Below are positions 1 through 64,000 of a stretch of DNA of 64,000 bases, piece after piece. This DNA comes from Microbacterium excoecariae (lineage in GTDB: Bacteria > Actinomycetota > Actinomycetes > Actinomycetales > Microbacteriaceae), in the NCBI RefSeq assembly GCF_011326725.1, contig NZ_JAANCO010000001.1:620001-684000 (forward strand), given 5' to 3'. The notes below the pieces were generated by a model that worked only from the letters and a program-made list of their open reading frames with translations, was not told the origin of the DNA and ran no database searches. The stretch's first letter is position 1, and every line of letters starts with the position of its first letter. A program made the translations under genes and the position numbers.

Positions 1-1217
<1,217 letters not shown>

Positions 1218-1221
<4 letters not shown>

Positions 1222-2600
1222 GGGCGCCGGCGCCGGAGGAGTTCGCGGCCTACCTGCCGCGGACGAGGTGGTTCGCGGGCAAGGGGCGCGACTTCCGCGT
1301 CGCTTCCGTGCGCGAGATCGCCCGCCTCGCCGGCGCCGGGGGCTCCCCGGTCGTGGCCGTGCATCTCGTGACGGTCGCGTACGACGACGCGGCCGGCGGA
1401 TCCGAGGTGTATCAGGTGCCGCTGTCCTGGTACCCGGAGGCGGTCGCGCGCGTCGAGCACGCGCTCGTGTCGGGGCACGAGGGGTGGTCCTACGACGCCG
1501 TGCACGACCGCGAGGCCATGGCTCTGTGGCTCGACGCCTTCGCCTCGGCGACGCCCGAGCACCCGAGCGACGTGCCGGGGATGCGCTTCTTTCGCGCGGA
1601 TCCGGAGGAGCTGGCGGACGCAGGAGCGGCCGCGCCGCTGACGGGGGAGCAGTCGAACTCGTCGGTCCGCTTCGGCGACCGGGCGATCATGAAACTCTTC
1701 CGCACCGTTACCCCGGGGGAGAACCCGGACATCGAGATCCACCGCGCCCTCACGGTGGCCGGCAGCGACGACGTCGCGCCCCTGTACGGCTGGATCACTT
1801 CGCGCGGCGCGGGGGAACCGCTGCGGCTCGGGATGATCCAGGAGTACCTGCGCACGGCCACTGACGGGTTCGAGCTGGCGATGTCGAGCGTGCGCGCGAT
1901 GATCGCGGAGCCCGGCGGCGACCCGGCCGCCTATGCGGGCGAGGCCGCCGAGCTCGGCCGCGCGGTCGCCCGGATCCACGCGCGCCTGGCGGAGGCGTTC
2001 GGCTCCGAGGAGCGCGGCCCCGAGGCGGCCGCGGCGCTCGCGGACGCGATGCGGCAGCGCCTCGACGAGGCGATCCTCGCCGTCCCCGAGCTCGACGCAC
2101 ACGCCCCGCGGATCCGCGGGCTCTTCGCGCGCGTCGCGGAGCTTTCCGGACTCCGCGTGCAGCGCGTGCACGGCGACCTGCACCTCGGCCAGAGCCTGCG
2201 CACGTCCCGCGGGTGGCGGATCGTGGATTTCGAGGGCGAGCCGGCCCGCCCCCTCGCTGACCGCCTTCGCCCCGACAGCCCCTGGCGCGACGTCGCCGGC
2301 ATGCTGCGCTCCTTCGACTACGCGCCGGGCGTCGTGCGCCTCAGCCCCGGCGAGGGCACCGACGGCGAGGAGGCGGCCGCGCAGTGCGCGGCCTGGGCCG
2401 CCACCGCGCGCGCCGCGTTCCTCGCCGCGTACGCCGAGGAGGCGGGCGCGCCCGGCGCCGCCGACGCCCTCCTCGTCGACGCCTACGTCGCCGACAAGGC
2501 CGTGTACGAGGCGGTCTACGAGGCACGCAACCGGCCGACCTGGATCGCCATCCCGCTCGAGGCGATCGCGCGCCTCGGCCACGAGGAAGAGACCGCATGA
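1218..2600 (+). CDS. mak: Maltokinase (maltose to maltose-1-phosphate)
   Basis: This 460-residue protein phosphorylates maltose to maltose-1-phosphate, the donor used by GlgE to build alpha-glucan. The fold is aminoglycoside-kinase-like. The catalytic loop is [10 protein letters not shown] and the metal-binding motif is IVDFEGEP, both in the C-terminal lobe. The N-terminal lobe holds [18 protein letters not shown], which fits the nucleotide-binding strand region. The GTG start is chosen because it overlaps the treS stop by 4 nt and gives a start typical of the family. The gene overlaps glgB by ATGA at its end, so treS-mak-glgB form one operon. Also known as pep2. Nothing is odd about its length. 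Confidence 0.92.
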
Positions 2601-4780
2601 CCCCTCGCCCCCGCCCCCTTTCCGCCGAGGTCCTCGAGATGATCGCGGACGGCCGCCACGGAGATCCGCACGCCGTGCTCGGCGCCCACCCGTCGTCCGG
2701 CGGCGTGACGGTGCGCGCGCTGCGCCCGCTGGCCGACTCCGTCGCGGTGCGGTACGCGGGCGGCGAGGTGCCCCTGGCGCACGAGGGATCCGGCGTGTGG
2801 GCGGGCGTCGTCGAGACCGACGAGGTGCCCGATTACCGCCTCGTGACGACCTACGCCGACGGCGTCGCGCACGCGGCCGACGACCCGTACCGCTTCCTCC
2901 CGTCGGTCGGCGAGGTCGACCTGCACCTCATCGGCGAGGGGCGGCACGAGCACCTGTGGCGCGTGCTCGGCGCCCGGGTGCGCACCTTCGACGGCCTGGG
3001 CCGCAACCCCGACGTCACCGGGGTGTCCTTCGCCGTCTGGGCGCCGCGCGCCCGGGGCGTGCGCGTGAAGGCCGACTTCAACGCGTGGGACGGCCGCGAG
3101 CACCCGATGCGCCAGCTCGGTACGTCGGGGGTGTGGGAGCTGTTCGTGCCCGGGGTGAGCGCCGGCGCCCACTACAAGTTCGCGATCCTCCAGGCCGATG
3201 GCCAGTGGCACGAGAAGGCGGATCCGCTCGCGCGGTTCGCGGAGCGCCCCCCGGCCACCGCGAGCATCGTGCACGACTCGGCGTACGCGTGGGGCGACGC
3301 GGAGTGGATGGCGGATCGCCAGGACCGCCGGCTCCTCGACGAGCCGATGTCGATCTACGAGGTCCACCTCGCCTCGTGGCGCAGCGGCCGCAGCTACGCC
3401 GACCTCGCCGACGAGTTCGTCGCCTACGTGGCCGACCTCGGCTTCACGCACGTCGAGTTCATGCCCGTCATGCAGCACCCGTTCGGCGGATCCTGGGGGT
3501 ACCACGTGACGGGGTACTACGCGCCGGACAGCCGGTTCGGGGATCCGGACGGCTTCCGCCTGCTCGTCGACCGCCTGCATCAGGCGGGCATCGGCGTCAT
3601 CCTCGACTGGGTGCCGGGGCACTTCGCGACGGACCCGTGGGCCCTGTCGCTGTTCGACGGCCAACCCCTGTACGAGGACCCGAACCCGCAGCGCGGCTGG
3701 CACCGGCAGTGGGGATCCCACATCTTCGACTTCGGCCACCGCGAGGTGCGCAACTTCCTCTACGCCAACGCGCTGTACTGGCTCGAGGAGTTCCACGCCG
3801 ACGGCCTGCGCGTCGACGGCGTCGCCTCGATGCTCTACCTCGACTACGCGCGCGAGGAGGGCGAGTGGACGCCCAACGTGCACGGCGGGCGCGAGAACCT
3901 CGAGGCCGTGGCGCTGTTGCAGGAGACGAACGCGACGGCCTACCGCCGGGTGCCGGGGATCGCCATGATCGCGGAGGAGTCCACCGCGTGGCCCGGCGTG
4001 ACCCGCCCGACCGACACGGGCGGGCTGGGCTTCGGCTTCAAGTGGAATATGGGGTGGATGCACGACTCGCTCGAGTACGTCTCGCGGGATCCCGTGCACC
4101 GCTCGCATCACCACCACGAGATGACGTTCGCCTCGTCCTACGCGTGGAGCGAGCACTACGTGCTGCCGCTGTCGCACGACGAGGTCGTGCACGGCAAGGG
4201 ATCCCTCCTCCGCCGGGTGCCGGGGGACCGGTGGCGGCAGCTTGCGACGCTGCGGGCCTTCTTCGCCTTCATGTGGGCGCACCCCGGCAAGCAGCTCCTC
4301 TTCATGGGCGGGGAGTTCGCGCAGGACGCCGAGTGGGCCGAGTCGCGCGAGCTCGACTGGTGGCTCCTGGATCACGCCGAGCACCGCGGCGTGCATGCCG
4401 CGATCCGCGACCTCAACCGCGCCTACCGGGACACCCCGGCGCTCTGGGCGGGGGACGCGCACCCCGCGTCGTTCCGGTGGATCGACGCGGACGACGCGGC
4501 GAGCAACGTCTTCGTGTTCCTCCGCACCGCGCCGGACGGATCCGCCCTGGTGTGCGTGTCGAACTTCTCGGCCGTGCCCCGCACGGGCTACCGCGTCGGG
4601 CTGCCGCAGGCGGGCCGCTGGGACGAGGTCGTGAACACCGACGCCGAGGCATATGCCGGAAGCGGCATGGGCAACCTCGGCGGGGTGGACGCCGTGGGCG
4701 GGGAATGGTACGGCTTCCCCGCGCACGCGGACATCACGGTGCCGCCGCTCGCGACGGTGTGGCTGCGCCCGGCGCGCTGA
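2597..4780 (+). CDS. glgB: 1,4-alpha-glucan branching enzyme
   Basis: GlgB introduces alpha-1,6 branches into glycogen. The protein has 727 residues: an N-terminal beta-sandwich and CBM48-like part (about 1-230), a GH13 barrel, and a C-terminal all-beta domain. By codon count the nucleophile is D407 (GLRVDGV), the acid/base E460 (MIAEEST) and the stabilising Asp D528 (LSHDEVVHGK). These match the E. coli pattern of 405/458/526 closely. ATG is coupled to the mak stop (ATGA). The stop codon abuts the stop of the opposite-strand DUF4395 gene with no spacer (TGATCA), so no separate terminator fits between them. Confidence 0.95.
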   Translation: MTPRPRPLSAEVLEMIADGRHGDPHAVLGAHPSSGGVTVRALRPLADSVAVRYAGGEVPLAHEGSGVWAGVVETDEVPDYRLVTTYADGVAHAADDPYRFLPSVGEVDLHLIGEGRHEHLWRVLGARVRTFDGLGRNPDVTGVSFAVWAPRARGVRVKADFNAWDGREHPMRQLGTSGVWELFVPGVSAGAHYKFAILQADGQWHEKADPLARFAERPPATASIVHDSAYAWGDAEWMADRQDRRLLDEPMSIYEVHLASWRSGRSYADLADEFVAYVADLGFTHVEFMPVMQHPFGGSWGYHVTGYYAPDSRFGDPDGFRLLVDRLHQAGIGVILDWVPGHFATDPWALSLFDGQPLYEDPNPQRGWHRQWGSHIFDFGHREVRNFLYANALYWLEEFHADGLRVDGVASMLYLDYAREEGEWTPNVHGGRENLEAVALLQETNATAYRRVPGIAMIAEESTAWPGVTRPTDTGGLGFGFKWNMGWMHDSLEYVSRDPVHRSHHHHEMTFASSYAWSEHYVLPLSHDEVVHGKGSLLRRVPGDRWRQLATLRAFFAFMWAHPGKQLLFMGGEFAQDAEWAESRELDWWLLDHAEHRGVHAAIRDLNRAYRDTPALWAGDAHPASFRWIDADDAASNVFVFLRTAPDGSALVCVSNFSAVPRTGYRVGLPQAGRWDEVVNTDAEAYAGSGMGNLGGVDAVGGEWYGFPAHADITVPPLATVWLRPAR

Positions 4781-5257
4781 TCAGCCGCGCAGGCGCGCGA
4801 GGCCGAGGTACATCATGCAGCCGAGGCAGACGCCGAAGGCCACGTTGAGGAAGGCCGCGACCAGCGCCGCGGCGGCGGCGATCGGCAGCGCCCACGGGAC
4901 GCCCGCGAGGTGGAGCACGATGCCGACGAGTGTGACGGCGAGGCCGACGCCCTGCGCGAACCGCGGCGGGCGCGGATCCTCGCGCTCGGTGGGCGGCGCC
5001 AGCCGCGGCGCGATCACGCGGCGGAACAGCACGCCCCACGGCGCGGTCGCCGGCGACGCGACGCCCCAGAGGAACAGCGCCGCGATCACCACGAGGAGGA
5101 GGAACCCCGGATCCGCCGCGCGCTCCGCAAGCGTCGTCGTCCCCGCGGGGGCCGCGGCGGTGCCGCTCAGCGCGAGGAAGAGCGCCACGACGAGGAGCAC
5201 GGTCGTGATGCCCGCGGCGAAGCGCGGGCCGCGCGGGTCGAGGCCGCGCTCAGACAC
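4781..5257 (-). CDS. DUF4395 membrane protein
   Basis: A 158-residue membrane protein of the DUF4395 family with about four hydrophobic segments (about 15-32, 51-68, 102-120, 125-150). A Cys pair, C144 and C147 (GVCLGC), sits in the last membrane segment. The GTG start lies inside the end of the preceding thioredoxin-like gene (8-nt overlap), so the two proteins are made together. DUF4395 proteins are often found next to thioredoxins in actinobacteria. A shared redox role for the membrane CxxC and the thioredoxin CxxC is likely but inferred. The gene converges on glgB with zero intergenic bases. Confidence 0.85.
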   Translation of the reverse strand: MSERGLDPRGPRFAAGITTVLLVVALFLALSGTAAAPAGTTTLAERAADPGFLLLVVIAALFLWGVASPATAPWGVLFRRVIAPRLAPPTEREDPRPPRFAQGVGLAVTLVGIVLHLAGVPWALPIAAAAALVAAFLNVAFGVCLGCMMYLGLARLRG

Positions 5258-5687
5258 GGGCGGGCTCTCCGGCGGCGGCGAGGGCGGCGAGGACGTCCTC
5301 GCGGCGGGGCGCGCCGCCGATGCGGGTGCGCTGGACGCCCGCGGCGTCGAGCACGAGCACGGTCGGGGTCTGCAGCACGTCGAAGGCGCGGGCGATGTCG
5401 GTGCGGTGGGTGAGGTCCACGTCGACGTAGCCCACGCCGTCGGTCTCGCTCGCGAGCTGGCCGAGCAGGCGCCGGGTGCCGGGGCACCGCGCGCACATCT
5501 CCGTGCTGAACTGCACGAGGGTGGCGCGATCCCCGAAGGATCCGGGATCCGCCGCGAGCATGTCGGGCGTGACGGCCCGGGCGTCGGTGGCGCGGGCGCG
5601 GCCATCGCGGCGCCGGATCCACGCGCCAGCGAGCGCGGCCACGGCGAGCACCCCGATCACGAGGGCGGCGGCGAGAAGCGGAGACAT
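5250..5687 (-). CDS. Membrane-anchored thioredoxin-like protein
   Basis: A 145-residue protein with one N-terminal membrane segment (about 4-22) followed by a basic stretch, so the thioredoxin domain may lie at the membrane surface. The redox motif is C65-A-R-C68 in QFSTEMCARCPG, and the cis-Pro is in VLQTPTVLVL. The CARC dipeptide differs from the CGPC of housekeeping thioredoxin, which suggests a dedicated thiol or TlpA-like role. It is coupled to the downstream DUF4395 gene. A -10 hexamer (TACCGT) lies 7 nt before the ATG, so the mRNA is probably leaderless. Confidence 0.85.
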   Translation of the reverse strand: MSPLLAAALVIGVLAVAALAGAWIRRRDGRARATDARAVTPDMLAADPGSFGDRATLVQFSTEMCARCPGTRRLLGQLASETDGVGYVDVDLTHRTDIARAFDVLQTPTVLVLDAAGVQRTRIGGAPRREDVLAALAAAGEPARV

Positions 5688-5694
5688 GGGATCG

Positions 5695-5700
5695 ACGGTA
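5695..5700 (-). promoter_or_regulatory. -10 element of leaderless trx-DUF4395 promoter
   Basis: On the minus strand TACCGT ends 7 nt before the ATG at 5687. That places the expected transcription start on the A of the start codon. No ribosome-binding site is visible. Confidence 0.55.
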
Positions 5701-5747
5701 AGCCCGTCTCGCCCACGGTGGCGCCGTCTGTGACGGACTGTGACGCG

Positions 5748-6329
5748 TCAGGCCGGGGGCAGGCGCAGCACGTTCGACTCGCCGACCTCGAGGTCCTCGA
5801 CGAAGCGGACCGTGCGGGCGAGCGCGTCGATGTGCGGCACGAAGGTGAGGAAGCGCTCGCGGTCGGGGCTGACGGCCTGCAGCGTGACGAGGTGCGTGCC
5901 GGTGTCCCACGTGTACATCGCGAATGGCGGGGTGCCGGGGCGCGTGGGCGCGTCCATGACGAGCTTCTCGCCGGATCCGAGGTGCGGGTTCGAGAAGTCC
6001 TCGGTGTCGTCGTACTCCATGGGCATCATCGCCCGGGCCGTGCGCACCTGCGGCGTGAGCGCCTGGACCTGCGCGAGCGCGGCGAGCGCGTGCGCGTCCT
6101 CCTTCCAGGACCACGCGAGGTAGCGGCCGTCCGCGTTCTTCAGACCGGCCTTGACGACGCGGCCGGCGATGAAGCTCATGAGGCCCGATCCGGGCTGCCC
6201 CTGCGCGATCCCCGCCGTCGTCATGAGCATGCGCACGGCGGCGCGGCGGCGGCGCCCGCTGCCGAGGCCGGATCCGCGCAGGGGCACCCAGCGCTCGGGG
6301 TCGGCGTCGGCCTGCAGGTGATCGCTCAT
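5748..6329 (-). CDS. Conserved hypothetical protein, 193 aa
   Basis: I do not recognise this soluble 193-residue protein. It has no signal peptide or membrane segment. There is an Arg-rich patch at about 25-31 and a region with DGRYLAWSWKEDAHALA and PPFAMYTWDTGTHLVTLQ that looks like mixed alpha/beta structure. Real coding is supported by its codon usage, a sensible ATG, and its fit between trx and apt without overlap. Upstream of the ATG there is both a TACCCT -10-like hexamer (6-nt spacer) and a GGAGG string, so the transcript could be leaderless or use that ribosome site. It is divergent from apt. Confidence 0.7.
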   Translation of the reverse strand: MSDHLQADADPERWVPLRGSGLGSGRRRRAAVRMLMTTAGIAQGQPGSGLMSFIAGRVVKAGLKNADGRYLAWSWKEDAHALAALAQVQALTPQVRTARAMMPMEYDDTEDFSNPHLGSGEKLVMDAPTRPGTPPFAMYTWDTGTHLVTLQAVSPDRERFLTFVPHIDALARTVRFVEDLEVGESNVLRLPPA

Positions 6330-6411
6330 GCCTCCAGGGTAGGGGCGCCGGGCCCGCGCCCGCCCGCGCCGGGCGGAACCTGCGGGCGCCGGTTCTCACA
6401 GCGCCGCCCGG

Positions 6412-6417
6412 TACGCT
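6412..6417 (+). promoter_or_regulatory. -10 element of leaderless apt promoter
   Basis: TACGCT is followed by exactly 7 nt and then GTG at 6425. This geometry favours 6425 as the start over the upstream in-frame GTG at 6419, which would lie before the transcription start. Confidence 0.6.
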
Positions 6418-6424
6418 CGTGCCC

Positions 6425-6946
6425 GTGACTTCCCCCGATCTCGCCCGCGCCGAATCGCTCATCGCCACGACGCCCGATTACCCCGAGCCCGGCGTGCTGT
6501 TCCGCGACCTGTCGCCGCTGTTCGCCGACGCCGCCGCGCTGCGCGCGGTGGGCGAGGCCCTTGCCGAGCCGTTCCGCGGCCGGTTCGACATCGTCGGCGG
6601 CATCGAGGCGCGCGGCTTCCTGATCGCGGGCTTCATCGCGGCGGCCGAGGGCGTGGGCATGCTGCCGATCCGCAAGGCCGGCAAGCTCCCGAAGCCCGCG
6701 GCGGCCGTCTCATACGCGCTCGAGTACGGCACGGCGACGATCGAGGCGCCCGGCGTGCTGCAGCCCGGCGCGCGGGTCCTCCTCGTCGACGACGTGCTCG
6801 CGACCGGCGGCACGATCGCGGCGGCCCGCCAGATCATCGCCGACCTCGGGGCCGAGACCGCCGGATCCGCCGTCGTTCTCGAGCTCGACGGCCTCGGCGG
6901 CCGCGCGCACGCGGGCGACGACGTGCACGCCCTGTTCACCGCCTGA
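6425..6946 (+). CDS. apt: Adenine phosphoribosyltransferase
   Basis: Apt converts adenine and PRPP to AMP (purine salvage). The type I phosphoribosyltransferase signature VLLVDDVLATGGT binds PRPP, and the N-terminal part has the family's PDYPEPGVLFRDLSPLF and GIEARGF motifs. The protein is 173 residues from the GTG at 6425, or 175 from the GTG at 6419. I prefer 6425 because a -10 hexamer ends 7 nt upstream of it. It is followed after 65 nt by a nucleobase permease with its own leaderless promoter. It sits about 10 kb from the purine catabolic block. Confidence 0.93.
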   Translation: MTSPDLARAESLIATTPDYPEPGVLFRDLSPLFADAAALRAVGEALAEPFRGRFDIVGGIEARGFLIAGFIAAAEGVGMLPIRKAGKLPKPAAAVSYALEYGTATIEAPGVLQPGARVLLVDDVLATGGTIAAARQIIADLGAETAGSAVVLELDGLGGRAHAGDDVHALFTA

Positions 6947-6999
6947 CGCGGGGCGCGGATCCGTTCGCGCGCGGAAACACGCGCGCAACGCGGCGCGAT

Positions 7000-7005
7000 T
7001 AGCGT
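7000..7005 (+). promoter_or_regulatory. -10 element of leaderless permease promoter
   Basis: TAGCGT followed by 6 nt and the ATG at 7012, so the start codon is at or next to the expected transcription start. Confidence 0.5.
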
Positions 7006-7011
7006 CGCGGC

Positions 7012-8523
7012 ATGAGCTCCACCCGCACGGGCGCCAACGGCGTCGACACGATTCCCCCGTTCGCGCGGCTGTTCCCGCTCGGGCTGCAGCACGTGCTCGC
7101 GATGTACGCGGGCGCCGTCGCGGTGCCGTTGATCGTCGGCGGCGCGTTCGGGTTCTCCGGGGAGGACCTGGCGTTCCTCATCAGCGCCGACCTGTTCATC
7201 GCGGGAATCGCGACGATCGTGCAGTCCATCGGCTTCTGGCGCTTCGGCGTGCGGCTGCCGCTCATGCAGGGCGTCACCTTCGCCGCCGTCGGGCCCATGG
7301 TCGCGATCGGGCAGAGCTATCCGATCACGGCCGTGTTCGGCGCCACGATCGCCTGCGGGCTGTTCATGGTCCTCATCGCGCCCTTCTTCGCGCAGCTCCT
7401 GCGCTTCTTCCCGCCGATCGTGACGGGCACCGTCATCCTCATCATCGGCCTGTCGCTCATGAGCGTCGCGGCCGGGTGGATCGTGGACGGATCCGCCGAC
7501 GGATCCGCCTCGGGCCTGCAGCTGGCCTTCGCGGCCGGAACGCTCGCGCTCATCGTCCTCATCGAGCGCTTCGCGCCGCCCGCGCTCGCCCGCGTCTCGG
7601 TGCTCCTCGGCCTCGTGATCGGGACGATCATCGCCGCGTTCGTGCCGGGGATGACCGACTTCTCCGGGGTGGGGGAGGCGGCGTGGTTCGCGGTCGTGAC
7701 CCCGTTCCACTTCGGCGTGCCGACATTCGAGATCGTGCCGATCCTGTCGATGCTCATCGTCGGCGTCGTGATCATGACCGAGACGACGGGTGACATGATC
7801 GCCGTGGGCGAGATCGTCGACAAGCCCGTCACGCGGCGCCAGCTCGCCGACGGTCTGCGGGCCGACGGGCTCGGCACGATGCTCGGCGGCGTGTTCAACA
7901 CGTTCCCCTACACGGCGTTCGCGCAGAACGTCGGCCTCGTCTCGCTGACGGGGGTGCGCTCGCGCTTCGTCGCGACGATGGCGGGCGTGATCCTCGTGAT
8001 CCTCGGTCTGCTGCCGAAGGTGTCGGCGCTCGTGGAGGGCGTGCCGCGCGCGGTCCTTGGCGGCGCGGGAATCGCCCTGTTCGGCATGGTGGCCGCCAGC
8101 GGGATCCGGACGCTCACGAAGGTGCGCTTCGACAACCGCAACATCCTCATCGTGGCGCTGTCGGTCGGGATCGCCCTGCTCCCGACCGTGTCGCCGAACA
8201 TCTACCACCAGATGCCCACGTGGTTCCAGCTCATCTTTGACTCGGGCATCTCCGCGGGCGCGATCAGCGCGATCCTCCTCAACCTCCTCCTCGGCGGCGC
8301 GAGCTCCCGGTACGGGAAGGACCCGGCGCTGCCGACGTACGACGGGCTGCGCGGGCCGGCGGCCGCCGCCCTCGTGCACCCCGACGCCACGGGAACGGGC
8401 CTCATCCCCGTGCAGATCCTCGGCAAGGACGGGGCCGCGCTCGAGACCGTCGACGCCGACGGCAACCCCGTTGCGGCGCACGTCGTCGTCCCCGATCCCG
8501 AACCGGAACCCGGCGCGCACTGA
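7012..8523 (+). CDS. NCS2-family xanthine/urate-type permease
   Basis: A 503-residue membrane protein with about 12-14 hydrophobic segments. It belongs to the nucleobase:cation symporter-2 (NAT) family. The family signature QNVGLVSLTG starts at about residue 305 in the segment NTFPYTAFAQN. In this family that motif lines the substrate site, and this form is typical of bacterial xanthine/urate carriers. The hydrophilic C-terminal tail (about 440-503) is longer than usual and acidic at its end. Its likely role is uptake of xanthine or urate for the catabolic genes at 16-43 kb; the exact substrate cannot be read from sequence. Confidence 0.88.
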   Translation: MSSTRTGANGVDTIPPFARLFPLGLQHVLAMYAGAVAVPLIVGGAFGFSGEDLAFLISADLFIAGIATIVQSIGFWRFGVRLPLMQGVTFAAVGPMVAIGQSYPITAVFGATIACGLFMVLIAPFFAQLLRFFPPIVTGTVILIIGLSLMSVAAGWIVDGSADGSASGLQLAFAAGTLALIVLIERFAPPALARVSVLLGLVIGTIIAAFVPGMTDFSGVGEAAWFAVVTPFHFGVPTFEIVPILSMLIVGVVIMTETTGDMIAVGEIVDKPVTRRQLADGLRADGLGTMLGGVFNTFPYTAFAQNVGLVSLTGVRSRFVATMAGVILVILGLLPKVSALVEGVPRAVLGGAGIALFGMVAASGIRTLTKVRFDNRNILIVALSVGIALLPTVSPNIYHQMPTWFQLIFDSGISAGAISAILLNLLLGGASSRYGKDPALPTYDGLRGPAAAALVHPDATGTGLIPVQILGKDGAALETVDADGNPVAAHVVVPDPEPEPGAH

Positions 8524-8548
8524 CGGGCCCCGGCCCGCGGATCCGCGG

Positions 8549-8554
8549 CAGACT
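8549..8554 (+). promoter_or_regulatory. Possible -10 element, leaderless
   Basis: CAGACT lies 7 nt before the ATG at 8562. It matches the spacing seen at other genes here, but the hexamer is a weak match. Confidence 0.35.
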
Positions 8555-8561
8555 GTGAGGC

Positions 8562-8960
8562 ATGACCGTGATCGATGACCTCGCCCCCGAGTTCCGCCGC
8601 CTCCTCGACCTGCCGCTCTACGGCCACCTCGGCACCGTGCGCCCGAACGGCGACGTGCAGGTGAACCCCATGTGGTTCGAGTTCGACGGCGAGCACGTCC
8701 GCTTCACCCACACCACGAAGCGCCAGAAGTACCGCAACCTGCAGGCCAACCCGTCGATGTCGATGTCGATCACCGACCCCGACGAGCCGACGCACTACCT
8801 GGAGGTGCGCGGGCGCCTGGTGGACGTGATTCCGGATCCCGAGGGCACCTTCTACATGCACCTCGGGGAGCGGTACGGCAAGCCGCTGGGCGGCCCGCCC
8901 GCCGACCGCGCCGACCGCGTGATCCTCGTCATGCGGGTGGATCGCACGACGAAGCAGTAG
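8562..8960 (+). CDS. PPOX-class (F420/flavin) oxidoreductase
   Basis: A 132-residue split-barrel protein of the pyridoxamine-phosphate-oxidase-like group that in actinobacteria often binds F420 (Rv1155-like). Visible family features are the N-terminal YGHLGTVRPNGDVQVNPMWF strand pair, the basic THTTKRQKYRNLQANP segment that contacts the cofactor phosphate, and YLEVRGRLVDV. Its substrate is unknown. It ends 4 nt before the stop of the opposite-strand ROK gene. F420 rather than FMN as cofactor is inferred from family resemblance only. Confidence 0.82.
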   Translation: MTVIDDLAPEFRRLLDLPLYGHLGTVRPNGDVQVNPMWFEFDGEHVRFTHTTKRQKYRNLQANPSMSMSITDPDEPTHYLEVRGRLVDVIPDPEGTFYMHLGERYGKPLGGPPADRADRVILVMRVDRTTKQ

Positions 8961-8964
8961 CGAA

Positions 8965-10182
8965 TCAGGCCCGCGGGGCGCGACCGGCCGGATCCGCGAG
9001 GAGCGGCGCGAAGGCGAGCTCCGCGGGCCCGATCTGCATGAGGCGCGAGCGCATCTGCGCGCGCTCGAGCCGGATCGCTCGCCCGTCGGACCCGACGGGG
9101 TGCACGCGCACGGCCTCCGACAGGCGCTCGCGACTGGCGGCGAGCAGCACACCGAGGTATCCGGCGAGGACGACCTTCTCGGGTGCGAACGCGTTGACGA
9201 AGTTCGTCAGCGCGAGCGAGAGCACCTCGACCTGGCGCTCGAGCTCGGCCCGGACGCGGGCGTCGCGCGAGACCCCGAGCTCGATGTCGAGGTCGTCCTC
9301 GTCGAGCTTGCGCCGCCCGAGGAGGCCGAGCAGCGGCTCCGGGTTCACTTCGACGGTCAGGCAGCCGCGCCGCCCGCAGGCGCACGGGCGGCCGCGGGGA
9401 TCGACGACCGTGTGGCCCAGCTCGCCGGCGAATCCCGATGTGCCCCGCACGAGGGTGCCGTCCATGATGAGGCCGCCGCCGACGCCGTGCGCGGATCCGC
9501 TGAGGTAGAGCAGGTTCTCCGTGCCGCGCGCGATCCCGAACCGGGCCTCCGCCATCGCCCCCACCGACGCGTCGTTGCCGGCCGCGACCGGCATGCCGAG
9601 AGCGGACGAGAGCCGCGAGGCGACCGCTTCCCGGCGCCAGCCCAGGGGTGGGGCGACGAGGACGGATCCGGTCGCGTCGACGAGGCCGGGAACGGCGAGG
9701 CCGGCGCCCACGAGTCGGTAGTGGCGCTCGATGTCGGCCCGCATGGCGTCGACGAGGGACGCCGCGACCTGGGCGAAGCGCCGGGGGCTCGGCGCGCTCG
9801 CGAGGTCGTGCTTGAGCTGCGAGTGGACCGCGCCGCCGAGCCCGACGAGCGCGACCGAGACGGCGTCGGGCTCGGCCCGGATGCTGAGCGCGGCGACCGT
9901 GTCGTCGGCCGCGACGCCGAGGGAGGGGCGGCCCACGCGGCCCGTCGGCGCCGTGTCGGCCTCGCGCACGAGGGCGAGCTCGAGGAGCTCGGTTACGAGC
10001 GCCGTCACGGTCGAGCGATTCAGGCCGGTCGCTGATCCGATGTGCGAGCGCGAGAGCGGGCCCTCGGCGCGGACGAGCCCGAGCACCGCCGCCAGGTTCT
10101 GCTGCCGGACCTCCTCGTTCGTCGTCCGCACGGCGGCGCGCGCGGCCGGGCCGCGCCCTGTCGTCTCGGGGACCCTCGTCAT
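8965..10182 (-). CDS. ROK-family transcriptional regulator
   Basis: A 405-residue sugar-responsive regulator. The N-terminal winged helix (about 22-75, with LSRSHIGSATGLNRSTVTALV as recognition region) is followed by a ROK sugar-kinase-like domain. The ROK signature GFAGELGHTVVD and the zinc motif CACGRRGC are present. ATG 10182 is preceded by a G-rich ribosome site and lies 12 nt downstream of the ATPase stop, so it is the second gene of that operon. It likely controls the divergent sugar transporter genes in response to a sugar or sugar phosphate; the ligand is unknown. Confidence 0.88.
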   Translation of the reverse strand: MTRVPETTGRGPAARAAVRTTNEEVRQQNLAAVLGLVRAEGPLSRSHIGSATGLNRSTVTALVTELLELALVREADTAPTGRVGRPSLGVAADDTVAALSIRAEPDAVSVALVGLGGAVHSQLKHDLASAPSPRRFAQVAASLVDAMRADIERHYRLVGAGLAVPGLVDATGSVLVAPPLGWRREAVASRLSSALGMPVAAGNDASVGAMAEARFGIARGTENLLYLSGSAHGVGGGLIMDGTLVRGTSGFAGELGHTVVDPRGRPCACGRRGCLTVEVNPEPLLGLLGRRKLDEDDLDIELGVSRDARVRAELERQVEVLSLALTNFVNAFAPEKVVLAGYLGVLLAASRERLSEAVRVHPVGSDGRAIRLERAQMRSRLMQIGPAELAFAPLLADPAGRAPRA

Positions 10183-10193
10183 CGCCCCGCCCC

Positions 10194-11720
10194 TCACGCC
10201 GTCGCCGTCATGAAGCGCATGAGGGTCTCCTGCGACGCGTCCTCGCGCCGCACCTCGCCCGTCACGCGCCCGCGCGCGAGCGCATAGATCCGGTCGCAGA
10301 GGCCGAGGATCTCGGGCAGCTCCGACGAGATGACGACGATCGCCTTGCCCTGCGCCGCGAGCTGGTTGATGATGCCGTAGATCTCGTACTTCGCGCCCAC
10401 GTCGATCCCGCGCGTGGGCTCGTCGAGGAAGAGCACGTCGGGGTTCGTGAACATCCACTTCGCGAGCACGACCTTCTGCTGATTGCCGCCCGAGAGCCCC
10501 GCCGTGCCGCTCGCCACGCTCGGCGCCTTGATGTTCATCTTGTCGCGGTACGCGTCGGCGACCTTGCGCTCGCCGAGCCGGTCGACGAGGCCGAAGCGCG
10601 CGAGGCGCTCGAGCGCGGCGGACGAGATGTTCGTTTGGATGGCGGCCGCGAGGTTCAGCCCGTAGGCACGGCGATCCTCCGTCGCGTAGGCGATGCCGTG
10701 CGCGATCGCCCGCGCCGGGGTGCTGATGTCGACCTCCTCGCCGCGCACGAACGCGCGCCCCGAGATGTCGGCGCCGTACGAGCGCCCGAAGATGCTCATG
10801 GCGAGCTCGGTCCGCCCGGCCCCCATGAGGCCCGCGAGCCCGACGATCTCGCCCGCGCGCACCGACAGGTCGACGTCGTTCACGACGACGCGCCGCGGAT
10901 CCGACGGGTGGTGCACGCGCCAGCGCTCGACGCGCAGAACCTCCTCGCGGATGTCCGGATCCCGCGGGGGGAAGAGGCTGTCGAGGTCGCGGCCGACCAT
11001 CGCGCGGATGATGCGCGCCTCGTTCGTCGCGGGGTCGGCGGCGTCCATCGTCTCGATCGTCGCCCCGTCGCGCAGCACCGTGATCCGGTCGGCGACGCGC
11101 ATCACCTCGCGCAGCTTGTGGGAGATGAGGATCGCGGTCACCCCGGCGGCCCGGAGCTCGTCGACGAGGCCGAGGAGGCGGTCGGAGTCGGCGTCGTTGA
11201 GCGCCGCGGTCGGCTCGTCGAGGATGAGCACGCGCACGTCCTTGGCGAGCGCCTTCGCGATCTCGACGAGCTGCTGCGCGCCGATCCCCAGCTCCCCGGC
11301 GGGCGTCGCCGGGTTCTCGTCGAGCCCCACGCGCCGAAGCAGCGCGGCCGTGTGCTCGGCCTCGGCTCGGCGGTCGAGGAACCCCCGGCGGTGCAGCTCG
11401 TTGCCGAGGTGGATGTTCTCGGAGATCGAGAGGTAGGGGCTGAGCGCGAGCTCCTGGTGGATGATGACGACCCCGGCGGCCTCGCTGTCGGCGACGGACC
11501 GGAACGCGACGTCCTCGCCGGCCAGGCGGATCGCGCCGTCATAGGTCCCGGCGGGGTGCACGCCGCTCAGCACGTTCATGAGCGTTGACTTGCCCGCGCC
11601 GTTCTCGCCGCAGATCGCGTGCACCTCGCCCGGGAGCACGTCGAGCGACACGTCGTCGAGGGCCGTCACCCCCCGGAAGCGCTTCGTGATCCGCGACATG
11701 CTGAGGACCGGTGCGGGCAT
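10194..11720 (-). CDS. Sugar ABC transporter ATPase (orphan, GguA/XylG-like)
   Basis: A 508-residue protein with two fused ATPase domains, as in monosaccharide importers. The first has Walker [10 protein letters not shown] and Walker [14 protein letters not shown]. The second has a degenerate Walker A (GLMGAGRTE), signature LSGGNQQK and Walker [13 protein letters not shown]. It closely resembles the ATPase at 13244-14794. No permease or binding protein gene accompanies it on this strand; only a ROK regulator follows. It may share the permease of the divergent operon. The ATG at 11720 follows AGAGAGGAA and matches the family start; a longer in-frame extension to 11837 is not supported. Confidence 0.9.
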   Translation of the reverse strand: MPAPVLSMSRITKRFRGVTALDDVSLDVLPGEVHAICGENGAGKSTLMNVLSGVHPAGTYDGAIRLAGEDVAFRSVADSEAAGVVIIHQELALSPYLSISENIHLGNELHRRGFLDRRAEAEHTAALLRRVGLDENPATPAGELGIGAQQLVEIAKALAKDVRVLILDEPTAALNDADSDRLLGLVDELRAAGVTAILISHKLREVMRVADRITVLRDGATIETMDAADPATNEARIIRAMVGRDLDSLFPPRDPDIREEVLRVERWRVHHPSDPRRVVVNDVDLSVRAGEIVGLAGLMGAGRTELAMSIFGRSYGADISGRAFVRGEEVDISTPARAIAHGIAYATEDRRAYGLNLAAAIQTNISSAALERLARFGLVDRLGERKVADAYRDKMNIKAPSVASGTAGLSGGNQQKVVLAKWMFTNPDVLFLDEPTRGIDVGAKYEIYGIINQLAAQGKAIVVISSELPEILGLCDRIYALARGRVTGEVRREDASQETLMRFMTATA

Positions 11721-11818
11721 GGACGGGGCGTTCCTCTCTGAATCGCGGACAACGCCGGTGGTTCGTGCGGGCGGCGAAGTCGTTGCCACACCGTGACCTG
11801 ATGGTAGGCGAAAACTAT

Positions 11819-11847
11819 TTGTCCGCAGGCCCCGCAATATGTATTCT
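11819..11847 (+). promoter_or_regulatory. Candidate promoter of the ChvE sugar operon
   Basis: TTGTCC (11819-11824), a 17-nt spacer, then TATTCT (11842-11847). Start of transcription would be near 11854, giving a leader of about 165 nt that carries the LacI-type operator. Confidence 0.5.
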
Positions 11848-11982
11848 TCCTGTCAGCGGTCAGGTTCACCGGTCGCCCACACCCCGACGACGGGGCGGGC
11901 GCCAGCCCCACACTCACGTGCGGCGGACCTCCGCCGGGCACGATGCGGTCCCGGCGCGCGGCACATCCCGATGTGCCTGGCG

Positions 11983-11996
11983 TGGGAGCGCTCCGA
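11983..11996. promoter_or_regulatory. CebR/LacI-type operator before chvE
   Basis: TGGGAGCGCTCCGA differs by one base from the palindrome TGGGAGCGCTCCCA known as the CebR site of actinobacteria. It lies 24 nt before the chvE start codon. The same core is found before the LacI gene at 61789. Confidence 0.7.
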
Positions 11997-12020
11997 CACT
12001 CAACGAAGAGAGACACAGCA

Positions 12021-13172
12021 ATGAAGCGCACTGTCCTGAGAGCAGTCGGCGTCGCGGGCGCCATGGCACTCGGCCTCGGCCTCGCGAGCTGCGCGAGCGA
12101 CGGCGGATCCGAGGGCTCGGGCGGCGAGGCGGCGGCGGAAGACATCCGCGTCGGCGTCGCGATGCCGACCGAGACGAGCGAGCGGTGGATCGCCGACGGC
12201 GACGCCGTCGAGTCGCAGCTCGAGGAGGCCGGCTACGAGGTCGACCTCCAGTTCGCCAACGACGACATCCCCACCCAGCAGCAGCAGATCGAGCAGATGA
12301 TCACGAACGGTGCGGACATCCTCATCGTCGCGTCGATCGACGGCACGGCCCTCGCCAGCCAGCTCGAGTCGGCCGCCGACAAGGGGATCCCGATCATCGC
12401 CTACGACCGCCTCATCAACGGCACCGAGGCCGTCGACTTCTACGTCACGTTCGACAACTACCAGGTCGGCGTCCAGCAGGCGCAGTCGCTCCTGCGCGGC
12501 CTCGGCTACCTCGACGAGAACTACGAGGACACGGGCCTCGACGAGGAGAAGATCATCGAGGTGTTCGCCGGCTCGCCCGACGACAACAACACGGGCTTCT
12601 TCTTCGGTGGCGCGATGGACACGCTCGCCCCGTACCTGGAGGACGGTCGCTTGACGATCGGATCCGGGCAGGACGAGCTCGACCAGGTCGCGACGCTGCG
12701 CTGGGACCAGGCGACGGCCCAGAAGCGCATGGAGGACCTGCTCACGTCGACCTACGGCGGCGGATCCGGCCAGCTCGACGGCGTGCTCTCGCCCTACGAC
12801 GGCATCTCGCGCGGCATCATCACGGCGCTGCAGAACGCCGGCTACGGCGACACGATCGAGGACGGCCTGCCGGTCGTCTCCGGCCAGGACGCCGAGATCG
12901 CGTCGGTGTCCATGATCGACCGCGGCGTGCAGTACGCCACGATCTTCAAGGACACCCGCAAGCTCGCCACGCAGGCCGTCGACGCCGCGTCCTCTTACGC
13001 CTCGGGCGAGGAGCCGGAGGCGAACGACACCGACACGTACGACAACGGCACCAAGGTCGTCCCGTCGTTCCTGCTCGAGTCGGACATCGTCACGGCGGAT
13101 GACATTCAGGAGCTCCTGATCGACACGGACTACTGGACCGAGGACGAGATCGCCGCGGGCGTCGCGGAGTAA
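12021..13172 (+). CDS. chvE: ChvE-type monosaccharide-binding lipoprotein
   Basis: A 383-residue extracellular sugar-binding lipoprotein. Signal peptide with lipobox L21-A-S-C24, followed by a low-complexity linker and a type I periplasmic-binding fold (about 42-383). Family features include [14 protein letters not shown], the [23 protein letters not shown] segment and VYDG-like [12 protein letters not shown]. The family binds arabinose, galactose, glucose or xylose; the ligand here is not readable. The ATG follows GAAGAGAG. The gene opens an operon with ATPase and permease; a strong hairpin follows the stop and may make this protein more abundant than the rest. Confidence 0.92.
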
Positions 13173-13187
13173 CGACACCAGGCGGCA

Positions 13188-13220
13188 GGATGGGCGCCCG
13201 CCCCGCGCGGGCGCCCATCC
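13188..13220 (+). terminator. Intra-operon hairpin after chvE
   Basis: A perfect 14-bp stem (13188-13201 with 13207-13220) and a 5-nt loop. No U-run follows. In this position it may act as a partial terminator or 3' end protector that raises binding-protein output over the ATPase and permease. Confidence 0.7.
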
Positions 13221-13243
13221 CCACACACATCGAAGGGGACACC

Positions 13244-14794
13244 ATGTCCGAAGTCATCCTCGAGATGCGCGGCATCACGAAGGACTTCCCCGGCGTCAAG
13301 GTGCTCAAGGGCGTCGACCTGGAGGTCGAGCGCGGCGCGATCCACGCGATCTGCGGCGAGAACGGCGCCGGAAAGTCCACGCTCATGAAGGTGCTGTCGG
13401 GCGTCTACCCGCACGGCACGTACGGCGGCGACATCCGGTTCGACGGCGAGACCGTGCAGTTCGGGTCGATCCGCGACTCGGAGCGCATCGGTATCGTCAT
13501 CATCCACCAGGAGCTGGCGCTCGTGCCGGACCTGTCGATCGCCGAGAACATCTTTCTCGGCAACGAGCGCCGCACCCGTGGTCTCGTCGACTGGAACCGC
13601 ACGAACCACGAGGCCGCGAAGTACATGGAGCGCGTCGGCCTCCACGAGAACCCGACGACGCTCGTCGGCCAGCTGGGCGTTGGCAAGCAGCAGCTGATCG
13701 AGATCGCCAAGGCGATGACGAAGGACGTGAAGCTCCTCATCCTCGACGAGCCCACGGCGGCGCTCAACGACAACGATTCCGAGCACCTGCTCGGTCTCCT
13801 GCGCTCGCTGCGCGACGAGGGCATCACCTCGATCATCATCAGCCACAAGCTCGGCGAGATCGAGGCGGTCTCGGACAAGACGACGGTGATCCGCGACGGC
13901 GAGTCGATCGAGACGATCGACATGCACGCGCCGGACGCCTCGCAGGACCGGATCATCCGGGCCATGGTGGGGCGGTCGCTCGACAACCGCTTCCCCGAGC
14001 GCACGCCGCAGATCGGCGAGGAGGTCTTCCGCGTCGACAACTGGACCGTGTATCACCCCGCGCAGGCGGGCCGCGTCGTCGTCGACAACGCCTCGATCTC
14101 GGTCCGGGCGGGGGAGATCGTGGGCATCGCGGGCCTCATGGGCGCGGGGCGCACCGAGTTCATGATGAGCATCTTCGGGCGCTCGTACGGCCGCGATATC
14201 AGCGGATCCGTGAAGCTGCGGGGCGAGGAGATCTCCACCCGCACCGTGCCCGACGCGATCCGGAACGGCCTGGCCTACGTGTCGGAAGACCGGAAGCACT
14301 ACGGCCTCAACCTCGTCACGGACATCCGCACGAACATCACCTCGGCCGCGCTCGAGAAGCTGAGCAACAAGCTCTCTCTCGTCAACGGCAACGAGGAGAT
14401 CCGCGTCAGCGAGGAGTACCGCAAGGACCTCAACATCAAGACGCCGACGGTCATGCAGAACGTCGGCAACCTCTCCGGCGGCAACCAGCAGAAGGTCGTG
14501 CTGTCGAAGTGGCTGTTCACGGATCCCGACGTGCTGATCCTCGACGAGCCGACGCGCGGGATCGACGTCGGTGCCAAGTACGAGATCTACGAGATCATTC
14601 AGGCCCTCGCCGCCGAGGGCAAGGCGGTCATCGTCGTGTCGAGCGAGCTGCCCGAGCTGCTCGGCATCGCCGACCGCATTTACACCCTCGCGTACGGCCG
14701 CATCACCGGCCAGATGAACGTCGCGGACGCGACGCAGGAGAAGCTCATGACCCTCATGACCATCGAGAACACCGGCACGGAGGCCGCGGCATGA
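13244..14794 (+). CDS. gguA: Multiple-sugar ABC transporter ATPase
   Basis: A 516-residue tandem ATPase energising the ChvE-type importer. Domain 1 has GENGAGKST and [13 protein letters not shown]; domain 2 has GLMGAGRTE in place of a canonical Walker A, LSGGNQQK and [14 protein letters not shown]. The IHQELAL Q-loop is seen in domain 1. The ATG at 13244 follows GAAGGGGA at good spacing; an 18-codon upstream extension would start inside the hairpin and is rejected. The stop overlaps the permease start (ATGA). It is a paralogue of the orphan ATPase at 10194-11720. Confidence 0.93.
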
Positions 14795-16014
14795 ACAACG
14801 TCTTCGTCGAGGCGAAGGACCTCCTCACGCGGAACCTGCGCACCTCCGGCATCTACATCGCGTTCGTCGCGATCATCATCCTCTTCACGATCCTGACGAA
14901 CGGGACGCTGCTCGCGCCCGAGAACGTCACGAACCTCGTGCTGCAGAACGCGCACATCCTCATCATGGCGCTCGGCATGATCCTCGTGATCGTCGCGGGG
15001 CACATCGACCTGTCGGTCGGATCCGTGCTCGCGTTCGCCGCGGCGGTGTCGGCCGTGCTCGTCATCCGCCTGGGCATGCCCTGGTGGGTCGGCGTCATCG
15101 CGGCGATCGCCACCGGCATCGTCGTCGGCGTATGGCAGGGCTTCTGGGTCGCGGTCGTGGGGATCCCGGCGTTCATCGTCACCCTCGCGGGCATGCTGCT
15201 GTTCCGCGGCCTGACCTGGACCGTGCTCGAGAACGTGTCGCTGTCGCCGTTCCCGCACGCCTACCAGGACGTGGCCTCGGGCTTCGTCAACGGCGTGTTC
15301 GGCGAGATCGTGATCGGACAGGGATCCGGGCTGCTCGCGCAGCCGCAGACCCTCGACATCTTCACGATGCTCATCGGCGTGCTCGCGGTCGCGGGCTTCG
15401 TCACGATGCAGGTCCGGGACCGCCGCGCGCGCGTCGCCTACCTGCAGCAGGTCGAGTCGTTGCCCCTGTTCGTCATCAAGCTCGTCGTCGTGGCGGCGGT
15501 CGTCATCGCCTTCGCCTTCGCGCTCGCGTATAACCGCGGCTTCCCGATCGTCCTCATCATCCTGGGCGTGCTGATTCTCGCCTACCAGGTCGTGACGAAC
15601 CGCACCGTGTTCGGCCGCCGCGTCTACGCGGTGGGCGGCAACCTGGCCGCGGCCAAGCTCAGCGGCGTGAACGTCGTCAAGATGAACTTCTGGATCTTCG
15701 TCAACATGGGCATGCTCACGGGCGTCGCGGCCGCGGTCTTCTCGGCCCGCTCGAACGGCGCGCAGCCGGGTATGGGAAACATGTTCGAGCTCGACGTCAT
15801 CGCGGCCTGCTTCATCGGCGGCGCCTCGACGACGGGCGGCATCGGCCGCGTGACCGGCGCCCTCGTCGGTGGCCTCGTCATGGCGGTCATGTCGAACGGC
15901 ATGTCGCTCATGGGCGTGCCGCAGTCGGCGCAGCAGATCGTCAAGGGCCTCGTGCTCCTGCTCGCGGTCGCGTTCGACATCTACAACAAGCGCCGCGCGG
16001 GCATCGCGCGCTGA
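14791..16014 (+). CDS. gguB: Multiple-sugar ABC transporter permease
   Basis: A 407-residue BPD_transp_2-type permease (ribose/xylose permease family) with about 10 membrane segments. The family motifs [10 protein letters not shown] near residue 70 and [19 protein letters not shown] near 330 are present. It is coupled to the ATPase by ATGA overlap. The length fits the GguB/XylH subgroup, which is longer than RbsC. A perfect GC hairpin lies between it and the convergent hpxO gene. Confidence 0.92.
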
Positions 16015-16026
16015 CCCGCCCCTTCG

Positions 16027-16072
16027 GACGGCCCGGGGCCCGCACGCCATGGCTTGCGGGCCCCGGGCCGTC
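16027..16072. terminator. Bidirectional terminator hairpin, gguB / hpxO
   Basis: A 17-bp perfect GC-rich stem (16028-16044 with 16055-16071), extended by one G-C pair, with a 10-nt loop. It lies between two converging genes. A TCTCTC tract follows on the plus strand. Confidence 0.75.
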
Positions 16073-16078
16073 TCTCGC

Positions 16079-17248
16079 TCAGAGCCCGAACGAGGTGGGG
16101 CTGCCGGTGACGTTTCCGACCAGCCCGCGGAGGATGTTCTCGCCCGTCTCGGTGCGCAGTCCGTCGTACCATGCCTCCGTGACGCCGGGCTCGAAGCCGT
16201 GGGTCTCGGTCGCGCGCTTGCGCGCCCGCAGCACGAGCTCGCCGGCGCGCTCCGACCGCGCCTTCGCGTAGCGGCTCAGGGTGTCGGCGGGGCTGAGGTG
16301 GTGGGTCGCGAACATCAGGCCCAGCACGAACGCGTCCTCGAGCGCCGAGCAGGCGCCCTGGCCGATGTCGGGGGTCGTGTTGTGCGCGGCGTCGCCGAGG
16401 ATGGCCACGCGCCCGCGCGTCCAGGTGTGGAACGGATCCAGGTCCCAGATCTCCACGCGGTTGAGGCTCGTGGCCGGGTCGATGGCCTCGAGGAGCGCGG
16501 CGACCCCGGGCGCCCAGCCCGCGAACGCGGCCTCGAGGGGCGCCGTGCCGTCCGCGCGGTCGTAGGGCGTGCCCGCGGGCTGAGGGACGTCGACGAAGAA
16601 GTAGAACCGGTTGCCCGCGACGGGCATGACGGCGACGCGCTTGCCGTCCGCGACGTAGGTGGTCCACTGGTCGGCGGGCCCGACGCGCTCGTCGATGGGG
16701 ACGAGCCCGTTGAAATTCGTGTACCCGGAGTAGCGGCGCGCGTGGTCCTCGCCCGTCACGTAGGCGCGGGCGCGGGAGTTCGCGCCGTCGGCGGCGATGA
16801 CGACGTCGGCCGTGGCGGTCGTCCCGTCGGCGAAGGTGACCGTGGCGCCGTCGTCGTCCTGATCGATGCCGACCATCGTCATGCCGAGGCGGATGCGATC
16901 CATGCCGAACCGGTCCATGAGCAGCTGCTGGAGCTCGGCGCGCGCGACGGGGTAGGGGCGCTGGCCCGTGAGCTCCGTCACGGGACCGAGGCTGAACTGC
17001 GTCATGGTCTCGCCGGTGTGGCCGTCGAGGTAGGCCATCCGGTCCATGCGCCCGCCCAGCGCGGCGATCTCATCGGCGAGCCCGAGCCAGTTGAGGACCT
17101 TCACGCCGTTCGGCCAGAGCGACAGGGCCGCGCCGACCGGCTTGTTCTCGCGGATCCGGTCGTAGATCGTGACGTCGTGCCCGAGGCGCTGGAGCGCGAT
17201 CGCGGCGCTCGTGCCTCCGATGCCCGCGCCGATGACGATGATCTTCAT
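16079..17248 (-). CDS. hpxO: FAD-dependent urate hydroxylase (HpxO type)
   Basis: A 389-residue class A flavoprotein monooxygenase that oxidises urate to 5-hydroxyisourate with NADH. It shows the FAD motif GAGIGGTSAA (7-16), the second FAD motif GDAAHNTTPDIGQGACSALEDA, and HpxO-specific stretches I recall from Klebsiella: VGAALSLWPNGVKVLNWLG, YTNFNGLVPIDE, DQWTTYV and FYFFVDVP. The similarity to Klebsiella HpxO extends through the C-terminus (THGFEPGVTEAWYDGLRTETGE), so I prefer this over salicylate-hydroxylase-like relatives. Its start directly follows the HIU hydrolase stop, giving the order uraD-uraH-hpxO. Confidence 0.93.
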   Translation of the reverse strand: MKIIVIGAGIGGTSAAIALQRLGHDVTIYDRIRENKPVGAALSLWPNGVKVLNWLGLADEIAALGGRMDRMAYLDGHTGETMTQFSLGPVTELTGQRPYPVARAELQQLLMDRFGMDRIRLGMTMVGIDQDDDGATVTFADGTTATADVVIAADGANSRARAYVTGEDHARRYSGYTNFNGLVPIDERVGPADQWTTYVADGKRVAVMPVAGNRFYFFVDVPQPAGTPYDRADGTAPLEAAFAGWAPGVAALLEAIDPATSLNRVEIWDLDPFHTWTRGRVAILGDAAHNTTPDIGQGACSALEDAFVLGLMFATHHLSPADTLSRYAKARSERAGELVLRARKRATETHGFEPGVTEAWYDGLRTETGENILRGLVGNVTGSPTSFGL

Positions 17249-17569
17249 CTAGCTTCCCCGGTAGGTCGAATAGGCGAACGGGCTGAGGAGGATCGGCACG
17301 TGGTAGTGCCGCTCGTCCGCGACCGTGAAGGTGACCGACACGAACGGGTAGAACGCCTCCGTGCCGCGGGCGTCGAAGTACCCGCGCGTGTCGAAGCGCA
17401 GCGTGTAGTCGCCGGGGGCGAGCACGTCCGGCCCGAGGCCGGCGCGCCCGTCGGCGTCGGTCTCGGCGCGAGCGAGGGCGGATCCGTCCGGCGCGGTGAG
17501 CGTGAGCGGGATCCCCGGGGCGGGGGATCCGCTCGCCGCGTCGAGCACGTGGGTCGTGAGGTGGGGCAT
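17249..17569 (-). CDS. uraH: 5-hydroxyisourate hydrolase (transthyretin-like)
   Basis: A 106-residue protein that hydrolyses 5-hydroxyisourate to OHCU. The family hallmarks are the N-terminal LTTHVLDAASG (His7), an Arg in LRFDTRGYF, HYHVPILLSPFAYSTYRGS, and the C-terminal YRGS tetrapeptide. The ATG at 17569 lies next to the uraD stop (17571) and gives the classical start; a 15-codon upstream extension would run into uraD and is rejected. It is co-transcribed with uraD and hpxO. Confidence 0.95.
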   Translation of the reverse strand: MPHLTTHVLDAASGSPAPGIPLTLTAPDGSALARAETDADGRAGLGPDVLAPGDYTLRFDTRGYFDARGTEAFYPFVSVTFTVADERHYHVPILLSPFAYSTYRGS

Positions 17570-17570
17570 G

Positions 17571-18089
17571 TCAGGGCGCCTCCGGGGTCGCGTCATCGTC
17601 CAGCGCGTCCTCAAGGCGGAGCTGGGCGATCTGGGAGAGCTGGCCGGCGGCCTCGCGCCACTCGGCGTCCGCGTCGCTGTCGAGGCGCCGCTCGAGCTCG
17701 GCGAGGATCTGCTCGGGCGAGCGGCCCGCCGCGCGGATGAGGAAGACGCGGCCGAACCGCTCTTCGTACGCGGCGTTGCCCTCGGCGATCCGCCGGGCCA
17801 CGTCGCTCGCGGCGTCCCGCATCGCCGACTGCTCGCGGCGCGAGTGGTCGGCGTTTGCGCCGGCGGACGTCACGCGGTCCCCGATGCGCGGGTGGTGCGC
17901 CAGCGCGCCGTCGAGGTCGGCCTCGGTCCAGGCGCCGGCGAGCTCGTCGGCGCGGCGGGCGAGCGCGGCGACGTCGGCGTACGGCCGCCCCGCGACGAGG
18001 GCGTCGGCCCAGCCCGGGACGTCGGCCCACACGCGCACGATCTCCCGCGCCTCGGCCGCGGGAAGCCGGTGGAAGTCGTCGAGGAGCAT
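17571..18089 (-). CDS. uraD: OHCU decarboxylase
   Basis: A 172-residue protein that decarboxylates OHCU to (S)-allantoin, completing urate conversion with HpxO and UraH. The catalytic His region is ALAHHPRIGD (H65/H66), followed by SAGANADHSRREQSAM, which matches the S-x-E-Q helix of the family. It is the first gene of its operon; a TAGCCT -10 hexamer ends 6 nt before the ATG, so it is leaderless. The C-terminal tail is acidic. It is separated from the XRE-cupin regulator by 46 nt. Confidence 0.93.
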   Translation of the reverse strand: MLLDDFHRLPAAEAREIVRVWADVPGWADALVAGRPYADVAALARRADELAGAWTEADLDGALAHHPRIGDRVTSAGANADHSRREQSAMRDAASDVARRIAEGNAAYEERFGRVFLIRAAGRSPEQILAELERRLDSDADAEWREAAGQLSQIAQLRLEDALDDDATPEAP

Positions 18090-18095
18090 GGGTCC

Positions 18096-18101
18096 AGGCT
18101 A
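18096..18101 (-). promoter_or_regulatory. -10 element of leaderless uraD operon
   Basis: On the minus strand TAGCCT is followed by 6 nt and the ATG at 18089. It indicates that uraD-uraH-hpxO has its own promoter separate from the regulator gene upstream. Confidence 0.55.
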
Positions 18102-18135
18102 TGCCGCGGCGCGTTTCGCGGGTGTTGCGGCGAAT

Positions 18136-18720
18136 CTAGCTCGCCGGATGCACGATGAGCCAGCGAGCCACGGCGACCTCGGACCCGCGGTTGTGGATCC
18201 GGTGCGGGACGTGGCACGGGTAGCTGATGGTGTCGCCGGGGGAGATGTCGACCGTTTCATCGGAGAACTCGATCGAGAGCATGCCGCGGGTGACCTCGCC
18301 GACCTCGTACCCCTCGTGTCGCAGCATGCGGTTCTTGGCGGTCGCCGTGCTGCCCGGGGGGTAGACCGACTCGAAGTAGTCCACGCCGGGCGTCGGCCCG
18401 GGGGCGAGGCGCCGGAACGTGACGCCGCCCCCGAGGGACAGCGGCGCCGCGTCGTCCGAGCGCGTGACCGCGATCCCCTCGGCCGGTGTGACATCGTCGT
18501 CCGCGCGGAACGCCGCGGCCAGCGGCACACCGAGGGCGTCGGTGATGGCGATGAGACGCGCAACGCTCGGTTGCATGACGCCGCGCTCGATCTGCGAGAC
18601 CGCGCTCGTCGAGATGCCGATGCGGCGCCCGAGTTCCGCGGCGCTCACGCCCGCGGATCCCCGTAGCGCGCGCAGGCGCACCCCGACGTGGGGATCGGTG
18701 GTCGGCGCGGCGTCGCTCAT
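18136..18720 (-). CDS. XRE-family regulator with cupin domain
   Basis: A 194-residue regulator. The N-terminal HTH (about 14-68, GVSAAELGRRIGISTSAVSQIERG) is followed by a C-terminal cupin (about 120-190, with EGYEVGEVTRGMLSIEF and DTISYPCHVPHRIHN) that likely binds a purine-pathway metabolite. The ATG at 18720 has a TACGAT -10 hexamer 6 nt upstream; the longer in-frame start at 18819 would begin in the operator. It is divergent from the NCS1 permease operon and upstream of uraD, so it probably controls both. It resembles the regulator at 33100. Confidence 0.9.
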   Translation of the reverse strand: MSDAAPTTDPHVGVRLRALRGSAGVSAAELGRRIGISTSAVSQIERGVMQPSVARLIAITDALGVPLAAAFRADDDVTPAEGIAVTRSDDAAPLSLGGGVTFRRLAPGPTPGVDYFESVYPPGSTATAKNRMLRHEGYEVGEVTRGMLSIEFSDETVDISPGDTISYPCHVPHRIHNRGSEVAVARWLIVHPAS

Positions 18721-18726
18721 ACGGTC

Positions 18727-18732
18727 ATCGTA
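18727..18732 (-). promoter_or_regulatory. -10 element of leaderless XRE-cupin gene
   Basis: TACGAT on the minus strand with a 6-nt spacer to the ATG at 18720. This fixes the start. Confidence 0.55.
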
Positions 18733-18801
18733 GTGAGCCGCATGACGGCCCTCGGGCAGAGGTTTAACGCGCCAGAAACACGCCGACGTGAGGACGTAAT
18801 C

Positions 18802-18819
18802 GTGAAGCCATAGCTTCAC
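18802..18819. promoter_or_regulatory. Inverted repeat, likely XRE-cupin operator
   Basis: GTGAAGC-CATA-GCTTCAC is a perfect 7-bp inverted repeat with a 4-nt spacer. It lies between the divergent regulator and permease genes, 59 nt before the permease ATG. Size and place fit a dimeric HTH operator. Confidence 0.6.
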
Positions 18820-18878
18820 ACCAGGAATCGCTCACCGCGTTCCTCCCGGCACTCTACGCCCCCGCGAAAGGCCACACC

Positions 18879-20444
18879 ATGTCCGCACTTCCCTCGGCTG
18901 CGCAGGCCGCGCTGCCCCCGGCGCAGGCCGCGACGCGCCCCGCGCACGATCCTCGCCTCGCCAACGAGGACCTCGCGCCGCTCGCACGGCAGCGGTGGAC
19001 GAGCTACAACATCTTCGCCTTCTGGATGAGCGACGTGCACTCGGTCGGCGGATACGTCACGGCCGGATCCCTTTTCGCTCTCGGGATCGCGAGCTGGCAG
19101 GTCCTCGTCGCACTCGTCGTCGGGATCGTCATCGTGCAGGTGTTCGCGAACATGGTGGCGAAGCCGAGCCAGCGCACGGGCGTGCCGTACCCCGTCGTCA
19201 ACCGCTTCATCTTCGGGATCCGCGGGGCCAACGTGCCGGCCATCATCCGCGGGCTCATCGCGATCGCCTGGTACGGCGTGCAGACCTTCCTCGCGGCGGA
19301 ATCGCTGAACATCGTGTTTCTGAAGTTCGTGCCGCTCGCCGAGGACCTCGTCGCTCCGTCGTTCCTGGGTCTCAGCGCACTCGGCTGGATCTCCTACGCG
19401 ATCCTGTGGGTCGCGCAGGCGGCGGTGTTCTGGCGGGGCATGGAGGCGATCCGCCGGTTCATCGACTGGGCGGGCCCGGCGGTCTACGTCGTGATGATCG
19501 TGCTCGCGGTGTACCTCGTCTCGCGGGCGGGCTGGGACAACATCAGCCTGACCCTCTCCTCCGGCGAACCGCTCGGGTTCTGGGCGTCGATTCCCGTCAT
19601 GCTGACGGCGATCGCGATCGTCGTGTCCTACTTCTCCGGTCCCATGCTGAACTTCGGGGACTTCGCGCGGTATGGCCGCACCTACGCGGCGGTCAAGCGC
19701 GGGAACTTCTGGGGCCTGCCCGTCAACTTCCTCTTCTTCTCCCTGCTGACGGTCATCACGGCGTCCGCGACGGTGCCCGTCTTCGGCGAGCTCATCACGG
19801 ATCCGATCCACACGGTCGAGCGGATCGACACGCCCTTCGCGATCCTGCTGGGCGGTCTCACCTTCGTGACGGCGACGGTCGGCATCAACATCGTCGCGAA
19901 CTTCATCTCGCCCGCGTTCGACTTCTCGAACGTCGCCCCCCACCGGATCAGCTGGCGCGCGGGCGGCATGATCGCCGCGGTCGGGTCGGTGGTCCTCATG
20001 CCGTGGACCTGGTACGGCAATGACGAAGCGATCCACTACTCCCTGGGGATCCTCGCGGCGCTCATCGGCCCGCTGTTCGGGGTTCTCATCGCGGGGTACT
20101 TCGTCGTGTCGCGTCAGCGCATTCGCGTCGATGACATGTACACGCTGTCCGAGACGGGGGCGTATTGGTATCGCCGGGGATACAACCCGAACGCCATGTG
20201 GACGCTCGTGCTTGCGGGCGTGCCGACCATCGCGCTCGCGATCGTTCCGAAGTCCCTCGTGTTTGCCGGGCTGCTGGCCTCCGGTTGGGGCGCGATTGGC
20301 GACTTCAGCTGGTTCGTCGGGTGCGGCCTGGGGTTCGGGATCTTCGTCGTGCTCGAGCGTGTGCGGCCGCAGGTCCCCACGTTCGTCGGCGAGCGCGCGG
20401 GGATCAGCGACGGCACGGTCGCCGACGACGATGGGCGGGCCTGA
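18879..20444 (+). CDS. NCS1-family ureide/nucleobase permease (allantoin-type)
   Basis: A 521-residue membrane protein of the nucleobase:cation symporter-1 family with about 12 membrane segments. It starts with a soluble tail, then the family's LANEDLAPLARQRWTSYNIFAFW segment; other hallmarks are IRGLIAIAWYGVQTFLAAE and MLNFGDFARYGRT. NCS1 members carry allantoin, hydantoins, cytosine or uracil. Allantoin is favoured because the next genes are a racemase and allantoinase. The ATG follows GAAAGG. It opens the ureide operon and is divergent from the XRE-cupin regulator. Confidence 0.88.
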   Translation: MSALPSAAQAALPPAQAATRPAHDPRLANEDLAPLARQRWTSYNIFAFWMSDVHSVGGYVTAGSLFALGIASWQVLVALVVGIVIVQVFANMVAKPSQRTGVPYPVVNRFIFGIRGANVPAIIRGLIAIAWYGVQTFLAAESLNIVFLKFVPLAEDLVAPSFLGLSALGWISYAILWVAQAAVFWRGMEAIRRFIDWAGPAVYVVMIVLAVYLVSRAGWDNISLTLSSGEPLGFWASIPVMLTAIAIVVSYFSGPMLNFGDFARYGRTYAAVKRGNFWGLPVNFLFFSLLTVITASATVPVFGELITDPIHTVERIDTPFAILLGGLTFVTATVGINIVANFISPAFDFSNVAPHRISWRAGGMIAAVGSVVLMPWTWYGNDEAIHYSLGILAALIGPLFGVLIAGYFVVSRQRIRVDDMYTLSETGAYWYRRGYNPNAMWTLVLAGVPTIALAIVPKSLVFAGLLASGWGAIGDFSWFVGCGLGFGIFVVLERVRPQVPTFVGERAGISDGTVADDDGRA

Positions 20445-20447
20445 GCC

Positions 20448-21170
20448 GTGCGCGTGACGTTCCTCAACCCCAACACCTCCGTCGCGTTTACGGACGCGGT
20501 CCGGGAGACCGCCCGACGGGTCGCAGGCGAGGGAGTAGAGATCGTCGCCGTGTGTCCCGCGCCGGGGGACGGGCCCGCGGCGGTCGAGAGCCACGTCGAC
20601 GAGATCCGAGCCGCCGCGGCGGTCGTGGACCTCATCGCCCGAGATCAACGGGCGGGGGGCAGTGATGCCTACGTCATCGCCTGCTTTGGTGACCCCGGCC
20701 TCGACGCCGCACGCGAGCTTGTCGACGTCCCCGTCGTCGGGATCGCCGAGGCAGCCATGCATCTCGCGGCGATCGCGGGGCGGCACTTCGCGATCGTGAC
20801 GACGCTCACACGCACGCTCGGGCGCGCGAGCGATCTGCTCGCGCGCTACGAGTTCGACCGCGCGTGCGTCGCGGCGTACGGCACGGGAATCCCGGTTCTG
20901 GACCTCGAGGACCCGTCGAGTGGCGCGTCCCGTCGCGTGCGCGCGTGGTGCGAGCGCGCGATCGAGGAAGACGGGGCCGACGTCATCGTGCTCGGCTGCG
21001 CGGGAATGGCCGGTCTCGCGACAGAGCTGCAGAGCGCGCTCGGCATCCCGGTCGTGGACGGCGTCGCGGCCGCGACCGGCGTCGCTCTGGCGATGGCGAG
21101 GGCGGGTGTCGGCACGAGCAAGCGGGATGAGTACGCGGCGCCCGTGGCGCGGGAGGCCATCGGTGCATGA
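20448..21170 (+). CDS. Hydantoin/allantoin racemase
   Basis: A 240-residue Asp/Glu-racemase-family protein. Its two catalytic Cys are C79 (VIACFGDPGLDAARE) and C184 (VLGCAGMAGL), the pair that removes and adds the alpha proton in hydantoin racemases. With allantoinase next to it, the likely job is interconversion of (R)- and (S)-allantoin, as for HpxA. The GTG start is 4 nt after the permease stop; a second GTG two codons later is an alternative. The family also includes arylmalonate decarboxylase, but that enzyme lacks one of the Cys. Confidence 0.88.
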   Translation: MRVTFLNPNTSVAFTDAVRETARRVAGEGVEIVAVCPAPGDGPAAVESHVDEIRAAAAVVDLIARDQRAGGSDAYVIACFGDPGLDAARELVDVPVVGIAEAAMHLAAIAGRHFAIVTTLTRTLGRASDLLARYEFDRACVAAYGTGIPVLDLEDPSSGASRRVRAWCERAIEEDGADVIVLGCAGMAGLATELQSALGIPVVDGVAAATGVALAMARAGVGTSKRDEYAAPVAREAIGA

Positions 21171-21221
21171 CGGGCGGGGGGCGGCCGCATCCGCCGTCTC
21201 TTGTTCGTCACACGCGCCAAG

Positions 21222-21227
21222 TACCGT
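21222..21227 (+). promoter_or_regulatory. -10 element of leaderless allantoinase promoter
   Basis: TACCGT with 7 nt to the GTG at 21235. It favours that GTG over the in-frame GTG at 21226, which overlaps the hexamer, and indicates an internal promoter in the ureide operon. Confidence 0.6.
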
Positions 21228-21234
21228 GGGGGTC

Positions 21235-22629
21235 GTGAGCCCAGATACACCCACCTCGACCTCGATCGCCGCCCGACGCGCGTTTGTCGGCGACTCCTTC
21301 CGGCCCGCGACCGTGCGCATCACGGACGGGCGGATCACCGGGATCGGCCGCTTCGATCCGCACGCCGAGGTGGTCGTCGACGACCGGCACGTCCTCTTGC
21401 CCGGGCTCGTCGACTCGCACGTCCACCTCAACGAGCCCGGCCGCACGTCCTGGGAGGGCTTCTCCACGGGAACGGCCGCCGCCGCGGCGGGAGGCGTGAC
21501 GACCCTCGTCGAGATGCCGCTGAACTCCGTCCCCGTGACGACGACGCCCGCGGCGCTCGCCGCGAAGCGCGAGGCGGCCGCGGGCCAGCTGGCCGTCGAC
21601 GTGGCCTACTGGGGCGGGGCCGTGCCCGAGAACCTGGGCTCCCTCGCGGCGCTGCTCGACGCGGGCGTCGTGGGCGTGAAGTGCTTCCTGGCGCCGAGCG
21701 GCATCGACGAGTTCGGGCACCTCTCCGCGGACGAGCTCGAGCGCGCGCTCGCCGAGCTCGCCGCGGTCGACGGCCTCCTCATCGCGCACGCCGAGCTCGC
21801 CGAGCACCTGGGCGAGGCCGCGGGCCCCGTGTTCGCCGACTTCGTCGCGTCGCGCCCGCCGGCGGCCGAGGTCGAGGCGGTGCGGCTCGTGATCGAGGCC
21901 GCCCGCCGCACGGGCGCGCGCGCCCACATCGTGCACGTGTCCGCGGCGGAGACGCTGGCCCTCGTCCGCTCCGCGCGGGCCGAGGGCGTGCGGATCACGA
22001 TCGAGACGTGCCCGCACTACCTCGCGCTCGACGCCGCGCGCGTCCCCGACGGGGAGGGCCGCTTCAAGTGCTGCCCGCCCATCCGCGACGCCGCGAACCA
22101 GGACGCGCTATGGGAGGGCGTGCTCGACGGCACGATCGACGCGATCGTGAGCGACCACTCGCCCGCGACGCTCGACATGAAAAACGTCTCCGACCTCGGC
22201 GCGGCCTGGGGCGGCATCGCGGGGCTGCAGACCGGCCTCGCGGCCGTGTGGACCGAGGCGCGCCGCCGCGGCATCCCGCTCGAGCGGATCCTTCCCCTGT
22301 TCACGACGGGCCCCGCCGGGATCGTGCGCCTTGCGCGCGGCGAGATCACCCGCGGCGCCCCCGCGCACCTCGTCGTGTTCGACCCCGAGGCCACCCGCAC
22401 CCTCGCGGCCGACGACCTCGCCTACCGCAACCGCACCTCGCCGTGGCTCGGGGCCGAGCTCGCGGGCGTCGTCGAGGAGACCTATCTCGCGGGCGAGCGG
22501 GTCTACGCGCGCGGCGCGGGCCTCGCGGCGCGCGCCGGGCGCGAGGTGTTCCCGCGCGACGGCGACGGCGAGCTCGAGGGCGTCCTCGAGCTCGGCACGG
22601 GCCTCATGACCGGGACGGACGCCCGGTGA
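21235..22629 (+). CDS. allB: Allantoinase
   Basis: A 464-residue amidohydrolase that opens allantoin to allantoate. The binuclear metal ligands are all visible: H62 and H64 (DSHVHLNEPG), K149 (GVKCFLAPSG, the carboxylated Lys), H185 (IAHAEL), H234 (IVHVSA) and D307 (VSDHSP). Their spacing matches allantoinases better than dihydropyrimidinases. The start is set by a -10 hexamer 7 nt upstream. The stop overlaps the acetamidase start by GTGA. It lies in the order permease, racemase, allantoinase. Confidence 0.94.
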   Translation: MSPDTPTSTSIAARRAFVGDSFRPATVRITDGRITGIGRFDPHAEVVVDDRHVLLPGLVDSHVHLNEPGRTSWEGFSTGTAAAAAGGVTTLVEMPLNSVPVTTTPAALAAKREAAAGQLAVDVAYWGGAVPENLGSLAALLDAGVVGVKCFLAPSGIDEFGHLSADELERALAELAAVDGLLIAHAELAEHLGEAAGPVFADFVASRPPAAEVEAVRLVIEAARRTGARAHIVHVSAAETLALVRSARAEGVRITIETCPHYLALDAARVPDGEGRFKCCPPIRDAANQDALWEGVLDGTIDAIVSDHSPATLDMKNVSDLGAAWGGIAGLQTGLAAVWTEARRRGIPLERILPLFTTGPAGIVRLARGEITRGAPAHLVVFDPEATRTLAADDLAYRNRTSPWLGAELAGVVEETYLAGERVYARGAGLAARAGREVFPRDGDGELEGVLELGTGLMTGTDAR

Positions 22630-23762
22630 CCTCCGACGCCCTGGCGCGGAACCGCTTCGGGACGTCGGCGGGCGCCCCGGACTTCGCCGATGTGGACATC
22701 CTCCAGCCCGGCGTGGGCGTGCCCGACGGCGCGACCTACCTCAGCGCGCGCCCCGAGCACGTCCTCTGGGGTCGCCTGCCGAGCCGCGCCGACGCGCCCG
22801 TCCTCACGATCGCGGCCGGCGACCAGGTCGTCATCGACACCGTCAGCCACGAGGGGATTCTCCCGGATCAGGGGCAGGACCCGGCCGCCTTCTTCGCCGG
22901 CCACGGCGTCCCGGCCGCCGCCGTCCTCGAGGACGCGCGGCAGATCGCGGCGACGAGCCCGCGCGACGCGGCCGCCGACGGACCGCACGTCGTCACGGGA
23001 CCCATCCGGGTCGAGGGTGCCCGCCCCGGCGACCTCCTCCGGATCCGCGTGGATCGCCTCGTGCCGCGCGTGCCCTACGGCGTCGTGAGCAACCGCCACG
23101 GCAAGGGGGCGCTGCCTGGCGTGCTGCCGCGCTCGGGCGAGACCGTCAGCGTGTTCGCCGCGGTCGAGGAGCGGGGCGGATCCCTCGTCGGCACCCTGCC
23201 GCGCACGGAGGGCGGGCCGCGCGACGTTGCCTTCCCGCTCGCGCCGTTCCTCGGGACGATGGGCGTCGCGCCGGCCCGCGACGAGCGCCCGCACTCCGTC
23301 CCGCCGGCCGAGTACGGCGGGAACATCGACATCCGTCTGCTCGTGGAGGGCACCGAGCTCTTCCTCCCCGTGCAGGTCGACGGGGCGCTCGCGTACGTCG
23401 GGGATCCGCACTTCGCGCAGGGCGACGGCGAGGTGGCGCTGACGGCGCTCGAAGCGTCGCTGCGCGCCACGCTGACCTTCGATGTCGTGCCGCGGGAGGA
23501 GGCGCTGCGCGAGTTCGGCCAGGTCGCGGGCCCGCTCGTGCGGACGCCGGAGTTCCTCGTTCCGACGGGGCTCGACCCCGACCTGCGGGAGGCGATGAAG
23601 AAGGCCGTCCGCGCCGCGCTCGATCTCCTCCAGGCGCGCTGGGGCATGGAGGAACACCTCGCTTACGCCTACCTGTCGGCGGCCGCCGACTTCGACATCT
23701 CGCAGGTGGTCGACATCACCTGCGGCGTCCACGCCCGCATCCGAGAGGCCGACTTCGCATGA
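22626..23762 (+). CDS. Acetamidase/formamidase-family hydrolase
   Basis: A 378-residue protein of the FmdA/AmdA family, which hydrolyses small amides such as formamide and acetamide. Seen features are the N-terminal PEHVLWGRLPS with the following DQVVIDTVSHEG, the VTGPIRVEGARPGDLLRI segment, GGNIDIRLLVEGTELFLPV and DPHFAQGDGEVALTALE, which holds family metal/active-site positions. It is tied to allantoinase and the next amidase by start-stop overlaps, so its substrate is probably a ureide product such as oxamate or another small amide. That substrate is inferred from position only. Confidence 0.87.
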   Translation: MTSDALARNRFGTSAGAPDFADVDILQPGVGVPDGATYLSARPEHVLWGRLPSRADAPVLTIAAGDQVVIDTVSHEGILPDQGQDPAAFFAGHGVPAAAVLEDARQIAATSPRDAAADGPHVVTGPIRVEGARPGDLLRIRVDRLVPRVPYGVVSNRHGKGALPGVLPRSGETVSVFAAVEERGGSLVGTLPRTEGGPRDVAFPLAPFLGTMGVAPARDERPHSVPPAEYGGNIDIRLLVEGTELFLPVQVDGALAYVGDPHFAQGDGEVALTALEASLRATLTFDVVPREEALREFGQVAGPLVRTPEFLVPTGLDPDLREAMKKAVRAALDLLQARWGMEEHLAYAYLSAAADFDISQVVDITCGVHARIREADFA

Positions 23763-25345
23763 CCGACACGATCCCGGGGGCGGCCTCCGTTCCCGCCGAG
23801 CTGCTCGAGGCGCTTCTCGCCTACGAGCGGGCGATCCTCGCGAACGACCTCGACGAGCTCGACCGCTGGTTCATCGACGCGCCCGACACGCTGCGCGGCG
23901 ACGACGCGGGGCTGCTCGTCGGGCACGACGCGATCAGCGCGTTCCGGGGCCTGCGCGGCGGCGTCGCCGCGCGCGAGATCGAGCGGATCGAGTACCGCCC
24001 GCTCGGCGACGACCAGGCGCTCGTCGTGTCCGTGTCGCGGTTCCTCATCGGCGGCCGGGGCCTCCAGACGCAGCTGTGGCGCCGCACGGACGAGGGCTGG
24101 CGGATCGCGGCGGCCCACGTCTCGGGCCGGCCGCGGCCCTTCGACCGCGCGATGTGGCGCACCGTCGGCGACCCGCTGTTCCAGGGATCCTGGGACGGCC
24201 CGCTCGCCGGCCGCACGGTCGCCGTCAAGGACCTGTTCGCCCTGAAGGGCTACCGGATCGGCGCGGGCAACCCCACTTACGTCGACTCGGTCGCGCCCGA
24301 GCCGCGCACCGCCTCGGCCATTAGCGACCTGCTGCGCGCGGGGGCGTCGCTGCGCGGCATCGCCCGCACCGACGAGTTCGCGTACTCGATCGCGGGCGAC
24401 AACCCGCACTACGGCACGCCCCCGAACGGCGCGGTCCCGGGCGCGCTCCCGGGCGGATCCTCGTCGGGCCCCGCGAGCGCCGTCGCCACCGGACAGGCCG
24501 ACATCGGGCTCGCGACCGACACCGCCGGATCCGTGCGGGTCCCCGCGTCGTATCAGGGGCTCTGGGGCCTCCGCACGACGCACGGTCTCGTGCCGCGCCA
24601 GGGGCTCCTCCCGCTCGCGCAGTCGTTCGACACGGTCGGCTGGGTCACGCGGGACGGCGACACCCTGCAGCGCGTCGCCGACTGGTGCCTCTCGTACGAC
24701 GGGTCCGACTCGACCGAGCGCGTGTACGGCGCCTCGGGCGCCGACCTGCCCCGCCGCTTCGTCGTCCCCCTCGAGGCGCTCGATGCCGCCGAGCCGGCCA
24801 CGCGGGAGGCATTCGAGCGCTTCCTGGAGGCGCTCGACGCGCCCGTCGAGCGGGTGTCGATCGGCGCCCTCGCCGAGTACCAGGAGCCGTTCCGCGTCGT
24901 CCAGGGCGCCGAGGCGTGGCGCAACAACGGCGAGTGGATCCGGGAACACCCGGGTGCGCTGGGTGGCGCGGTCGCCGCGCGCTTCCGCGCCGCGTCGGAG
25001 GTCACGCCGGAGGACGAGCGCGCCGCGCGCGCGGCGATCGCGCCGCTCAAGGAGCGCATCGACGCCCTCGTCGCCGACGCGCAGCTGCTCCTCCCGACCG
25101 TGCCGGGACCGGCGCCCATGCGCACGTCGGACGGTGCGCGCGTCGACGCGGTGCGCGCCGCGACGCTCGGCATGACCACGCCCGTCGCGATCGCCGGGAT
25201 CCCGGCCGTGTCGATCCCGCTCCTGACCGTCGCGTCCCAGCTCGGCCCCGCGCCCGTCGGCGTGTGCGTCGCCTCGCGCGCCGAGACCGACATCGCGCTC
25301 GTGCGCCTCGCCCGCCAGATCGCCGACGAGACCCTTCCCGCCTGA
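23759..25345 (+). CDS. AtzH-like domain fused to amidase
   Basis: A 528-residue fusion. Residues 1-130 are an AtzH/DUF3225 (SnoaL-like) domain (LLEALLAYERAILANDLDELDRWF; QTQLWRRTDEGWRIAAAHVS). Residues 135-528 are an amidase-signature enzyme with the Ser-cisSer-Lys triad: K157 (VAVKDLF), S234 (GGSSSG) and S258 (ATDTAGSVRVPAS). In Klebsiella I recall HpxZ (DUF3225) and HpxY (amidase) as separate proteins near the urate genes, and in Pseudomonas ADP AtzH and AtzE. Here both are in one chain, with no small AtzG-like subunit visible. It likely acts on oxalurate or a related carbamoyl compound; that is inference. Confidence 0.88.
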   Translation: MTDTIPGAASVPAELLEALLAYERAILANDLDELDRWFIDAPDTLRGDDAGLLVGHDAISAFRGLRGGVAAREIERIEYRPLGDDQALVVSVSRFLIGGRGLQTQLWRRTDEGWRIAAAHVSGRPRPFDRAMWRTVGDPLFQGSWDGPLAGRTVAVKDLFALKGYRIGAGNPTYVDSVAPEPRTASAISDLLRAGASLRGIARTDEFAYSIAGDNPHYGTPPNGAVPGALPGGSSSGPASAVATGQADIGLATDTAGSVRVPASYQGLWGLRTTHGLVPRQGLLPLAQSFDTVGWVTRDGDTLQRVADWCLSYDGSDSTERVYGASGADLPRRFVVPLEALDAAEPATREAFERFLEALDAPVERVSIGALAEYQEPFRVVQGAEAWRNNGEWIREHPGALGGAVAARFRAASEVTPEDERAARAAIAPLKERIDALVADAQLLLPTVPGPAPMRTSDGARVDAVRAATLGMTTPVAIAGIPAVSIPLLTVASQLGPAPVGVCVASRAETDIALVRLARQIADETLPA

Positions 25346-25359
25346 GAACGAGAGAACCC

Positions 25360-26586
25360 ATGCCCGCTTCCGCGCCGCTCGACCCGCCCGCCCGCCTCCT
25401 GATGGGGCCCGGCCCCATCTCCGCCTACCCGCGCGTCCTCCGCGCCATGTCGGCGCCGCTGGTCGGGCAGTACGACCCGTTCATGACGCACACGATGGGG
25501 GAGGTGCAGGCGCTCTACCGCCGCGTGTGGGCGACCGAGAACGAGCAGACGTTCCTCATCGACGGGACCTCGCGCGCGGGGATCGAGGCCGCGATCACCT
25601 CGCTCGTGCGGCCTGGCGAGCGCGTGCTCGTGCCCGTGTTTGGGCGGTTCGGACACCTGCTCGCCGAGATCGCGGAGCGCGCGATGGCCGAGGTGCACAC
25701 GGTCGAGGTGCCGTGGGGCCAGGTCGTTCCGGTCTCGGTCATCGCCGAGGCGGTCGCGCGGGTCAAGCCGCGCCTTCTCGCCCTCGTGCAGGGCGACACG
25801 TCGACGACGATGAACCAGCCGCTCGATGAGATCGGCGAGATCTGCCGCCGCCACGGCGCGCTGTTCTACACCGACGCGACCGCCTCGCTCGGCGGGAACG
25901 CGTTCGAGGCCGACGCCTGGGGCCTCGACGCCGCGACCGCGGGCCTGCAGAAGTGCCTCGGCGGCCCGAGCGGATCCGCCCCGATCACGCTGTCGGAGCG
26001 CGCCGTCGCGGCGATCCGCCAGCGCTCCCGCGTCGAGGCGGGGATTCGGGAGGACACCGACGCGTCGGCCGACGACTTCGTGCGCTCGAACTACTTCGAC
26101 CTGGGCATGATCATGGACTACTGGGGCCCCCGGCGCCTCAACCACCACACCGAGGCGACGAGCATGCTCTACGCCGCGCGCGAGTGCGCGAGCGTCCTGC
26201 TCGACGAGGGCCGTGACGCGGTCATCGCCCGCCACGAGGTTGCGGGGCGCGCGATGCTCGCGGGCGTCGAGGGCCTGGGGCTCACCGTCTTCGGCGACGT
26301 CGCGCACAAGATGCACAACGTCGTCGCGGTCGAGATCCCCGAGGGCGTGCCCGGCGACCAGGCGCGCCAGGAGATGCTCGACGACTTCGGCATCGAGATC
26401 GGGACGTCGTTCGGCCCGCTGCACGGCCGCGTGTGGCGGATCGGGACGATGGGGTACAACGCGCGCCGCGACACCGTCCTGACGACGCTCGCCGCCCTCG
26501 AGCAGGTCCTCCGCCGCCACACCTCGGTGCCCGCAGGCGGCGGGGTGGAGGCCGCGGCCGACGTCTTCCGCGGGGCCGCCCAGTGA
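25360..26586 (+). CDS. pucG: Ureidoglycine-glyoxylate aminotransferase (PucG type)
   Basis: A 408-residue fold-type I PLP enzyme of the alanine-glyoxylate aminotransferase group. The PLP lysine is K198 in AGLQKCLGGPSG and the PLP-ring Asp is in LFYTDATASLGG. Q37 (LVGQYDP) and N261 (RRLNHHTEA) sit where B. subtilis PucG, from memory, has its ureidoglycine-recognising Gln and Asn. The reaction would convert ureidoglycine and glyoxylate to oxalurate and glycine. The ATG lies 14 nt after the amidase stop. The end is coupled to the allantoate amidohydrolase start (GTGA). Plain alanine-glyoxylate activity is the alternative. Confidence 0.87.
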   Translation: MPASAPLDPPARLLMGPGPISAYPRVLRAMSAPLVGQYDPFMTHTMGEVQALYRRVWATENEQTFLIDGTSRAGIEAAITSLVRPGERVLVPVFGRFGHLLAEIAERAMAEVHTVEVPWGQVVPVSVIAEAVARVKPRLLALVQGDTSTTMNQPLDEIGEICRRHGALFYTDATASLGGNAFEADAWGLDAATAGLQKCLGGPSGSAPITLSERAVAAIRQRSRVEAGIREDTDASADDFVRSNYFDLGMIMDYWGPRRLNHHTEATSMLYAARECASVLLDEGRDAVIARHEVAGRAMLAGVEGLGLTVFGDVAHKMHNVVAVEIPEGVPGDQARQEMLDDFGIEIGTSFGPLHGRVWRIGTMGYNARRDTVLTTLAALEQVLRRHTSVPAGGGVEAAADVFRGAAQ

Positions 26587-27887
26587 CGGGGGGCCGGCTC
26601 GACAGCATCGCGCCCGAGGCGTTCGCGGCGGCGGCGCGCCGCGTGATGGCGCGCTGCGACGAGCTCGCCCGCGTGAGCGCCGAGGACGGCGAGATCACGC
26701 GCGTGTACCTCTCGCCGGAGCACGCGCGCGTGAACCGCCTCGCGGCGGAGTGGATGCGCGAGGTGGGCATGTCGACGCGCCTCGACGCGGCGGGCAACCA
26801 GCTGGGCGTGCTGCCGGCCTCCGGCCCGGACGCCCCCCGGCTGATGCTCGGATCCCACCTCGACACCGTGATCGACGCGGGGCGCTTCGACGGGATCCTC
26901 GGGGTCCTCATGAGCATCGAGGTCGTCCGGCTCCTGCGCGTGGCGGGAGAGGACGGGGCGTGGCTCAGCCCGTTCGACTTCGGCATCGAGGTCGCGGCGT
27001 TCAGCGACGAGGAGGGCACGCGCTTCGGCAAGGCCCTGCTCGGATCCTCCGCCGTCGCCGGGACGTGGGACGAGAGCTGGTGGTCGCTCACCGACGCCGA
27101 CGGGATCACGCTGCGCGAGGCGTACCGCGAGTTCGGGCTCGACCCGGGCCGCGTGGGCGAGGCCGCGCGTCGGGAAGGCGAGCTCGTCGGCTACCTCGAG
27201 GCGCACATCGAGCAGGGCCCGGAGCTCGACCGGCGCGGCGAGCCGCTCGCGGTCGTCTCCTCGATCGCCTCCGCGCGGCGCTTCCAGATTGCCGTCGAGG
27301 GCGAGGCCCGCCACGCGGGCGGCACGCCCTACGACATGCGGCGCGACGCCCTCCTCGGCGCGAGCGAGGCGGCCCTCGCGGTCGAGCGCGTGTGCGCGGC
27401 CGAGCATCACATCATCGGCACGGTCGGCCAGCTCGAGGCGTTTCCCGGCGCCGTGAACGTCGTTCCCGGCGAGGCGCGCTTCAGCCTCGACCTGCGCGGC
27501 GAGTTCGACGAGAGCCGCGACCGGGTGTGGAACCAGCTCAGCCGCGAGCTCGACGACATCATGGGCCGCCGCCACCTGCGGTGGCGCGCGCGCGAGGTGC
27601 ACCAGGCGCCGGCCGTGTTTTGCGACCCGCTTCTCCAGGACGTGGTCCGCGCGGGGATCGGCGAGACCCTGCCGCGCGGCGCCGCCGAGCCGACGACCCT
27701 CTTCAGCCCGGCCGGCCACGACGGCATGTCCATCGGCCGGGTCGCGCCCGTCGGCATGCTTTTCCTCCGCAACCCCGACGGCGTCAGCCACCACCCCGAC
27801 GAGGCGGTGAGCGGATCCGACGTTGCCCTGGGCCTGCGCGCCTTCGCCGAGGCGGTCGCGCACCGGGGTGCGGAGCCCGCGGCGTAG
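26583..27887 (+). CDS. allC: Allantoate amidohydrolase
   Basis: A 434-residue M20/M40-family amidohydrolase releasing ammonia and CO2 from allantoate to give (S)-ureidoglycine. Metal ligands are H92 and D103 region (GSHLDTVIDAGRFDGILGV), E143/E144 (FSDEEGTRFG) and H208 (EAHIEQGPEL), plus FSPAGHDGMS near the C-terminus. The lid-domain motif RHAGGTPYDMRRDAL is present. N-carbamoyl-amino-acid hydrolases and ureidoglycolate hydrolases share this fold, but the neighbours favour allantoate. GTG start overlaps the pucG stop. It is the last gene of the ureide operon. Confidence 0.9.
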   Translation: MTGGRLDSIAPEAFAAAARRVMARCDELARVSAEDGEITRVYLSPEHARVNRLAAEWMREVGMSTRLDAAGNQLGVLPASGPDAPRLMLGSHLDTVIDAGRFDGILGVLMSIEVVRLLRVAGEDGAWLSPFDFGIEVAAFSDEEGTRFGKALLGSSAVAGTWDESWWSLTDADGITLREAYREFGLDPGRVGEAARREGELVGYLEAHIEQGPELDRRGEPLAVVSSIASARRFQIAVEGEARHAGGTPYDMRRDALLGASEAALAVERVCAAEHHIIGTVGQLEAFPGAVNVVPGEARFSLDLRGEFDESRDRVWNQLSRELDDIMGRRHLRWRAREVHQAPAVFCDPLLQDVVRAGIGETLPRGAAEPTTLFSPAGHDGMSIGRVAPVGMLFLRNPDGVSHHPDEAVSGSDVALGLRAFAEAVAHRGAEPAA

Positions 27888-27950
27888 GCGCTCGACGGAT
27901 CCGCTCCCGCGCGCCAGGATCGGGGGTGCGACCTACGACAAGGAGACGAC

Positions 27951-28400
27951 ATGGCCTTTCCCGGAACGATCACCGTCACGAGCCCGGACTTCGCCGACCG
28001 CACGCGCCTCGCCGACCGCTTCGCGGCGGAGCACGAGGACGTCGCGCCCGCCATCGCGGTCTCGGGGGTCCCCCGCGACGCGGTCGAGCTGGCCCTCATC
28101 TGCCACGACCCCGACGCGCCGATCCCCTTCGGGTGGACCCACTGGACCGTCTACGGCATCCCGGCCGACGCGACGCGCATCGCGGCCGACTCGGGGCGCG
28201 AGGGCGTGACGACGAAGGGCGAGGCGGGATACTCCGGGCCGCTTCCCCCTCCCGGGCACGGCGAGCACAGCTACTACTTCTGGGTCTACGCGCTCTCCCG
28301 CCCCGTCGCGGGCGAGCCGACCCGCGAGGAATTCCTCCGCGACTACGCCGACGCGATCCTCGAGCAGAACCGGCTCGTCGGCACGTACTCGCGGGGCTGA
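27951..28400 (+). CDS. YbhB/YbcL-family PEBP-like protein
   Basis: A 149-residue phosphatidylethanolamine-binding-protein-fold protein. Its hallmarks are CHDPDAPIPFGWTHWTVYG and PPPGHGEHSYYFWVYAL, which form the conserved anion-binding pocket. The cellular role of bacterial members is not settled. It has its own strong ribosome site (AAGGAGACGAC) and is closed by a GC hairpin, so it may be expressed apart from the neighbouring catabolic operons. No signal peptide. Confidence 0.87.
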   Translation: MAFPGTITVTSPDFADRTRLADRFAAEHEDVAPAIAVSGVPRDAVELALICHDPDAPIPFGWTHWTVYGIPADATRIAADSGREGVTTKGEAGYSGPLPPPGHGEHSYYFWVYALSRPVAGEPTREEFLRDYADAILEQNRLVGTYSRG

Positions 28401-28407
28401 GGCGGCT

Positions 28408-28442
28408 GGGGGCCCGCCGCGGGCGCCCGCGGCGGGACCCCC
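28408..28442 (+). terminator. Hairpin after the PEBP gene
   Basis: GGGGG plus an 11-bp GC stem (28413-28423 with 28426-28436) and closing CCCCC with one bulged A. No U-run, but it separates the ureide/PEBP genes from the following ABC operon. Confidence 0.65.
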
Positions 28443-28534
28443 GAAACAGGATCGCAACGTATGGCGATGTTCGTGAAACTTACATTCCGTACGGTCGGGT
28501 CATCCGCTCACCGCGTCTACCCGATGGAGCCCCC

Positions 28535-29593
28535 ATGTCGATCCGCCTCTCCCGCCGCGCCTCCGCCCTGGCGCTCGCCGCCGCCACGACGCTCGTGCTC
28601 GCGTCCTGCTCCTCCGGATCCGCCGACACCGACAGCGGCGAGGCCGCCGAGGAGGGCGGCTGGGACGTCACGCTGCAGCTCTCCTGGATCAAGAACGAGG
28701 AGTTCGCGGGCGAGTACGTCGCCGACAGCGAGGGGTACTACGAGGAGGCCGGCTTCGACGGCGTCGAGCTCGTCGCCGGGCCCTCCACCGGCGTCGCCGA
28801 GCTCCTGGGCGGCACGGCCGACATCGCCCTGAGCGACGCCGTGGCCGTCGGCACCGCGATCGCGAACGAGGACGCGCCCCTGACGATCATCGGCGCGACC
28901 TTCCAGGCCAACCCCTTCACGATCCTCTCGCTGGCCGACGGCGCGAACCTCGCCACCCCCGAGGACCTCGTCGGCGCGCAGATCGGCGTGCAGGACTCGA
29001 ACCTCGCCCTGTTCCAGGCCTTCCTCGCCGCGAACGGCATCGACGAGGGCGACGTCGAGGTCGTGCCGGTGCAGTACGACCCGGCGCCGCTGACGAACGG
29101 CGAGGTCGACGGGTTCTTCGCCTACACGACCAACGAGGCCATCACGGTCGAGCTCGCGGGCAACGAGATCACCAACCTCGAGCTCGCGCAGAACGGCCTC
29201 CCGTTCGTCGCGGAGACGGTCGTCGTCACCGACGAGACGCTCGCGAACGAGCGCGACATGCTGAAGGCGTTCCTCAAGGCCGAGGTGCAGGGCTGGACCG
29301 ACGCGGTCGCCGACCCGCAGCTCGGCGCGGACCTCGCGATGGAGACCTACGGCGCAGACCTCGACCTCGACCCGGAGAAGACGCTCCGCGGATCCGAGGC
29401 GCAGAACCTCCTCGTGACCTCCGACGAGACCGAGGAGAACGGCCTGTTCACGATCAGCGAGGAGCTGCAGTCCGCGACGATCGACTCCCTCGCGGGCGCC
29501 GGCGTCGAGGTCACGGCGGACGAGCTGTTCGACCTCAGCCTGCTCGAGGAGATGTACTCCGAGAACCCCGACCTCGTCGACTACGCCGGCTGA
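28535..29593 (+). CDS. NMT1/SsuA-type ABC substrate-binding lipoprotein
   Basis: A 352-residue extracellular binding lipoprotein. Signal peptide with lipobox L22-A-S-C25, then an NMT1/THI5-like type II binding fold (about 43-352). Seen features: [26 protein letters not shown], the [10 protein letters not shown] turn and [18 protein letters not shown]. Relatives bind pyrimidine precursors, riboflavin, sulfonates or nitrate. It leads an operon with an ATPase, two permeases, an adenine-deaminase-type enzyme and an XRE-cupin regulator, so a nucleobase ligand is likely, by inference. The 92-nt region before it, after the hairpin, has only a weak -10 (TACATT, 28481-28486). Confidence 0.9.
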
Positions 29594-29613
29594 TTCGGAG
29601 CACGCACCACCTC

Positions 29614-30417
29614 ATGAGCGACACCACCACGATGGCCGGGACGGGCCTGCAGATCTCGGGGCTGAACAAGGTCTTCCGGGTCGGCCGCAAGTCCGTCACG
29701 GCCCTCCAGGACGCCGAGCTCCACACCGAGCAGGGCACGTTCCTCTCGCTGCTCGGGCCCTCGGGCTGCGGAAAGTCGACGATCCTGCGGATCCTCGCGG
29801 GCCTCGAGGATCCCTCGAGCGGGACGACGCGCGTCGACGGCAAGAGCCCCCGCGAGCTGCGGCGGGACGGCGCGATGGGCATCGCGTTCCAGGACTCGGC
29901 GCTGCTGCCCTGGCGCAGCGTGCAGTCGAACATCCAGCTGCCATTCGAGGTCGCGGGCCGCCCGGTGGATCGGGACTACGTCTCGGAGCTCATCGAGCTC
30001 GTCGGCCTCTCGGGGTTCGAAAAGGCCAAGCCGGGTCAGCTCTCGGGCGGCATGCGCCAGCGCGTGTCGATCGCGCGCTCGCTCGTGATGAAGCCCAGCG
30101 TGCTGCTGTTCGACGAGCCGTTCGGCGCGCTCGACGACATGACGCGCCAGCGCCTCAACCTCGAGCTCCTGCGCATCTGGACCGAGAAGCCCGTGACGAC
30201 CCTCCTCGTCACCCACGGCATCTCGGAGGCGATCTTCCTCAGCGACAAGGTGGCCGTCATGAGCCCGCGTCCCGGCCGCATCAAGACGGTCATGGACATC
30301 GACCTGCCGCGCCCGCGCACGCCCGAGATGATGCGCACCCCCGAGTTCCACGCGTACGTCGACGAGGCCTCCGACCTGCTGTTCGGCACGGACGAGGGCG
30401 GATCCGGTGGCCTCTGA
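29614..30417 (+). CDS. ABC transporter ATPase (SsuB/TauB type)
   Basis: A 267-residue single-domain ATPase. Walker [11 protein letters not shown]-loop [12 protein letters not shown], signature LSGGMRQR, Walker [13 protein letters not shown] and switch VTHGISEA are all intact. The PWRSV and [10 protein letters not shown] segments are typical of the nitrate/sulfonate/taurine/HMP subfamily. It follows the binding protein by 20 nt and overlaps the first permease start by 11 nt. It energises the importer encoded by its neighbours. Confidence 0.93.
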
Positions 30418-31231
30418 GGCCCTCGCCGCCCCCGGCGCACGGCGCGCCCCCGCGTGGGCCGTCGGCGTGGCCGGCGGGGTCGGCGTCATCGCCCTGTGGT
30501 GGATCCTCGCGGCCACCGTCCTCGGCAGCGTCGGCCCGGGCGGGGCGCAGGCCATCCCGACGCCGCCCGAGGTCATCGCGAGCATCGCGGCCTCCGGCTG
30601 GGACTTCTACGCGCGCAACTTCTCGGTCACGATCGCGGAGGCGGGGATCGGATACGCCTGGGGCAACGGGCTCGCCCTCCTCGCGGCGGCGATCGTGCTC
30701 GTCTTCCCCCGCCTCGAGGGCGTGATCATGCAGCTCGCGATCATCACGTACTGCATTCCGGTCGTGGCGATCGGGATCCTCCTCGTCGTCATCATCCCGG
30801 TCCCGGACGCGGGCGAGCCGTCCGGCAACGCGGCCTTTCTCGCGGCGCTCAGCGTGTTCTTCACGACCGTCGTCGGCTCGCTCCTCGGGCTGAAGGCGGC
30901 GGATCCGGCGGCCCTGGACGTCGTCAGCGTGTACGGCGGATCCCGGCTCACGCAGTTGCGGAAGGTGCGGTTGATCGCGGCATTGCCGGCGATCCTTAAC
31001 GCGCTCCAGATCGCCGTCCCGGCCGCGTTCCTCGGGGCCGTGCTGGGCGAGTTCTTCGGCAAGGTCGAGCTCGGCGTGGGCCCCGCGATGATCGCGGCCC
31101 AGCAGAACATCGACGCGGCGCGCGTGTGGGCGCTCGCGCTCGTCTCGGGCGCCGTGGCGCTGGTGGGGTACCTCGTCGTGGCGCTCCTCGCCCGCGCGAT
31201 CGCGCCGTGGTCGAAGGGGGTGGCCTCGTGA
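30407..31231 (+). CDS. ABC transporter permease 1
   Basis: A 274-residue inner-membrane permease of the SsuC/TauC group with about six membrane segments. The EAA loop is seen as [33 protein letters not shown] in the C-terminal half, and it contacts the ATPase. The GTG start lies inside the end of the ATPase gene. It differs clearly from permease 2, so the transporter channel is probably a heterodimer, which is unusual for SsuC-type systems that usually have one permease gene. Confidence 0.9.
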
Positions 31232-32049
31232 GCGCCGACGTCCGGCGCGAGGCGCGCCGCGCGACCGGCCGCGCGCTCGCGCGCAGCCTCACGACCTTCG
31301 TCCTCACCCTCGTCGCCGTGGTGGCGCTCTGGCAGCTCGCGCTGTGGGCGTTCGCCGTGACGCCCTACGTCGGCAAGGGGCCGGCGGATGTGTGGGAGTA
31401 CCTCGTCAGCGGCGAGGACGCCTCCGAGCACCTCGCGGAGCTCACGGGGCTGCTCGCCGTCACGCTCGGCCACGCCGCGATCGGCTTCGCGGCCGGCCTC
31501 GTCGTCGCGCTGATCGCGGCCATGACCTTCCAGCTCAGCCGCGGGATCGAGGCGGCGCTCATGCCGATCGCGATGCTCCTGCGCTCCGTCCCGCTCGTCG
31601 CGATGGCGCCCGTGATCATCCTCATCTTCGGCCGCGACTTCTGGTCCGTCGCCGTTATCGGCGGCATCGTCGTTCTCTTCCCGGCCCTCGTGAACATCGT
31701 GTTCGGGCTGCGGTCGACCTCGCCCCAGATGAACGACCTCATCGCGGTGTACGGCGGATCCGCCTGGACCGCGCTCGTGAAGGTGGCCCTGCCGAGCTCC
31801 GTGCCCGCGCTGCTCGCAGCGGTGCGGATCTCCATCCCCGGCGCCATCACGGGCGCGCTCCTCGCGGAGTGGCTCGCCGTCGGCGGCGGGATCGGCGGGA
31901 GCCTCGGGCAGTTCAGCGCCTCCGCGCAGTTCTCCGCCCTCTGGGCCGCCGTCGTGCTCGTCACCGCCGCCGCCCTCGTTCTCTACAACCTCGTCGCCGT
32001 CGTCGAGTCCGTGCTGCTCGCGCGCATGGGCATGGCCGGCCGCGCCTGA
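31228..32049 (+). CDS. ABC transporter permease 2
   Basis: A 273-residue second permease of the same subfamily with about six membrane segments and an EAA loop AVYGGSAWTALVKVALPSSVPALLAAVRISI. GTG start overlaps the permease 1 stop (GTGA). The pair suggests a heterodimeric translocator as in RibXY/ThiXYZ-like importers of flavin or pyrimidine compounds. The next gene, 17 nt on, is the adenine-deaminase-type enzyme, tying import to catabolism. Confidence 0.9.
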   Translation: MSADVRREARRATGRALARSLTTFVLTLVAVVALWQLALWAFAVTPYVGKGPADVWEYLVSGEDASEHLAELTGLLAVTLGHAAIGFAAGLVVALIAAMTFQLSRGIEAALMPIAMLLRSVPLVAMAPVIILIFGRDFWSVAVIGGIVVLFPALVNIVFGLRSTSPQMNDLIAVYGGSAWTALVKVALPSSVPALLAAVRISIPGAITGALLAEWLAVGGGIGGSLGQFSASAQFSALWAAVVLVTAAALVLYNLVAVVESVLLARMGMAGRA

Positions 32050-32066
32050 CCCGAAAGAATGACCCC

Positions 32067-33098
32067 ATGACGATCGATCTCGCCGCCTTCGCGCGCGCCC
32101 TCCCCAAGGCCGAGCTCCACCTGCACCTGGAGGGCACGCTCGAGCCCGAGCTGAAGTTCGCCCTCGCCGAGCGCAACGGCATCGCGCTCGCCGAGTCGAC
32201 GGTCGAGGAAGTGCGCGCCACCTACGACTTCACGGACCTCACGAGCTTCCTCGCCGTGTACTACCCCGCCATGGGCGTGCTGCAGACGGCCCGCGACTTC
32301 GAGGACCTCGCGTGGGCGTATCTGACGCGCGCGGCCGCCGACGGCGTCCGCCACGTCGAAATGTTCTTCGACCCGCAGGCGCACACGAGCCGCGGCGTGC
32401 CGTTCGCGGACGTCATTGGCGGGTATCGTCGCGCCGCGGTGCGCGCGCAGGCGGAGCTGGGCGTCTCGGCCGAGCTGATCCTGTGCTTCCTGCGCGATTT
32501 CTCGGCGGAGTTCGCGATGGCGACCCTCATGGAGGCGCTCCCGTATCGCGCCTGGATCGTCGGCGTCGGTCTCGACTCCGACGAGCGCGGCAACCCGCCG
32601 GAGAAGTTCGCCGCCGTCTTCGCCCGCGCGAAGCAGGAGGGCTTCCTCCTGACGATGCACTGCGACATCGACCAGGACGGATCCATCGATCACATCCGGC
32701 AGGTCATCGAGGAGATCGGCGTCGACCGCATCGACCACGGCACGAACGTCGTCGAGGATCCGGCGCTCGTGTCGGCCGTGCGCGAGCGCGGCCTGGGCCT
32801 CACCTGCTGCCCCTCGTCGAACTCGTTCGTCACCGAGAGCATGAAGGCCGACGAGATCGTGCAGCTGATGCGCGAGGGGGTGCGCGTCACGCTGAACTCG
32901 GACGACCCCGCCTACTTCGGGGCCTACGTCGCCGAGAACTACGTGCTCCTCGCCGAGCACGCGGGGCTCGAGCCGGCCGACCTCGTGACGCTCGCGCGCA
33001 ACTCGTTCGAGGCCTCGTGGCTGACCCCCGCGCGCAAGGCCGCCTTCCTCGCGGAGCTCGACGCGTTCGCCGAAGAACAGGGCGTCGCCAGGGGCTGA
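32067..33098 (+). CDS. Adenine-deaminase-type (ADAL family) deaminase
   Basis: A 343-residue member of the adenosine/adenine deaminase family. Zinc ligands: HLHLEGT near the N-terminus, TMHCDID in the middle and NSDDPAYFGAY near the C-terminus; the catalytic His-Glu lie in QVIEEIGVDRIDHGTN. The FFDPQAHTSRGV motif is typical of the subgroup shown to deaminate adenine rather than adenosine in Pseudomonas and Streptomyces, as I recall. Its product, hypoxanthine, would feed the xanthine dehydrogenase at 37063-40493. It is co-transcribed with the ABC importer upstream and a regulator downstream. Confidence 0.88.
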   Translation: MTIDLAAFARALPKAELHLHLEGTLEPELKFALAERNGIALAESTVEEVRATYDFTDLTSFLAVYYPAMGVLQTARDFEDLAWAYLTRAAADGVRHVEMFFDPQAHTSRGVPFADVIGGYRRAAVRAQAELGVSAELILCFLRDFSAEFAMATLMEALPYRAWIVGVGLDSDERGNPPEKFAAVFARAKQEGFLLTMHCDIDQDGSIDHIRQVIEEIGVDRIDHGTNVVEDPALVSAVRERGLGLTCCPSSNSFVTESMKADEIVQLMREGVRVTLNSDDPAYFGAYVAENYVLLAEHAGLEPADLVTLARNSFEASWLTPARKAAFLAELDAFAEEQGVARG

Positions 33099-33099
33099 T

Positions 33100-33681
33100 G
33101 TGACGCTCGAGGGGGCACCGGGCGACGCGGGGGCGGCGGCGCGTCTCGGCGCGGAGATCCGCCGGATCCGCCGCGCCCGGTCCCTGACGCTCGTCGAGCT
33201 CGGCACCCGCACCGAGCTGTCTCACGCCTTCCTCAGCCAGCTCGAGCGGGGGATCGTGCAGCCGAGCCTGCCGTCGCTCCGGCGGATCGCGCTCGCGCTG
33301 GAGACGAGCCCGATCGAGCTGATCGCGGCGTCGGAGGCCGCACCGCCGTCTGGCAGCCCGTTCGAGGTGCAGCGCGCGGGCACGGGCGCCGTGCCCGCGT
33401 CGTTCTCCGCGGGCATGGCGCGCATGCTCGCCCGCGCGCCCGCGCGCTTTCACCCCATGGAGGTCGACGTGGAGCGGTCGGACCCCGGCGACGCCTTCCG
33501 GCACGAGGAGGGGGAGTTTCTCTACGTCGTCGCGGGCGAGGTTGCGGTCGAACTCGACGGCGTCGAGCATCGCCTCGCGCCGGGGGACTCGGCCTACGTC
33601 GGCGGCGGCATCCCCCACCGGTGGTGGTCGCACCAGGCGCCCGCGCGCCTCGTCGTCGTCAAGGAGGCGCGCGGGCGCTGA
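33100..33681 (+). CDS. XRE-family regulator with cupin domain
   Basis: A 193-residue regulator with N-terminal HTH (about 13-70, LTLVELGTRTELSHAFLSQLERG) and C-terminal cupin (about 115-190, HEEGEFLYVVAGEVAVEL and DSAYVGGGIPHRWW). The GTG start is one nt after the deaminase stop, so it ends that operon and may autoregulate it. It has the same architecture as the regulator at 18136, so the purine region seems to use two such sensors. Its ligand and operator are unknown. Confidence 0.88.
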   Translation: MTLEGAPGDAGAAARLGAEIRRIRRARSLTLVELGTRTELSHAFLSQLERGIVQPSLPSLRRIALALETSPIELIAASEAAPPSGSPFEVQRAGTGAVPASFSAGMARMLARAPARFHPMEVDVERSDPGDAFRHEEGEFLYVVAGEVAVELDGVEHRLAPGDSAYVGGGIPHRWWSHQAPARLVVVKEARGR

Positions 33682-33688
33682 GCGCGCG

Positions 33689-34462
33689 TCAGAGCTCGAG
33701 GGCGACGGCGGTCTCGAGCGCCGCCTCGATGCTCCGCATCCAGCCGTCCTTCACAGCCCGGTTCTTCTCGCTGTACAGCGAGGCGCCGTCCACGAGGTTG
33801 CTCGAGCAGGCGCACACCATCCCGGCCCGCATCCCGCGCAGGCGCGCCACCACGTACATCGCCGAGGCCTCCATCTCGACGTTCAGGATCCCCATGTCCG
33901 CGAGCTGCTGGATCCACTCCGGGGTCTCCGCGTAGAAGGCGTCGTCCGACGCGCTGATCCCGGTGTGCGATCGGGTGCCCGCGGCCTCCGCGATGCGGGC
34001 GGATTCGGTGGCGAGTCGCGCGGTCAGGAGCGTGTCGGGCACTGCGGGATAGCCGGCATGGACGTAGGCGGCCGTCGTGCCGTCGTTGCGCAGCGACCCC
34101 TCGCTCACGAGGAGGTCGCCGGGCTCGATGCCGGGTCGCAACGCGGCGGAGCTCCCGACGCGGATGACGCTCGTCACGCCGACGCGGGCAAGCTCCTCGA
34201 CCGCGATGGCCGTCGACGGGCATCCCATCCCCGTCGAGGTGGCCGTAATGTGCCGGCCCTTGTACCAGCCGGTCATCGTGCGGTGCTCGCGGTTGTGCGC
34301 GACGTCCACGACGTCCGTGAGGAACTCGGCCACGAGCGGGACCCGGAACGGATCCCCGGGCAGGAGGGCGACGGACGAGACCTCGCCCGGCGCGACGCCG
34401 ATGTGGTACTGGCGGGCGGTGCGGCCCTCGGCGGACTTATCGACGATGTCGGATGCGGACAT
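33689..34462 (-). CDS. Uridine/purine nucleoside phosphorylase family protein
   Basis: A 257-residue NP-I family phosphorylase that cleaves a nucleoside with phosphate to base and (deoxy)ribose-1-phosphate. Seen motifs: LLPGDPFRV (phosphate), RVGSSAALRPGIEPGDLLV, and EMEASAMYVVARLRGMRAG, which holds the ribose-binding Glu-Met-Glu. Uridine phosphorylases and DeoD-type enzymes share these; the uridine-specific Gln/Arg pair is not obvious to me. The neighbours favour a purine nucleoside. It has a ribosome site AGGGAG. TAGGACTCCTA (34528-34538), a small palindrome, lies upstream and could be an operator. Confidence 0.87.
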   Translation of the reverse strand: MSASDIVDKSAEGRTARQYHIGVAPGEVSSVALLPGDPFRVPLVAEFLTDVVDVAHNREHRTMTGWYKGRHITATSTGMGCPSTAIAVEELARVGVTSVIRVGSSAALRPGIEPGDLLVSEGSLRNDGTTAAYVHAGYPAVPDTLLTARLATESARIAEAAGTRSHTGISASDDAFYAETPEWIQQLADMGILNVEMEASAMYVVARLRGMRAGMVCACSSNLVDGASLYSEKNRAVKDGWMRSIEAALETAVALEL

Positions 34463-34576
34463 GGTTCCGGCTCCCTGTCAGGATCTCGGTCCCCGCCCTG
34501 AGCCGGCCGGTGTGCCGGCCATGGTGATAGGACTCCTACCCGCCCCACCGTAGGCGCCGCGTGTTTCGGGAATGCG

Positions 34577-34613
34577 ACGGGCCCCGCGACGCGAGGCGCG
34601 TCGCGGGGCCCGT
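34577..34613 (-). terminator. Terminator hairpin after the SDR gene
   Basis: A perfect 17-bp GC stem (34577-34593 with 34597-34613) and a 3-nt loop, 9 nt beyond the SDR stop on the minus strand. It isolates the phosphorylase gene from read-through. Confidence 0.75.
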
Positions 34614-34621
34614 TCGGACGA

Positions 34622-35374
34622 TCAGACGGTCGTGTAGCCGCCGTCGATCAGGTAGTACGCGCCCGTGACGAACGAGGCGTCCTCGCTCAGGAGGAACCGG
34701 ACGACCTTGGCGATCTCGTCGGCACGGCCGAGGCGGCCGAGGGGGTGCTTCGCGACGAGGCCCTGCTTGATCTCGTCGGGCGCCTCGGCGAGCAGCGGCG
34801 TGTCGATGTAGCCCGGGCCGACCGCGTTGATGCGCAGGCCCTGGGGGCCGTACTCGGCGGCCGCGTTCTTGGTGACGCCGACGACCGCGTGCTTTGTCGC
34901 GGTGTAGGCGCCGTTGCCGAGGGCCGCGACGGTGCCGTGGATCGAGGCCATGTTGACGATGGCGCCCTCCTCGGCGCCCGCCTCGAGGATCGCGGGCACC
35001 TGGTAGCGCATGCCGTACGCGACGCCGTTGAGGTTGATGCCGACGACCGTGTCCCACGCGGCGATGTCCATCTCGCCGATGGGTGCGCTCGCCCCGCCGA
35101 TGCCGGCGTTGTTGAAGGCGTAGTTCAGCTTGCCGTAGGTCTCCTGCGCGAACGCGACGGCCTTCTCGCTGTCCTCGGCGACAGCCGTGTTGCCCTGGAA
35201 CGCGGCGGCCACTCCGCCGGCCTCCGCGATCTCGTTCACGACGCGCTGCGCGGCCTCGAGCTTGATGTCGGTGACGACGACCTTCACGCCGAGCGCCGCG
35301 AGCTCCTTCGCCGTCGCCTCGCCGATGCCCGATCCGCCGCCCGTGACGAGCGCGACCTTTCCGTCAAAACCCAT
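34622..35374 (-). CDS. Short-chain dehydrogenase/reductase
   Basis: A 250-residue classical SDR. The cofactor motif is TGGGSGIG (about 11-18), with D at the end of beta2 (VVVTDIK), which favours NAD over NADP. NNAG and the catalytic Ser/Tyr/Lys (NMASIHG; AYTATK) are present. The substrate is unknown. It has a strong ribosome site AAGGAGGACCGCA and a divergent purine permease beside it, but its link with purine breakdown is not clear. Confidence 0.9.
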   Translation of the reverse strand: MGFDGKVALVTGGGSGIGEATAKELAALGVKVVVTDIKLEAAQRVVNEIAEAGGVAAAFQGNTAVAEDSEKAVAFAQETYGKLNYAFNNAGIGGASAPIGEMDIAAWDTVVGINLNGVAYGMRYQVPAILEAGAEEGAIVNMASIHGTVAALGNGAYTATKHAVVGVTKNAAAEYGPQGLRINAVGPGYIDTPLLAEAPDEIKQGLVAKHPLGRLGRADEIAKVVRFLLSEDASFVTGAYYLIDGGYTTV

Positions 35375-35520
35375 TGCGGTCCTCCTTGGACTCCGTGAAG
35401 ATGGCGCGCGGAGCGCGCCAGGCGCGCTTTCGGGATATTGGCGCGCAGGCCCAGCCTACGCCTGTCGAAGAGCGCCGGGGCGCCCAGAAACGGTCAGGCT
35501 GCTGTGCGAAAATCGGCGAA

Positions 35521-36966
35521 ATGAGCGCCACCTCCTCCGCCCCGCCGCGCGGACGCATCGATCGCTACTTCCGCATCACCGAGCGCGGCTCGACGATCGG
35601 CACGGAGGTCCGCGGCGGCCTCGTGACCTTCTTCGCCATGGCGTACATCGTCGTGCTGAATCCGCTGATCCTCGGGACGACGCCCGACGGCACGGGCGCG
35701 TTCCTCGGGGGCGGATCCGGGGACGGATCCAACTTCGCCGCCATCGCGTCGGCGACGGCGTTGATCGCCGGGATCCTCTCGATCCTCATGGGCGCCGTCG
35801 CGAACTATCCGCTCGCGCTCGCCGCGGGCCTCGGCCTCAACGCGGTCGTCGCGTTCTCGATCGCCGGGATCGAGGGCGTCACGTGGGCCGACGCGATGGG
35901 CGTCATCGTCATCGAGGGCATCATCATCCTCGTGCTCGTGCTGACAGGCTTCCGCGAGGCCGTGTTCCGCGCCGTGCCGCAGGAGCTGAAGGTCGCGATC
36001 GGTGTCGGCATCGGGCTGTTCATCACGCTGATCGGCCTCGGCAACGCGGGCTTCGTGACGAACGAGGGGTCCACGATCCTCGCGCTCGGCAACCTCGGCA
36101 CGCTCCCGATCCTCGTGTTCGTCGTCGGCCTCGTGCTGACGATCGTGCTGCACGTGCGCCGCGTCAAGGGCGCGCTGCTCATCTCGATTCTCGCCGCGAC
36201 GGTCCTCGCGATCGTGCTCGAGAACACGCTGCACATCGGCCAGCGGTCGGAGGAGAACCCGGGCGGCTTTAACAGCGCCCCGACCTTCGACGGGGTGATG
36301 GCCGTGCCGGACTTCTCGTTGATCGGCCAGTTCGACCTGCTCGGATCCTTCCAGAGCATCGGCGCCGTCACGCTCGTCCTGCTCGTGTTCTCGCTGCTGC
36401 TCGCCGACTTCTTCGACACGATGGGCACGATGGTCGCCGTCGGCGCGGAGGCGCACCTGCTCGACGCCGACGGCAACCCGCCGAAGGCCAGGCGGATCCT
36501 CCTCGTCGACTCGGTGGGCGCGATCGCGGGCGGCATGGGATCCGTTTCCTCGAACACCGCGTTCGTCGAGTCGAGCGCCGGCGTCGGCGAGGGCGCCCGC
36601 ACGGGGCTCGCGTCGATCGTGACGGGCATCGCGTTCCTGCTCGCGACCCTGTTCGCGCCGCTCGTCGCGCTCGTGCCCTACGAGGCGGCCGCGCCCGCGC
36701 TGGTGCTCGTCGGGTTCCTCATGATGACGCAGATCGCGGGCGTCGACTGGCGCAACCTCGACGTCGCGATCCCGGCGTTCCTCACGATCGTGATCATGCC
36801 GTTCACCTATTCGATCTCGGACGGCATCGGCGCGGGCTTCGTCGCGTTCGTCGTCGTGAAGCTCGCGCGCGGCCGGATCCGCGAGATCCACTGGCTGATG
36901 TGGCTCATCTCGATCCTGTTCGTGGTCTACTTCCTCCTCGACCCGATCCTGGCGCTCGTCGGGTAA
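35521..36966 (+). CDS. AzgA-type adenine/guanine/hypoxanthine permease
   Basis: A 481-residue NCS2/AzgA-like purine permease with about 12-14 membrane segments. Family hallmarks are the N-terminal GSTIGTEVRGGLVTFFAMAYI, AAGLGLNAVVAFS, LADFFDTMGTMVAV and SSNTAFVESSAGVGEGARTGL. These proteins import adenine, guanine or hypoxanthine with protons. It lies between the SDR and the convergent xanthine dehydrogenase genes; a 65-bp palindrome follows its stop. The ATG is chosen by family length; the weak hexamer GAAAAT 7 nt upstream may make it leaderless. Confidence 0.92.
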   Translation: MSATSSAPPRGRIDRYFRITERGSTIGTEVRGGLVTFFAMAYIVVLNPLILGTTPDGTGAFLGGGSGDGSNFAAIASATALIAGILSILMGAVANYPLALAAGLGLNAVVAFSIAGIEGVTWADAMGVIVIEGIIILVLVLTGFREAVFRAVPQELKVAIGVGIGLFITLIGLGNAGFVTNEGSTILALGNLGTLPILVFVVGLVLTIVLHVRRVKGALLISILAATVLAIVLENTLHIGQRSEENPGGFNSAPTFDGVMAVPDFSLIGQFDLLGSFQSIGAVTLVLLVFSLLLADFFDTMGTMVAVGAEAHLLDADGNPPKARRILLVDSVGAIAGGMGSVSSNTAFVESSAGVGEGARTGLASIVTGIAFLLATLFAPLVALVPYEAAAPALVLVGFLMMTQIAGVDWRNLDVAIPAFLTIVIMPFTYSISDGIGAGFVAFVVVKLARGRIREIHWLMWLISILFVVYFLLDPILALVG

Positions 36967-36977
36967 TACCCACCTAC

Positions 36978-37042
36978 AAGTCCACATTTCTCCGGTAAGT
37001 CTCACCGCCAGGCGGTGAGACTTACCGGAGAAATGTGGACTT
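36978..37042. repeat. 65-bp perfect palindrome, copy 1
   Basis: Two 32-nt arms (36978-37009 and 37011-37042) pair perfectly around one central base. The outer arm AAGTCCACATTTCTCCG is shared with copies 2 and 3; the inner part differs but still pairs. It lies between two converging genes. The outer arms are AT-richer than the surroundings. Confidence 0.95.
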
Positions 37043-37062
37043 AGGGGGCGGGCGCGACGGAG

Positions 37063-39699
37063 CTACGCCCCGCCGGCGAGGCGCCAGACCCGGTCGCGGG
37101 TAAACGGCTGCTCGAAGGGGCGCGCTCCGAGCGCCCGCGCGATCGCGTTTCCGAGCGCGGGCGCCACCGGGTTATAGGGGCTCTCGCTCATGGACTTGGC
37201 GCCGAACGGCCCGAGGTCGTCGTGCGTCGTCGCGAACGACACGTGCGTCACCGGCACGTCCACGAACTGCGGCACGCGGTACGCGCGGAACATGGGGTTC
37301 GCCACGCGCCCCTCCGCGAGGTGGATCTCCTCGTAGAGCGCGCCGCCGAGGCCCTGCGCGACGCCGCCCTCGATCTGCCCCACGCACTGCGCGGGGTTCA
37401 GCACCGTGCCCGCGTCGGCGGCGTGCACCTGGCGAAGCACCCGGACGGATCCGGTCTCCGGGTCGACCGCGACGCGGACGGCGTGCACGTTGAACGCGAG
37501 CGACCGCTTCTCGCCGAGCTCGGATCCGGTGGCCGTCTCGTCTTCCCGCGGCACGGATCCGCCGATCCGGTCCCGCAGCGCGAGCGCCGCCGCGTACAGC
37601 GCCTTGCCCGCCACGGTGAGCCCCGCCGACGCGAACGCCCCGGTGTCGTGCTCGACGACGTCGGTGTCGGCGTGGAGGATGCGGACCCGGGCGACCGGGA
37701 CGCCGAAGACGCTCGCGACGATCTGGCGATGCACGGTCGTCGACCCGTTGCCGAACTCGGCGGTCCCGGTGCGGGCCGTGAAGGATCCGTCGGGGTGGGC
37801 GGTGACGGAGGCGTGCGCGACGTGCCCGAACGGCGCCATCGTCGCGATCATCGCCGCCGCGACGCCCTCGCCCACGAGCCATCCGGCGGGGGCCGGCACG
37901 TCGTCCGGGCCCGCGAGCGCGGCCTCGGCCTGGTCGAGGCACTGATCGAGGCCGTACGAGCCCCACAGCGTGCCCGCGTCGATCTCGCCGGAGGCGTGCA
38001 TGATCGGATCCCCGTCGCGGATCGCGTTGGCGCGCCGGAGTGCGAACGGATCCATTCCGAGGCGCTCCGCGACCATGTCGACCGCCGACTCCACGGCGAG
38101 GATGACCTGGCCCAGCCCGTACCCGCGGAAGGCGCCGGAGGGCGGGTTGTTCGTGTAGACGGCCTCCGCGTCGATCCGCACGGCGGGGACGTTGTAGAGC
38201 GACACGGACTCGGACAGCGCGTGGTGCATCACCCCGGAGGCGTGATTGCCGTAGGCGCCCGTGTCGCTGAGCAGCTCGATGGCGATCCCGGTGAATCGGC
38301 CCGCCCGATCCGCCCCGAGGCGCACGCGCGTGCGCATGGGGTGCCGGAAGCTCGACCGCAGGAACTCGTCCGTGCGGCTGAACTCGTACGCGACCGGCCG
38401 GCCCGTCGCGAGCACCGCGAGCGCGACGAGGTCCTCCGTGAAGATCTCCTGCTTGCCGCCGAAGCCGCCGCCGACCCGTGGCGCGAACACGCGCACGCGC
38501 TCCCGCTCCAGGCCGAATACGCGCGCGAGCTCGTTGCGGGTGAGGAACGGCACCTGCGTCGAGGAGCGGATGACAAGGGAGCCGTCGTCGTCGAGCCACC
38601 CGACGGATCCGTGCGTCTCGAGCTGCGCGTGGATCGTGCGCCCGTTGCGCCACGTCTCGTCGATTACGACGGCGGATCCGGCGAGCGCCTCCTCGACGTC
38701 GCCGCGACCCGTGTGCAGGTCGGCGACGACGTTGCGATTCGCGTCCGCGACCCGGTCTCCCGGCGTCCGCCCCGGGTGGATCACTGGGGCGCCGGGCGCG
38801 CGCGCCTCGTCCGGATCGAACACGGCCGGGAGCACCTCGTAGTCGACCTCGACGAGGCGGCACGCGGCGTCGGCGGCCTCGGCGGACTCGGCGACGACAG
38901 CCGCGACGCGCTGGCCGACGAAGCGGACGACGTCGTCGAGCATGCGGGTGTCCGCCGCGTCGTCCGTGTGGCGCTCGTGGCGGCCCGTCGAGTAGAGCAC
39001 GCCCGGCGCGTCGGCGTGCGTGAACACGGCGACGACGCCCGGGTGCGCGAGCGCCGAGGCCGTGCGGATGTCGCGGATCCGCGCGTGCGGGTGCGGGGAG
39101 GTGACCACTCGCAGCACGAGCGCGCCCGCGGGCACCTCGTCGAACGTGAACGGCTCGAGCCCCTGAACCACGCGCCGCGCGGGCTCGGGGACGACCGACT
39201 CGCGTACGCCGCCCGGGCCCGTCTCGGCCGCGGCGCCCGACTCGGCCCGCGCGCCCGTCTCGCGCACGGGGCCGAGCGTGGACTCGATCGCCTCGCGGAT
39301 CGGGCGATACCCCGTGCACCGGCAGAGGTTGCCCTTCATGCGGCGGTCGAGATCGTCGGCGTCGTCGGGGCCCAGGCAGGCGGCCGTCACGCTCATGCCG
39401 GGTGTGCAGAAGCCGCACTGGAAGCCGAACCCCGTCGCGAGGGCCTCCTGCACGGGGTGCAGCTCGTCGCCCGGCGCGAGCCCCGCCGCGGTCGTGATGA
39501 CGGATCCCTCCGCCCGCGCGGCGGGGATGAGACAGGAGTGCACGGGGGACCCGTCGAGGATGACGGAGCACGCCCCGCAGTCGCCCGCGTCGCACCCCTT
39601 CTTGACCTCGGTGTGCCCGTGCTCCCGCAGCAGCGTGCGCAGGCACTGCCCGGGCCGCGGGTCGGTGTCCAGGGCGGAGCCGTTGACGTCGATTCTCAT
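37063..39699 (-). CDS. Xanthine dehydrogenase FeS-molybdopterin fusion subunit
   Basis: An 878-residue molybdenum hydroxylase. Residues 1-155 carry two [2Fe-2S] clusters (KKGCDAGDCGACSVILDG; CGFCTPGM and CRCTGYRP); about 175-878 form the molybdopterin domains with RVGGGFGGKQE, SGAFRGYGLGQ and the C-terminal SMSESPYNPVAPALGNAIARA, whose Glu fits the catalytic position. This order matches the aldehyde oxidoreductase MOP layout, with FAD on a separate subunit, rather than the FeS-FAD plus Mo split of many XdhAB. Context (FAD subunit, XdhC, purine genes) favours xanthine/hypoxanthine as substrate. The ATG overlaps the FAD-subunit stop (ATGA). Confidence 0.9.
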   Translation of the reverse strand: MRIDVNGSALDTDPRPGQCLRTLLREHGHTEVKKGCDAGDCGACSVILDGSPVHSCLIPAARAEGSVITTAAGLAPGDELHPVQEALATGFGFQCGFCTPGMSVTAACLGPDDADDLDRRMKGNLCRCTGYRPIREAIESTLGPVRETGARAESGAAAETGPGGVRESVVPEPARRVVQGLEPFTFDEVPAGALVLRVVTSPHPHARIRDIRTASALAHPGVVAVFTHADAPGVLYSTGRHERHTDDAADTRMLDDVVRFVGQRVAAVVAESAEAADAACRLVEVDYEVLPAVFDPDEARAPGAPVIHPGRTPGDRVADANRNVVADLHTGRGDVEEALAGSAVVIDETWRNGRTIHAQLETHGSVGWLDDDGSLVIRSSTQVPFLTRNELARVFGLERERVRVFAPRVGGGFGGKQEIFTEDLVALAVLATGRPVAYEFSRTDEFLRSSFRHPMRTRVRLGADRAGRFTGIAIELLSDTGAYGNHASGVMHHALSESVSLYNVPAVRIDAEAVYTNNPPSGAFRGYGLGQVILAVESAVDMVAERLGMDPFALRRANAIRDGDPIMHASGEIDAGTLWGSYGLDQCLDQAEAALAGPDDVPAPAGWLVGEGVAAAMIATMAPFGHVAHASVTAHPDGSFTARTGTAEFGNGSTTVHRQIVASVFGVPVARVRILHADTDVVEHDTGAFASAGLTVAGKALYAAALALRDRIGGSVPREDETATGSELGEKRSLAFNVHAVRVAVDPETGSVRVLRQVHAADAGTVLNPAQCVGQIEGGVAQGLGGALYEEIHLAEGRVANPMFRAYRVPQFVDVPVTHVSFATTHDDLGPFGAKSMSESPYNPVAPALGNAIARALGARPFEQPFTRDRVWRLAGGA

Positions 39700-40493
39700 G
39701 CCAGGGCCTTTCGGACGCGTTCGGCGAGCACCTGGCTCACGCTGCGGCGCCAGTCGGCGGATCCGAGCGGATCCGTGTACCAGCCGCCCAGGCCCGCGAC
39801 GGCGGCGCGCAGCTCGTCGGCGCCAGGCGGGGCGGAAAAGCGCACGAGGCGCGGGGTGAGCGTCGCGGCCGTGACGGCGACGAGCGTGGATCCGTCCGGG
39901 TCGCGGCGCCCCGTCACGACGGCGCCCGAGCGGCCGTGCTCGGCCAGCGCCTCCTTCGCGAGCGCTGTGCGGCCCCGGAGCGCGGCGGCGGGGATGTCCA
40001 TCGCGCGAATCACCTCGCCGCGCGCGAGCGTGTTCTCGCCGTTGCCGGCGGGGATCGCCGCGACGCTCGTGCGACGCTCGCCGCCGTCGGGCGTATAGAT
40101 GAGCGCCTCGGCATCGAACGCGACGGCCATCGACACCATTGCCGCGGCGGCATATGACCGGGCGATGTTGCCGCCCACGGTCGCCGTGTGCCAGATCTTG
40201 AACGACGCGAGGAGCGCGTTCGCGGCCTCGCCGAAGAGGGGAATGTTCGCGGCCTCGCCGTACGCGACGAGCTCGGCGATCGTGCAGGTCGCGGCGATGC
40301 GAAGCCCGCCGCCCTGCGGCTCGATCGGGGCCCACCCCATCGCCTGCAGGTCGACGAGCCCCGTCACGTGCGGATTCGCCTCGCTGAAGAGCCAGGTCCC
40401 GCCGCCGAGGATTTCCTCGCCCGGGGTGAGCGCGAGGTCCGCGCGCGACGCGGCGCGGCGGTAGGAGGTCACGGCCGTGAGGTCCACGATCAC
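39696..40493 (-). CDS. Xanthine dehydrogenase FAD-binding subunit
   Basis: A 265-residue FAD subunit of the CoxM/XdhB type. It has EEILGGGTWL near residue 30, the GLVDLQAMGW region, the FAD loop ASFKIWHTATVGGNIARSYAAAAMVS near 95-118 and a C-terminal CO-dehydrogenase-flavoprotein domain. It passes electrons from the FeS clusters to NAD. The GTG start is coupled to the xdhC stop and the stop to the large fusion subunit start. It is slightly shorter than usual (about 280-290) but all motifs are present. Confidence 0.88.
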   Translation of the reverse strand: MIVDLTAVTSYRRAASRADLALTPGEEILGGGTWLFSEANPHVTGLVDLQAMGWAPIEPQGGGLRIAATCTIAELVAYGEAANIPLFGEAANALLASFKIWHTATVGGNIARSYAAAAMVSMAVAFDAEALIYTPDGGERRTSVAAIPAGNGENTLARGEVIRAMDIPAAALRGRTALAKEALAEHGRSGAVVTGRRDPDGSTLVAVTAATLTPRLVRFSAPPGADELRAAVAGLGGWYTDPLGSADWRRSVSQVLAERVRKALA

Positions 40494-41524
40494 ACCCCGC
40501 TCTCGGCGCAGGCGGCGGGCTCGGACGCGACGCGATCCCGGTGGAGGGGGCCGTCGAGGTCGCGCAGCGGTAGGCCGGATCCGCCGAAGCGCGCGGCAAG
40601 GATCTCGGCGAGGGCGGACACGGCCGTCTCCTCCGGCGAGGACCCGCCGAGATCGAGCCCCAGCGGCGAGTGGATCCGGGCGATGTCTGCGGCGGCGACG
40701 CCCGCCTCGGCGAGGAGCTCGGCGCGCCGCCCGACGGTGCGGCGCGCGCCCAGCGCGCCGACGAACCCGACGGGGAGCGCGAGCGCCGCCGCGAGCGAGG
40801 GCACGTCGAGCCGCGTGTCGTGGCTGAGGACGACGACGGCCGTGCGGTGATCGACGGGGCCCGGATCCGCGAGCAGGTCCTGCGGCATGTCGACTCGCAC
40901 CTCGGCGGCGTCCGGGAAGCGCTCGGGGGTGGCGAGCACGGACCACGGGTCGCAGACGGTCACGGCATAGCCCGCGGCGGTCGCGACGCGGCACAGGGCG
41001 GCGGCGTGCTCGGTGGCGCCGAGGAGGATCAGCCGCGGGCGGGGCGCGCGGCTGAGGGCGAGGACGGGGCGTGCGCCCGCGAGCAGCCGCGTCTCGCGCA
41101 GGAGCGCCGCGGCCGCGAGCTCGGGGTGTCCCGCGAGCTCGCCCGTCGCGAGGTCGATCCCGATGGTCGTGGCCTCGCCCCGCGCGGCCGGCGCGAGCGC
41201 CGCCGCGAGCGCGTCGTCGACCGCGTGCGCCAGCACGTCGACCTGCCCGCCGCACGCGAGGCCCGCGGCGTGGGCCGTGTCGTCGTCGAAGCCGAAGCGC
41301 GCGGTGCGGGCCCGCCCGTCGGCGAGCACGAGGTGCGCGAGCTCGACCGCGTCGCCCTCCACGCACCCGCCGGAGATGGATCCGATGATCTCGCCGTCGT
41401 CGCACACGGCCATCGCGGCGCCGAGCCCGCGCGGGGCGCTCCGGGCCACGTGCGTGACGGTCACGACGGCGACGCGCCGTCCGCGGGCGCGGCGGTCGAG
41501 GATCGGGCGGGCGAGGTCGAGCAT
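40490..41524 (-). CDS. xdhC: XdhC/CoxI-family Mo-cofactor maturation protein
   Basis: A 344-residue XdhC-type protein that binds molybdenum cofactor, promotes its sulfuration and inserts it into xanthine dehydrogenase. Seen parts: an N-terminal XdhC_CoxI domain (GRRVAVVTVTHVARSAPRGLGAAMAV; GSISGGCVEGD) and a C-terminal Rossmann domain (LILLGATEHAAALCRVATAAGYAVTVCDP; GFVGALGARRT; IHSPLGLDLGG). The ATG has a TACATT -10 hexamer 6 nt upstream, so it starts the xdh operon as a leaderless message; the in-frame extension to 41662 is not supported. Confidence 0.9.
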   Translation of the reverse strand: MLDLARPILDRRARGRRVAVVTVTHVARSAPRGLGAAMAVCDDGEIIGSISGGCVEGDAVELAHLVLADGRARTARFGFDDDTAHAAGLACGGQVDVLAHAVDDALAAALAPAARGEATTIGIDLATGELAGHPELAAAALLRETRLLAGARPVLALSRAPRPRLILLGATEHAAALCRVATAAGYAVTVCDPWSVLATPERFPDAAEVRVDMPQDLLADPGPVDHRTAVVVLSHDTRLDVPSLAAALALPVGFVGALGARRTVGRRAELLAEAGVAAADIARIHSPLGLDLGGSSPEETAVSALAEILAARFGGSGLPLRDLDGPLHRDRVASEPAACAESGV

Positions 41525-41530
41525 CTGCCC

Positions 41531-41536
41531 AATGTA
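41531..41536 (-). promoter_or_regulatory. -10 element of leaderless xdh operon
   Basis: On the minus strand TACATT is followed by 6 nt and the ATG at 41524. It sets the start of xdhC and of the three-gene operon. Confidence 0.6.
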
Positions 41537-41699
41537 GGCGCCGCAGATTGCGGGTTCGTTGCGGCCGCGCGGCGATGCCGCTCGGGGAATGTGCGCCGAT
41601 CCGCGCACCGGTGGCCGCCGGGGGAGTACCGTCGGCGACAGAAGGCGTAGCGAGCCGGTCACCGCCGACCGGCCCCGCCGAGATCACATCGGGAGAACG

Positions 41700-42650
41700 A
41701 TGCGAAGTGTTGCGTGGGGGTCGACCGGGTCCTCGGTGCCGAATGTCGTCGCGGGGATGATGCGGATCCCCGAGAAGTCCGACGAGGAGATCCGCGAGCT
41801 GTACACCGCGGCGCGGGAGGCGGGGATCGACTTCTTCGACCACGCCGACCTGTACGGGTTCAATCACCCGGGCGGCGGGTATCACCTGTGCGAGCAGCGT
41901 TTCGCCGACGCGCTCGGCCTCTCGCCGTCGGAGCGCGAGGGGATCGTCCTGCAGACGAAGACCGGCATCGTCTCGGATCCGTGGGGGTACGACCACTCGT
42001 ACGACCACATCGTGGCCTCGGCAGAGCGCTCCCTCGCGGCGCTGAAAACCGACTATCTCGACGTGCTCCTGCTGCACCGGCCGGACGCGCTCGTCGAGCC
42101 CGAGGAGGTCGCGCGCGCGTTCGACCACCTCGAGTCGTCCGGCAAGGTGCGCCGGTTCGGCGTCTCGAACCACACGCCGCGCCAGATCGACCTGCTGAAG
42201 AGGGCGGTGACCCAGCCGATCGTCGCGAACCAGGTGCAGCTGTCGATCACGCACTCGACGCTCGTGGCGCAGGGCCTCTCGGCCAACATGGCCGACTTTG
42301 ACGACGCGATCACCCGCGACGGCGGCGGGCTCGTCGAGTACGCGCGGATCCAGGGCATCACCCTGCAGGCGTGGTCGCCCTTCCAGGCCAGCTTCGGGAC
42401 CGGGGTGTTCCTCGGCTCGCCCGAGTACCCGGAGCTGAACGCCGAGATCGACCGGCTGGCCGCGAAGTATGGCGTGGATCCGATGGCCATCGCCGTCGCG
42501 TGGATCACGCGCCACCCCGCGGGAATCCAGGTGGTCCTCGGGACGACGACGCCGGCGCGCGTGACCGCGGCGGCGGAGGGCAGCGACCTGCCGCTCACGC
42601 GCGGCGAGTGGTACTCGCTCATCCGCGCGGCCGGGCACAACGTCCCCTGA
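41700..42650 (+). CDS. Aldo/keto reductase (YdhF-like)
   Basis: A 316-residue aldo/keto reductase. Catalytic Asp/Tyr are in FFDHADLYG, the Lys in VLQTKTGI, the His in LLLHRPD; the NADP-binding C-terminal part has VVLGTTTPARV. It resembles oxidoreductases of the YdhF group, whose substrate is not known. The ATG follows GGGAGAACG. It is divergent from xdhC across 175 bp and followed by the MocA-like gene. A role in purine breakdown is possible only by position. Confidence 0.9.
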   Translation: MRSVAWGSTGSSVPNVVAGMMRIPEKSDEEIRELYTAAREAGIDFFDHADLYGFNHPGGGYHLCEQRFADALGLSPSEREGIVLQTKTGIVSDPWGYDHSYDHIVASAERSLAALKTDYLDVLLLHRPDALVEPEEVARAFDHLESSGKVRRFGVSNHTPRQIDLLKRAVTQPIVANQVQLSITHSTLVAQGLSANMADFDDAITRDGGGLVEYARIQGITLQAWSPFQASFGTGVFLGSPEYPELNAEIDRLAAKYGVDPMAIAVAWITRHPAGIQVVLGTTTPARVTAAAEGSDLPLTRGEWYSLIRAAGHNVP

Positions 42651-42666
42651 GCCGTGCTCGTCCCAT

Positions 42667-42672
42667 TACCGT
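42667..42672 (+). promoter_or_regulatory. -10 element of leaderless mocA-like gene
   Basis: TACCGT with 6 nt to the ATG at 42679. Confidence 0.55.
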
Positions 42673-42678
42673 GAGGGC

Positions 42679-43230
42679 ATGCATGCGGTGACGGGGATCG
42701 TGCTCGCCGGCGGCGCGGGGCGCCGCTTCGGCGGGCCTAAGGCGCTCGCCCGGACGGCGGAGGGGACGCCGTGGCTCGCGCGCGCGGTGCGCGCGCTCGA
42801 GGGCGGTGGCGTGGCCGACGTCGTCGTCGCCCTCGGCGCACGGGCGGACGAGGCGCGCGCCCTCGTCCCGCGGGGCGCGCGCGTCGTCGTCGCGGCCGGC
42901 TGGGAGCGCGGCGTGTCCGCGACGCTCCGGGCGGCCCTGGCCGCGACGCGCGGATCCGTGCTCGTTATCCCCGTCGACACCCCGGACCTGCCCGCGGCGG
43001 CGGCGGCGCGGATCCTGGCGGCCGGAGAGGGCCCCGACGCGCTCGTGCAGGCGACGTACGGCGGCCGCCCGGGACACCCCGCGCTGATCGGATCCGCCCA
43101 CGTCGCCCCGCTCGCCTCGCAGCTCGCGGGCGACCGCGGCGCGCGGCGCTACCTCGCGACGCACGGCGCCCGCGAGATCCCGTGCGACGACCTCTTCTCG
43201 GGCGAGGACATCGACACCCCTCACCCCTAA
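42679..43230 (+). CDS. MocA-like molybdenum cofactor nucleotidyltransferase
   Basis: A 183-residue NTP-transferase of the MobA/MocA family. The nucleotide motif LAGGAGRRFGGPKAL (about 9-23), metal Asp in PVDTPDLP and GGRPGHPALI are typical of MocA, the CTP:molybdopterin cytidylyltransferase that serves xanthine-dehydrogenase-type enzymes. This fits the nearby xdh genes and XdhC. The stop TAA shares its two A bases with the left end of the 65-bp palindrome copy 2, so the element may have supplied or replaced the original stop. Confidence 0.86.
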   Translation: MHAVTGIVLAGGAGRRFGGPKALARTAEGTPWLARAVRALEGGGVADVVVALGARADEARALVPRGARVVVAAGWERGVSATLRAALAATRGSVLVIPVDTPDLPAAAAARILAAGEGPDALVQATYGGRPGHPALIGSAHVAPLASQLAGDRGARRYLATHGAREIPCDDLFSGEDIDTPHP

Positions 43231-43293
43231 GTCCACATTTCTCCGACAAGTCTCCGTGGAATCCACGGAGACTTGTCGGAGAAATGTGGACTT
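43229..43293. repeat. 65-bp perfect palindrome, copy 2
   Basis: Arms 43229-43260 and 43262-43293 pair perfectly around one base. It is identical to copy 3 over all 65 bp. It lies between two converging genes and forms part of the stop codon of the mocA-like gene. Confidence 0.95.
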
Positions 43294-43305
43294 GCGGGGC
43301 CCGAG

Positions 43306-46300
43306 CTATGCCCGGCGGCGCCGGAGCGTCAGCGCGCCGAGCGCGAGGAGGGCGAGCGCGGCGATGCCCACGCCGACGAGCGGCGCGTCCCCGCCCGTCG
43401 GGCGGAGGCGCGCGTCCGCGTCCTGGGCGTCGCCGGGACCCTCGTTCACCCCGCCGCTCCCCGAAGCGCCTGTGCCCAAGCCGACCGTCTCTGAGCCGCC
43501 GGAGCCCGAGCCGGGTTCGGAGCCGGTGCCGCCCGCGCCCGTCCCGGACCCCGCGCCACCCGCGCCGGGGCTGACCTGGGCCGCGCGCACCCCGAGGTCG
43601 GCCTCCGCGACCGCGTCGCCCGCCACCGCGCGCAGCACGTAGTCTCCGGCCGGCGTCTCGGCGGGGATCGTGACGCCGCTCTCGGCCCGGCCGTCGGCGC
43701 CCACCGTGAGATCGCCGAGCGCGGTGGGCGTCGCGGCCGCTCGCGCGGCGGGTGAGGCCGCGGTGTCGAACCACAGCGTCACCGCCGACCCGGGCGGGAA
43801 GCCCGCCACGGAGACGCGCACCGCGTCGCCCGCGGTCACCCGGCTCGCGCCGAGCGACAGGGACGGATCCGCGGCCGGGGGCTCCGGATCCGTGCCCGGC
43901 GTGACCCGCACCCGCTGCACAACCGAGTCGGCGGATCCGCCGTTGTCGTCGGTCGTCCGCACGTACCAGCCGTACGCGCCCGGTTCGTCGACCCGCCACA
44001 TCGTCGCCGCGATGGACCCGCTCGCGAGGCCTTCCGCGCGCCCGATCTCGCGCTCCGTCAGCACCTCGGCGCGGAACGCCGAGGTCTCGAGACGCTTCTC
44101 GCGGACGGAGATTCCGAGATCGGCATACGAGACGGTGAAGTCCTGGAAAACGTACGGATCCGTGTCCGGCCCGAGAAGGCTCGCCTCGTCCGAGTTGTAA
44201 TCCAGGAGGGACGGCGAGTAGGTGCGCACACGCATCTGGCCACCGTCGTTGTCGAACTGCAGCAGGCGCAGGTACCCGAGGCCGCCCTCGGACAGGCCCT
44301 GGTAGTCGAACAGCATCGAGTGCACGGTGCGGTCGGCGACGCCGTCGCCGGTGTCATCGAAGCGATCGGTGCGCGTGAAGGCATCGTGGTAGTGCCCCGA
44401 GAACACGAGGTGCACGTTCGGGTTCGTCGCCACGACCTCGTCCATGATCTGCTGTGGGATCGGGCCGAGCCCGCCTGTCGTCAGCATGAACTCGTGCAGG
44501 TTGAGGATCGCGGTGCGCTCCGGGTATCGGGCGAGCACCTCGTTCATCCAGGCGATCGCGTCCTGCTGCGGGTCCCACCCCATGTAGACGGTGATGAAGT
44601 CGATCCCGCCCGCGGTAAACAGGTCGTAGTGGCCGCGGTTGTTCTCGTAGCTGCCGCCGTACCAGGGGTTTCCGGCGTAGCGATCCTCGCCGAAGTACTT
44701 CCCGTACACGCTGTAGTCGGCGAGCTGGTTGCCGACGTCGTGATTGCCCGCGAGCACCCCGTACGGCAGGCCCGCCTCGTCGAGCTTGCGATACTCCGGA
44801 TCCGCGTTCTGCCACTGGTAGGGCTGGTCGAAGTCATCGACGATGTCGCCGGTGTGGATCAGGTACTGGATGTTCTGCTCGTCGCGCTGGTCGAGCACGT
44901 AGTCGTGGATCGCGCTCTGGTGGGAGAAGAACTCCTCGTTGTAATACTGCGTGTCCGACTCCCACGCGATCGTGAAGTCGTACTCGGACCGCGGGGTGTC
45001 CTCGGGGTGCGCGGGGGTCACGGGCGTCTCGCGGGTCGACAGGTCGGGCCCCGCATATCCCTCGGTGTGCTGCACGAGCGCCGTGACGACGCCGTCCGCG
45101 GCGTGGTCGGCGAGCGACACCTCGCCCGCGAGCGTGACCTCCTCGCCGTCGACCGCGGTGAGGTGGCGGGTGACCTCCACCCAGCGGGATCCGTCTGCGG
45201 CGCGCGCGTAGAGGATCAGCTGCGCATCGGCGTTCGCCGTCCCGGTCCACGTCAGGCGCGCGGTGGCGCCGTCTCCCGCGTCCGCGGGCACGTCCACCTC
45301 GAACAGCTGGTACGGCAGCTCGGTTCCCGAGGCGACCGGGGCGAGCCCCTCGCCCGGTGCGAGGGCCTCGGCCTCCGCGCGCTCAAGCGAGGCGGCGTCG
45401 GTCGTCGTGCCGGACGCGGCCCGCACACCCTCGTCGCCGAGCTCCGCGCGCGTGCCCTCGAGGAAGGTCGCGTCGATGCGGTCGTCGGTCGGGTCGGTCA
45501 CCCGCGCCTGCAGCGCGATCTCGCCCGCCTGCACCTCGGCGCCGTCGTCCGGCGCAAAGCCGTCGGATCCGGGGTGCTCCTCGGGCACGAGGAACGTCGC
45601 GGACGCGTCGGCGACGTTGCCGACGGCGTCGGTCGCCGACACCGAGAAGACGTGCTCGCCGGGCGCGAGATCGGCGGAGGAGGCCGCGTGCCCGAGCTCG
45701 ACGCGCTCGCCGTCGAAGGTCGCCACGACGCTCGTCGCGGCGGCGTCCGTCACGGTCGCGTCGAGCACGATGTCGCCCTGGTAGACGTCGCCGTCGGCGA
45801 CGGAGAGCGTCACTTCGGGCGCCGTGTTGTCGACCGTGACGGTGGCCTCGGCGTTCGCGCCGCCGTCCTCCGCGCGGATCCGGTGGGCTCCGTCGGCGAC
45901 GGCCGTCGTGTCCCAGTCGTGGGCGACGGCGCGGAAGGCGTCGTCGGGGAGCGCGAACACGGCCTCGAACGCGTCGAGCTTGCCCGCACTATCGCCCATG
46001 CTCACGAGCGCGGTCGGGTCGTCGTAGCCGGCGGGGCGCAGCGTGCGGCCGTCCGGCAGCACCAGGCGCATCCCCGAGATGACGAAGTCGTCGTTGTTCT
46101 CCGCATCGTCGATCCACGGGCCCGCCTTCGTACCGGCCCAGACGCTCACGGCCAGGTCGGATCCGTGCGCGACGTGGGCGAGCGGGACGGGCACCGAGAT
46201 CGTCTCGGTCGCCTCGTACGTGCCCTCGTCGAAGATGTGCAGGATCTCATCGCCGATGCGCACGCCGTTGCGGAAGTAGAAGTCGGTCTGCGACGCCTCG

Positions 46301-48045
46301 AAGACGAACATCGGCTCGGACTCGAGGGAGGGGCGGGTGGCGACGGCGGATCCGTCGATCGTTAGCTGGAGTGGCGACGGGTACGCGTCGGAGGCGGCCG
46401 AGACGGCGTGCGTGCCCCCGACGAGCTCGCCGTCGTCGACGTTCAGGCGCACCGGATCCGTTGTCGCCCCGGCGACCGCGACGCGGCGCGGCTCGGTCGT
46501 GACGGTGTGGACGCCGTCCGAGACCGTCAGCGTGTACTCGTACCAGGCCTTGCCCATCAGGTCGGCGGCGGCGATCTCATGGGCGTAGCCGTCGGATCCG
46601 TCGTGCGTGAGCGTGACGACCTGAGGGTCCGCGTCGATGTCGTTCGTCAGCGTGAGGGTGGCGGTGCGCACCTGACGGTCGTCGGTGATGCGCCAGGCGA
46701 TGGGGAAGGCGGACGACGGGTCGATCTCGCCCGCCGTGAGGTCCTGGGCGGTCGGCGGGCCCGCGTCCTCGGCCGGCACGACGAGACCGTCCGGGACCTG
46801 GTCGACCTGCACGCGCCCCGGCGACGCGGCGCGGACCTCGACGATCTCCTGCAGGCCGCCCTCCGCGGACGCCCGGTAGTGGATCCCCTGATCCGCGCTC
46901 GTGTCGTCCGCGCCGGCCATGTTGTAGTAGGCGCGGTTGACGGCGAAGCCCGTGTTCGTGCGCACCGCGATACCGCGGGCGGATCCGTTCGCCATGCCCG
47001 CGCTCGAGACCTCCACGAGGCTCTCGCCCGCGACGAGCTCACTGCCGAAGTGCGCGTTGAAGTCGGCGCCCGTGAGGTCGTCGTTCGCGCCGTTCTTGAT
47101 CCACAGCACGAGCGCCTCGCCCGCCGGGATCACGACGTCGGCGGGAACGGCGGGCCACAGGGCCTCGTTCGTGTTCGTCTCCGTGTCCTGGGGATACAGG
47201 TAGGTCAGGGCGTAGTCGGCGAAGCCCACGGGCTCGCTCGAGGCGTTGAACAGCTCGACGAACTCGTACCCGTCGCTGCCGCCGACGTTCGTGGAGTCGG
47301 GCAGGATCTCGGTGACGACGAGCGGGGGGCCCGCGAGGGACGGATCCGGAACCAGCGCGCCGATGTCGGCGGGGCCCGCGGGTTCGGGGTCCTCGCCCGG
47401 CACGAGCTGCTCGGCGGAGACCGTTCCGGGCGTGTAGGGGGCCTGTGGGGTGAGGAGCGCGGAGGCTCCCGAGGCGGACGGGGCGCGGAAATCGGCGCCC
47501 GCGCCCGCGGCCATGGAGCCCGAGGGGGAGAACGACCACCCGAGCACACCGGAGGGACCCTCGACGCGAATAGCCCGGTCGCCGCCGTTGGCGAAGCCGT
47601 TTTGCCCCGTGATCCGTACGACCTGCGTGTCGGCGCCCGCGCCCGTGTGCGCGCGGAAGTCGTCGGCGGAGTACGCCCACGAGTCGACCGTGCTCGTGGT
47701 GTAGCTCAGCCACAGTGCAACCGACTCACCGGGGGCGAGCGTGACGTCCCGCTCCAGGGCGAGCGGGGTGGCGGAACCGGCGGATCCGTCCTCGTAGGCG
47801 TACGAGAAGGTGATGCCCTCGTCGGCGAGCGATACCGCCCGGTCCGCGGTGTTCGTGACCTCGACGTACTCGAAGTGGTCGTAGCCGACGTTATCCGCGA
47901 CGATCTCCGACACGAAGACGGGGCTGGTCTCGTCCGCGGCGGCCGGCGCGGCGGACAGGCCCACGCCGGTCGCGGCGATCGCTGCCGTGACCGCGGCGGC
48001 GAGCGCGCGGGGGAGGGGTCGTCGGGCGGGGAATCGCTCGGGCAT
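43306..48045 (-). CDS. Giant exported lamin-tail / metallophosphatase surface protein
   Basis: A 1579-residue exported protein. Signal peptide ends at AAPAAADE (about 38). Two lamin-tail domains follow (about 40-180, SPVFVSEIVADNVGYDHFEYVE; about 240-400, PPLVVTEILPDSTNVG), then Ig-like regions, and a calcineurin-type metallophosphatase (about 1020-1290) with AWESDTQYY, HTGDIVDD, AGNHDVG and VFSGHYHDAF as metal ligands. An Ig-like stretch and a Gly/Ser linker lead to LRPTGG, a membrane segment and RRRR, an LxxTG-like anchor. It likely hydrolyses an external phosphoester; the substrate is unknown. It lies next to another metallophosphatase and a GH92 enzyme. Confidence 0.9.
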   Translation of the reverse strand: MPERFPARRPLPRALAAAVTAAIAATGVGLSAAPAAADETSPVFVSEIVADNVGYDHFEYVEVTNTADRAVSLADEGITFSYAYEDGSAGSATPLALERDVTLAPGESVALWLSYTTSTVDSWAYSADDFRAHTGAGADTQVVRITGQNGFANGGDRAIRVEGPSGVLGWSFSPSGSMAAGAGADFRAPSASGASALLTPQAPYTPGTVSAEQLVPGEDPEPAGPADIGALVPDPSLAGPPLVVTEILPDSTNVGGSDGYEFVELFNASSEPVGFADYALTYLYPQDTETNTNEALWPAVPADVVIPAGEALVLWIKNGANDDLTGADFNAHFGSELVAGESLVEVSSAGMANGSARGIAVRTNTGFAVNRAYYNMAGADDTSADQGIHYRASAEGGLQEIVEVRAASPGRVQVDQVPDGLVVPAEDAGPPTAQDLTAGEIDPSSAFPIAWRITDDRQVRTATLTLTNDIDADPQVVTLTHDGSDGYAHEIAAADLMGKAWYEYTLTVSDGVHTVTTEPRRVAVAGATTDPVRLNVDDGELVGGTHAVSAASDAYPSPLQLTIDGSAVATRPSLESEPMFVFEASQTDFYFRNGVRIGDEILHIFDEGTYEATETISVPVPLAHVAHGSDLAVSVWAGTKAGPWIDDAENNDDFVISGMRLVLPDGRTLRPAGYDDPTALVSMGDSAGKLDAFEAVFALPDDAFRAVAHDWDTTAVADGAHRIRAEDGGANAEATVTVDNTAPEVTLSVADGDVYQGDIVLDATVTDAAATSVVATFDGERVELGHAASSADLAPGEHVFSVSATDAVGNVADASATFLVPEEHPGSDGFAPDDGAEVQAGEIALQARVTDPTDDRIDATFLEGTRAELGDEGVRAASGTTTDAASLERAEAEALAPGEGLAPVASGTELPYQLFEVDVPADAGDGATARLTWTGTANADAQLILYARAADGSRWVEVTRHLTAVDGEEVTLAGEVSLADHAADGVVTALVQHTEGYAGPDLSTRETPVTPAHPEDTPRSEYDFTIAWESDTQYYNEEFFSHQSAIHDYVLDQRDEQNIQYLIHTGDIVDDFDQPYQWQNADPEYRKLDEAGLPYGVLAGNHDVGNQLADYSVYGKYFGEDRYAGNPWYGGSYENNRGHYDLFTAGGIDFITVYMGWDPQQDAIAWMNEVLARYPERTAILNLHEFMLTTGGLGPIPQQIMDEVVATNPNVHLVFSGHYHDAFTRTDRFDDTGDGVADRTVHSMLFDYQGLSEGGLGYLRLLQFDNDGGQMRVRTYSPSLLDYNSDEASLLGPDTDPYVFQDFTVSYADLGISVREKRLETSAFRAEVLTEREIGRAEGLASGSIAATMWRVDEPGAYGWYVRTTDDNGGSADSVVQRVRVTPGTDPEPPAADPSLSLGASRVTAGDAVRVSVAGFPPGSAVTLWFDTAASPAARAAATPTALGDLTVGADGRAESGVTIPAETPAGDYVLRAVAGDAVAEADLGVRAAQVSPGAGGAGSGTGAGGTGSEPGSGSGGSETVGLGTGASGSGGVNEGPGDAQDADARLRPTGGDAPLVGVGIAALALLALGALTLRRRRA

Positions 48046-48063
48046 CGCGACTTCTCTTCTGCT

Positions 48064-48101
48064 CTGCGGGCGGCCACCGCCGAACGGCGGGCCGCCCGCA
48101 G
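48064..48101 (-). other. Hairpin in the leader of the lamin-tail gene
   Basis: An 11-bp stem (48064-48074 with 48091-48101) topped by CCGCC/GGCGG. It lies 19 nt before the ATG at 48045, just upstream of the AGAAGAGAAG ribosome site, so it could affect translation or mRNA stability. Confidence 0.6.
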
Positions 48102-48180
48102 GCTATGAAGGCGCTGTGGCACCGCGGTGAACGCGGCGTGACCGCTTCAGGAACCGTCCCCGGGGCTCCCTCAACGCCCT

Positions 48181-48245
48181 AAGTCCACATTTCTCCGACA
48201 AGTCTCCGTGGAATCCACGGAGACTTGTCGGAGAAATGTGGACTT
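48181..48245. repeat. 65-bp perfect palindrome, copy 3
   Basis: Arms 48181-48212 and 48214-48245, identical to copy 2. It lies 21 nt beyond the stop of the hydroxyacid dehydrogenase on the minus strand. Unlike the other copies it is not between converging genes. Confidence 0.95.
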
Positions 48246-48266
48246 GTGTGAGGGCGGGGCGGGGCC

Positions 48267-49196
48267 TCAGCCGCCCAGGACGATGTTCGCCGGGCGCTCG
48301 CCGCGGGCGAGGCGCTCGGCCTGGCTCGCCACGAGGCGCGCGATGCGGGGGCGCATGGCGGCCGAGAGCCCGCCCACGTGGGGCGCGACGAACACGCCGT
48401 CGAGGCCCCACAGCGGGTGATCGGCGGGCAGGGGCTCGGGGTCGAAGACGTCGCTCGCGACGCGGATCCGCCCGCGCGTGACGTGGTCGACGAGCGCGTC
48501 CGTGTCGAACGTCGGGCCGCGGCCCACGTTGACGACGAGGGCGCCGTCGGGGAGCGCGGCCAGCGCGGCGTCGTCGATCAGGTGCCGCGTCGCGGGGCCG
48601 CCCGGGAGGACGTTGATGAGGATGTCCGCGCCCGCGAGCAGGCCCGCCAGCTCGTCGATGCCGTGCACGTCGACGCCGTCCTCGACGCGGGCGCGGGACG
48701 CCACCGGAACCACCTCCACCTCGAAGGGCGCGAGGCGGGCCGCGATCGCCTTGCCGACGCCGCCGTAGCCGAGCAGGACGATGCGCTTGTCGGCGAGGCC
48801 CGGGGTCCACTCGGCGCGCCACTCGGCGCGATCCTGGCGCCGCACAACGTCGTCGAGCCCGCGCTGGGCGACGAGGAGCAGGCCGAGCGTGAGCTCCGCC
48901 GTGGCCGTCTCGTGCACGCCCGTGCCGTTCGCGTAGACGAGGCCCTCGGGCAGGACGTCCGCGACGCCGTCGAAGCCGATCGCCTGGCCCTGCACGAGGC
49001 GCGGCTGGATCTTCTCGAGCGCGCGCAGCATGGATCCCTGCTTCATGTAGGGCGGCACGACCATGCCGATGTCGTCGCGCGGCGCCTCGCCGTCCTCCCA
49101 CAGCACGATCTCGATGCCGAGCGAGGGGTCGACGAGCGCCCGCACGTCTTCGGCGAGCTGCTGGGTGGGCACGGAAACGACGAGAGAGGAGGTCAT
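48267..49196 (-). CDS. D-2-hydroxyacid dehydrogenase family protein
   Basis: A 309-residue NAD(P)-dependent dehydrogenase of the D-isomer group. The Rossmann motif is LLGYGGVGKAIA (about 142-153). The catalytic Arg is in NVGRGPTFD, the Glu in VFDPEPLP and the His in VAPHVGG. Substrate could be glyoxylate/hydroxypyruvate-type acids, but nothing fixes it. The ATG at 49196 has a TACGCT hexamer 6 nt upstream, favouring it over an upstream in-frame ATG. Confidence 0.9.
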   Translation of the reverse strand: MTSSLVVSVPTQQLAEDVRALVDPSLGIEIVLWEDGEAPRDDIGMVVPPYMKQGSMLRALEKIQPRLVQGQAIGFDGVADVLPEGLVYANGTGVHETATAELTLGLLLVAQRGLDDVVRRQDRAEWRAEWTPGLADKRIVLLGYGGVGKAIAARLAPFEVEVVPVASRARVEDGVDVHGIDELAGLLAGADILINVLPGGPATRHLIDDAALAALPDGALVVNVGRGPTFDTDALVDHVTRGRIRVASDVFDPEPLPADHPLWGLDGVFVAPHVGGLSAAMRPRIARLVASQAERLARGERPANIVLGG

Positions 49197-49202
49197 GGTG
49201 CG

Positions 49203-49208
49203 AGCGTA
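49203..49208 (-). promoter_or_regulatory. -10 element of leaderless dehydrogenase gene
   Basis: TACGCT on the minus strand with 6 nt to the ATG at 49196. Confidence 0.55.
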
Positions 49209-49293
49209 TCGCCGGCGGGACCCCTGCCGGCCGTTCACGGGGTGGACACCCTCGCGTCACCCGGGCGGCGCGGGCCCCGTGTTCACTGCCCGG

Positions 49294-49932
49294 ATGAGGT
49301 TCCTGCGCGCCGCGACCCCGCTCCTCCTCCTTGCCGTCCTGTCGGGCTGCGGAGGAGGGGCGGATCCCGCCCCGCCCACAGCCGGACCCGCCCTCCCCGC
49401 GGACCCCGTCCCCGGCGCCACGTCGCTCGCCTCGCCGCCGGACGCGGACGCGCTTGCCTCACTCCCCGGGGCAACGCTCGCCATCGTGCTCCGCGCGGAC
49501 GAGGCCGGGGCTGTCACGATGCGCGACGCGGCGGTGGCGCTGGCGGCAGACACGGGCGTCGACGCCGACGTGTTTGCCGCGCCGACGCCCGACGCGGACG
49601 GCGTGGCCGAGGCGCTCGCGGAGGCCCTCGCGGCGGACCCGGATGTCGTGGTCGGCCTCGGCGCCGGCGTCGTCGACGTGGTCTCGCTCGAGTCCGCCCA
49701 GATCCTCGATCGCTCTTTCCTCCTCGTCGGCGCGCAGGTGGCGGAGCCGACCGAGAACGTCACGGCCGTCGTGTGGGACGGCGCGACGTCGCGCGGATCC
49801 GCCGCGAGCGCGGATGGTGCGCTCGACCCCGCCACCGTCACGGACTCCCGCGCCCGCGCGGCGCTCGTCGCGGGCCTCGACGCGGTCTGGGCGGGGGACA
49901 CCGGCGGCGTGATTCTGCTGAGCGCGGAGTAA
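49294..49932 (+). CDS. Short lipoprotein, BMP-like fragment
   Basis: A 212-residue lipoprotein with lipobox L16-L-S-G-C19 region (LLAVLSGCGGG) and a Pro/Ala linker. The rest (DPDVVVGLGAGVVDVVSLESAQILDRSFLLVG and NVTAVVWDGATSRGSA) looks like the first lobe of a BMP-family nucleoside-binding protein, which normally is about 330-350 residues. It may be a truncated or reduced relative, or a separate small family. The start is chosen by the signal peptide; TTCACT 6 nt upstream is only a weak -10. It stands alone, divergent from the dehydrogenase. Confidence 0.65.
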   Translation: MRFLRAATPLLLLAVLSGCGGGADPAPPTAGPALPADPVPGATSLASPPDADALASLPGATLAIVLRADEAGAVTMRDAAVALAADTGVDADVFAAPTPDADGVAEALAEALAADPDVVVGLGAGVVDVVSLESAQILDRSFLLVGAQVAEPTENVTAVVWDGATSRGSAASADGALDPATVTDSRARAALVAGLDAVWAGDTGGVILLSAE

Positions 49933-49989
49933 CCCTTCGCCTGCGCGTTACGCAACGTTCCACGAAATATCGCGTGCGGGTCACACCCG

Positions 49990-52900
49990 GTGTCCACCGT
50001 TACGCGGGGCGCCTCGGCGACCTTCCGCACAGTTGACCACAACTCGAGATTGGCATGTGACACCTTGCATAGCAGCAGACCGGCCCCGTCCGACGGCGCG
50101 GCCAGAACGGCACGGATCCCCCTGGGGCGGCGCGGCATCGCCGGCGCCCTCCTCCTCACGCTGTCGACGGGCTCCCTTGCGGCCGTCGCCCTCCCGGCGT
50201 CCGCCGCGACCGGACCCGTGGCGCAGGCCGCGAGCGACGGCACCGTCGCCGAGGCCCTCCGGATCGAGGCCGAGAGCTACACCGGCAATAACGGCGGCGG
50301 CACCAAGACCGAGACGTCCACCGACGCGGTCGGCGAGTCGCTCGGCAACGTCGGCGGCACCTGGGACGGCGCGGAGATCTCCTACGACGCCGTGGACTTC
50401 GGCGAGATCGCACCGGAGCAGCTCACGGTGCGCTACGTCAACAACTCCAGCCGCGTGGGGCAGAACGCCTCGCTCGACTTCTATCTCGACGACACGTCCG
50501 AGGCGAACAAGCTCGTGACCGTCGACCTGCCGGTGACGGGGTCGAACTGGAATGCCTACGGCACCGTGTCCGTCGACCTGCCCGTCGAGGTCACCGGCGA
50601 GCACACGCTGATCGTCGCGATGCACGCGACGACCGACGACGCGCATCCCTACGTCGGCAACTTCGACTGGTTCGAGTTCGGCCCCGCGCCGATCGAGCTT
50701 CCGGACGCATACCTCGACACCGACTCGACCTGGCGCTACTCGGACAACAACACGGATCCCTCCGGCGATGGATCCCTCTCCTGGACGCTCGCCGACTTCG
50801 ACGACGCGGCATGGAAGAGCGGCACGGGGAGCTTCGGCTCGAAGCGCGGCGCGGCCGACCTCGGCGGCGGTTTCGTCGCGAACACGCTGCTCACCTACAC
50901 CCAGCCCGGATCCTCGGACACGGTGCAGACGTACCATTTCCGGACCGACGTGGACATCTCCGCGGCGGAGCTCGCCGAGATCGGCGCCCTCGACGGCACC
51001 GTGACCTACGACGACGCGATCCGGATCTACGTCAACGGCGAGCAGGTGGCCGGGTACGAGGACGGGCGCGTCGACGACGCGGCCAACCCGAACCTGACGT
51101 ACGCGGGCAACAGCAACGGCAACCCCATCACGAGCTCGTTCCAGGTGCCGGCGGAGCTCCTCCGCGCGGGCGAGAACACCGTCTCGGTGGCGCTCTACCA
51201 GGACCGCGAGTCGAGCAGCGACATCTACTTCGACCTCTCAGAGCTCGCGCCCGTCGAGGCCGCGGCGCCCGCCGAGATCTCGGACGTCGTCCTCGGCGTC
51301 GGCGAGACGGAGGCCCAGCGCAACCTCGCCTGGTACTCGAACGTCGACGTCGCGCAGGTCGCGCAGATCGCGCCGGCAGCGGAGGTCGTCGACGGCGTCT
51401 TCCCCGCCTCGGCGACGACCGTCGAGCCGTCCGCGGCCGGCGGCACCTCGAGCGGAGAGTTCTTCCGCGACGTCGAGTTCACGGACCTCGCGGAGAACAC
51501 GGAGTACGCCTACCGCGTCGGAAGCGACGACACCGGCTGGTCGGACGTCTACACCTTCCGCACGCAGGCGTTCTCGGGCGACTTCGAGTTCCTGTTCTTC
51601 GGGGACCCCCAGGTCGGCGCGTCCGGCAACCTCGCCAACGACGAGGCCGGCTGGGTCGACACGATGAACATCGCGACGGAGAGCTACCCCGACGCCGAGA
51701 TGATCTTCTCGGCCGGCGACCAGGTCAACACCGCCTCCAGCGAGGCCGAGTACAGCGCATTCCTGGCCCCCGAGCAGCTCACGAGCGTGCCGCTCGTGGC
51801 GACCAACGGCAACCACGACGTGGGGTCGAAGGCGTACGAGCAGCACTTCAACCTGCCGAACGAGGACCTCACGGCCGGCGCGGCGTCGAGCGGCTCGAGC
51901 TCGGGCGGCGACTACTGGTTCATCTACAAGGACGTCCTGTTCCTGAACATCAACTCGAACAGCCGCGACTACGCCTCGCACAACGCCTTCATGGAGCAGG
52001 TCATCGCGGAGCACGGCGACGAGGCGACCTGGAAGGTGCTCGCCTTCCACCACTCGATCTACTCGGTCGCCTCGCACGCGTTCGACGGCGACATCCTCGA
52101 TCGCCGCACGAACATGCCGCAGACGATCTCGGAGCTCGGGTTCGACGTCGTGCTCATGGGCCACGATCACAACTACACGCGCAGCTACCTCATCGAGAAC
52201 GGCGAGCTCGCCGACGCGCAGGAGATCGCGGGCCAGGCCACGGTCGAGGCGAAGGACGGCGAGGTGCTGTACCTCACGGCCAACTCGGCGAGCGGATCCA
52301 AGTACTACAACACGACGGCTCCGGACGCCTGGTACTCGTCGGTCATGAACCAGGAGAAGGTGCGCAACTACTCGGTCATTGAGGTGACCGAGAGCGACAT
52401 GACGCTGCGCACGCTCCGCAGCGAGGCGAACGGCGCCGAGAGCCCCGTGAACAGCGTGGTGGACGAGGTCGTGCTGACGCGCGACGCCGCCCCCGAGCTC
52501 ACCGTCCCCGCCGACGGCGAGATCGAGCTGGGCGCGTCCTTCGACGCGCTCGAGGGCGTGTCGGCGATCGACAACGTCGACGGCGACCTCACGGAGTCCG
52601 TCACGATCGAGGGCACGGTCGACGTTTCGGTCGCCGGGACCTACGTGCTCACCTACCGCGTGGAGGATGCGCGCGGCAACGAGACGACGCACGAGCGCAC
52701 GGTGACGGTCGTCGCCGCGGGCGACGATGCGGATGCCGAGGGTGCCGCGGACGGATCCGGTTCGGATGCGGATGCCGAGGGTGCTGCGGATGGATCCGGT
52801 TCGGATGCGGATGCCGAGGGTGCTGCGGATGGATCCGGTTCGGGCGCGGATGCCGAGGGCGCAGCGGACGGTGCCGGATCGGATGCGGACGCCGAGGGCG

Positions 52901-53439
52901 CAGCGGACGGTGCCGGTACGGATGCGGATGCCGAGGGCGCCGCGGATGGATCCGGTTCGGGCGCGGACGCTGAGGGTGCCGAGGACGAGCGGCCGGCCTT
53001 CACCCCGGCGGCCCCCGTCGCGAACGGTGCCGACCTCCCGGCGGCGCTCGAGGGCCTCATCGGCGCGTCGGTCTCGGGCGACGTCCTGAGTCTGACGGGC
53101 CTCGAGCCCGGCGCCTGGGCCTACGCCTACGGGTACTCGTCGCCCGTGGGCCTCGGGTGGGCGCTCGCGGACGCCGACGGCCAGGCGACGCTGAACCTCG
53201 CGGGCGTGCTGCCGGCGGGCGAGCACCGCATCGCCGTGCTCGACGCCGACGGCGAGCTCGTCGGGTGGTCCACCGTCACCGTCGCGGACGCCGCGACGGA
53301 CGAGGACGCGGCCTCCGATGACGCCCTCCTCCCGACGGGCGCCGAGCAGGCGGGCACGGCGCTCGCCGCGGGCGTCGCAGCTCTGCTGCTCGCCGCGGGC
53401 GCGGTCCTCTTCTGGGCCCGCCGCCGCGCGATCTCCTAG
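49990..53439 (+). CDS. Surface CBM6 / purple-acid-phosphatase-like metallophosphatase
   Basis: An exported protein of up to 1149 residues. The hydrophobic signal core is at about 50-72 (GIAGALLLTLSTGSLAAVA). Next come a CBM6-like domain (about 91-235), a galactose-binding-like domain (about 240-415), a PAP-type FN3-like domain (about 425-525), the metallophosphatase (about 528-800: FLFFGDPQVG, FSAGDQVN, TNGNHDVG, LAFHHS, MGHDHNYT), an Ig-like DUF5011 domain (about 835-910), 13-residue acidic repeats, and LLPTG plus membrane helix and RRR. The start is uncertain: the N-terminus before the signal core is long, and TTG at 50050 would give a more usual signal peptide. Likely a cell-wall phosphatase on glycan phosphate. 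Confidence 0.85.
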   Translation: MSTVTRGASATFRTVDHNSRLACDTLHSSRPAPSDGAARTARIPLGRRGIAGALLLTLSTGSLAAVALPASAATGPVAQAASDGTVAEALRIEAESYTGNNGGGTKTETSTDAVGESLGNVGGTWDGAEISYDAVDFGEIAPEQLTVRYVNNSSRVGQNASLDFYLDDTSEANKLVTVDLPVTGSNWNAYGTVSVDLPVEVTGEHTLIVAMHATTDDAHPYVGNFDWFEFGPAPIELPDAYLDTDSTWRYSDNNTDPSGDGSLSWTLADFDDAAWKSGTGSFGSKRGAADLGGGFVANTLLTYTQPGSSDTVQTYHFRTDVDISAAELAEIGALDGTVTYDDAIRIYVNGEQVAGYEDGRVDDAANPNLTYAGNSNGNPITSSFQVPAELLRAGENTVSVALYQDRESSSDIYFDLSELAPVEAAAPAEISDVVLGVGETEAQRNLAWYSNVDVAQVAQIAPAAEVVDGVFPASATTVEPSAAGGTSSGEFFRDVEFTDLAENTEYAYRVGSDDTGWSDVYTFRTQAFSGDFEFLFFGDPQVGASGNLANDEAGWVDTMNIATESYPDAEMIFSAGDQVNTASSEAEYSAFLAPEQLTSVPLVATNGNHDVGSKAYEQHFNLPNEDLTAGAASSGSSSGGDYWFIYKDVLFLNINSNSRDYASHNAFMEQVIAEHGDEATWKVLAFHHSIYSVASHAFDGDILDRRTNMPQTISELGFDVVLMGHDHNYTRSYLIENGELADAQEIAGQATVEAKDGEVLYLTANSASGSKYYNTTAPDAWYSSVMNQEKVRNYSVIEVTESDMTLRTLRSEANGAESPVNSVVDEVVLTRDAAPELTVPADGEIELGASFDALEGVSAIDNVDGDLTESVTIEGTVDVSVAGTYVLTYRVEDARGNETTHERTVTVVAAGDDADAEGAADGSGSDADAEGAADGSGSDADAEGAADGSGSGADAEGAADGAGSDADAEGAADGAGTDADAEGAADGSGSGADAEGAEDERPAFTPAAPVANGADLPAALEGLIGASVSGDVLSLTGLEPGAWAYAYGYSSPVGLGWALADADGQATLNLAGVLPAGEHRIAVLDADGELVGWSTVTVADAATDEDAASDDALLPTGAEQAGTALAAGVAALLLAAGAVLFWARRRAIS
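52726..52986 (+). repeat. 39-bp coding tandem repeat (6.7 units)
   Basis: Six full 39-bp units (52726-52959) and part of a seventh encode the 13-residue unit DADAEGAADGSGS with few changes. It is a flexible acidic spacer between the enzyme and the anchor. Near-identity of the DNA suggests recent expansion by slippage. Confidence 0.9.
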
Positions 53440-53448
53440 CGCGATCCA

Positions 53449-53480
53449 CACCGGTGCCGGGCCCCGGCCCGGCACCGGTG
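53449..53480 (+). terminator. Hairpin between the phosphatase and GH92 genes
   Basis: A perfect 15-bp GC stem (53449-53463 with 53466-53480), 9 nt after the stop at 53439. It may end the phosphatase message or protect it. The GH92 start is 39 nt on with its own ribosome site. Confidence 0.7.
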
Positions 53481-53518
53481 CCACGCCCCCCTCCCTCCCC
53501 CTCCTCAGGAAGACACGC

Positions 53519-56500
53519 ATGTCCCCCTCTCTCCGCGCGTCCGCGCTCGTGACCGCCGCCGCTGTCCTGGGCGCGACGCTCCTCCCCGCACCGGCGCTGG
53601 CGGCCGAACCGGCGCCCGCCGCGTCCGACCTGACGGAGTGGGTGAATGCCTTCGTCTCGACCGAGGACGACTTCGGCCAGGATCTCCCCGGCGCCGAGGC
53701 GCCGAACTCGATCGTCAAGATCAACCCCATGACCGCGCCCGGCCGGGCGCACAGCGGCTACGACTACGCCGCCGACCAGATCGCCGGCTTCACGCACACG
53801 AACCTCAACGGCGTGGGCGGATCCGGTGGCGGCGGCGACCTGCTCGTCGTGCCGACCTACGAGACCTACTCCGACCGCCCGGCGACGTCGACGTACGCGG
53901 CGGGCTTCTCTCACGACGAGGAGGAGGCCGAGCCCGGGTACTACGGCGCGCTCCTGGAGGGCGCGGGGGACGCGACCATTCTCGCCGAGGCGACGACCGA
54001 CGTGCGGACGGGCCAGGACCGCTTCACCTTCTCCCACGCGGGCACGGCGTCGATCGTCGTCGACCTGCGCAATAACTTCACGCGCCGCAACTCCGCGACC
54101 CTCGACGTCGAGGAGCTGCCGGACGGCCGCGTCGCGCTGTCCGGCGCGTTCGGCGGGCACTTCAACGGCTACGACTACGAGATGTTCTATCGCGCCGAGA
54201 CGACCGCCGCGGTCGACGGCGTGCGCACGTGGGGCGGATCCGGATCCCTCACCCAGGCCGCGCACCGCGACGGCACCGACATCGGCGCGGTGCTCGAGGT
54301 GGGCGTCGCCGCGGGCGAGGAGGTCGGCCTGCGCGTCGCGGTCTCGCCGATCAGCGCCGAGCAGGCCGAAATCGACCTCGCCGCGGAGATGGGCGAGCGC
54401 ACGTTCGACGAGGTGCGGGCGGACACGTCGGACGCGTGGAACGACATTCTCGGCCGACTCGCCGTGACCGCGTCCGACGCGAGCGACCCCGACGGCGAGC
54501 TGCAGACGCTGTTCTACACGCACCTCTACCGCCTGTTCGGCATGCCGATGAATGCGACGAGCACGAGCGGCACGTACCGCGGCCTGGACGGGGCGATCCA
54601 CGAGGCCGACGGGTACACGCACTACGACGGGTGGGCGCTCTGGGACGACTTCCGCAAGTACGAGATCCTCGCGATCGGCTATCCGGAGGTGTTCCGCGAC
54701 ATCGCGCAGTCGCTCGTTGACCTCTACGCCTCCTTCGCCGACAGCGGGCGCGCGTCCCTCTCGAGCACCGTGCACGCGGTGCCGACCGTGCGCTTCGAGC
54801 GCGCCGCCGTCGTGATCGCCGACGCCGTGGCGAAGGGCGCGGAGCTCGACGGGCTCGCGGACGCGTGGCCCGCGCTCGTCTCGCAGTCGGCGGGCGGCTA
54901 CGCCGACGCCGACAACGTGCGCCGCGGCTACATCGCGAACGAGGTCGACGACACCCTGGGGACGGCCTACGACGACCAGGCGATGGCGACGATCGCGGAG
55001 GAGCTTGGCCGTGACGAGGACGCGGCCGCCTACCGGCTCCGCGCCGCGAACTGGACGAACCTGTTCCGGGAGGACGCCGTGACGCTCGCCGACGGGACGC
55101 GCTCGGGTCTCGTGTTCCCGAAGGACGCCGCGGGGCGCTGGGCGGACGTGGATCCGGAGCGCTTCGAGGCGGGGAACGTCTACCAGGGCACCCTCTGGCA
55201 GTACAACTGGTACGCCGCGGGAGACATGGGCGGAATGGTCGACCTGATGGGCGGCGAGGCCCAGGCGGGCGAGGCGCTCAGCTTCATGTTCGGCGAGCAC
55301 GCGCCGGACGACGGCAGCCGCATGCTGCACTCCAACGCCAACGAGATCGACCTGCAGGCTCCCTACCTGTTCAACTACGTCGGCGAGCCGGCGAAGACCC
55401 AGTACTGGGTCCGCAGCATCTACACGAAGGAGACCTGGAACCGGTACATCGCGACGGGCTCCACGCACGAGGCGCCCTCGTCGGGCGGCGAGTTCACGCC
55501 CGCCGTCAAGACGCGCGTGTTCTCCAATTCTCCGCAGGGTTTCCTCCCCACGATGGACAACGACGCGGGCACCATGTCCTCCACCTTCGTGGCCGCCGCG
55601 CTCGGCCTGTTCCCCGTTCACGCCGGATCCGACGAGTACCAGATCGGCACGCCGTTCTTCGACAACGTGCGCATCACCTACGACACGGGGCGCACCTTCG
55701 ACATCACGGCCCGCGGCGTCACGCCCGACGCCTTCTACATTCAGGACGCCGAGCTCAACGGCGAGGCCTTCGACCGCACGTGGGTCACCTACGACCAGCT
55801 CACCTCCGGAGGGTCCCTCGTCTTCTCGATGGGGACGGATCCGTCGGGCTGGGCCGCGGACGGCGTCGCGCCCTCGTCGCTCAGCGACGACCTCCCGAGC
55901 TCCGTGTACGACGCCGCGAGCGCCGTCGTCGTGAGCGGGCGGGAGTTCACCGAGGCGCCCGCGGGCGACGGATCCGTCGACACCGAGATCGGCCTCACGC
56001 TGCGGAATGGATCCTTCGCGGGACGCGACGGCGAGGACCTCGCCGCCTCCGGTGCCATCGCGGCGAGCGGGGTTCCCGACGGGCTCACCCTCACCGCCGT
56101 GCGCGAGGGCGACCGGGCCGTGACGCTCGCTCTCGCGGGGCAGGCCGTGGCTTCGGGGACTCTCGACAGCATCGATGATCTCGTCGTCGCGGTCTCCGAC
56201 GCGGCGTTCTCCTCCCCGCCCTCGACCGGCTCGCGCGAGTTCGCGCTCAAGGTCACCTTCGACGGCGCCACGCTCCGCGCGGAGCCCGGCCGGGTCCTCG
56301 CCACCCCCGCGGGCGTCGTGGACGCCGAGGTCCTCTTCACGCTGAGCGGCGCCCGGTTCGCCGGCGAGGCGGGCCGCGACCTCGTGGCCGACGGGGTGCT
56401 CGGGCTGCCCGGGCTCCCGGCCTCGATCTCCGCGGTCGCGGAGGTGCGAGATGACTCGACGCTCGCGCTGACCCTGACGGGCGAGCTGGGCGACGCCGAA

Positions 56501-58597
56501 CGCGCGTCGTTCGCGCTGCGGTTCGCCGACGAGGCACTGGCGGGTACGACGGCCGCGGCGCTCCGCGGCGACGGCGTCTCCGGCCTCGGCACGCTCGCGA
56601 TCGTCCGGGATCCGCAGTGGCGCGCTCGCCTCGCCGAGCTCGCCGACGAGGCGGGTCTCGTGGCCCCGGGCGCGTACGCCCCCGCCGCGTTCGCCGCGTT
56701 CGACGCGGCGCGCGAGGCGGCGGCCGGCGTCCTCGCCGACGACGGCGCGACCGACGCCGCGTTGCGCGACGCGTTCTCCGCGCTCCGGCGCGCGGCCGAC
56801 GCGCTCGAGATCACCCCGACGCCCTACCGCGTGCTCGAGGCGGAGGCCTTCGACGCGTGGTCGGGTGGGTCGCTCAAGGTCGAGTCCGGCACCGACGCGA
56901 CGGGCGCCGGGCTGACGAACCTCGGCGGCGTCCTGCCGGGGAGTTGGGTGTCGTATTCCGGGCTCGACTTCGCCGGGTCCGCTCCCGAGAGCGTCCTCGT
57001 CCGCTACGTGAACAACAGCGGGCGCAGCGCGGCCGATGCGACGCTCGAACTCCGGCTGGATGCGCCGGACGGGCCGCTCGTGCAGTCCATCGCCACGCCT
57101 GCGACGGCGTCGACCTGGAGTGGGTACGCCACGATCGACGTGCCCCTCGACGACGACGCGCGCGACGCGCTCGCCGGATCACACGACCTGTACGTCGTGT
57201 TCGAGGGCACGGTGGGAACGAATCCCTGGCTCATCAACCTCGACTGGATCCGCTTCGCCGCGGCGGGCGAGGCAGCGGAGATCGCGCCGGTGCGCATCCA
57301 GGCCGAGGCCTACACGTCGGACAACGGCGGCGGCCTCGCGAAGGAGGGCACGGCCGAGCAGGGCAACGTCGGCGGCACGTGGGACGGCGGCGAGCTCACC
57401 TACGCGTCGGTCGACCTCGGGGAGGACCCCCTCGCCGCGCTCACCGTCCGCACCTCGACCCGCGACGAGCGCATGGGCGAGAACCCGAGGCTCGAGTTCT
57501 TCCTCGACGGAGCGCCCGTCGCGGAGGTGGCCCTGCCGCTGACGGGCGGGTGGGGCGCGTGGCAGGAGACGACCGTCGAGCTGGCGGAGCCCGTGTCCGG
57601 GGCCCACGAGCTCGTCGTCGTGATGCGCGCGGATCCGATCCCGGGCCGCGACTACCAGTACGTGTCGAACCTCGACTGGTACGAGTTCGCGCCCGCGGCC
57701 GGGGCTGTTCCGGCGGTGGACCGGACGGCGCTCCTCGCGACGATCGACGAGGCGGGCGGGATCGAGGCGGTTCCCGAGCGCTACATCCCCATCGACTTCG
57801 CGGTCTTCGCGGCGGCGCTCGCCGACGCCCGCCGCGTCGCCGGCCTCTCCGAGAGCGGTCAGGCCGACGTCGACGAGGCCGCGCGCGTGCTCGGGCTCGC
57901 GTCGGGGCAGCTCGAGTGGCGGCCGGTGCGGGAGCTCCCTCTGCTCATCGCGCGCGCCGAGGCGATCGACACGGCGCCCTACACCCGCGAGAGCGTCGAC
58001 GCGCTCGCCGCGGCGCTCGCCGCCGCACGGGCGACGACGGACGGTGCGGAGTACGCCGCCTTCGATGCGGCGGTATCCGGGCTGCGCGCCGGGATCGCGG
58101 GCCTCGCGCTCGCGGAGGAGCCGGGCGACGGCTCCGGGGGCGCGGACGGCGGATCCGGCGGCGACGCCGGGGCGGGGTCGGACTCGGACGGTGGGGACGC
58201 GGGCTCCGGGGCCGGCTCTGGCGCGGACGGCGTCGGGTCCGACTCCGACGTCGACGCCGGCGCGGGCTCCGACGGATCCGCGGGTTCCGGTTCCGGGGGC
58301 GGCGACGCCTCGGGAGCGGGCGGCACGAGCGGGGGCTCCGCCGCGGGCGGATCCGTCGGTTCCGGATCGGACGACGCGGACGGCTCGGACACGGGAGCGG
58401 GCGGCGCGGGCTTGGGATCCGAGGGCGCGGGTAGCGGATCCGGCTCGACGGGCACGGACGCGGCACCGTCCCCCGGCGCGACCGACGGCCTCCTCGCGAC
58501 GGGAGCGGACCGTGCGGGCGTGTGGGTCGCGGGCGGCCTCGCGGGGCTGCTCCTGATCGCGGCGGGTGCGATCTTCGTGATCCGCCGCCGCGCCTGA
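53519..58597 (+). CDS. Surface GH92 enzyme, probable mannose-phosphate uncapping mannosidase
   Basis: A 1692-residue exported protein. Signal peptide (1-28), GH92 catalytic part (about 35-770), accessory beta domains, two CBM6-like modules (about 1103-1250 and 1257-1390), FIVAR-like helices (about 1400-1540), a Gly/Ser/Asp linker and LLATG, membrane helix, RRR. GH92 hallmarks are HYDGWALWDDFRKYE, WQYNWYAAGDMGG and DNDAGTMSS (D680-N-D682). The usual general-acid Glu of the EGNAWQY motif is Q556 here (YQGTLWQY). From memory, the Cellulosimicrobium GH92 that cleaves mannose-1-phosphate-6-mannose also has Gln there. So the target is probably phosphomannan, not plain alpha-mannan. ATG follows AGGAAG. 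Confidence 0.9.
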   Translation: MSPSLRASALVTAAAVLGATLLPAPALAAEPAPAASDLTEWVNAFVSTEDDFGQDLPGAEAPNSIVKINPMTAPGRAHSGYDYAADQIAGFTHTNLNGVGGSGGGGDLLVVPTYETYSDRPATSTYAAGFSHDEEEAEPGYYGALLEGAGDATILAEATTDVRTGQDRFTFSHAGTASIVVDLRNNFTRRNSATLDVEELPDGRVALSGAFGGHFNGYDYEMFYRAETTAAVDGVRTWGGSGSLTQAAHRDGTDIGAVLEVGVAAGEEVGLRVAVSPISAEQAEIDLAAEMGERTFDEVRADTSDAWNDILGRLAVTASDASDPDGELQTLFYTHLYRLFGMPMNATSTSGTYRGLDGAIHEADGYTHYDGWALWDDFRKYEILAIGYPEVFRDIAQSLVDLYASFADSGRASLSSTVHAVPTVRFERAAVVIADAVAKGAELDGLADAWPALVSQSAGGYADADNVRRGYIANEVDDTLGTAYDDQAMATIAEELGRDEDAAAYRLRAANWTNLFREDAVTLADGTRSGLVFPKDAAGRWADVDPERFEAGNVYQGTLWQYNWYAAGDMGGMVDLMGGEAQAGEALSFMFGEHAPDDGSRMLHSNANEIDLQAPYLFNYVGEPAKTQYWVRSIYTKETWNRYIATGSTHEAPSSGGEFTPAVKTRVFSNSPQGFLPTMDNDAGTMSSTFVAAALGLFPVHAGSDEYQIGTPFFDNVRITYDTGRTFDITARGVTPDAFYIQDAELNGEAFDRTWVTYDQLTSGGSLVFSMGTDPSGWAADGVAPSSLSDDLPSSVYDAASAVVVSGREFTEAPAGDGSVDTEIGLTLRNGSFAGRDGEDLAASGAIAASGVPDGLTLTAVREGDRAVTLALAGQAVASGTLDSIDDLVVAVSDAAFSSPPSTGSREFALKVTFDGATLRAEPGRVLATPAGVVDAEVLFTLSGARFAGEAGRDLVADGVLGLPGLPASISAVAEVRDDSTLALTLTGELGDAERASFALRFADEALAGTTAAALRGDGVSGLGTLAIVRDPQWRARLAELADEAGLVAPGAYAPAAFAAFDAAREAAAGVLADDGATDAALRDAFSALRRAADALEITPTPYRVLEAEAFDAWSGGSLKVESGTDATGAGLTNLGGVLPGSWVSYSGLDFAGSAPESVLVRYVNNSGRSAADATLELRLDAPDGPLVQSIATPATASTWSGYATIDVPLDDDARDALAGSHDLYVVFEGTVGTNPWLINLDWIRFAAAGEAAEIAPVRIQAEAYTSDNGGGLAKEGTAEQGNVGGTWDGGELTYASVDLGEDPLAALTVRTSTRDERMGENPRLEFFLDGAPVAEVALPLTGGWGAWQETTVELAEPVSGAHELVVVMRADPIPGRDYQYVSNLDWYEFAPAAGAVPAVDRTALLATIDEAGGIEAVPERYIPIDFAVFAAALADARRVAGLSESGQADVDEAARVLGLASGQLEWRPVRELPLLIARAEAIDTAPYTRESVDALAAALAAARATTDGAEYAAFDAAVSGLRAGIAGLALAEEPGDGSGGADGGSGGDAGAGSDSDGGDAGSGAGSGADGVGSDSDVDAGAGSDGSAGSGSGGGDASGAGGTSGGSAAGGSVGSGSDDADGSDTGAGGAGLGSEGAGSGSGSTGTDAAPSPGATDGLLATGADRAGVWVAGGLAGLLLIAAGAIFVIRRRA

Positions 58598-58613
58598 CCT
58601 CCGTCCACACAAA

Positions 58614-58691
58614 ACAACGCAGTCAATTTTTGGGCCGATGGCCCCGGATCCGCATGGAGCGGCCGGGGGACCCGAAAATTGACTGCGTTGT
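58614..58691. repeat. 78-bp extended palindrome, second family
   Basis: Outer arms 58614-58634 and 58671-58691 (start ACAACGCAGTCAATTTT) pair over 21 nt with one T-G wobble. An inner stem (CCCCGG/CCGGGG and CCGC/GCGG) follows. It lies between two converging genes. The AT-rich outer ends and GC core resemble the 65-bp family in design but not in sequence. Confidence 0.9.
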
Positions 58692-58728
58692 GATGGTCGC
58701 GAGGCGCGCGGGGCGCCCGCTGAGGGGC

Positions 58729-59432
<704 letters not shown>

Positions 59433-59436
<4 letters not shown>

Positions 59437-59681
59437 TCGACGACCTCGATGCCGACGACGTCCTCGATGACCGAGTTGGAGAGGACCTCGTCGGCGACGC
59501 GCTTCGCCTCCGCGAGCACCTCGTCGGTGACCTCGCCGGTCACGGTCATCTCGATGCGCTTGCCGATGCGCACGTTCTCGAAGCGGCCGTGGCCGAGGCG
59601 ATCCAGGGATCCGGTGACGGCCTTGCCCTGCGGATCCAGCAGCTCGGCCTTGGGCATGACGTCGACGACGATGGTGGGCAT
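59433..59681 (-). CDS. purS: Phosphoribosylformylglycinamidine synthase PurS subunit
   Basis: An 82-residue PurS that bridges PurL and PurQ. It has [18 protein letters not shown] and the central [12 protein letters not shown], standard for the family. The ATG is preceded by GGAGC. It is divergent from the potassium channel gene. Confidence 0.95.
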
Positions 59682-59786
59682 GTGTGAGCTCCGGATGTCG
59701 CGGGCGGGGTGTGCGCATCGATTCTATCCGCGGGCGGCTCGCTCCGCGGAACGGGTGGCGGATCCGCCCCGCCGCGGCGGGCTCGC

Positions 59787-59792
59787 TACGCT
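59787..59792 (+). promoter_or_regulatory. -10 element of leaderless channel gene
   Basis: TACGCT with 7 nt to the ATG at 59800, which fixes this start. Confidence 0.6.
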
Positions 59793-59799
59793 CGAGGCC

Positions 59800-60570
59800 A
59801 TGACCCTCATGCCTCCGGAACCCTACGGCCCGCGGATCGCGCGCTGGGAGCGGGCCACCGAGTGGGTCATGGTCGGCGGCGGGGTGGCCTTCCTCCTGGC
59901 GTACTCGCTCCAGCAGCTCACGCCCGGCGGCGGGATCGTGGCGGCGGTGTGCGGCGTCGTCCTCGCGGCGACCTGGGTCGCCTTCGGCGTCGACTACATC
60001 GTGCGCCTCGTGCTTGCGCGCCCACGTGGGCGGTGGTTCCTGCGGCACCTGTTCGACCTCGCCACCGTCATCGTGCCCGTCCTGCGGCCCCTGCGCCTCC
60101 TGCGCCTCGTCGTGCTCCTGGAGGTCATGCATCGCTCGGTCGGATCCCGGCTCCGCGGCACGATCATCGTCTACGCGAGCGGTGCGACCGTCCTGCTCAT
60201 CTGGACCGCGGCGCTGGCGATCCTCGACGTCGAGAGCGACGGCGGGGGCGACATCCGCACGCTCAGCGAGGCGGTGTGGTGGGCGATCGTGACGGTCACC
60301 ACGGTCGGTTACGGCGACTACGTTCCCGTCACGGCTGCGGGGCGGTTCATCGCGGTGGCGCTGATGACGGGCGGCATCGCGCTGATCGGTGTGGTCACGG
60401 CCTCGCTGTCGTCGTGGATCCTCGAGCGCGTCGACGCGGCGGGGAAAGGGCGCGCGGAGAGCGCGCGCGACGAGGACCAGCGCGAGCTGCGGGAGGGGAT
60501 CGCCGCGGCGCGCGACGAGATCCGCGCGCTGCGCGACGAGATCCGTTCCCTTCGCGGCGACGAGGGGTGA
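59800..60570 (+). CDS. Voltage-gated-type potassium channel
   Basis: A 256-residue potassium channel. The N-terminal membrane segments (about 22-72) are followed by an S4-like basic helix ([15 protein letters not shown], about 97-110), a segment at 121-142, the selectivity filter TTVGYGD (167-173), a last segment at about 180-205 and a C-terminal coiled coil rich in Arg/Glu (217-256). The filter gives K+ selectivity. It lacks a cytosolic RCK domain. Its stop abuts the zapE stop with no spacer (TGATCA). Confidence 0.9.
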
Positions 60571-61590
60571 TCAGCCCAGTAGGAGCAGCCGGCTGGCGAG
60601 GCGCGCGCTCCCCGGCAGCGGCGGCGCATCGAGCGTCTCGGCCCGTGTGCGGCGCGCCACGACGTCGAGCCGCACGTCGGCGTCGGCGAGCACGTCGACG
60701 ACCGTGATGAAGCGCTGGTGCGCGGCGGGATCCACGCGGGCCAGGGGTGGGACGTCGAGGATCGTCCAGGCGCCGAAGCGGCGCGCCCACGCGAGGTAGT
60801 CGCGCGTCGACGTCACGGCCTCGCACAGCTGCGCGAAGGTGATCGTCAGCGCGCCGTCCGCGGCGGAGACGGCGGCGAACGTGCGGCCCTCGGCGCGAAG
60901 CGCGGCCCGTGCCGGGAGGGTCGCCGCGTCCGGGACGACCCGCCAGGACCCGGAGGCGAAGCCGCCGCCCGCGCCGTGGGCCCGGAAATCGTCGCCGCCC
61001 GCGAGCTCGACCACGGTGAGGTGATCGCGGATGAGGCGGATCGCCGGCTCGGCCAGGCGGTGCCACTCGGGGTCGGCGAGCAGGTCCTCGGGCGCGTAGT
61101 TCGAGGTCGCGACGATGCGCACGTCGTGCGCGCGGGCGTGGGAGAGGATCCGCCCGACGAGGCGCGCCTCGGCCGGATCGACGATCTGCAGGTCGTCGAT
61201 GAGGAGGGCCCGTGCGCCGCCCAGCACGTCGCCGATCGCCTCGTCGACCGGATCCGCCGGCGGATCAGGGAGCGGATCCGCGGCGCGGTCCTCGTCCGCG
61301 GGCCGTCCCCCGCCGGCGTCCCGGGCCGCGCGGCGCTCCTCGTGACGGGCGAAGACGGCGCGGTGGAGGGCGTCGAGCAGGGCGTGCGCGTGCACGCGCA
61401 GCGCGCCGGGCGGGGCCGCGGCGCGCCAGAACGCGTCGGCCACCCAGGTCTTCCCGCGCCCCACGGGCCCGTGCGCGTAGACGCCGCGCGGCGAGAAGGC
61501 GAGCGCCTCGGCGACCCGCGCCTGATCGGGGGTCAGCTCGAATCCCTCCGCGCGGGCGGCGCCGCGAATCCGGTCCACCGTGGCCTGCAT
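60571..61590 (-). CDS. zapE: ZapE/AFG1-like ATPase
   Basis: A 339-residue AAA-type P-loop ATPase of the ZapE/AFG1 family. Walker A is GPVGRGKTW, Walker B LLIDDLQIVDP, sensor region VATSNYAPEDLL, and the PAIRLIRDHLTVVELAGGDDFRAH segment is typical. In E. coli ZapE acts at the division ring; its actinobacterial role is not clear. It is slightly short for the family and carries an Asp/Pro-rich insertion at about 95-115. Start ATG has GAGGA just upstream. Confidence 0.88.
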   Translation of the reverse strand: MQATVDRIRGAARAEGFELTPDQARVAEALAFSPRGVYAHGPVGRGKTWVADAFWRAAAPPGALRVHAHALLDALHRAVFARHEERRAARDAGGGRPADEDRAADPLPDPPADPVDEAIGDVLGGARALLIDDLQIVDPAEARLVGRILSHARAHDVRIVATSNYAPEDLLADPEWHRLAEPAIRLIRDHLTVVELAGGDDFRAHGAGGGFASGSWRVVPDAATLPARAALRAEGRTFAAVSAADGALTITFAQLCEAVTSTRDYLAWARRFGAWTILDVPPLARVDPAAHQRFITVVDVLADADVRLDVVARRTRAETLDAPPLPGSARLASRLLLLG

Positions 61591-61621
61591 TCCTCGATCC
61601 TTGCACGGGCCACGGCGGGCC

Positions 61622-61651
61622 TTGACAGCGTGGGAGCGCTCTTCATAGCGT
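61622..61651 (+). promoter_or_regulatory. LacI gene promoter
   Basis: A perfect -35 TTGACA (61622-61627) and a -10-like TAGCGT (61646-61651) with an 18-nt spacer. The spacer contains the operator, a classic layout for self-repression. The leader would be about 130 nt. Confidence 0.6.
61631..61644. promoter_or_regulatory. CebR/LacI-type operator before the LacI gene
   Basis: TGGGAGCGCTCTTC shares its first 11 bases with the site before chvE at 11983. It lies between -35 and -10. Confidence 0.65.
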
Positions 61652-61788
61652 CAGATCTGCCCGCGACGGCGCGGGCGCACCGGCGCATGGGCGCGCCGGA
61701 GCATCGAAGGGACGCTCCATGATCCGTTCACTCCCGGGCCCTCCCGCCGCGGCGCCCACGTCGACGCGGCCTCAGCGAGGGTGGCGCG

Positions 61789-62820
61789 ATGCCCTCGGAT
61801 GACGTCGGCGCGGCGCGCGCACCTGGCCCGGCCCCGACGCTGGAGGAGGTCGCAGCGCGCGCCGGCGTCTCCCGATCGACCGTGTCCCGCGTCGTCAACG
61901 GCGGCGAGCGCGTCAGCCCCGGCGCGCTCGCCGCGGTGGACCGGGCGATATCCGAGCTCGGGTACGTGCCCAACCGCGCGGCGCGCTCGCTCGCCTCGCG
62001 CCAGACCCACACGGTCGCGCTCGTCGTGCCCGAGGACACGTCGCGGTTCTTCGGGGATCCGTACTTCGCGGCCATCGTCGCGGGGCTGAACGAGCGCCTG
62101 ACGCGGGCGCGGTACATGCTCGGGCTGTTTGTGGCCTCGGAGGACCCGCACGACCGCGCCGCCGCGTTCGTGGCCTCGGGGAGCGTCGACGGCGCGCTCA
62201 TCGTGAGCCACCACACGAGCGACGCCTTCCTCGAGCGCCTCGCCCGTTCGGGCCCCGTCGTCTTTGGCGGCCGCCCCGCGCACCCGCGCCCCGGCGACGT
62301 CTGGGTCGACGTCGACAACCGCGAGGGTGGGCGCATGGCGGCCCGGCGGATCGTCGCGCGCGGGCGCACGCGCGTCGCGACGATCGCCGGCTCGCTCGAC
62401 ATGCCGGCCGGGCAGGAGCGGCTCGCGGGCTTCCGCGAGGTGCTCGGCGAGGCGGGGCTGGCGCCCGTCGCGGTGGAGGACGGGGGCTTCTCGGCGGTCG
62501 GCGCCGCGCGCGCCATGGAGCGGATCCTCGCCGTGGGCGGCGTGCCCGACGCGCTCTTCATCGCCAGCGACCTCATGGCGCGGGGCGCGCTGGCCGTGCT
62601 GGCGCGGGCGGGCATCCGCGTACCCGCGGACGCGCTGATCGTCGGCTTCGACGACTCGCCCGTGGCCACCGCGGTGGTGCCCGCGCTGACGACGATCCGC
62701 CAGCCCTCGCACGATCAGGGGGTCGCCATGGCCGACGTGATGCTGCGGATCCTCGCGGGGGAGGATCCGCCCCGCGAGACGCTGCTCCCGCTCGAGCTGG
62801 TCGTGCGCGACAGCGGCTGA
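61789..62820 (+). CDS. LacI-family transcriptional regulator
   Basis: A 343-residue LacI-type repressor. The HTH (about 17-40, TLEEVAARAGVSRSTVSRVVNG) and hinge are followed by a periplasmic-binding-like sugar domain (FIASDLMARGALAVL; VGFDDSPVATAVVPALTTIRQ). An operator of CebR form lies in its own promoter and another before the ChvE operon, so it likely represses both. The ligand is unknown. The stop lies 5 nt before the stop of the converging MFS gene. Confidence 0.93.
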   Translation: MPSDDVGAARAPGPAPTLEEVAARAGVSRSTVSRVVNGGERVSPGALAAVDRAISELGYVPNRAARSLASRQTHTVALVVPEDTSRFFGDPYFAAIVAGLNERLTRARYMLGLFVASEDPHDRAAAFVASGSVDGALIVSHHTSDAFLERLARSGPVVFGGRPAHPRPGDVWVDVDNREGGRMAARRIVARGRTRVATIAGSLDMPAGQERLAGFREVLGEAGLAPVAVEDGGFSAVGAARAMERILAVGGVPDALFIASDLMARGALAVLARAGIRVPADALIVGFDDSPVATAVVPALTTIRQPSHDQGVAMADVMLRILAGEDPPRETLLPLELVVRDSG

Positions 62821-62825
62821 GCGGG

Positions 62826-64000
62826 CTACGCCGCGGGAATCGGATCCGCCCCGCGCGCGTGCTCTGCCCACGCCGGCTCCGCGGGGAGGATCCGGAGCGC
62901 GCGCGTGCCGACCGCGAGCGCGGCGGCGAGCGCGCAGATGCCGGCGCACACGAGGATCGTCGGCCCGCGCCCGGCCCACGCGAGCCCGAGGCCCGCGACG
63001 AGCGGAGCGAGCGGCATGGCGCCGCGGGAGAACACCTGCGCCGCCGCGTTCGCCCGCCCGAGGAGGCGGTCGGGCGTGGCCACGACGAAATACCCGCTGA
63101 GGCCGGCGTTCACGGCGGGGAGGAGGAGCGCGGGCGCCGCGAGCACGGCCGTCACCGCCCACGGGGTCGTCACGAGCGCGACGCCCGCCGCCCCGCACGC
63201 GAGCGCGGCGAGCCCCGAGATCGCGACGAGCCCGGTCGGGACGCGGTGGACGACGGGGCCCGCGCCCAGGGCGCCGACGAGCATGGCCGCGCCGACGCCC
63301 GCGCCGACCCAGCCGATCGCCGCGGGGGAGTGGCCGGCCTGCTGGAGGGCGTAGATCGCCGTCGTGACGGCCGCGGAGATCCCGAGGTTCACGATGGTCG
63401 TGACGACGACGACGCCCCGGAGATCCGGTCGCGCCCAGATCCAGGCGAGCCCCTCGATCACCTCCCGCCCGGCCGATCGCGGGCCGGCCCCGGCGGCCGC
63501 GCGCGGGCGGCGCGCCGCGGCCGGGGCCCCGGGCGCCGGGCGCAGGCGGTCGATCGCCCACGCCGCCGCGCCCGCGATCGCGTGGCACGCGGCCATAGCC
63601 GCGCCGACGGCGCCCGCGCCCGCCGTGAGCAGGAGACCGCCGAGCGGGCCGCCCGCGAGCTGGAGGGCGGCGTCGCGCGCCTGATTCGCGGCCTGCGCGC
63701 GGCCCATCTCCTCGGGCGCGACGACCTGCTTCAGCGCGCTCTCCCCGGCGACGTCGAACAACCCGGTGCGCGCCGCGAGCAGGGCGTCGATCGCGAGGAG
63801 CACGGCGAAGGTCAGCGCGTCGGCGGTCGCGAGGAGGGCAAAGGCCCCGGCGAGAGCGCAGCCGATCACCGCGCCCGCGATCATGAGGGGGATGCGCGGG
63901 CGCCGGTCGGCGAGGACGCCGCCCGCGAGCGTGAGAACGAGCCGGACGGCGGCGCCCGTCGCGGCGATGACGCCCGCCTGCGCGGGGTCGTCCGTGACGA
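62826..64000 (-). CDS. MFS transporter, 5' end outside window
   Basis: A major facilitator with at least nine visible membrane segments; the frame stays open to the right edge, so the start lies beyond 64000 and the ATG at 63884 is internal. The motif-A-like GGVLADRRPRIPL lies at about 63890-63930, and EEMGRAQAANQARDAALQLAGGPLGG is typical of the EntS/DHA3-like exporters. Substrate unknown. It converges on the LacI gene. Confidence 0.85.
   Translation of the reverse strand, partial: VTDDPAQAGVIAATGAAVRLVLTLAGGVLADRRPRIPLMIAGAVIGCALAGAFALLATADALTFAVLLAIDALLAARTGLFDVAGESALKQVVAPEEMGRAQAANQARDAALQLAGGPLGGLLLTAGAGAVGAAMAACHAIAGAAAWAIDRLRPAPGAPAAARRPRAAAGAGPRSAGREVIEGLAWIWARPDLRGVVVVTTIVNLGISAAVTTAIYALQQAGHSPAAIGWVGAGVGAAMLVGALGAGPVVHRVPTGLVAISGLAALACGAAGVALVTTPWAVTAVLAAPALLLPAVNAGLSGYFVVATPDRLLGRANAAAQVFSRGAMPLAPLVAGLGLAWAGRGPTILVCAGICALAAALAVGTRALRILPAEPAWAEHARGADPIPAA

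Follow-up and report, generated by a model that had tools for sequence, protein, structure and literature searches.

A GH92 protein with Gln in place of the general-acid Glu beside a purple acid phosphatase in Microbacterium excoecariae: a predicted mannosyl-phosphate uncapping pair

The question raised by this locus is what a GH92 protein does when it has lost the residue that its family uses as general acid. GH92 enzymes invert the linkage that they cleave; the acid assists departure of the leaving group and the base activates water (PMC10167667). For BT3990, the excerpts of PMC10167667 and PMC12858847 used here name Glu533 as the acid and Asp644 as the base, and give DED, NDD, NED and NSD as variants of the base motif. 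The window, meaning the whole stretch of 64,000 nucleotides from Microbacterium excoecariae that was analysed, encodes a GH92 protein from which this Glu is absent. Is it a dead enzyme, a plain mannosidase, or an enzyme that opens mannosyl-phosphate caps? An earlier sequence-only reading proposed the last of these, on the precedent of a Cellulosimicrobium GH92 with Gln at the same place. The features of the gene are as follows.

53318-58597, forward strand: open GH92 reading frame, likely start ATG 53519, 1692 aa
53519-58597, forward strand: CcMan5-type GH92 precursor, residue numbers counted from ATG 53519
Residues about 1-29, forward strand: signal peptide, read by eye from the sequence
Residues about 41-276: GH92N domain (Pfam, 145.6 bits, above cut-off)
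Residues about 282-777: GH92 catalytic domain (Pfam, 324.6 bits, above cut-off)
55181-55210, forward strand: acid motif YQGTLWQYNW, with Gln556 (CAG codon, 55184-55186) replacing the catalytic Glu
55550-55570, forward strand: base motif TMDNDAG, with D680-N681-D682
56837-57259, forward strand: CBM6, residues about 1107-1247 (Pfam)
57290-57688, forward strand: second CBM, residues about 1258-1390, with a weak Pfam CBM_35_2 match inside
C-terminus: low-complexity stretch, LLATG-like motif, membrane helix and basic tail, the motif and helix read by eye

The sequence-only reading had given codon 556 as Gln and the DND base region at 680-682 as kept, and both are present as it described; the span 55168-55215 that it assigned brackets the acid motif but is out of the motif's frame. 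D682 falls on the final Asp of the base motif, which is the general base of other GH92s (Asp644 of BT3990), and at least 95% of the 155 aligned GH92 domains have Asp at this position. The preceding residue is Asn in 98% of the CcMan5-clade rows, whereas Glu-type rows have Asp or Glu there, and the base motif as a whole is D-N-D in the clade against N-D-D in most Glu-type members. By eye, the C-terminus reads as a cell-wall anchor, and the protein is predicted to be secreted and anchored.

In a sequence search the closest solved relatives are both entries of CcMan5 (PDB 2xsg and 4aq0), a GH92 member that likewise has Gln at the acid place. The match to 2xsg covers roughly the whole catalytic domain at E 4.5e-253, and the next-ranked GH92 structures are far behind at E 3.7e-60. 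An AlphaFold model built from 11 input sequences is of modest quality (mean pLDDT 69, with 185 residues below 50, including the first 76); it has the two-domain GH92 fold, and its best PDB match is again 2xsg (TM 0.88, rmsd 6.6, 53% identity), followed by other GH92s. CcMan5 comes from C. cellulans and reads LYQGTLWQY, so the Cellulosimicrobium enzyme of the earlier reading is the closest solved relative by both sequence and fold. The GH92 protein of the Cellulosimicrobium cellulans locus L093 is closely related to 2xsg (1643.7 bits) and also has CBM6 modules. In the tree, the window protein lies in a clade with it at SH-aLRT 100, apart from the Glu-type GH92s, and a long branch is flagged at the base of this clade. 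The genome of the window has one further GH92, which is of the Glu type.

A phosphodiester leaving group needs no proton, and Gln is therefore tolerable in the acid place of a GH92 that cleaves one. CcMan5 is described as targeting Man-alpha-1,6-PO4-Man linkages (PMC5930347), and a recombinant C. cellulans alpha-mannosidase has been used for making an enzyme rich in mannose-6-phosphate (M6P) glycan (PMC9246025). Could the window protein instead be a plain alpha-mannosidase in which the acid is a different residue or a water molecule? Several acidic residues, such as D370, D377 and E427, are invariant or nearly so in the CcMan5 clade only, as this explanation would have it. Ordinary GH92s, however, lose most or all of their activity when the Glu is changed to Gln: the mutants described in the excerpts of PMC12858847 and PMC10167667 are AnGH92A E598Q, which is inactive, and NnGH92 E944Q, which retains 4% on yeast mannan. 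A plain mannosidase is thus very unlikely, and it would leave the coupling to phosphatases described below unexplained. A pseudoenzyme that only binds mannose would account for the loss of the acid Glu and for the carbohydrate-binding modules, but it is hardly credible for a clade that keeps the base Asp and many other residues shared across the family, that is found in many actinobacterial genera and that includes CcMan5, an active relative (PMC5930347, PMC9246025).

The distribution of the clade is patchy within the genus, since 4 of 149 Microbacterium genomes, the window's own included, have the gene at E 1e-100. The family-level search gave matches at E 1e-60 or better in 9 of 249 genomes (window's included). 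At class level, scores from 394 genomes split into those of at least 853 bits (55-78% identity, the window's own aside) and those of at most 252 bits (at most 37% identity), and the sole exception is a 90-residue piece of a clade gene in genome G529. A scan across 84,980 species, each represented by a single genome, gave 171 relatives, and the best 80 of these 171 make up 79 named loci. The closest among the best 80 are from Microbacterium, Promicromonospora, Agromyces and Labedella; Nocardioides, Leifsonia, Cellulosimicrobium, Streptomyces and others follow. One of the 79 loci belongs to a pseudomonadote, Solimonas flava, and the rest span many actinobacterial genera. Compostimonas suwonensis (L057) has two Gln-type GH92 genes in tandem, at 3867-9518 and 9548-15682. 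GH92 genes that seem to be split over two frames were seen in Agromyces subbeticus (L055, 9035-10870 and 9784-15192) and at L203.

How general is the Gln? In the alignment of 155 GH92 domains, the Gln of the window protein sits in the acid column, which holds Gln in 95 rows and Glu in 60. The Gln rows are 81 genes of the CcMan5 clade (the window, the 79 named loci and the second copy of L057) and 14 from two other clades. Outside the CcMan5 clade 60 of 74 domains have Glu and 14 have Gln, in agreement with the earlier statement that most GH92s carry Glu as acid. Gln is fixed in the CcMan5 clade, 81 of 81 genes having it, where the 79 loci stand for the best 80 of the 171 relatives and were obtained partly via a peptide that contains the Gln. 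Two Leifsonia loci (L060 and L062, YQGTPWQ) that do not fit this peptide, and were presumably retrieved by the other one, also have Gln, as do all 14 clade loci found by a whole-protein search with no motif (L005-L018).

By motif the Gln rows form three groups: Q1, YQGTLWQ, which is the CcMan5 clade (n = 81); Q2, F[EH]QSTG (n = 6); and Q3, FAQG (n = 8). The Q2 and Q3 groups were partly enlarged once their first examples were known, so that these group sizes are not frequencies, and a broken Q2 gene of L203 and partial GH92 pieces of L055 and L098 were left out of the counts. In a tree of 80 domains calculated with the acid column removed, each of the three groups is one clade at SH-aLRT 100. 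The well-supported branches of this tree, in which long branches are flagged (one at the base of Q1), force three changes between Gln and Glu; placing Q1 and Q2 in one group was rejected (p-AU 0.0024). As Glu is the common state, it is likely that Gln replaced Glu rather than the reverse. In the Q2 lineage GH92 and a purple acid phosphatase share one open reading frame, in the following genes.

L142, 5799-11087, reverse strand: GH92-purple acid phosphatase fusion
L143, 8832-13475, forward strand: GH92-purple acid phosphatase fusion
L144, 5261-11050, reverse strand: GH92-purple acid phosphatase fusion
L200-L202: GH92-purple acid phosphatase fusions

Where measured, Q2 proteins are about 27-28% identical to the window protein. 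Four of the six intact fusions come from genomes of the window's own genus, and genome G749 combines a Q2 fusion with a Q1 gene of 67% identity to that of the window. In the broken gene of L203 the GH92 lies over two frames and a phosphatase reading frame follows it. The Q3 proteins (L149, L159, L209-L212, L214 and L215) have FAQG followed by ATYTWM, and no phosphatase signature was found near their genes.

The gene directly upstream of the window GH92 also encodes a purple acid phosphatase. The features of this part of the window are listed here.

49990-53439, forward strand: purple acid phosphatase gene, start uncertain, directly upstream of the GH92 gene on the same strand
Phosphatase residues (Pfam): CBM6 about 93-231; purple acid phosphatase N-terminal domain 432-525; metallophosphatase 534-729; Ig-like 841-907
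53449-53480, forward strand: GC-rich hairpin of 14 bp with a loop of 4 and no T-run, between the phosphatase stop and the GH92 start
43306-48045, reverse strand: second surface-type metallophosphatase with lamin-tail domains (Pfam) and an LRPTG-like end read by eye, membership in the system uncertain
18879-42647: purine-related genes among the genes scanned (cytosine/purine permease, xanthine/uracil permease, xanthine dehydrogenase-like, XdhC-like)

The phosphatase matches PF16656 and PF00149, its metal-binding motifs GDPQ, AGDQ, GNHD, FHHS and GHDH are all intact, and it ends with an LPTG motif and a membrane helix. Its CBM6 is 43% identical to the second CBM of the GH92 protein. Compared with Q2 fusions, its phosphatase domain shares 41-43% identity with two from its own genus and 26-28% with L142 and L143. 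In the genome of the window its N-domain is the only one of the purple acid phosphatase type to score above cut-off. The 82-nt spacer between the two genes folds at -36.9 kcal/mol (z -3.8); its hairpin argues against simple cotranscription and might act as an incomplete terminator or mark the end of an mRNA. The metallophosphatase at 43306-48045 was dropped as a candidate partner: at E 1e-5 its metallophosphatase region has no counterpart in any of the 79 loci from the best 80 of 171.

An exposed mannose-6-phosphate is a phosphomonoester, the bond type hydrolysed by purple and by class A acid phosphatases, and a coupling of GH92 to either kind is therefore chemically sensible. Such coupling is recurrent. 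A phosphatase fused to the GH92 or within 4 kb of it was detected with HMMs for 59 of 81 Q1 genes, 6 of 6 Q2 genes, 0 of 8 Q3 genes and 0 of 60 Glu-type genes, where the Q1 count rests on the best 80 of 171 relatives (79 loci) with the window and the second L057 copy, and where purple acid phosphatase and PAP2 types only are covered. The HMMs were built from Gln-linked phosphatases and favour these, so that a motif scan independent of them is the fairer control; it gave 58 of 81, 6 of 6, 0 of 8 and 0 of 60. The coupled Q1 genes comprise 40 PAP2 fusions, two with a PAP2 gene just downstream, 15 and the window with a purple acid phosphatase gene upstream, and one with such a gene downstream, the last being a Nocardioides locus in which it lies 2.6 kb from the GH92. 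All 6 intact Q2 genes are fusions to a purple acid phosphatase.

The 15 loci with a purple acid phosphatase homologue upstream on the same strand, among the 79 from the best 80 of 171, include nine in which the reading frames are at most 250 nt apart and six with 1.6-1.8 kb between them. These six (L045-L048, L050 and L069) have one or two extra genes in between, encoding products of about 202-219 and 343-477 aa; the larger product has a weak match to the WxL-interacting protein domain in L048 and L050, the two loci scanned. Two of the 15 are from Promicromonospora, which belongs to a different family from the window's organism. The 40 loci of the same 79 with a PAP2 domain at the C-terminus of the GH92 protein include one that is cut by a contig end. 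The signature KX6RP-PSGH-RX5HX3D is present in 38 of the 40, and in the one member tested the fused domain matches the class A acid phosphatases 1d2t and 2akc. One PAP2 fusion, L061, also has a HAD acid phosphatase gene nearby.

The remaining 22 of 81 Q1 genes have no phosphatase within 4 kb by the HMMs, and 9 of the 11 Cellulosimicrobium loci, L093 included, are among them. A Pfam scan of one to three neighbouring genes each at 7 of 21 uncoupled loci (L056, L066, L068, L090, L093, L098 and L113) gave no phosphatase, and the GH92 proteins of L068, L076, L079 and L105 have no phosphatase domain; at L076 the motif scan sees a nearby PAP2-type reading frame that the profile missed. Phosphatases of other families may lie beside the remaining uncoupled loci. 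A control with Pfam metallophosphatase and PAP2 profiles in 48 genomes placed none within 10 kb of GH92 genes, judged by eye among the matches listed. Contig ends shorten some of the control stretches, in two cases to less than 7 kb. Fisher's test of Q1 and Q2 against the Glu type gives 6e-23, a figure that kinship among the genes makes unfair as a probability; independent contrasts between Gln and Glu number only three in the tree, too few for a significant dependence of coupling on Gln. The Q3 lineage, with Gln and no phosphatase nearby, indicates that Gln alone occurs apart from such coupling. The coupling, seen in two separate Gln lineages, suggests that GH92 and phosphatase act in a shared pathway.

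Taken with the CcMan5 match and the published Glu-to-Gln mutants, the coupling supports the earlier proposal that the window protein is an uncapping enzyme and neither a dead nor a plain mannosidase. It is likely that a surface-bound CcMan5-type GH92 uncaps phosphomannan and that the adjacent purple acid phosphatase then removes the exposed phosphate. The secreted, surface-bound GH92 would hydrolyse the alpha-mannosyl-phosphate bond of mannose-1-phosphate-6-mannose caps with a water molecule activated by Asp682, helped by Asp680 and Ca2+. The phosphate would depart without a proton donor, which would make the general-acid Glu dispensable and is proposed as the reason for the Gln. The products would be free mannose and a mannose-6-phosphate end. 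From that end the CBM-bearing phosphatase next door probably strips the phosphate bared by the cut, its substrate being predicted from its position and motifs, and an ordinary mannose end would be left for other mannosidases.

Which glycan carries the cap is a further question. It has been considered that the GH92 cleaves an alpha-mannosyl-phosphate diester of another glycoconjugate, for example a bacterial phosphoglycan, and that the phosphatase mainly scavenges phosphate. The Gln and the phosphatase chemistry fit this as well. The scanned genes around the pair are not mannan genes, and the genome of the window has no GH76 match, so that the organism is probably no full mannan degrader. Against this explanation, the sole characterised relative acts on yeast-type Man-P-Man glycans, as the available text of PMC5930347 and PMC9246025 describes it, and a PHO-box-like repeat (typed consensus) was not enriched upstream of the clade genes (mean rank 0.51 in the 72 loci used of the 79), which speaks against the scavenging part. 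Another glycoconjugate is therefore regarded as unlikely and phosphomannan is the preferred substrate. A direct repeat resembling GTTCGCC-N4-GTACGCC was seen upstream of the GH92 gene in several Streptomyces and Actinacidiphila loci (for example L072, L075, L101, L109 and L121).

A wider reading can be put forward tentatively, at somewhat less than even confidence. The acid Glu may have been lost at least three times, and two of the lineages may have recruited a phosphatase repeatedly (as a PAP2 fusion, a purple acid phosphatase gene and a purple acid phosphatase fusion), which would form a recurrent extracellular module that converts a cap to mannose and phosphate; Q2 would then be an independently evolved two-headed uncapping enzyme. 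Literature searches, which covered part of the literature, found no report of a GH92-phosphatase fusion or of Q2 as such an enzyme. In the available text of PMC5930347 one GH92 that opens mannosyl-phosphate caps is named. A sequence rule that combines Gln at the acid position with a phosphatase partner would lead to further enzymes of this kind, also in the second lineage. It would likewise yield a specific hypothesis on the route by which bacteria take phosphate off phosphomannan. Nature also provides here a test of whether the general acid can be dispensed with when the leaving group is good. Mannose-6-phosphate glycans for lysosomal enzymes are produced with a C. cellulans mannosidase (PMC9246025). 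A fused phosphatase would be a disadvantage in such production, which would call for the GH92 domain of a fusion on its own.

Among known systems, CcMan5 (2xsg, 4aq0) is like the window GH92 over the whole catalytic domain, in the Gln at the acid place, in the DND base motif and in a clade-specific WNRY insert, and the two are about 53% identical in the fold alignment. They differ in that the window GH92 is paired with a purple acid phosphatase, whereas the C. cellulans locus L093 showed no such gene. The ordinary GH92s (BT3990, BT3130, BT3965 and NnGH92) share the fold and the base Asp, but have Glu as acid, and in the 60 Glu-type rows the insert near window residues 640-646 is missing. The PAP2 domain that 40 clade members carry fused to their GH92 resembles class A acid phosphatases (1d2t and PhoN, 2akc); the window protein is without PAP2. 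The neighbouring phosphatase is like other purple acid phosphatases in its N-terminal domain and metallophosphatase motifs, and unlike known ones in having a CBM6 and an LPTG-type end, the closest PDB entry, 3zk4, being a weak match (E 3.3e-4). The window enzyme is well supported as a further member of the CcMan5 type; what goes beyond that type, with no report in the literature covered, is that such genes are coupled to phosphatases and that Q2 forms a second Gln lineage.
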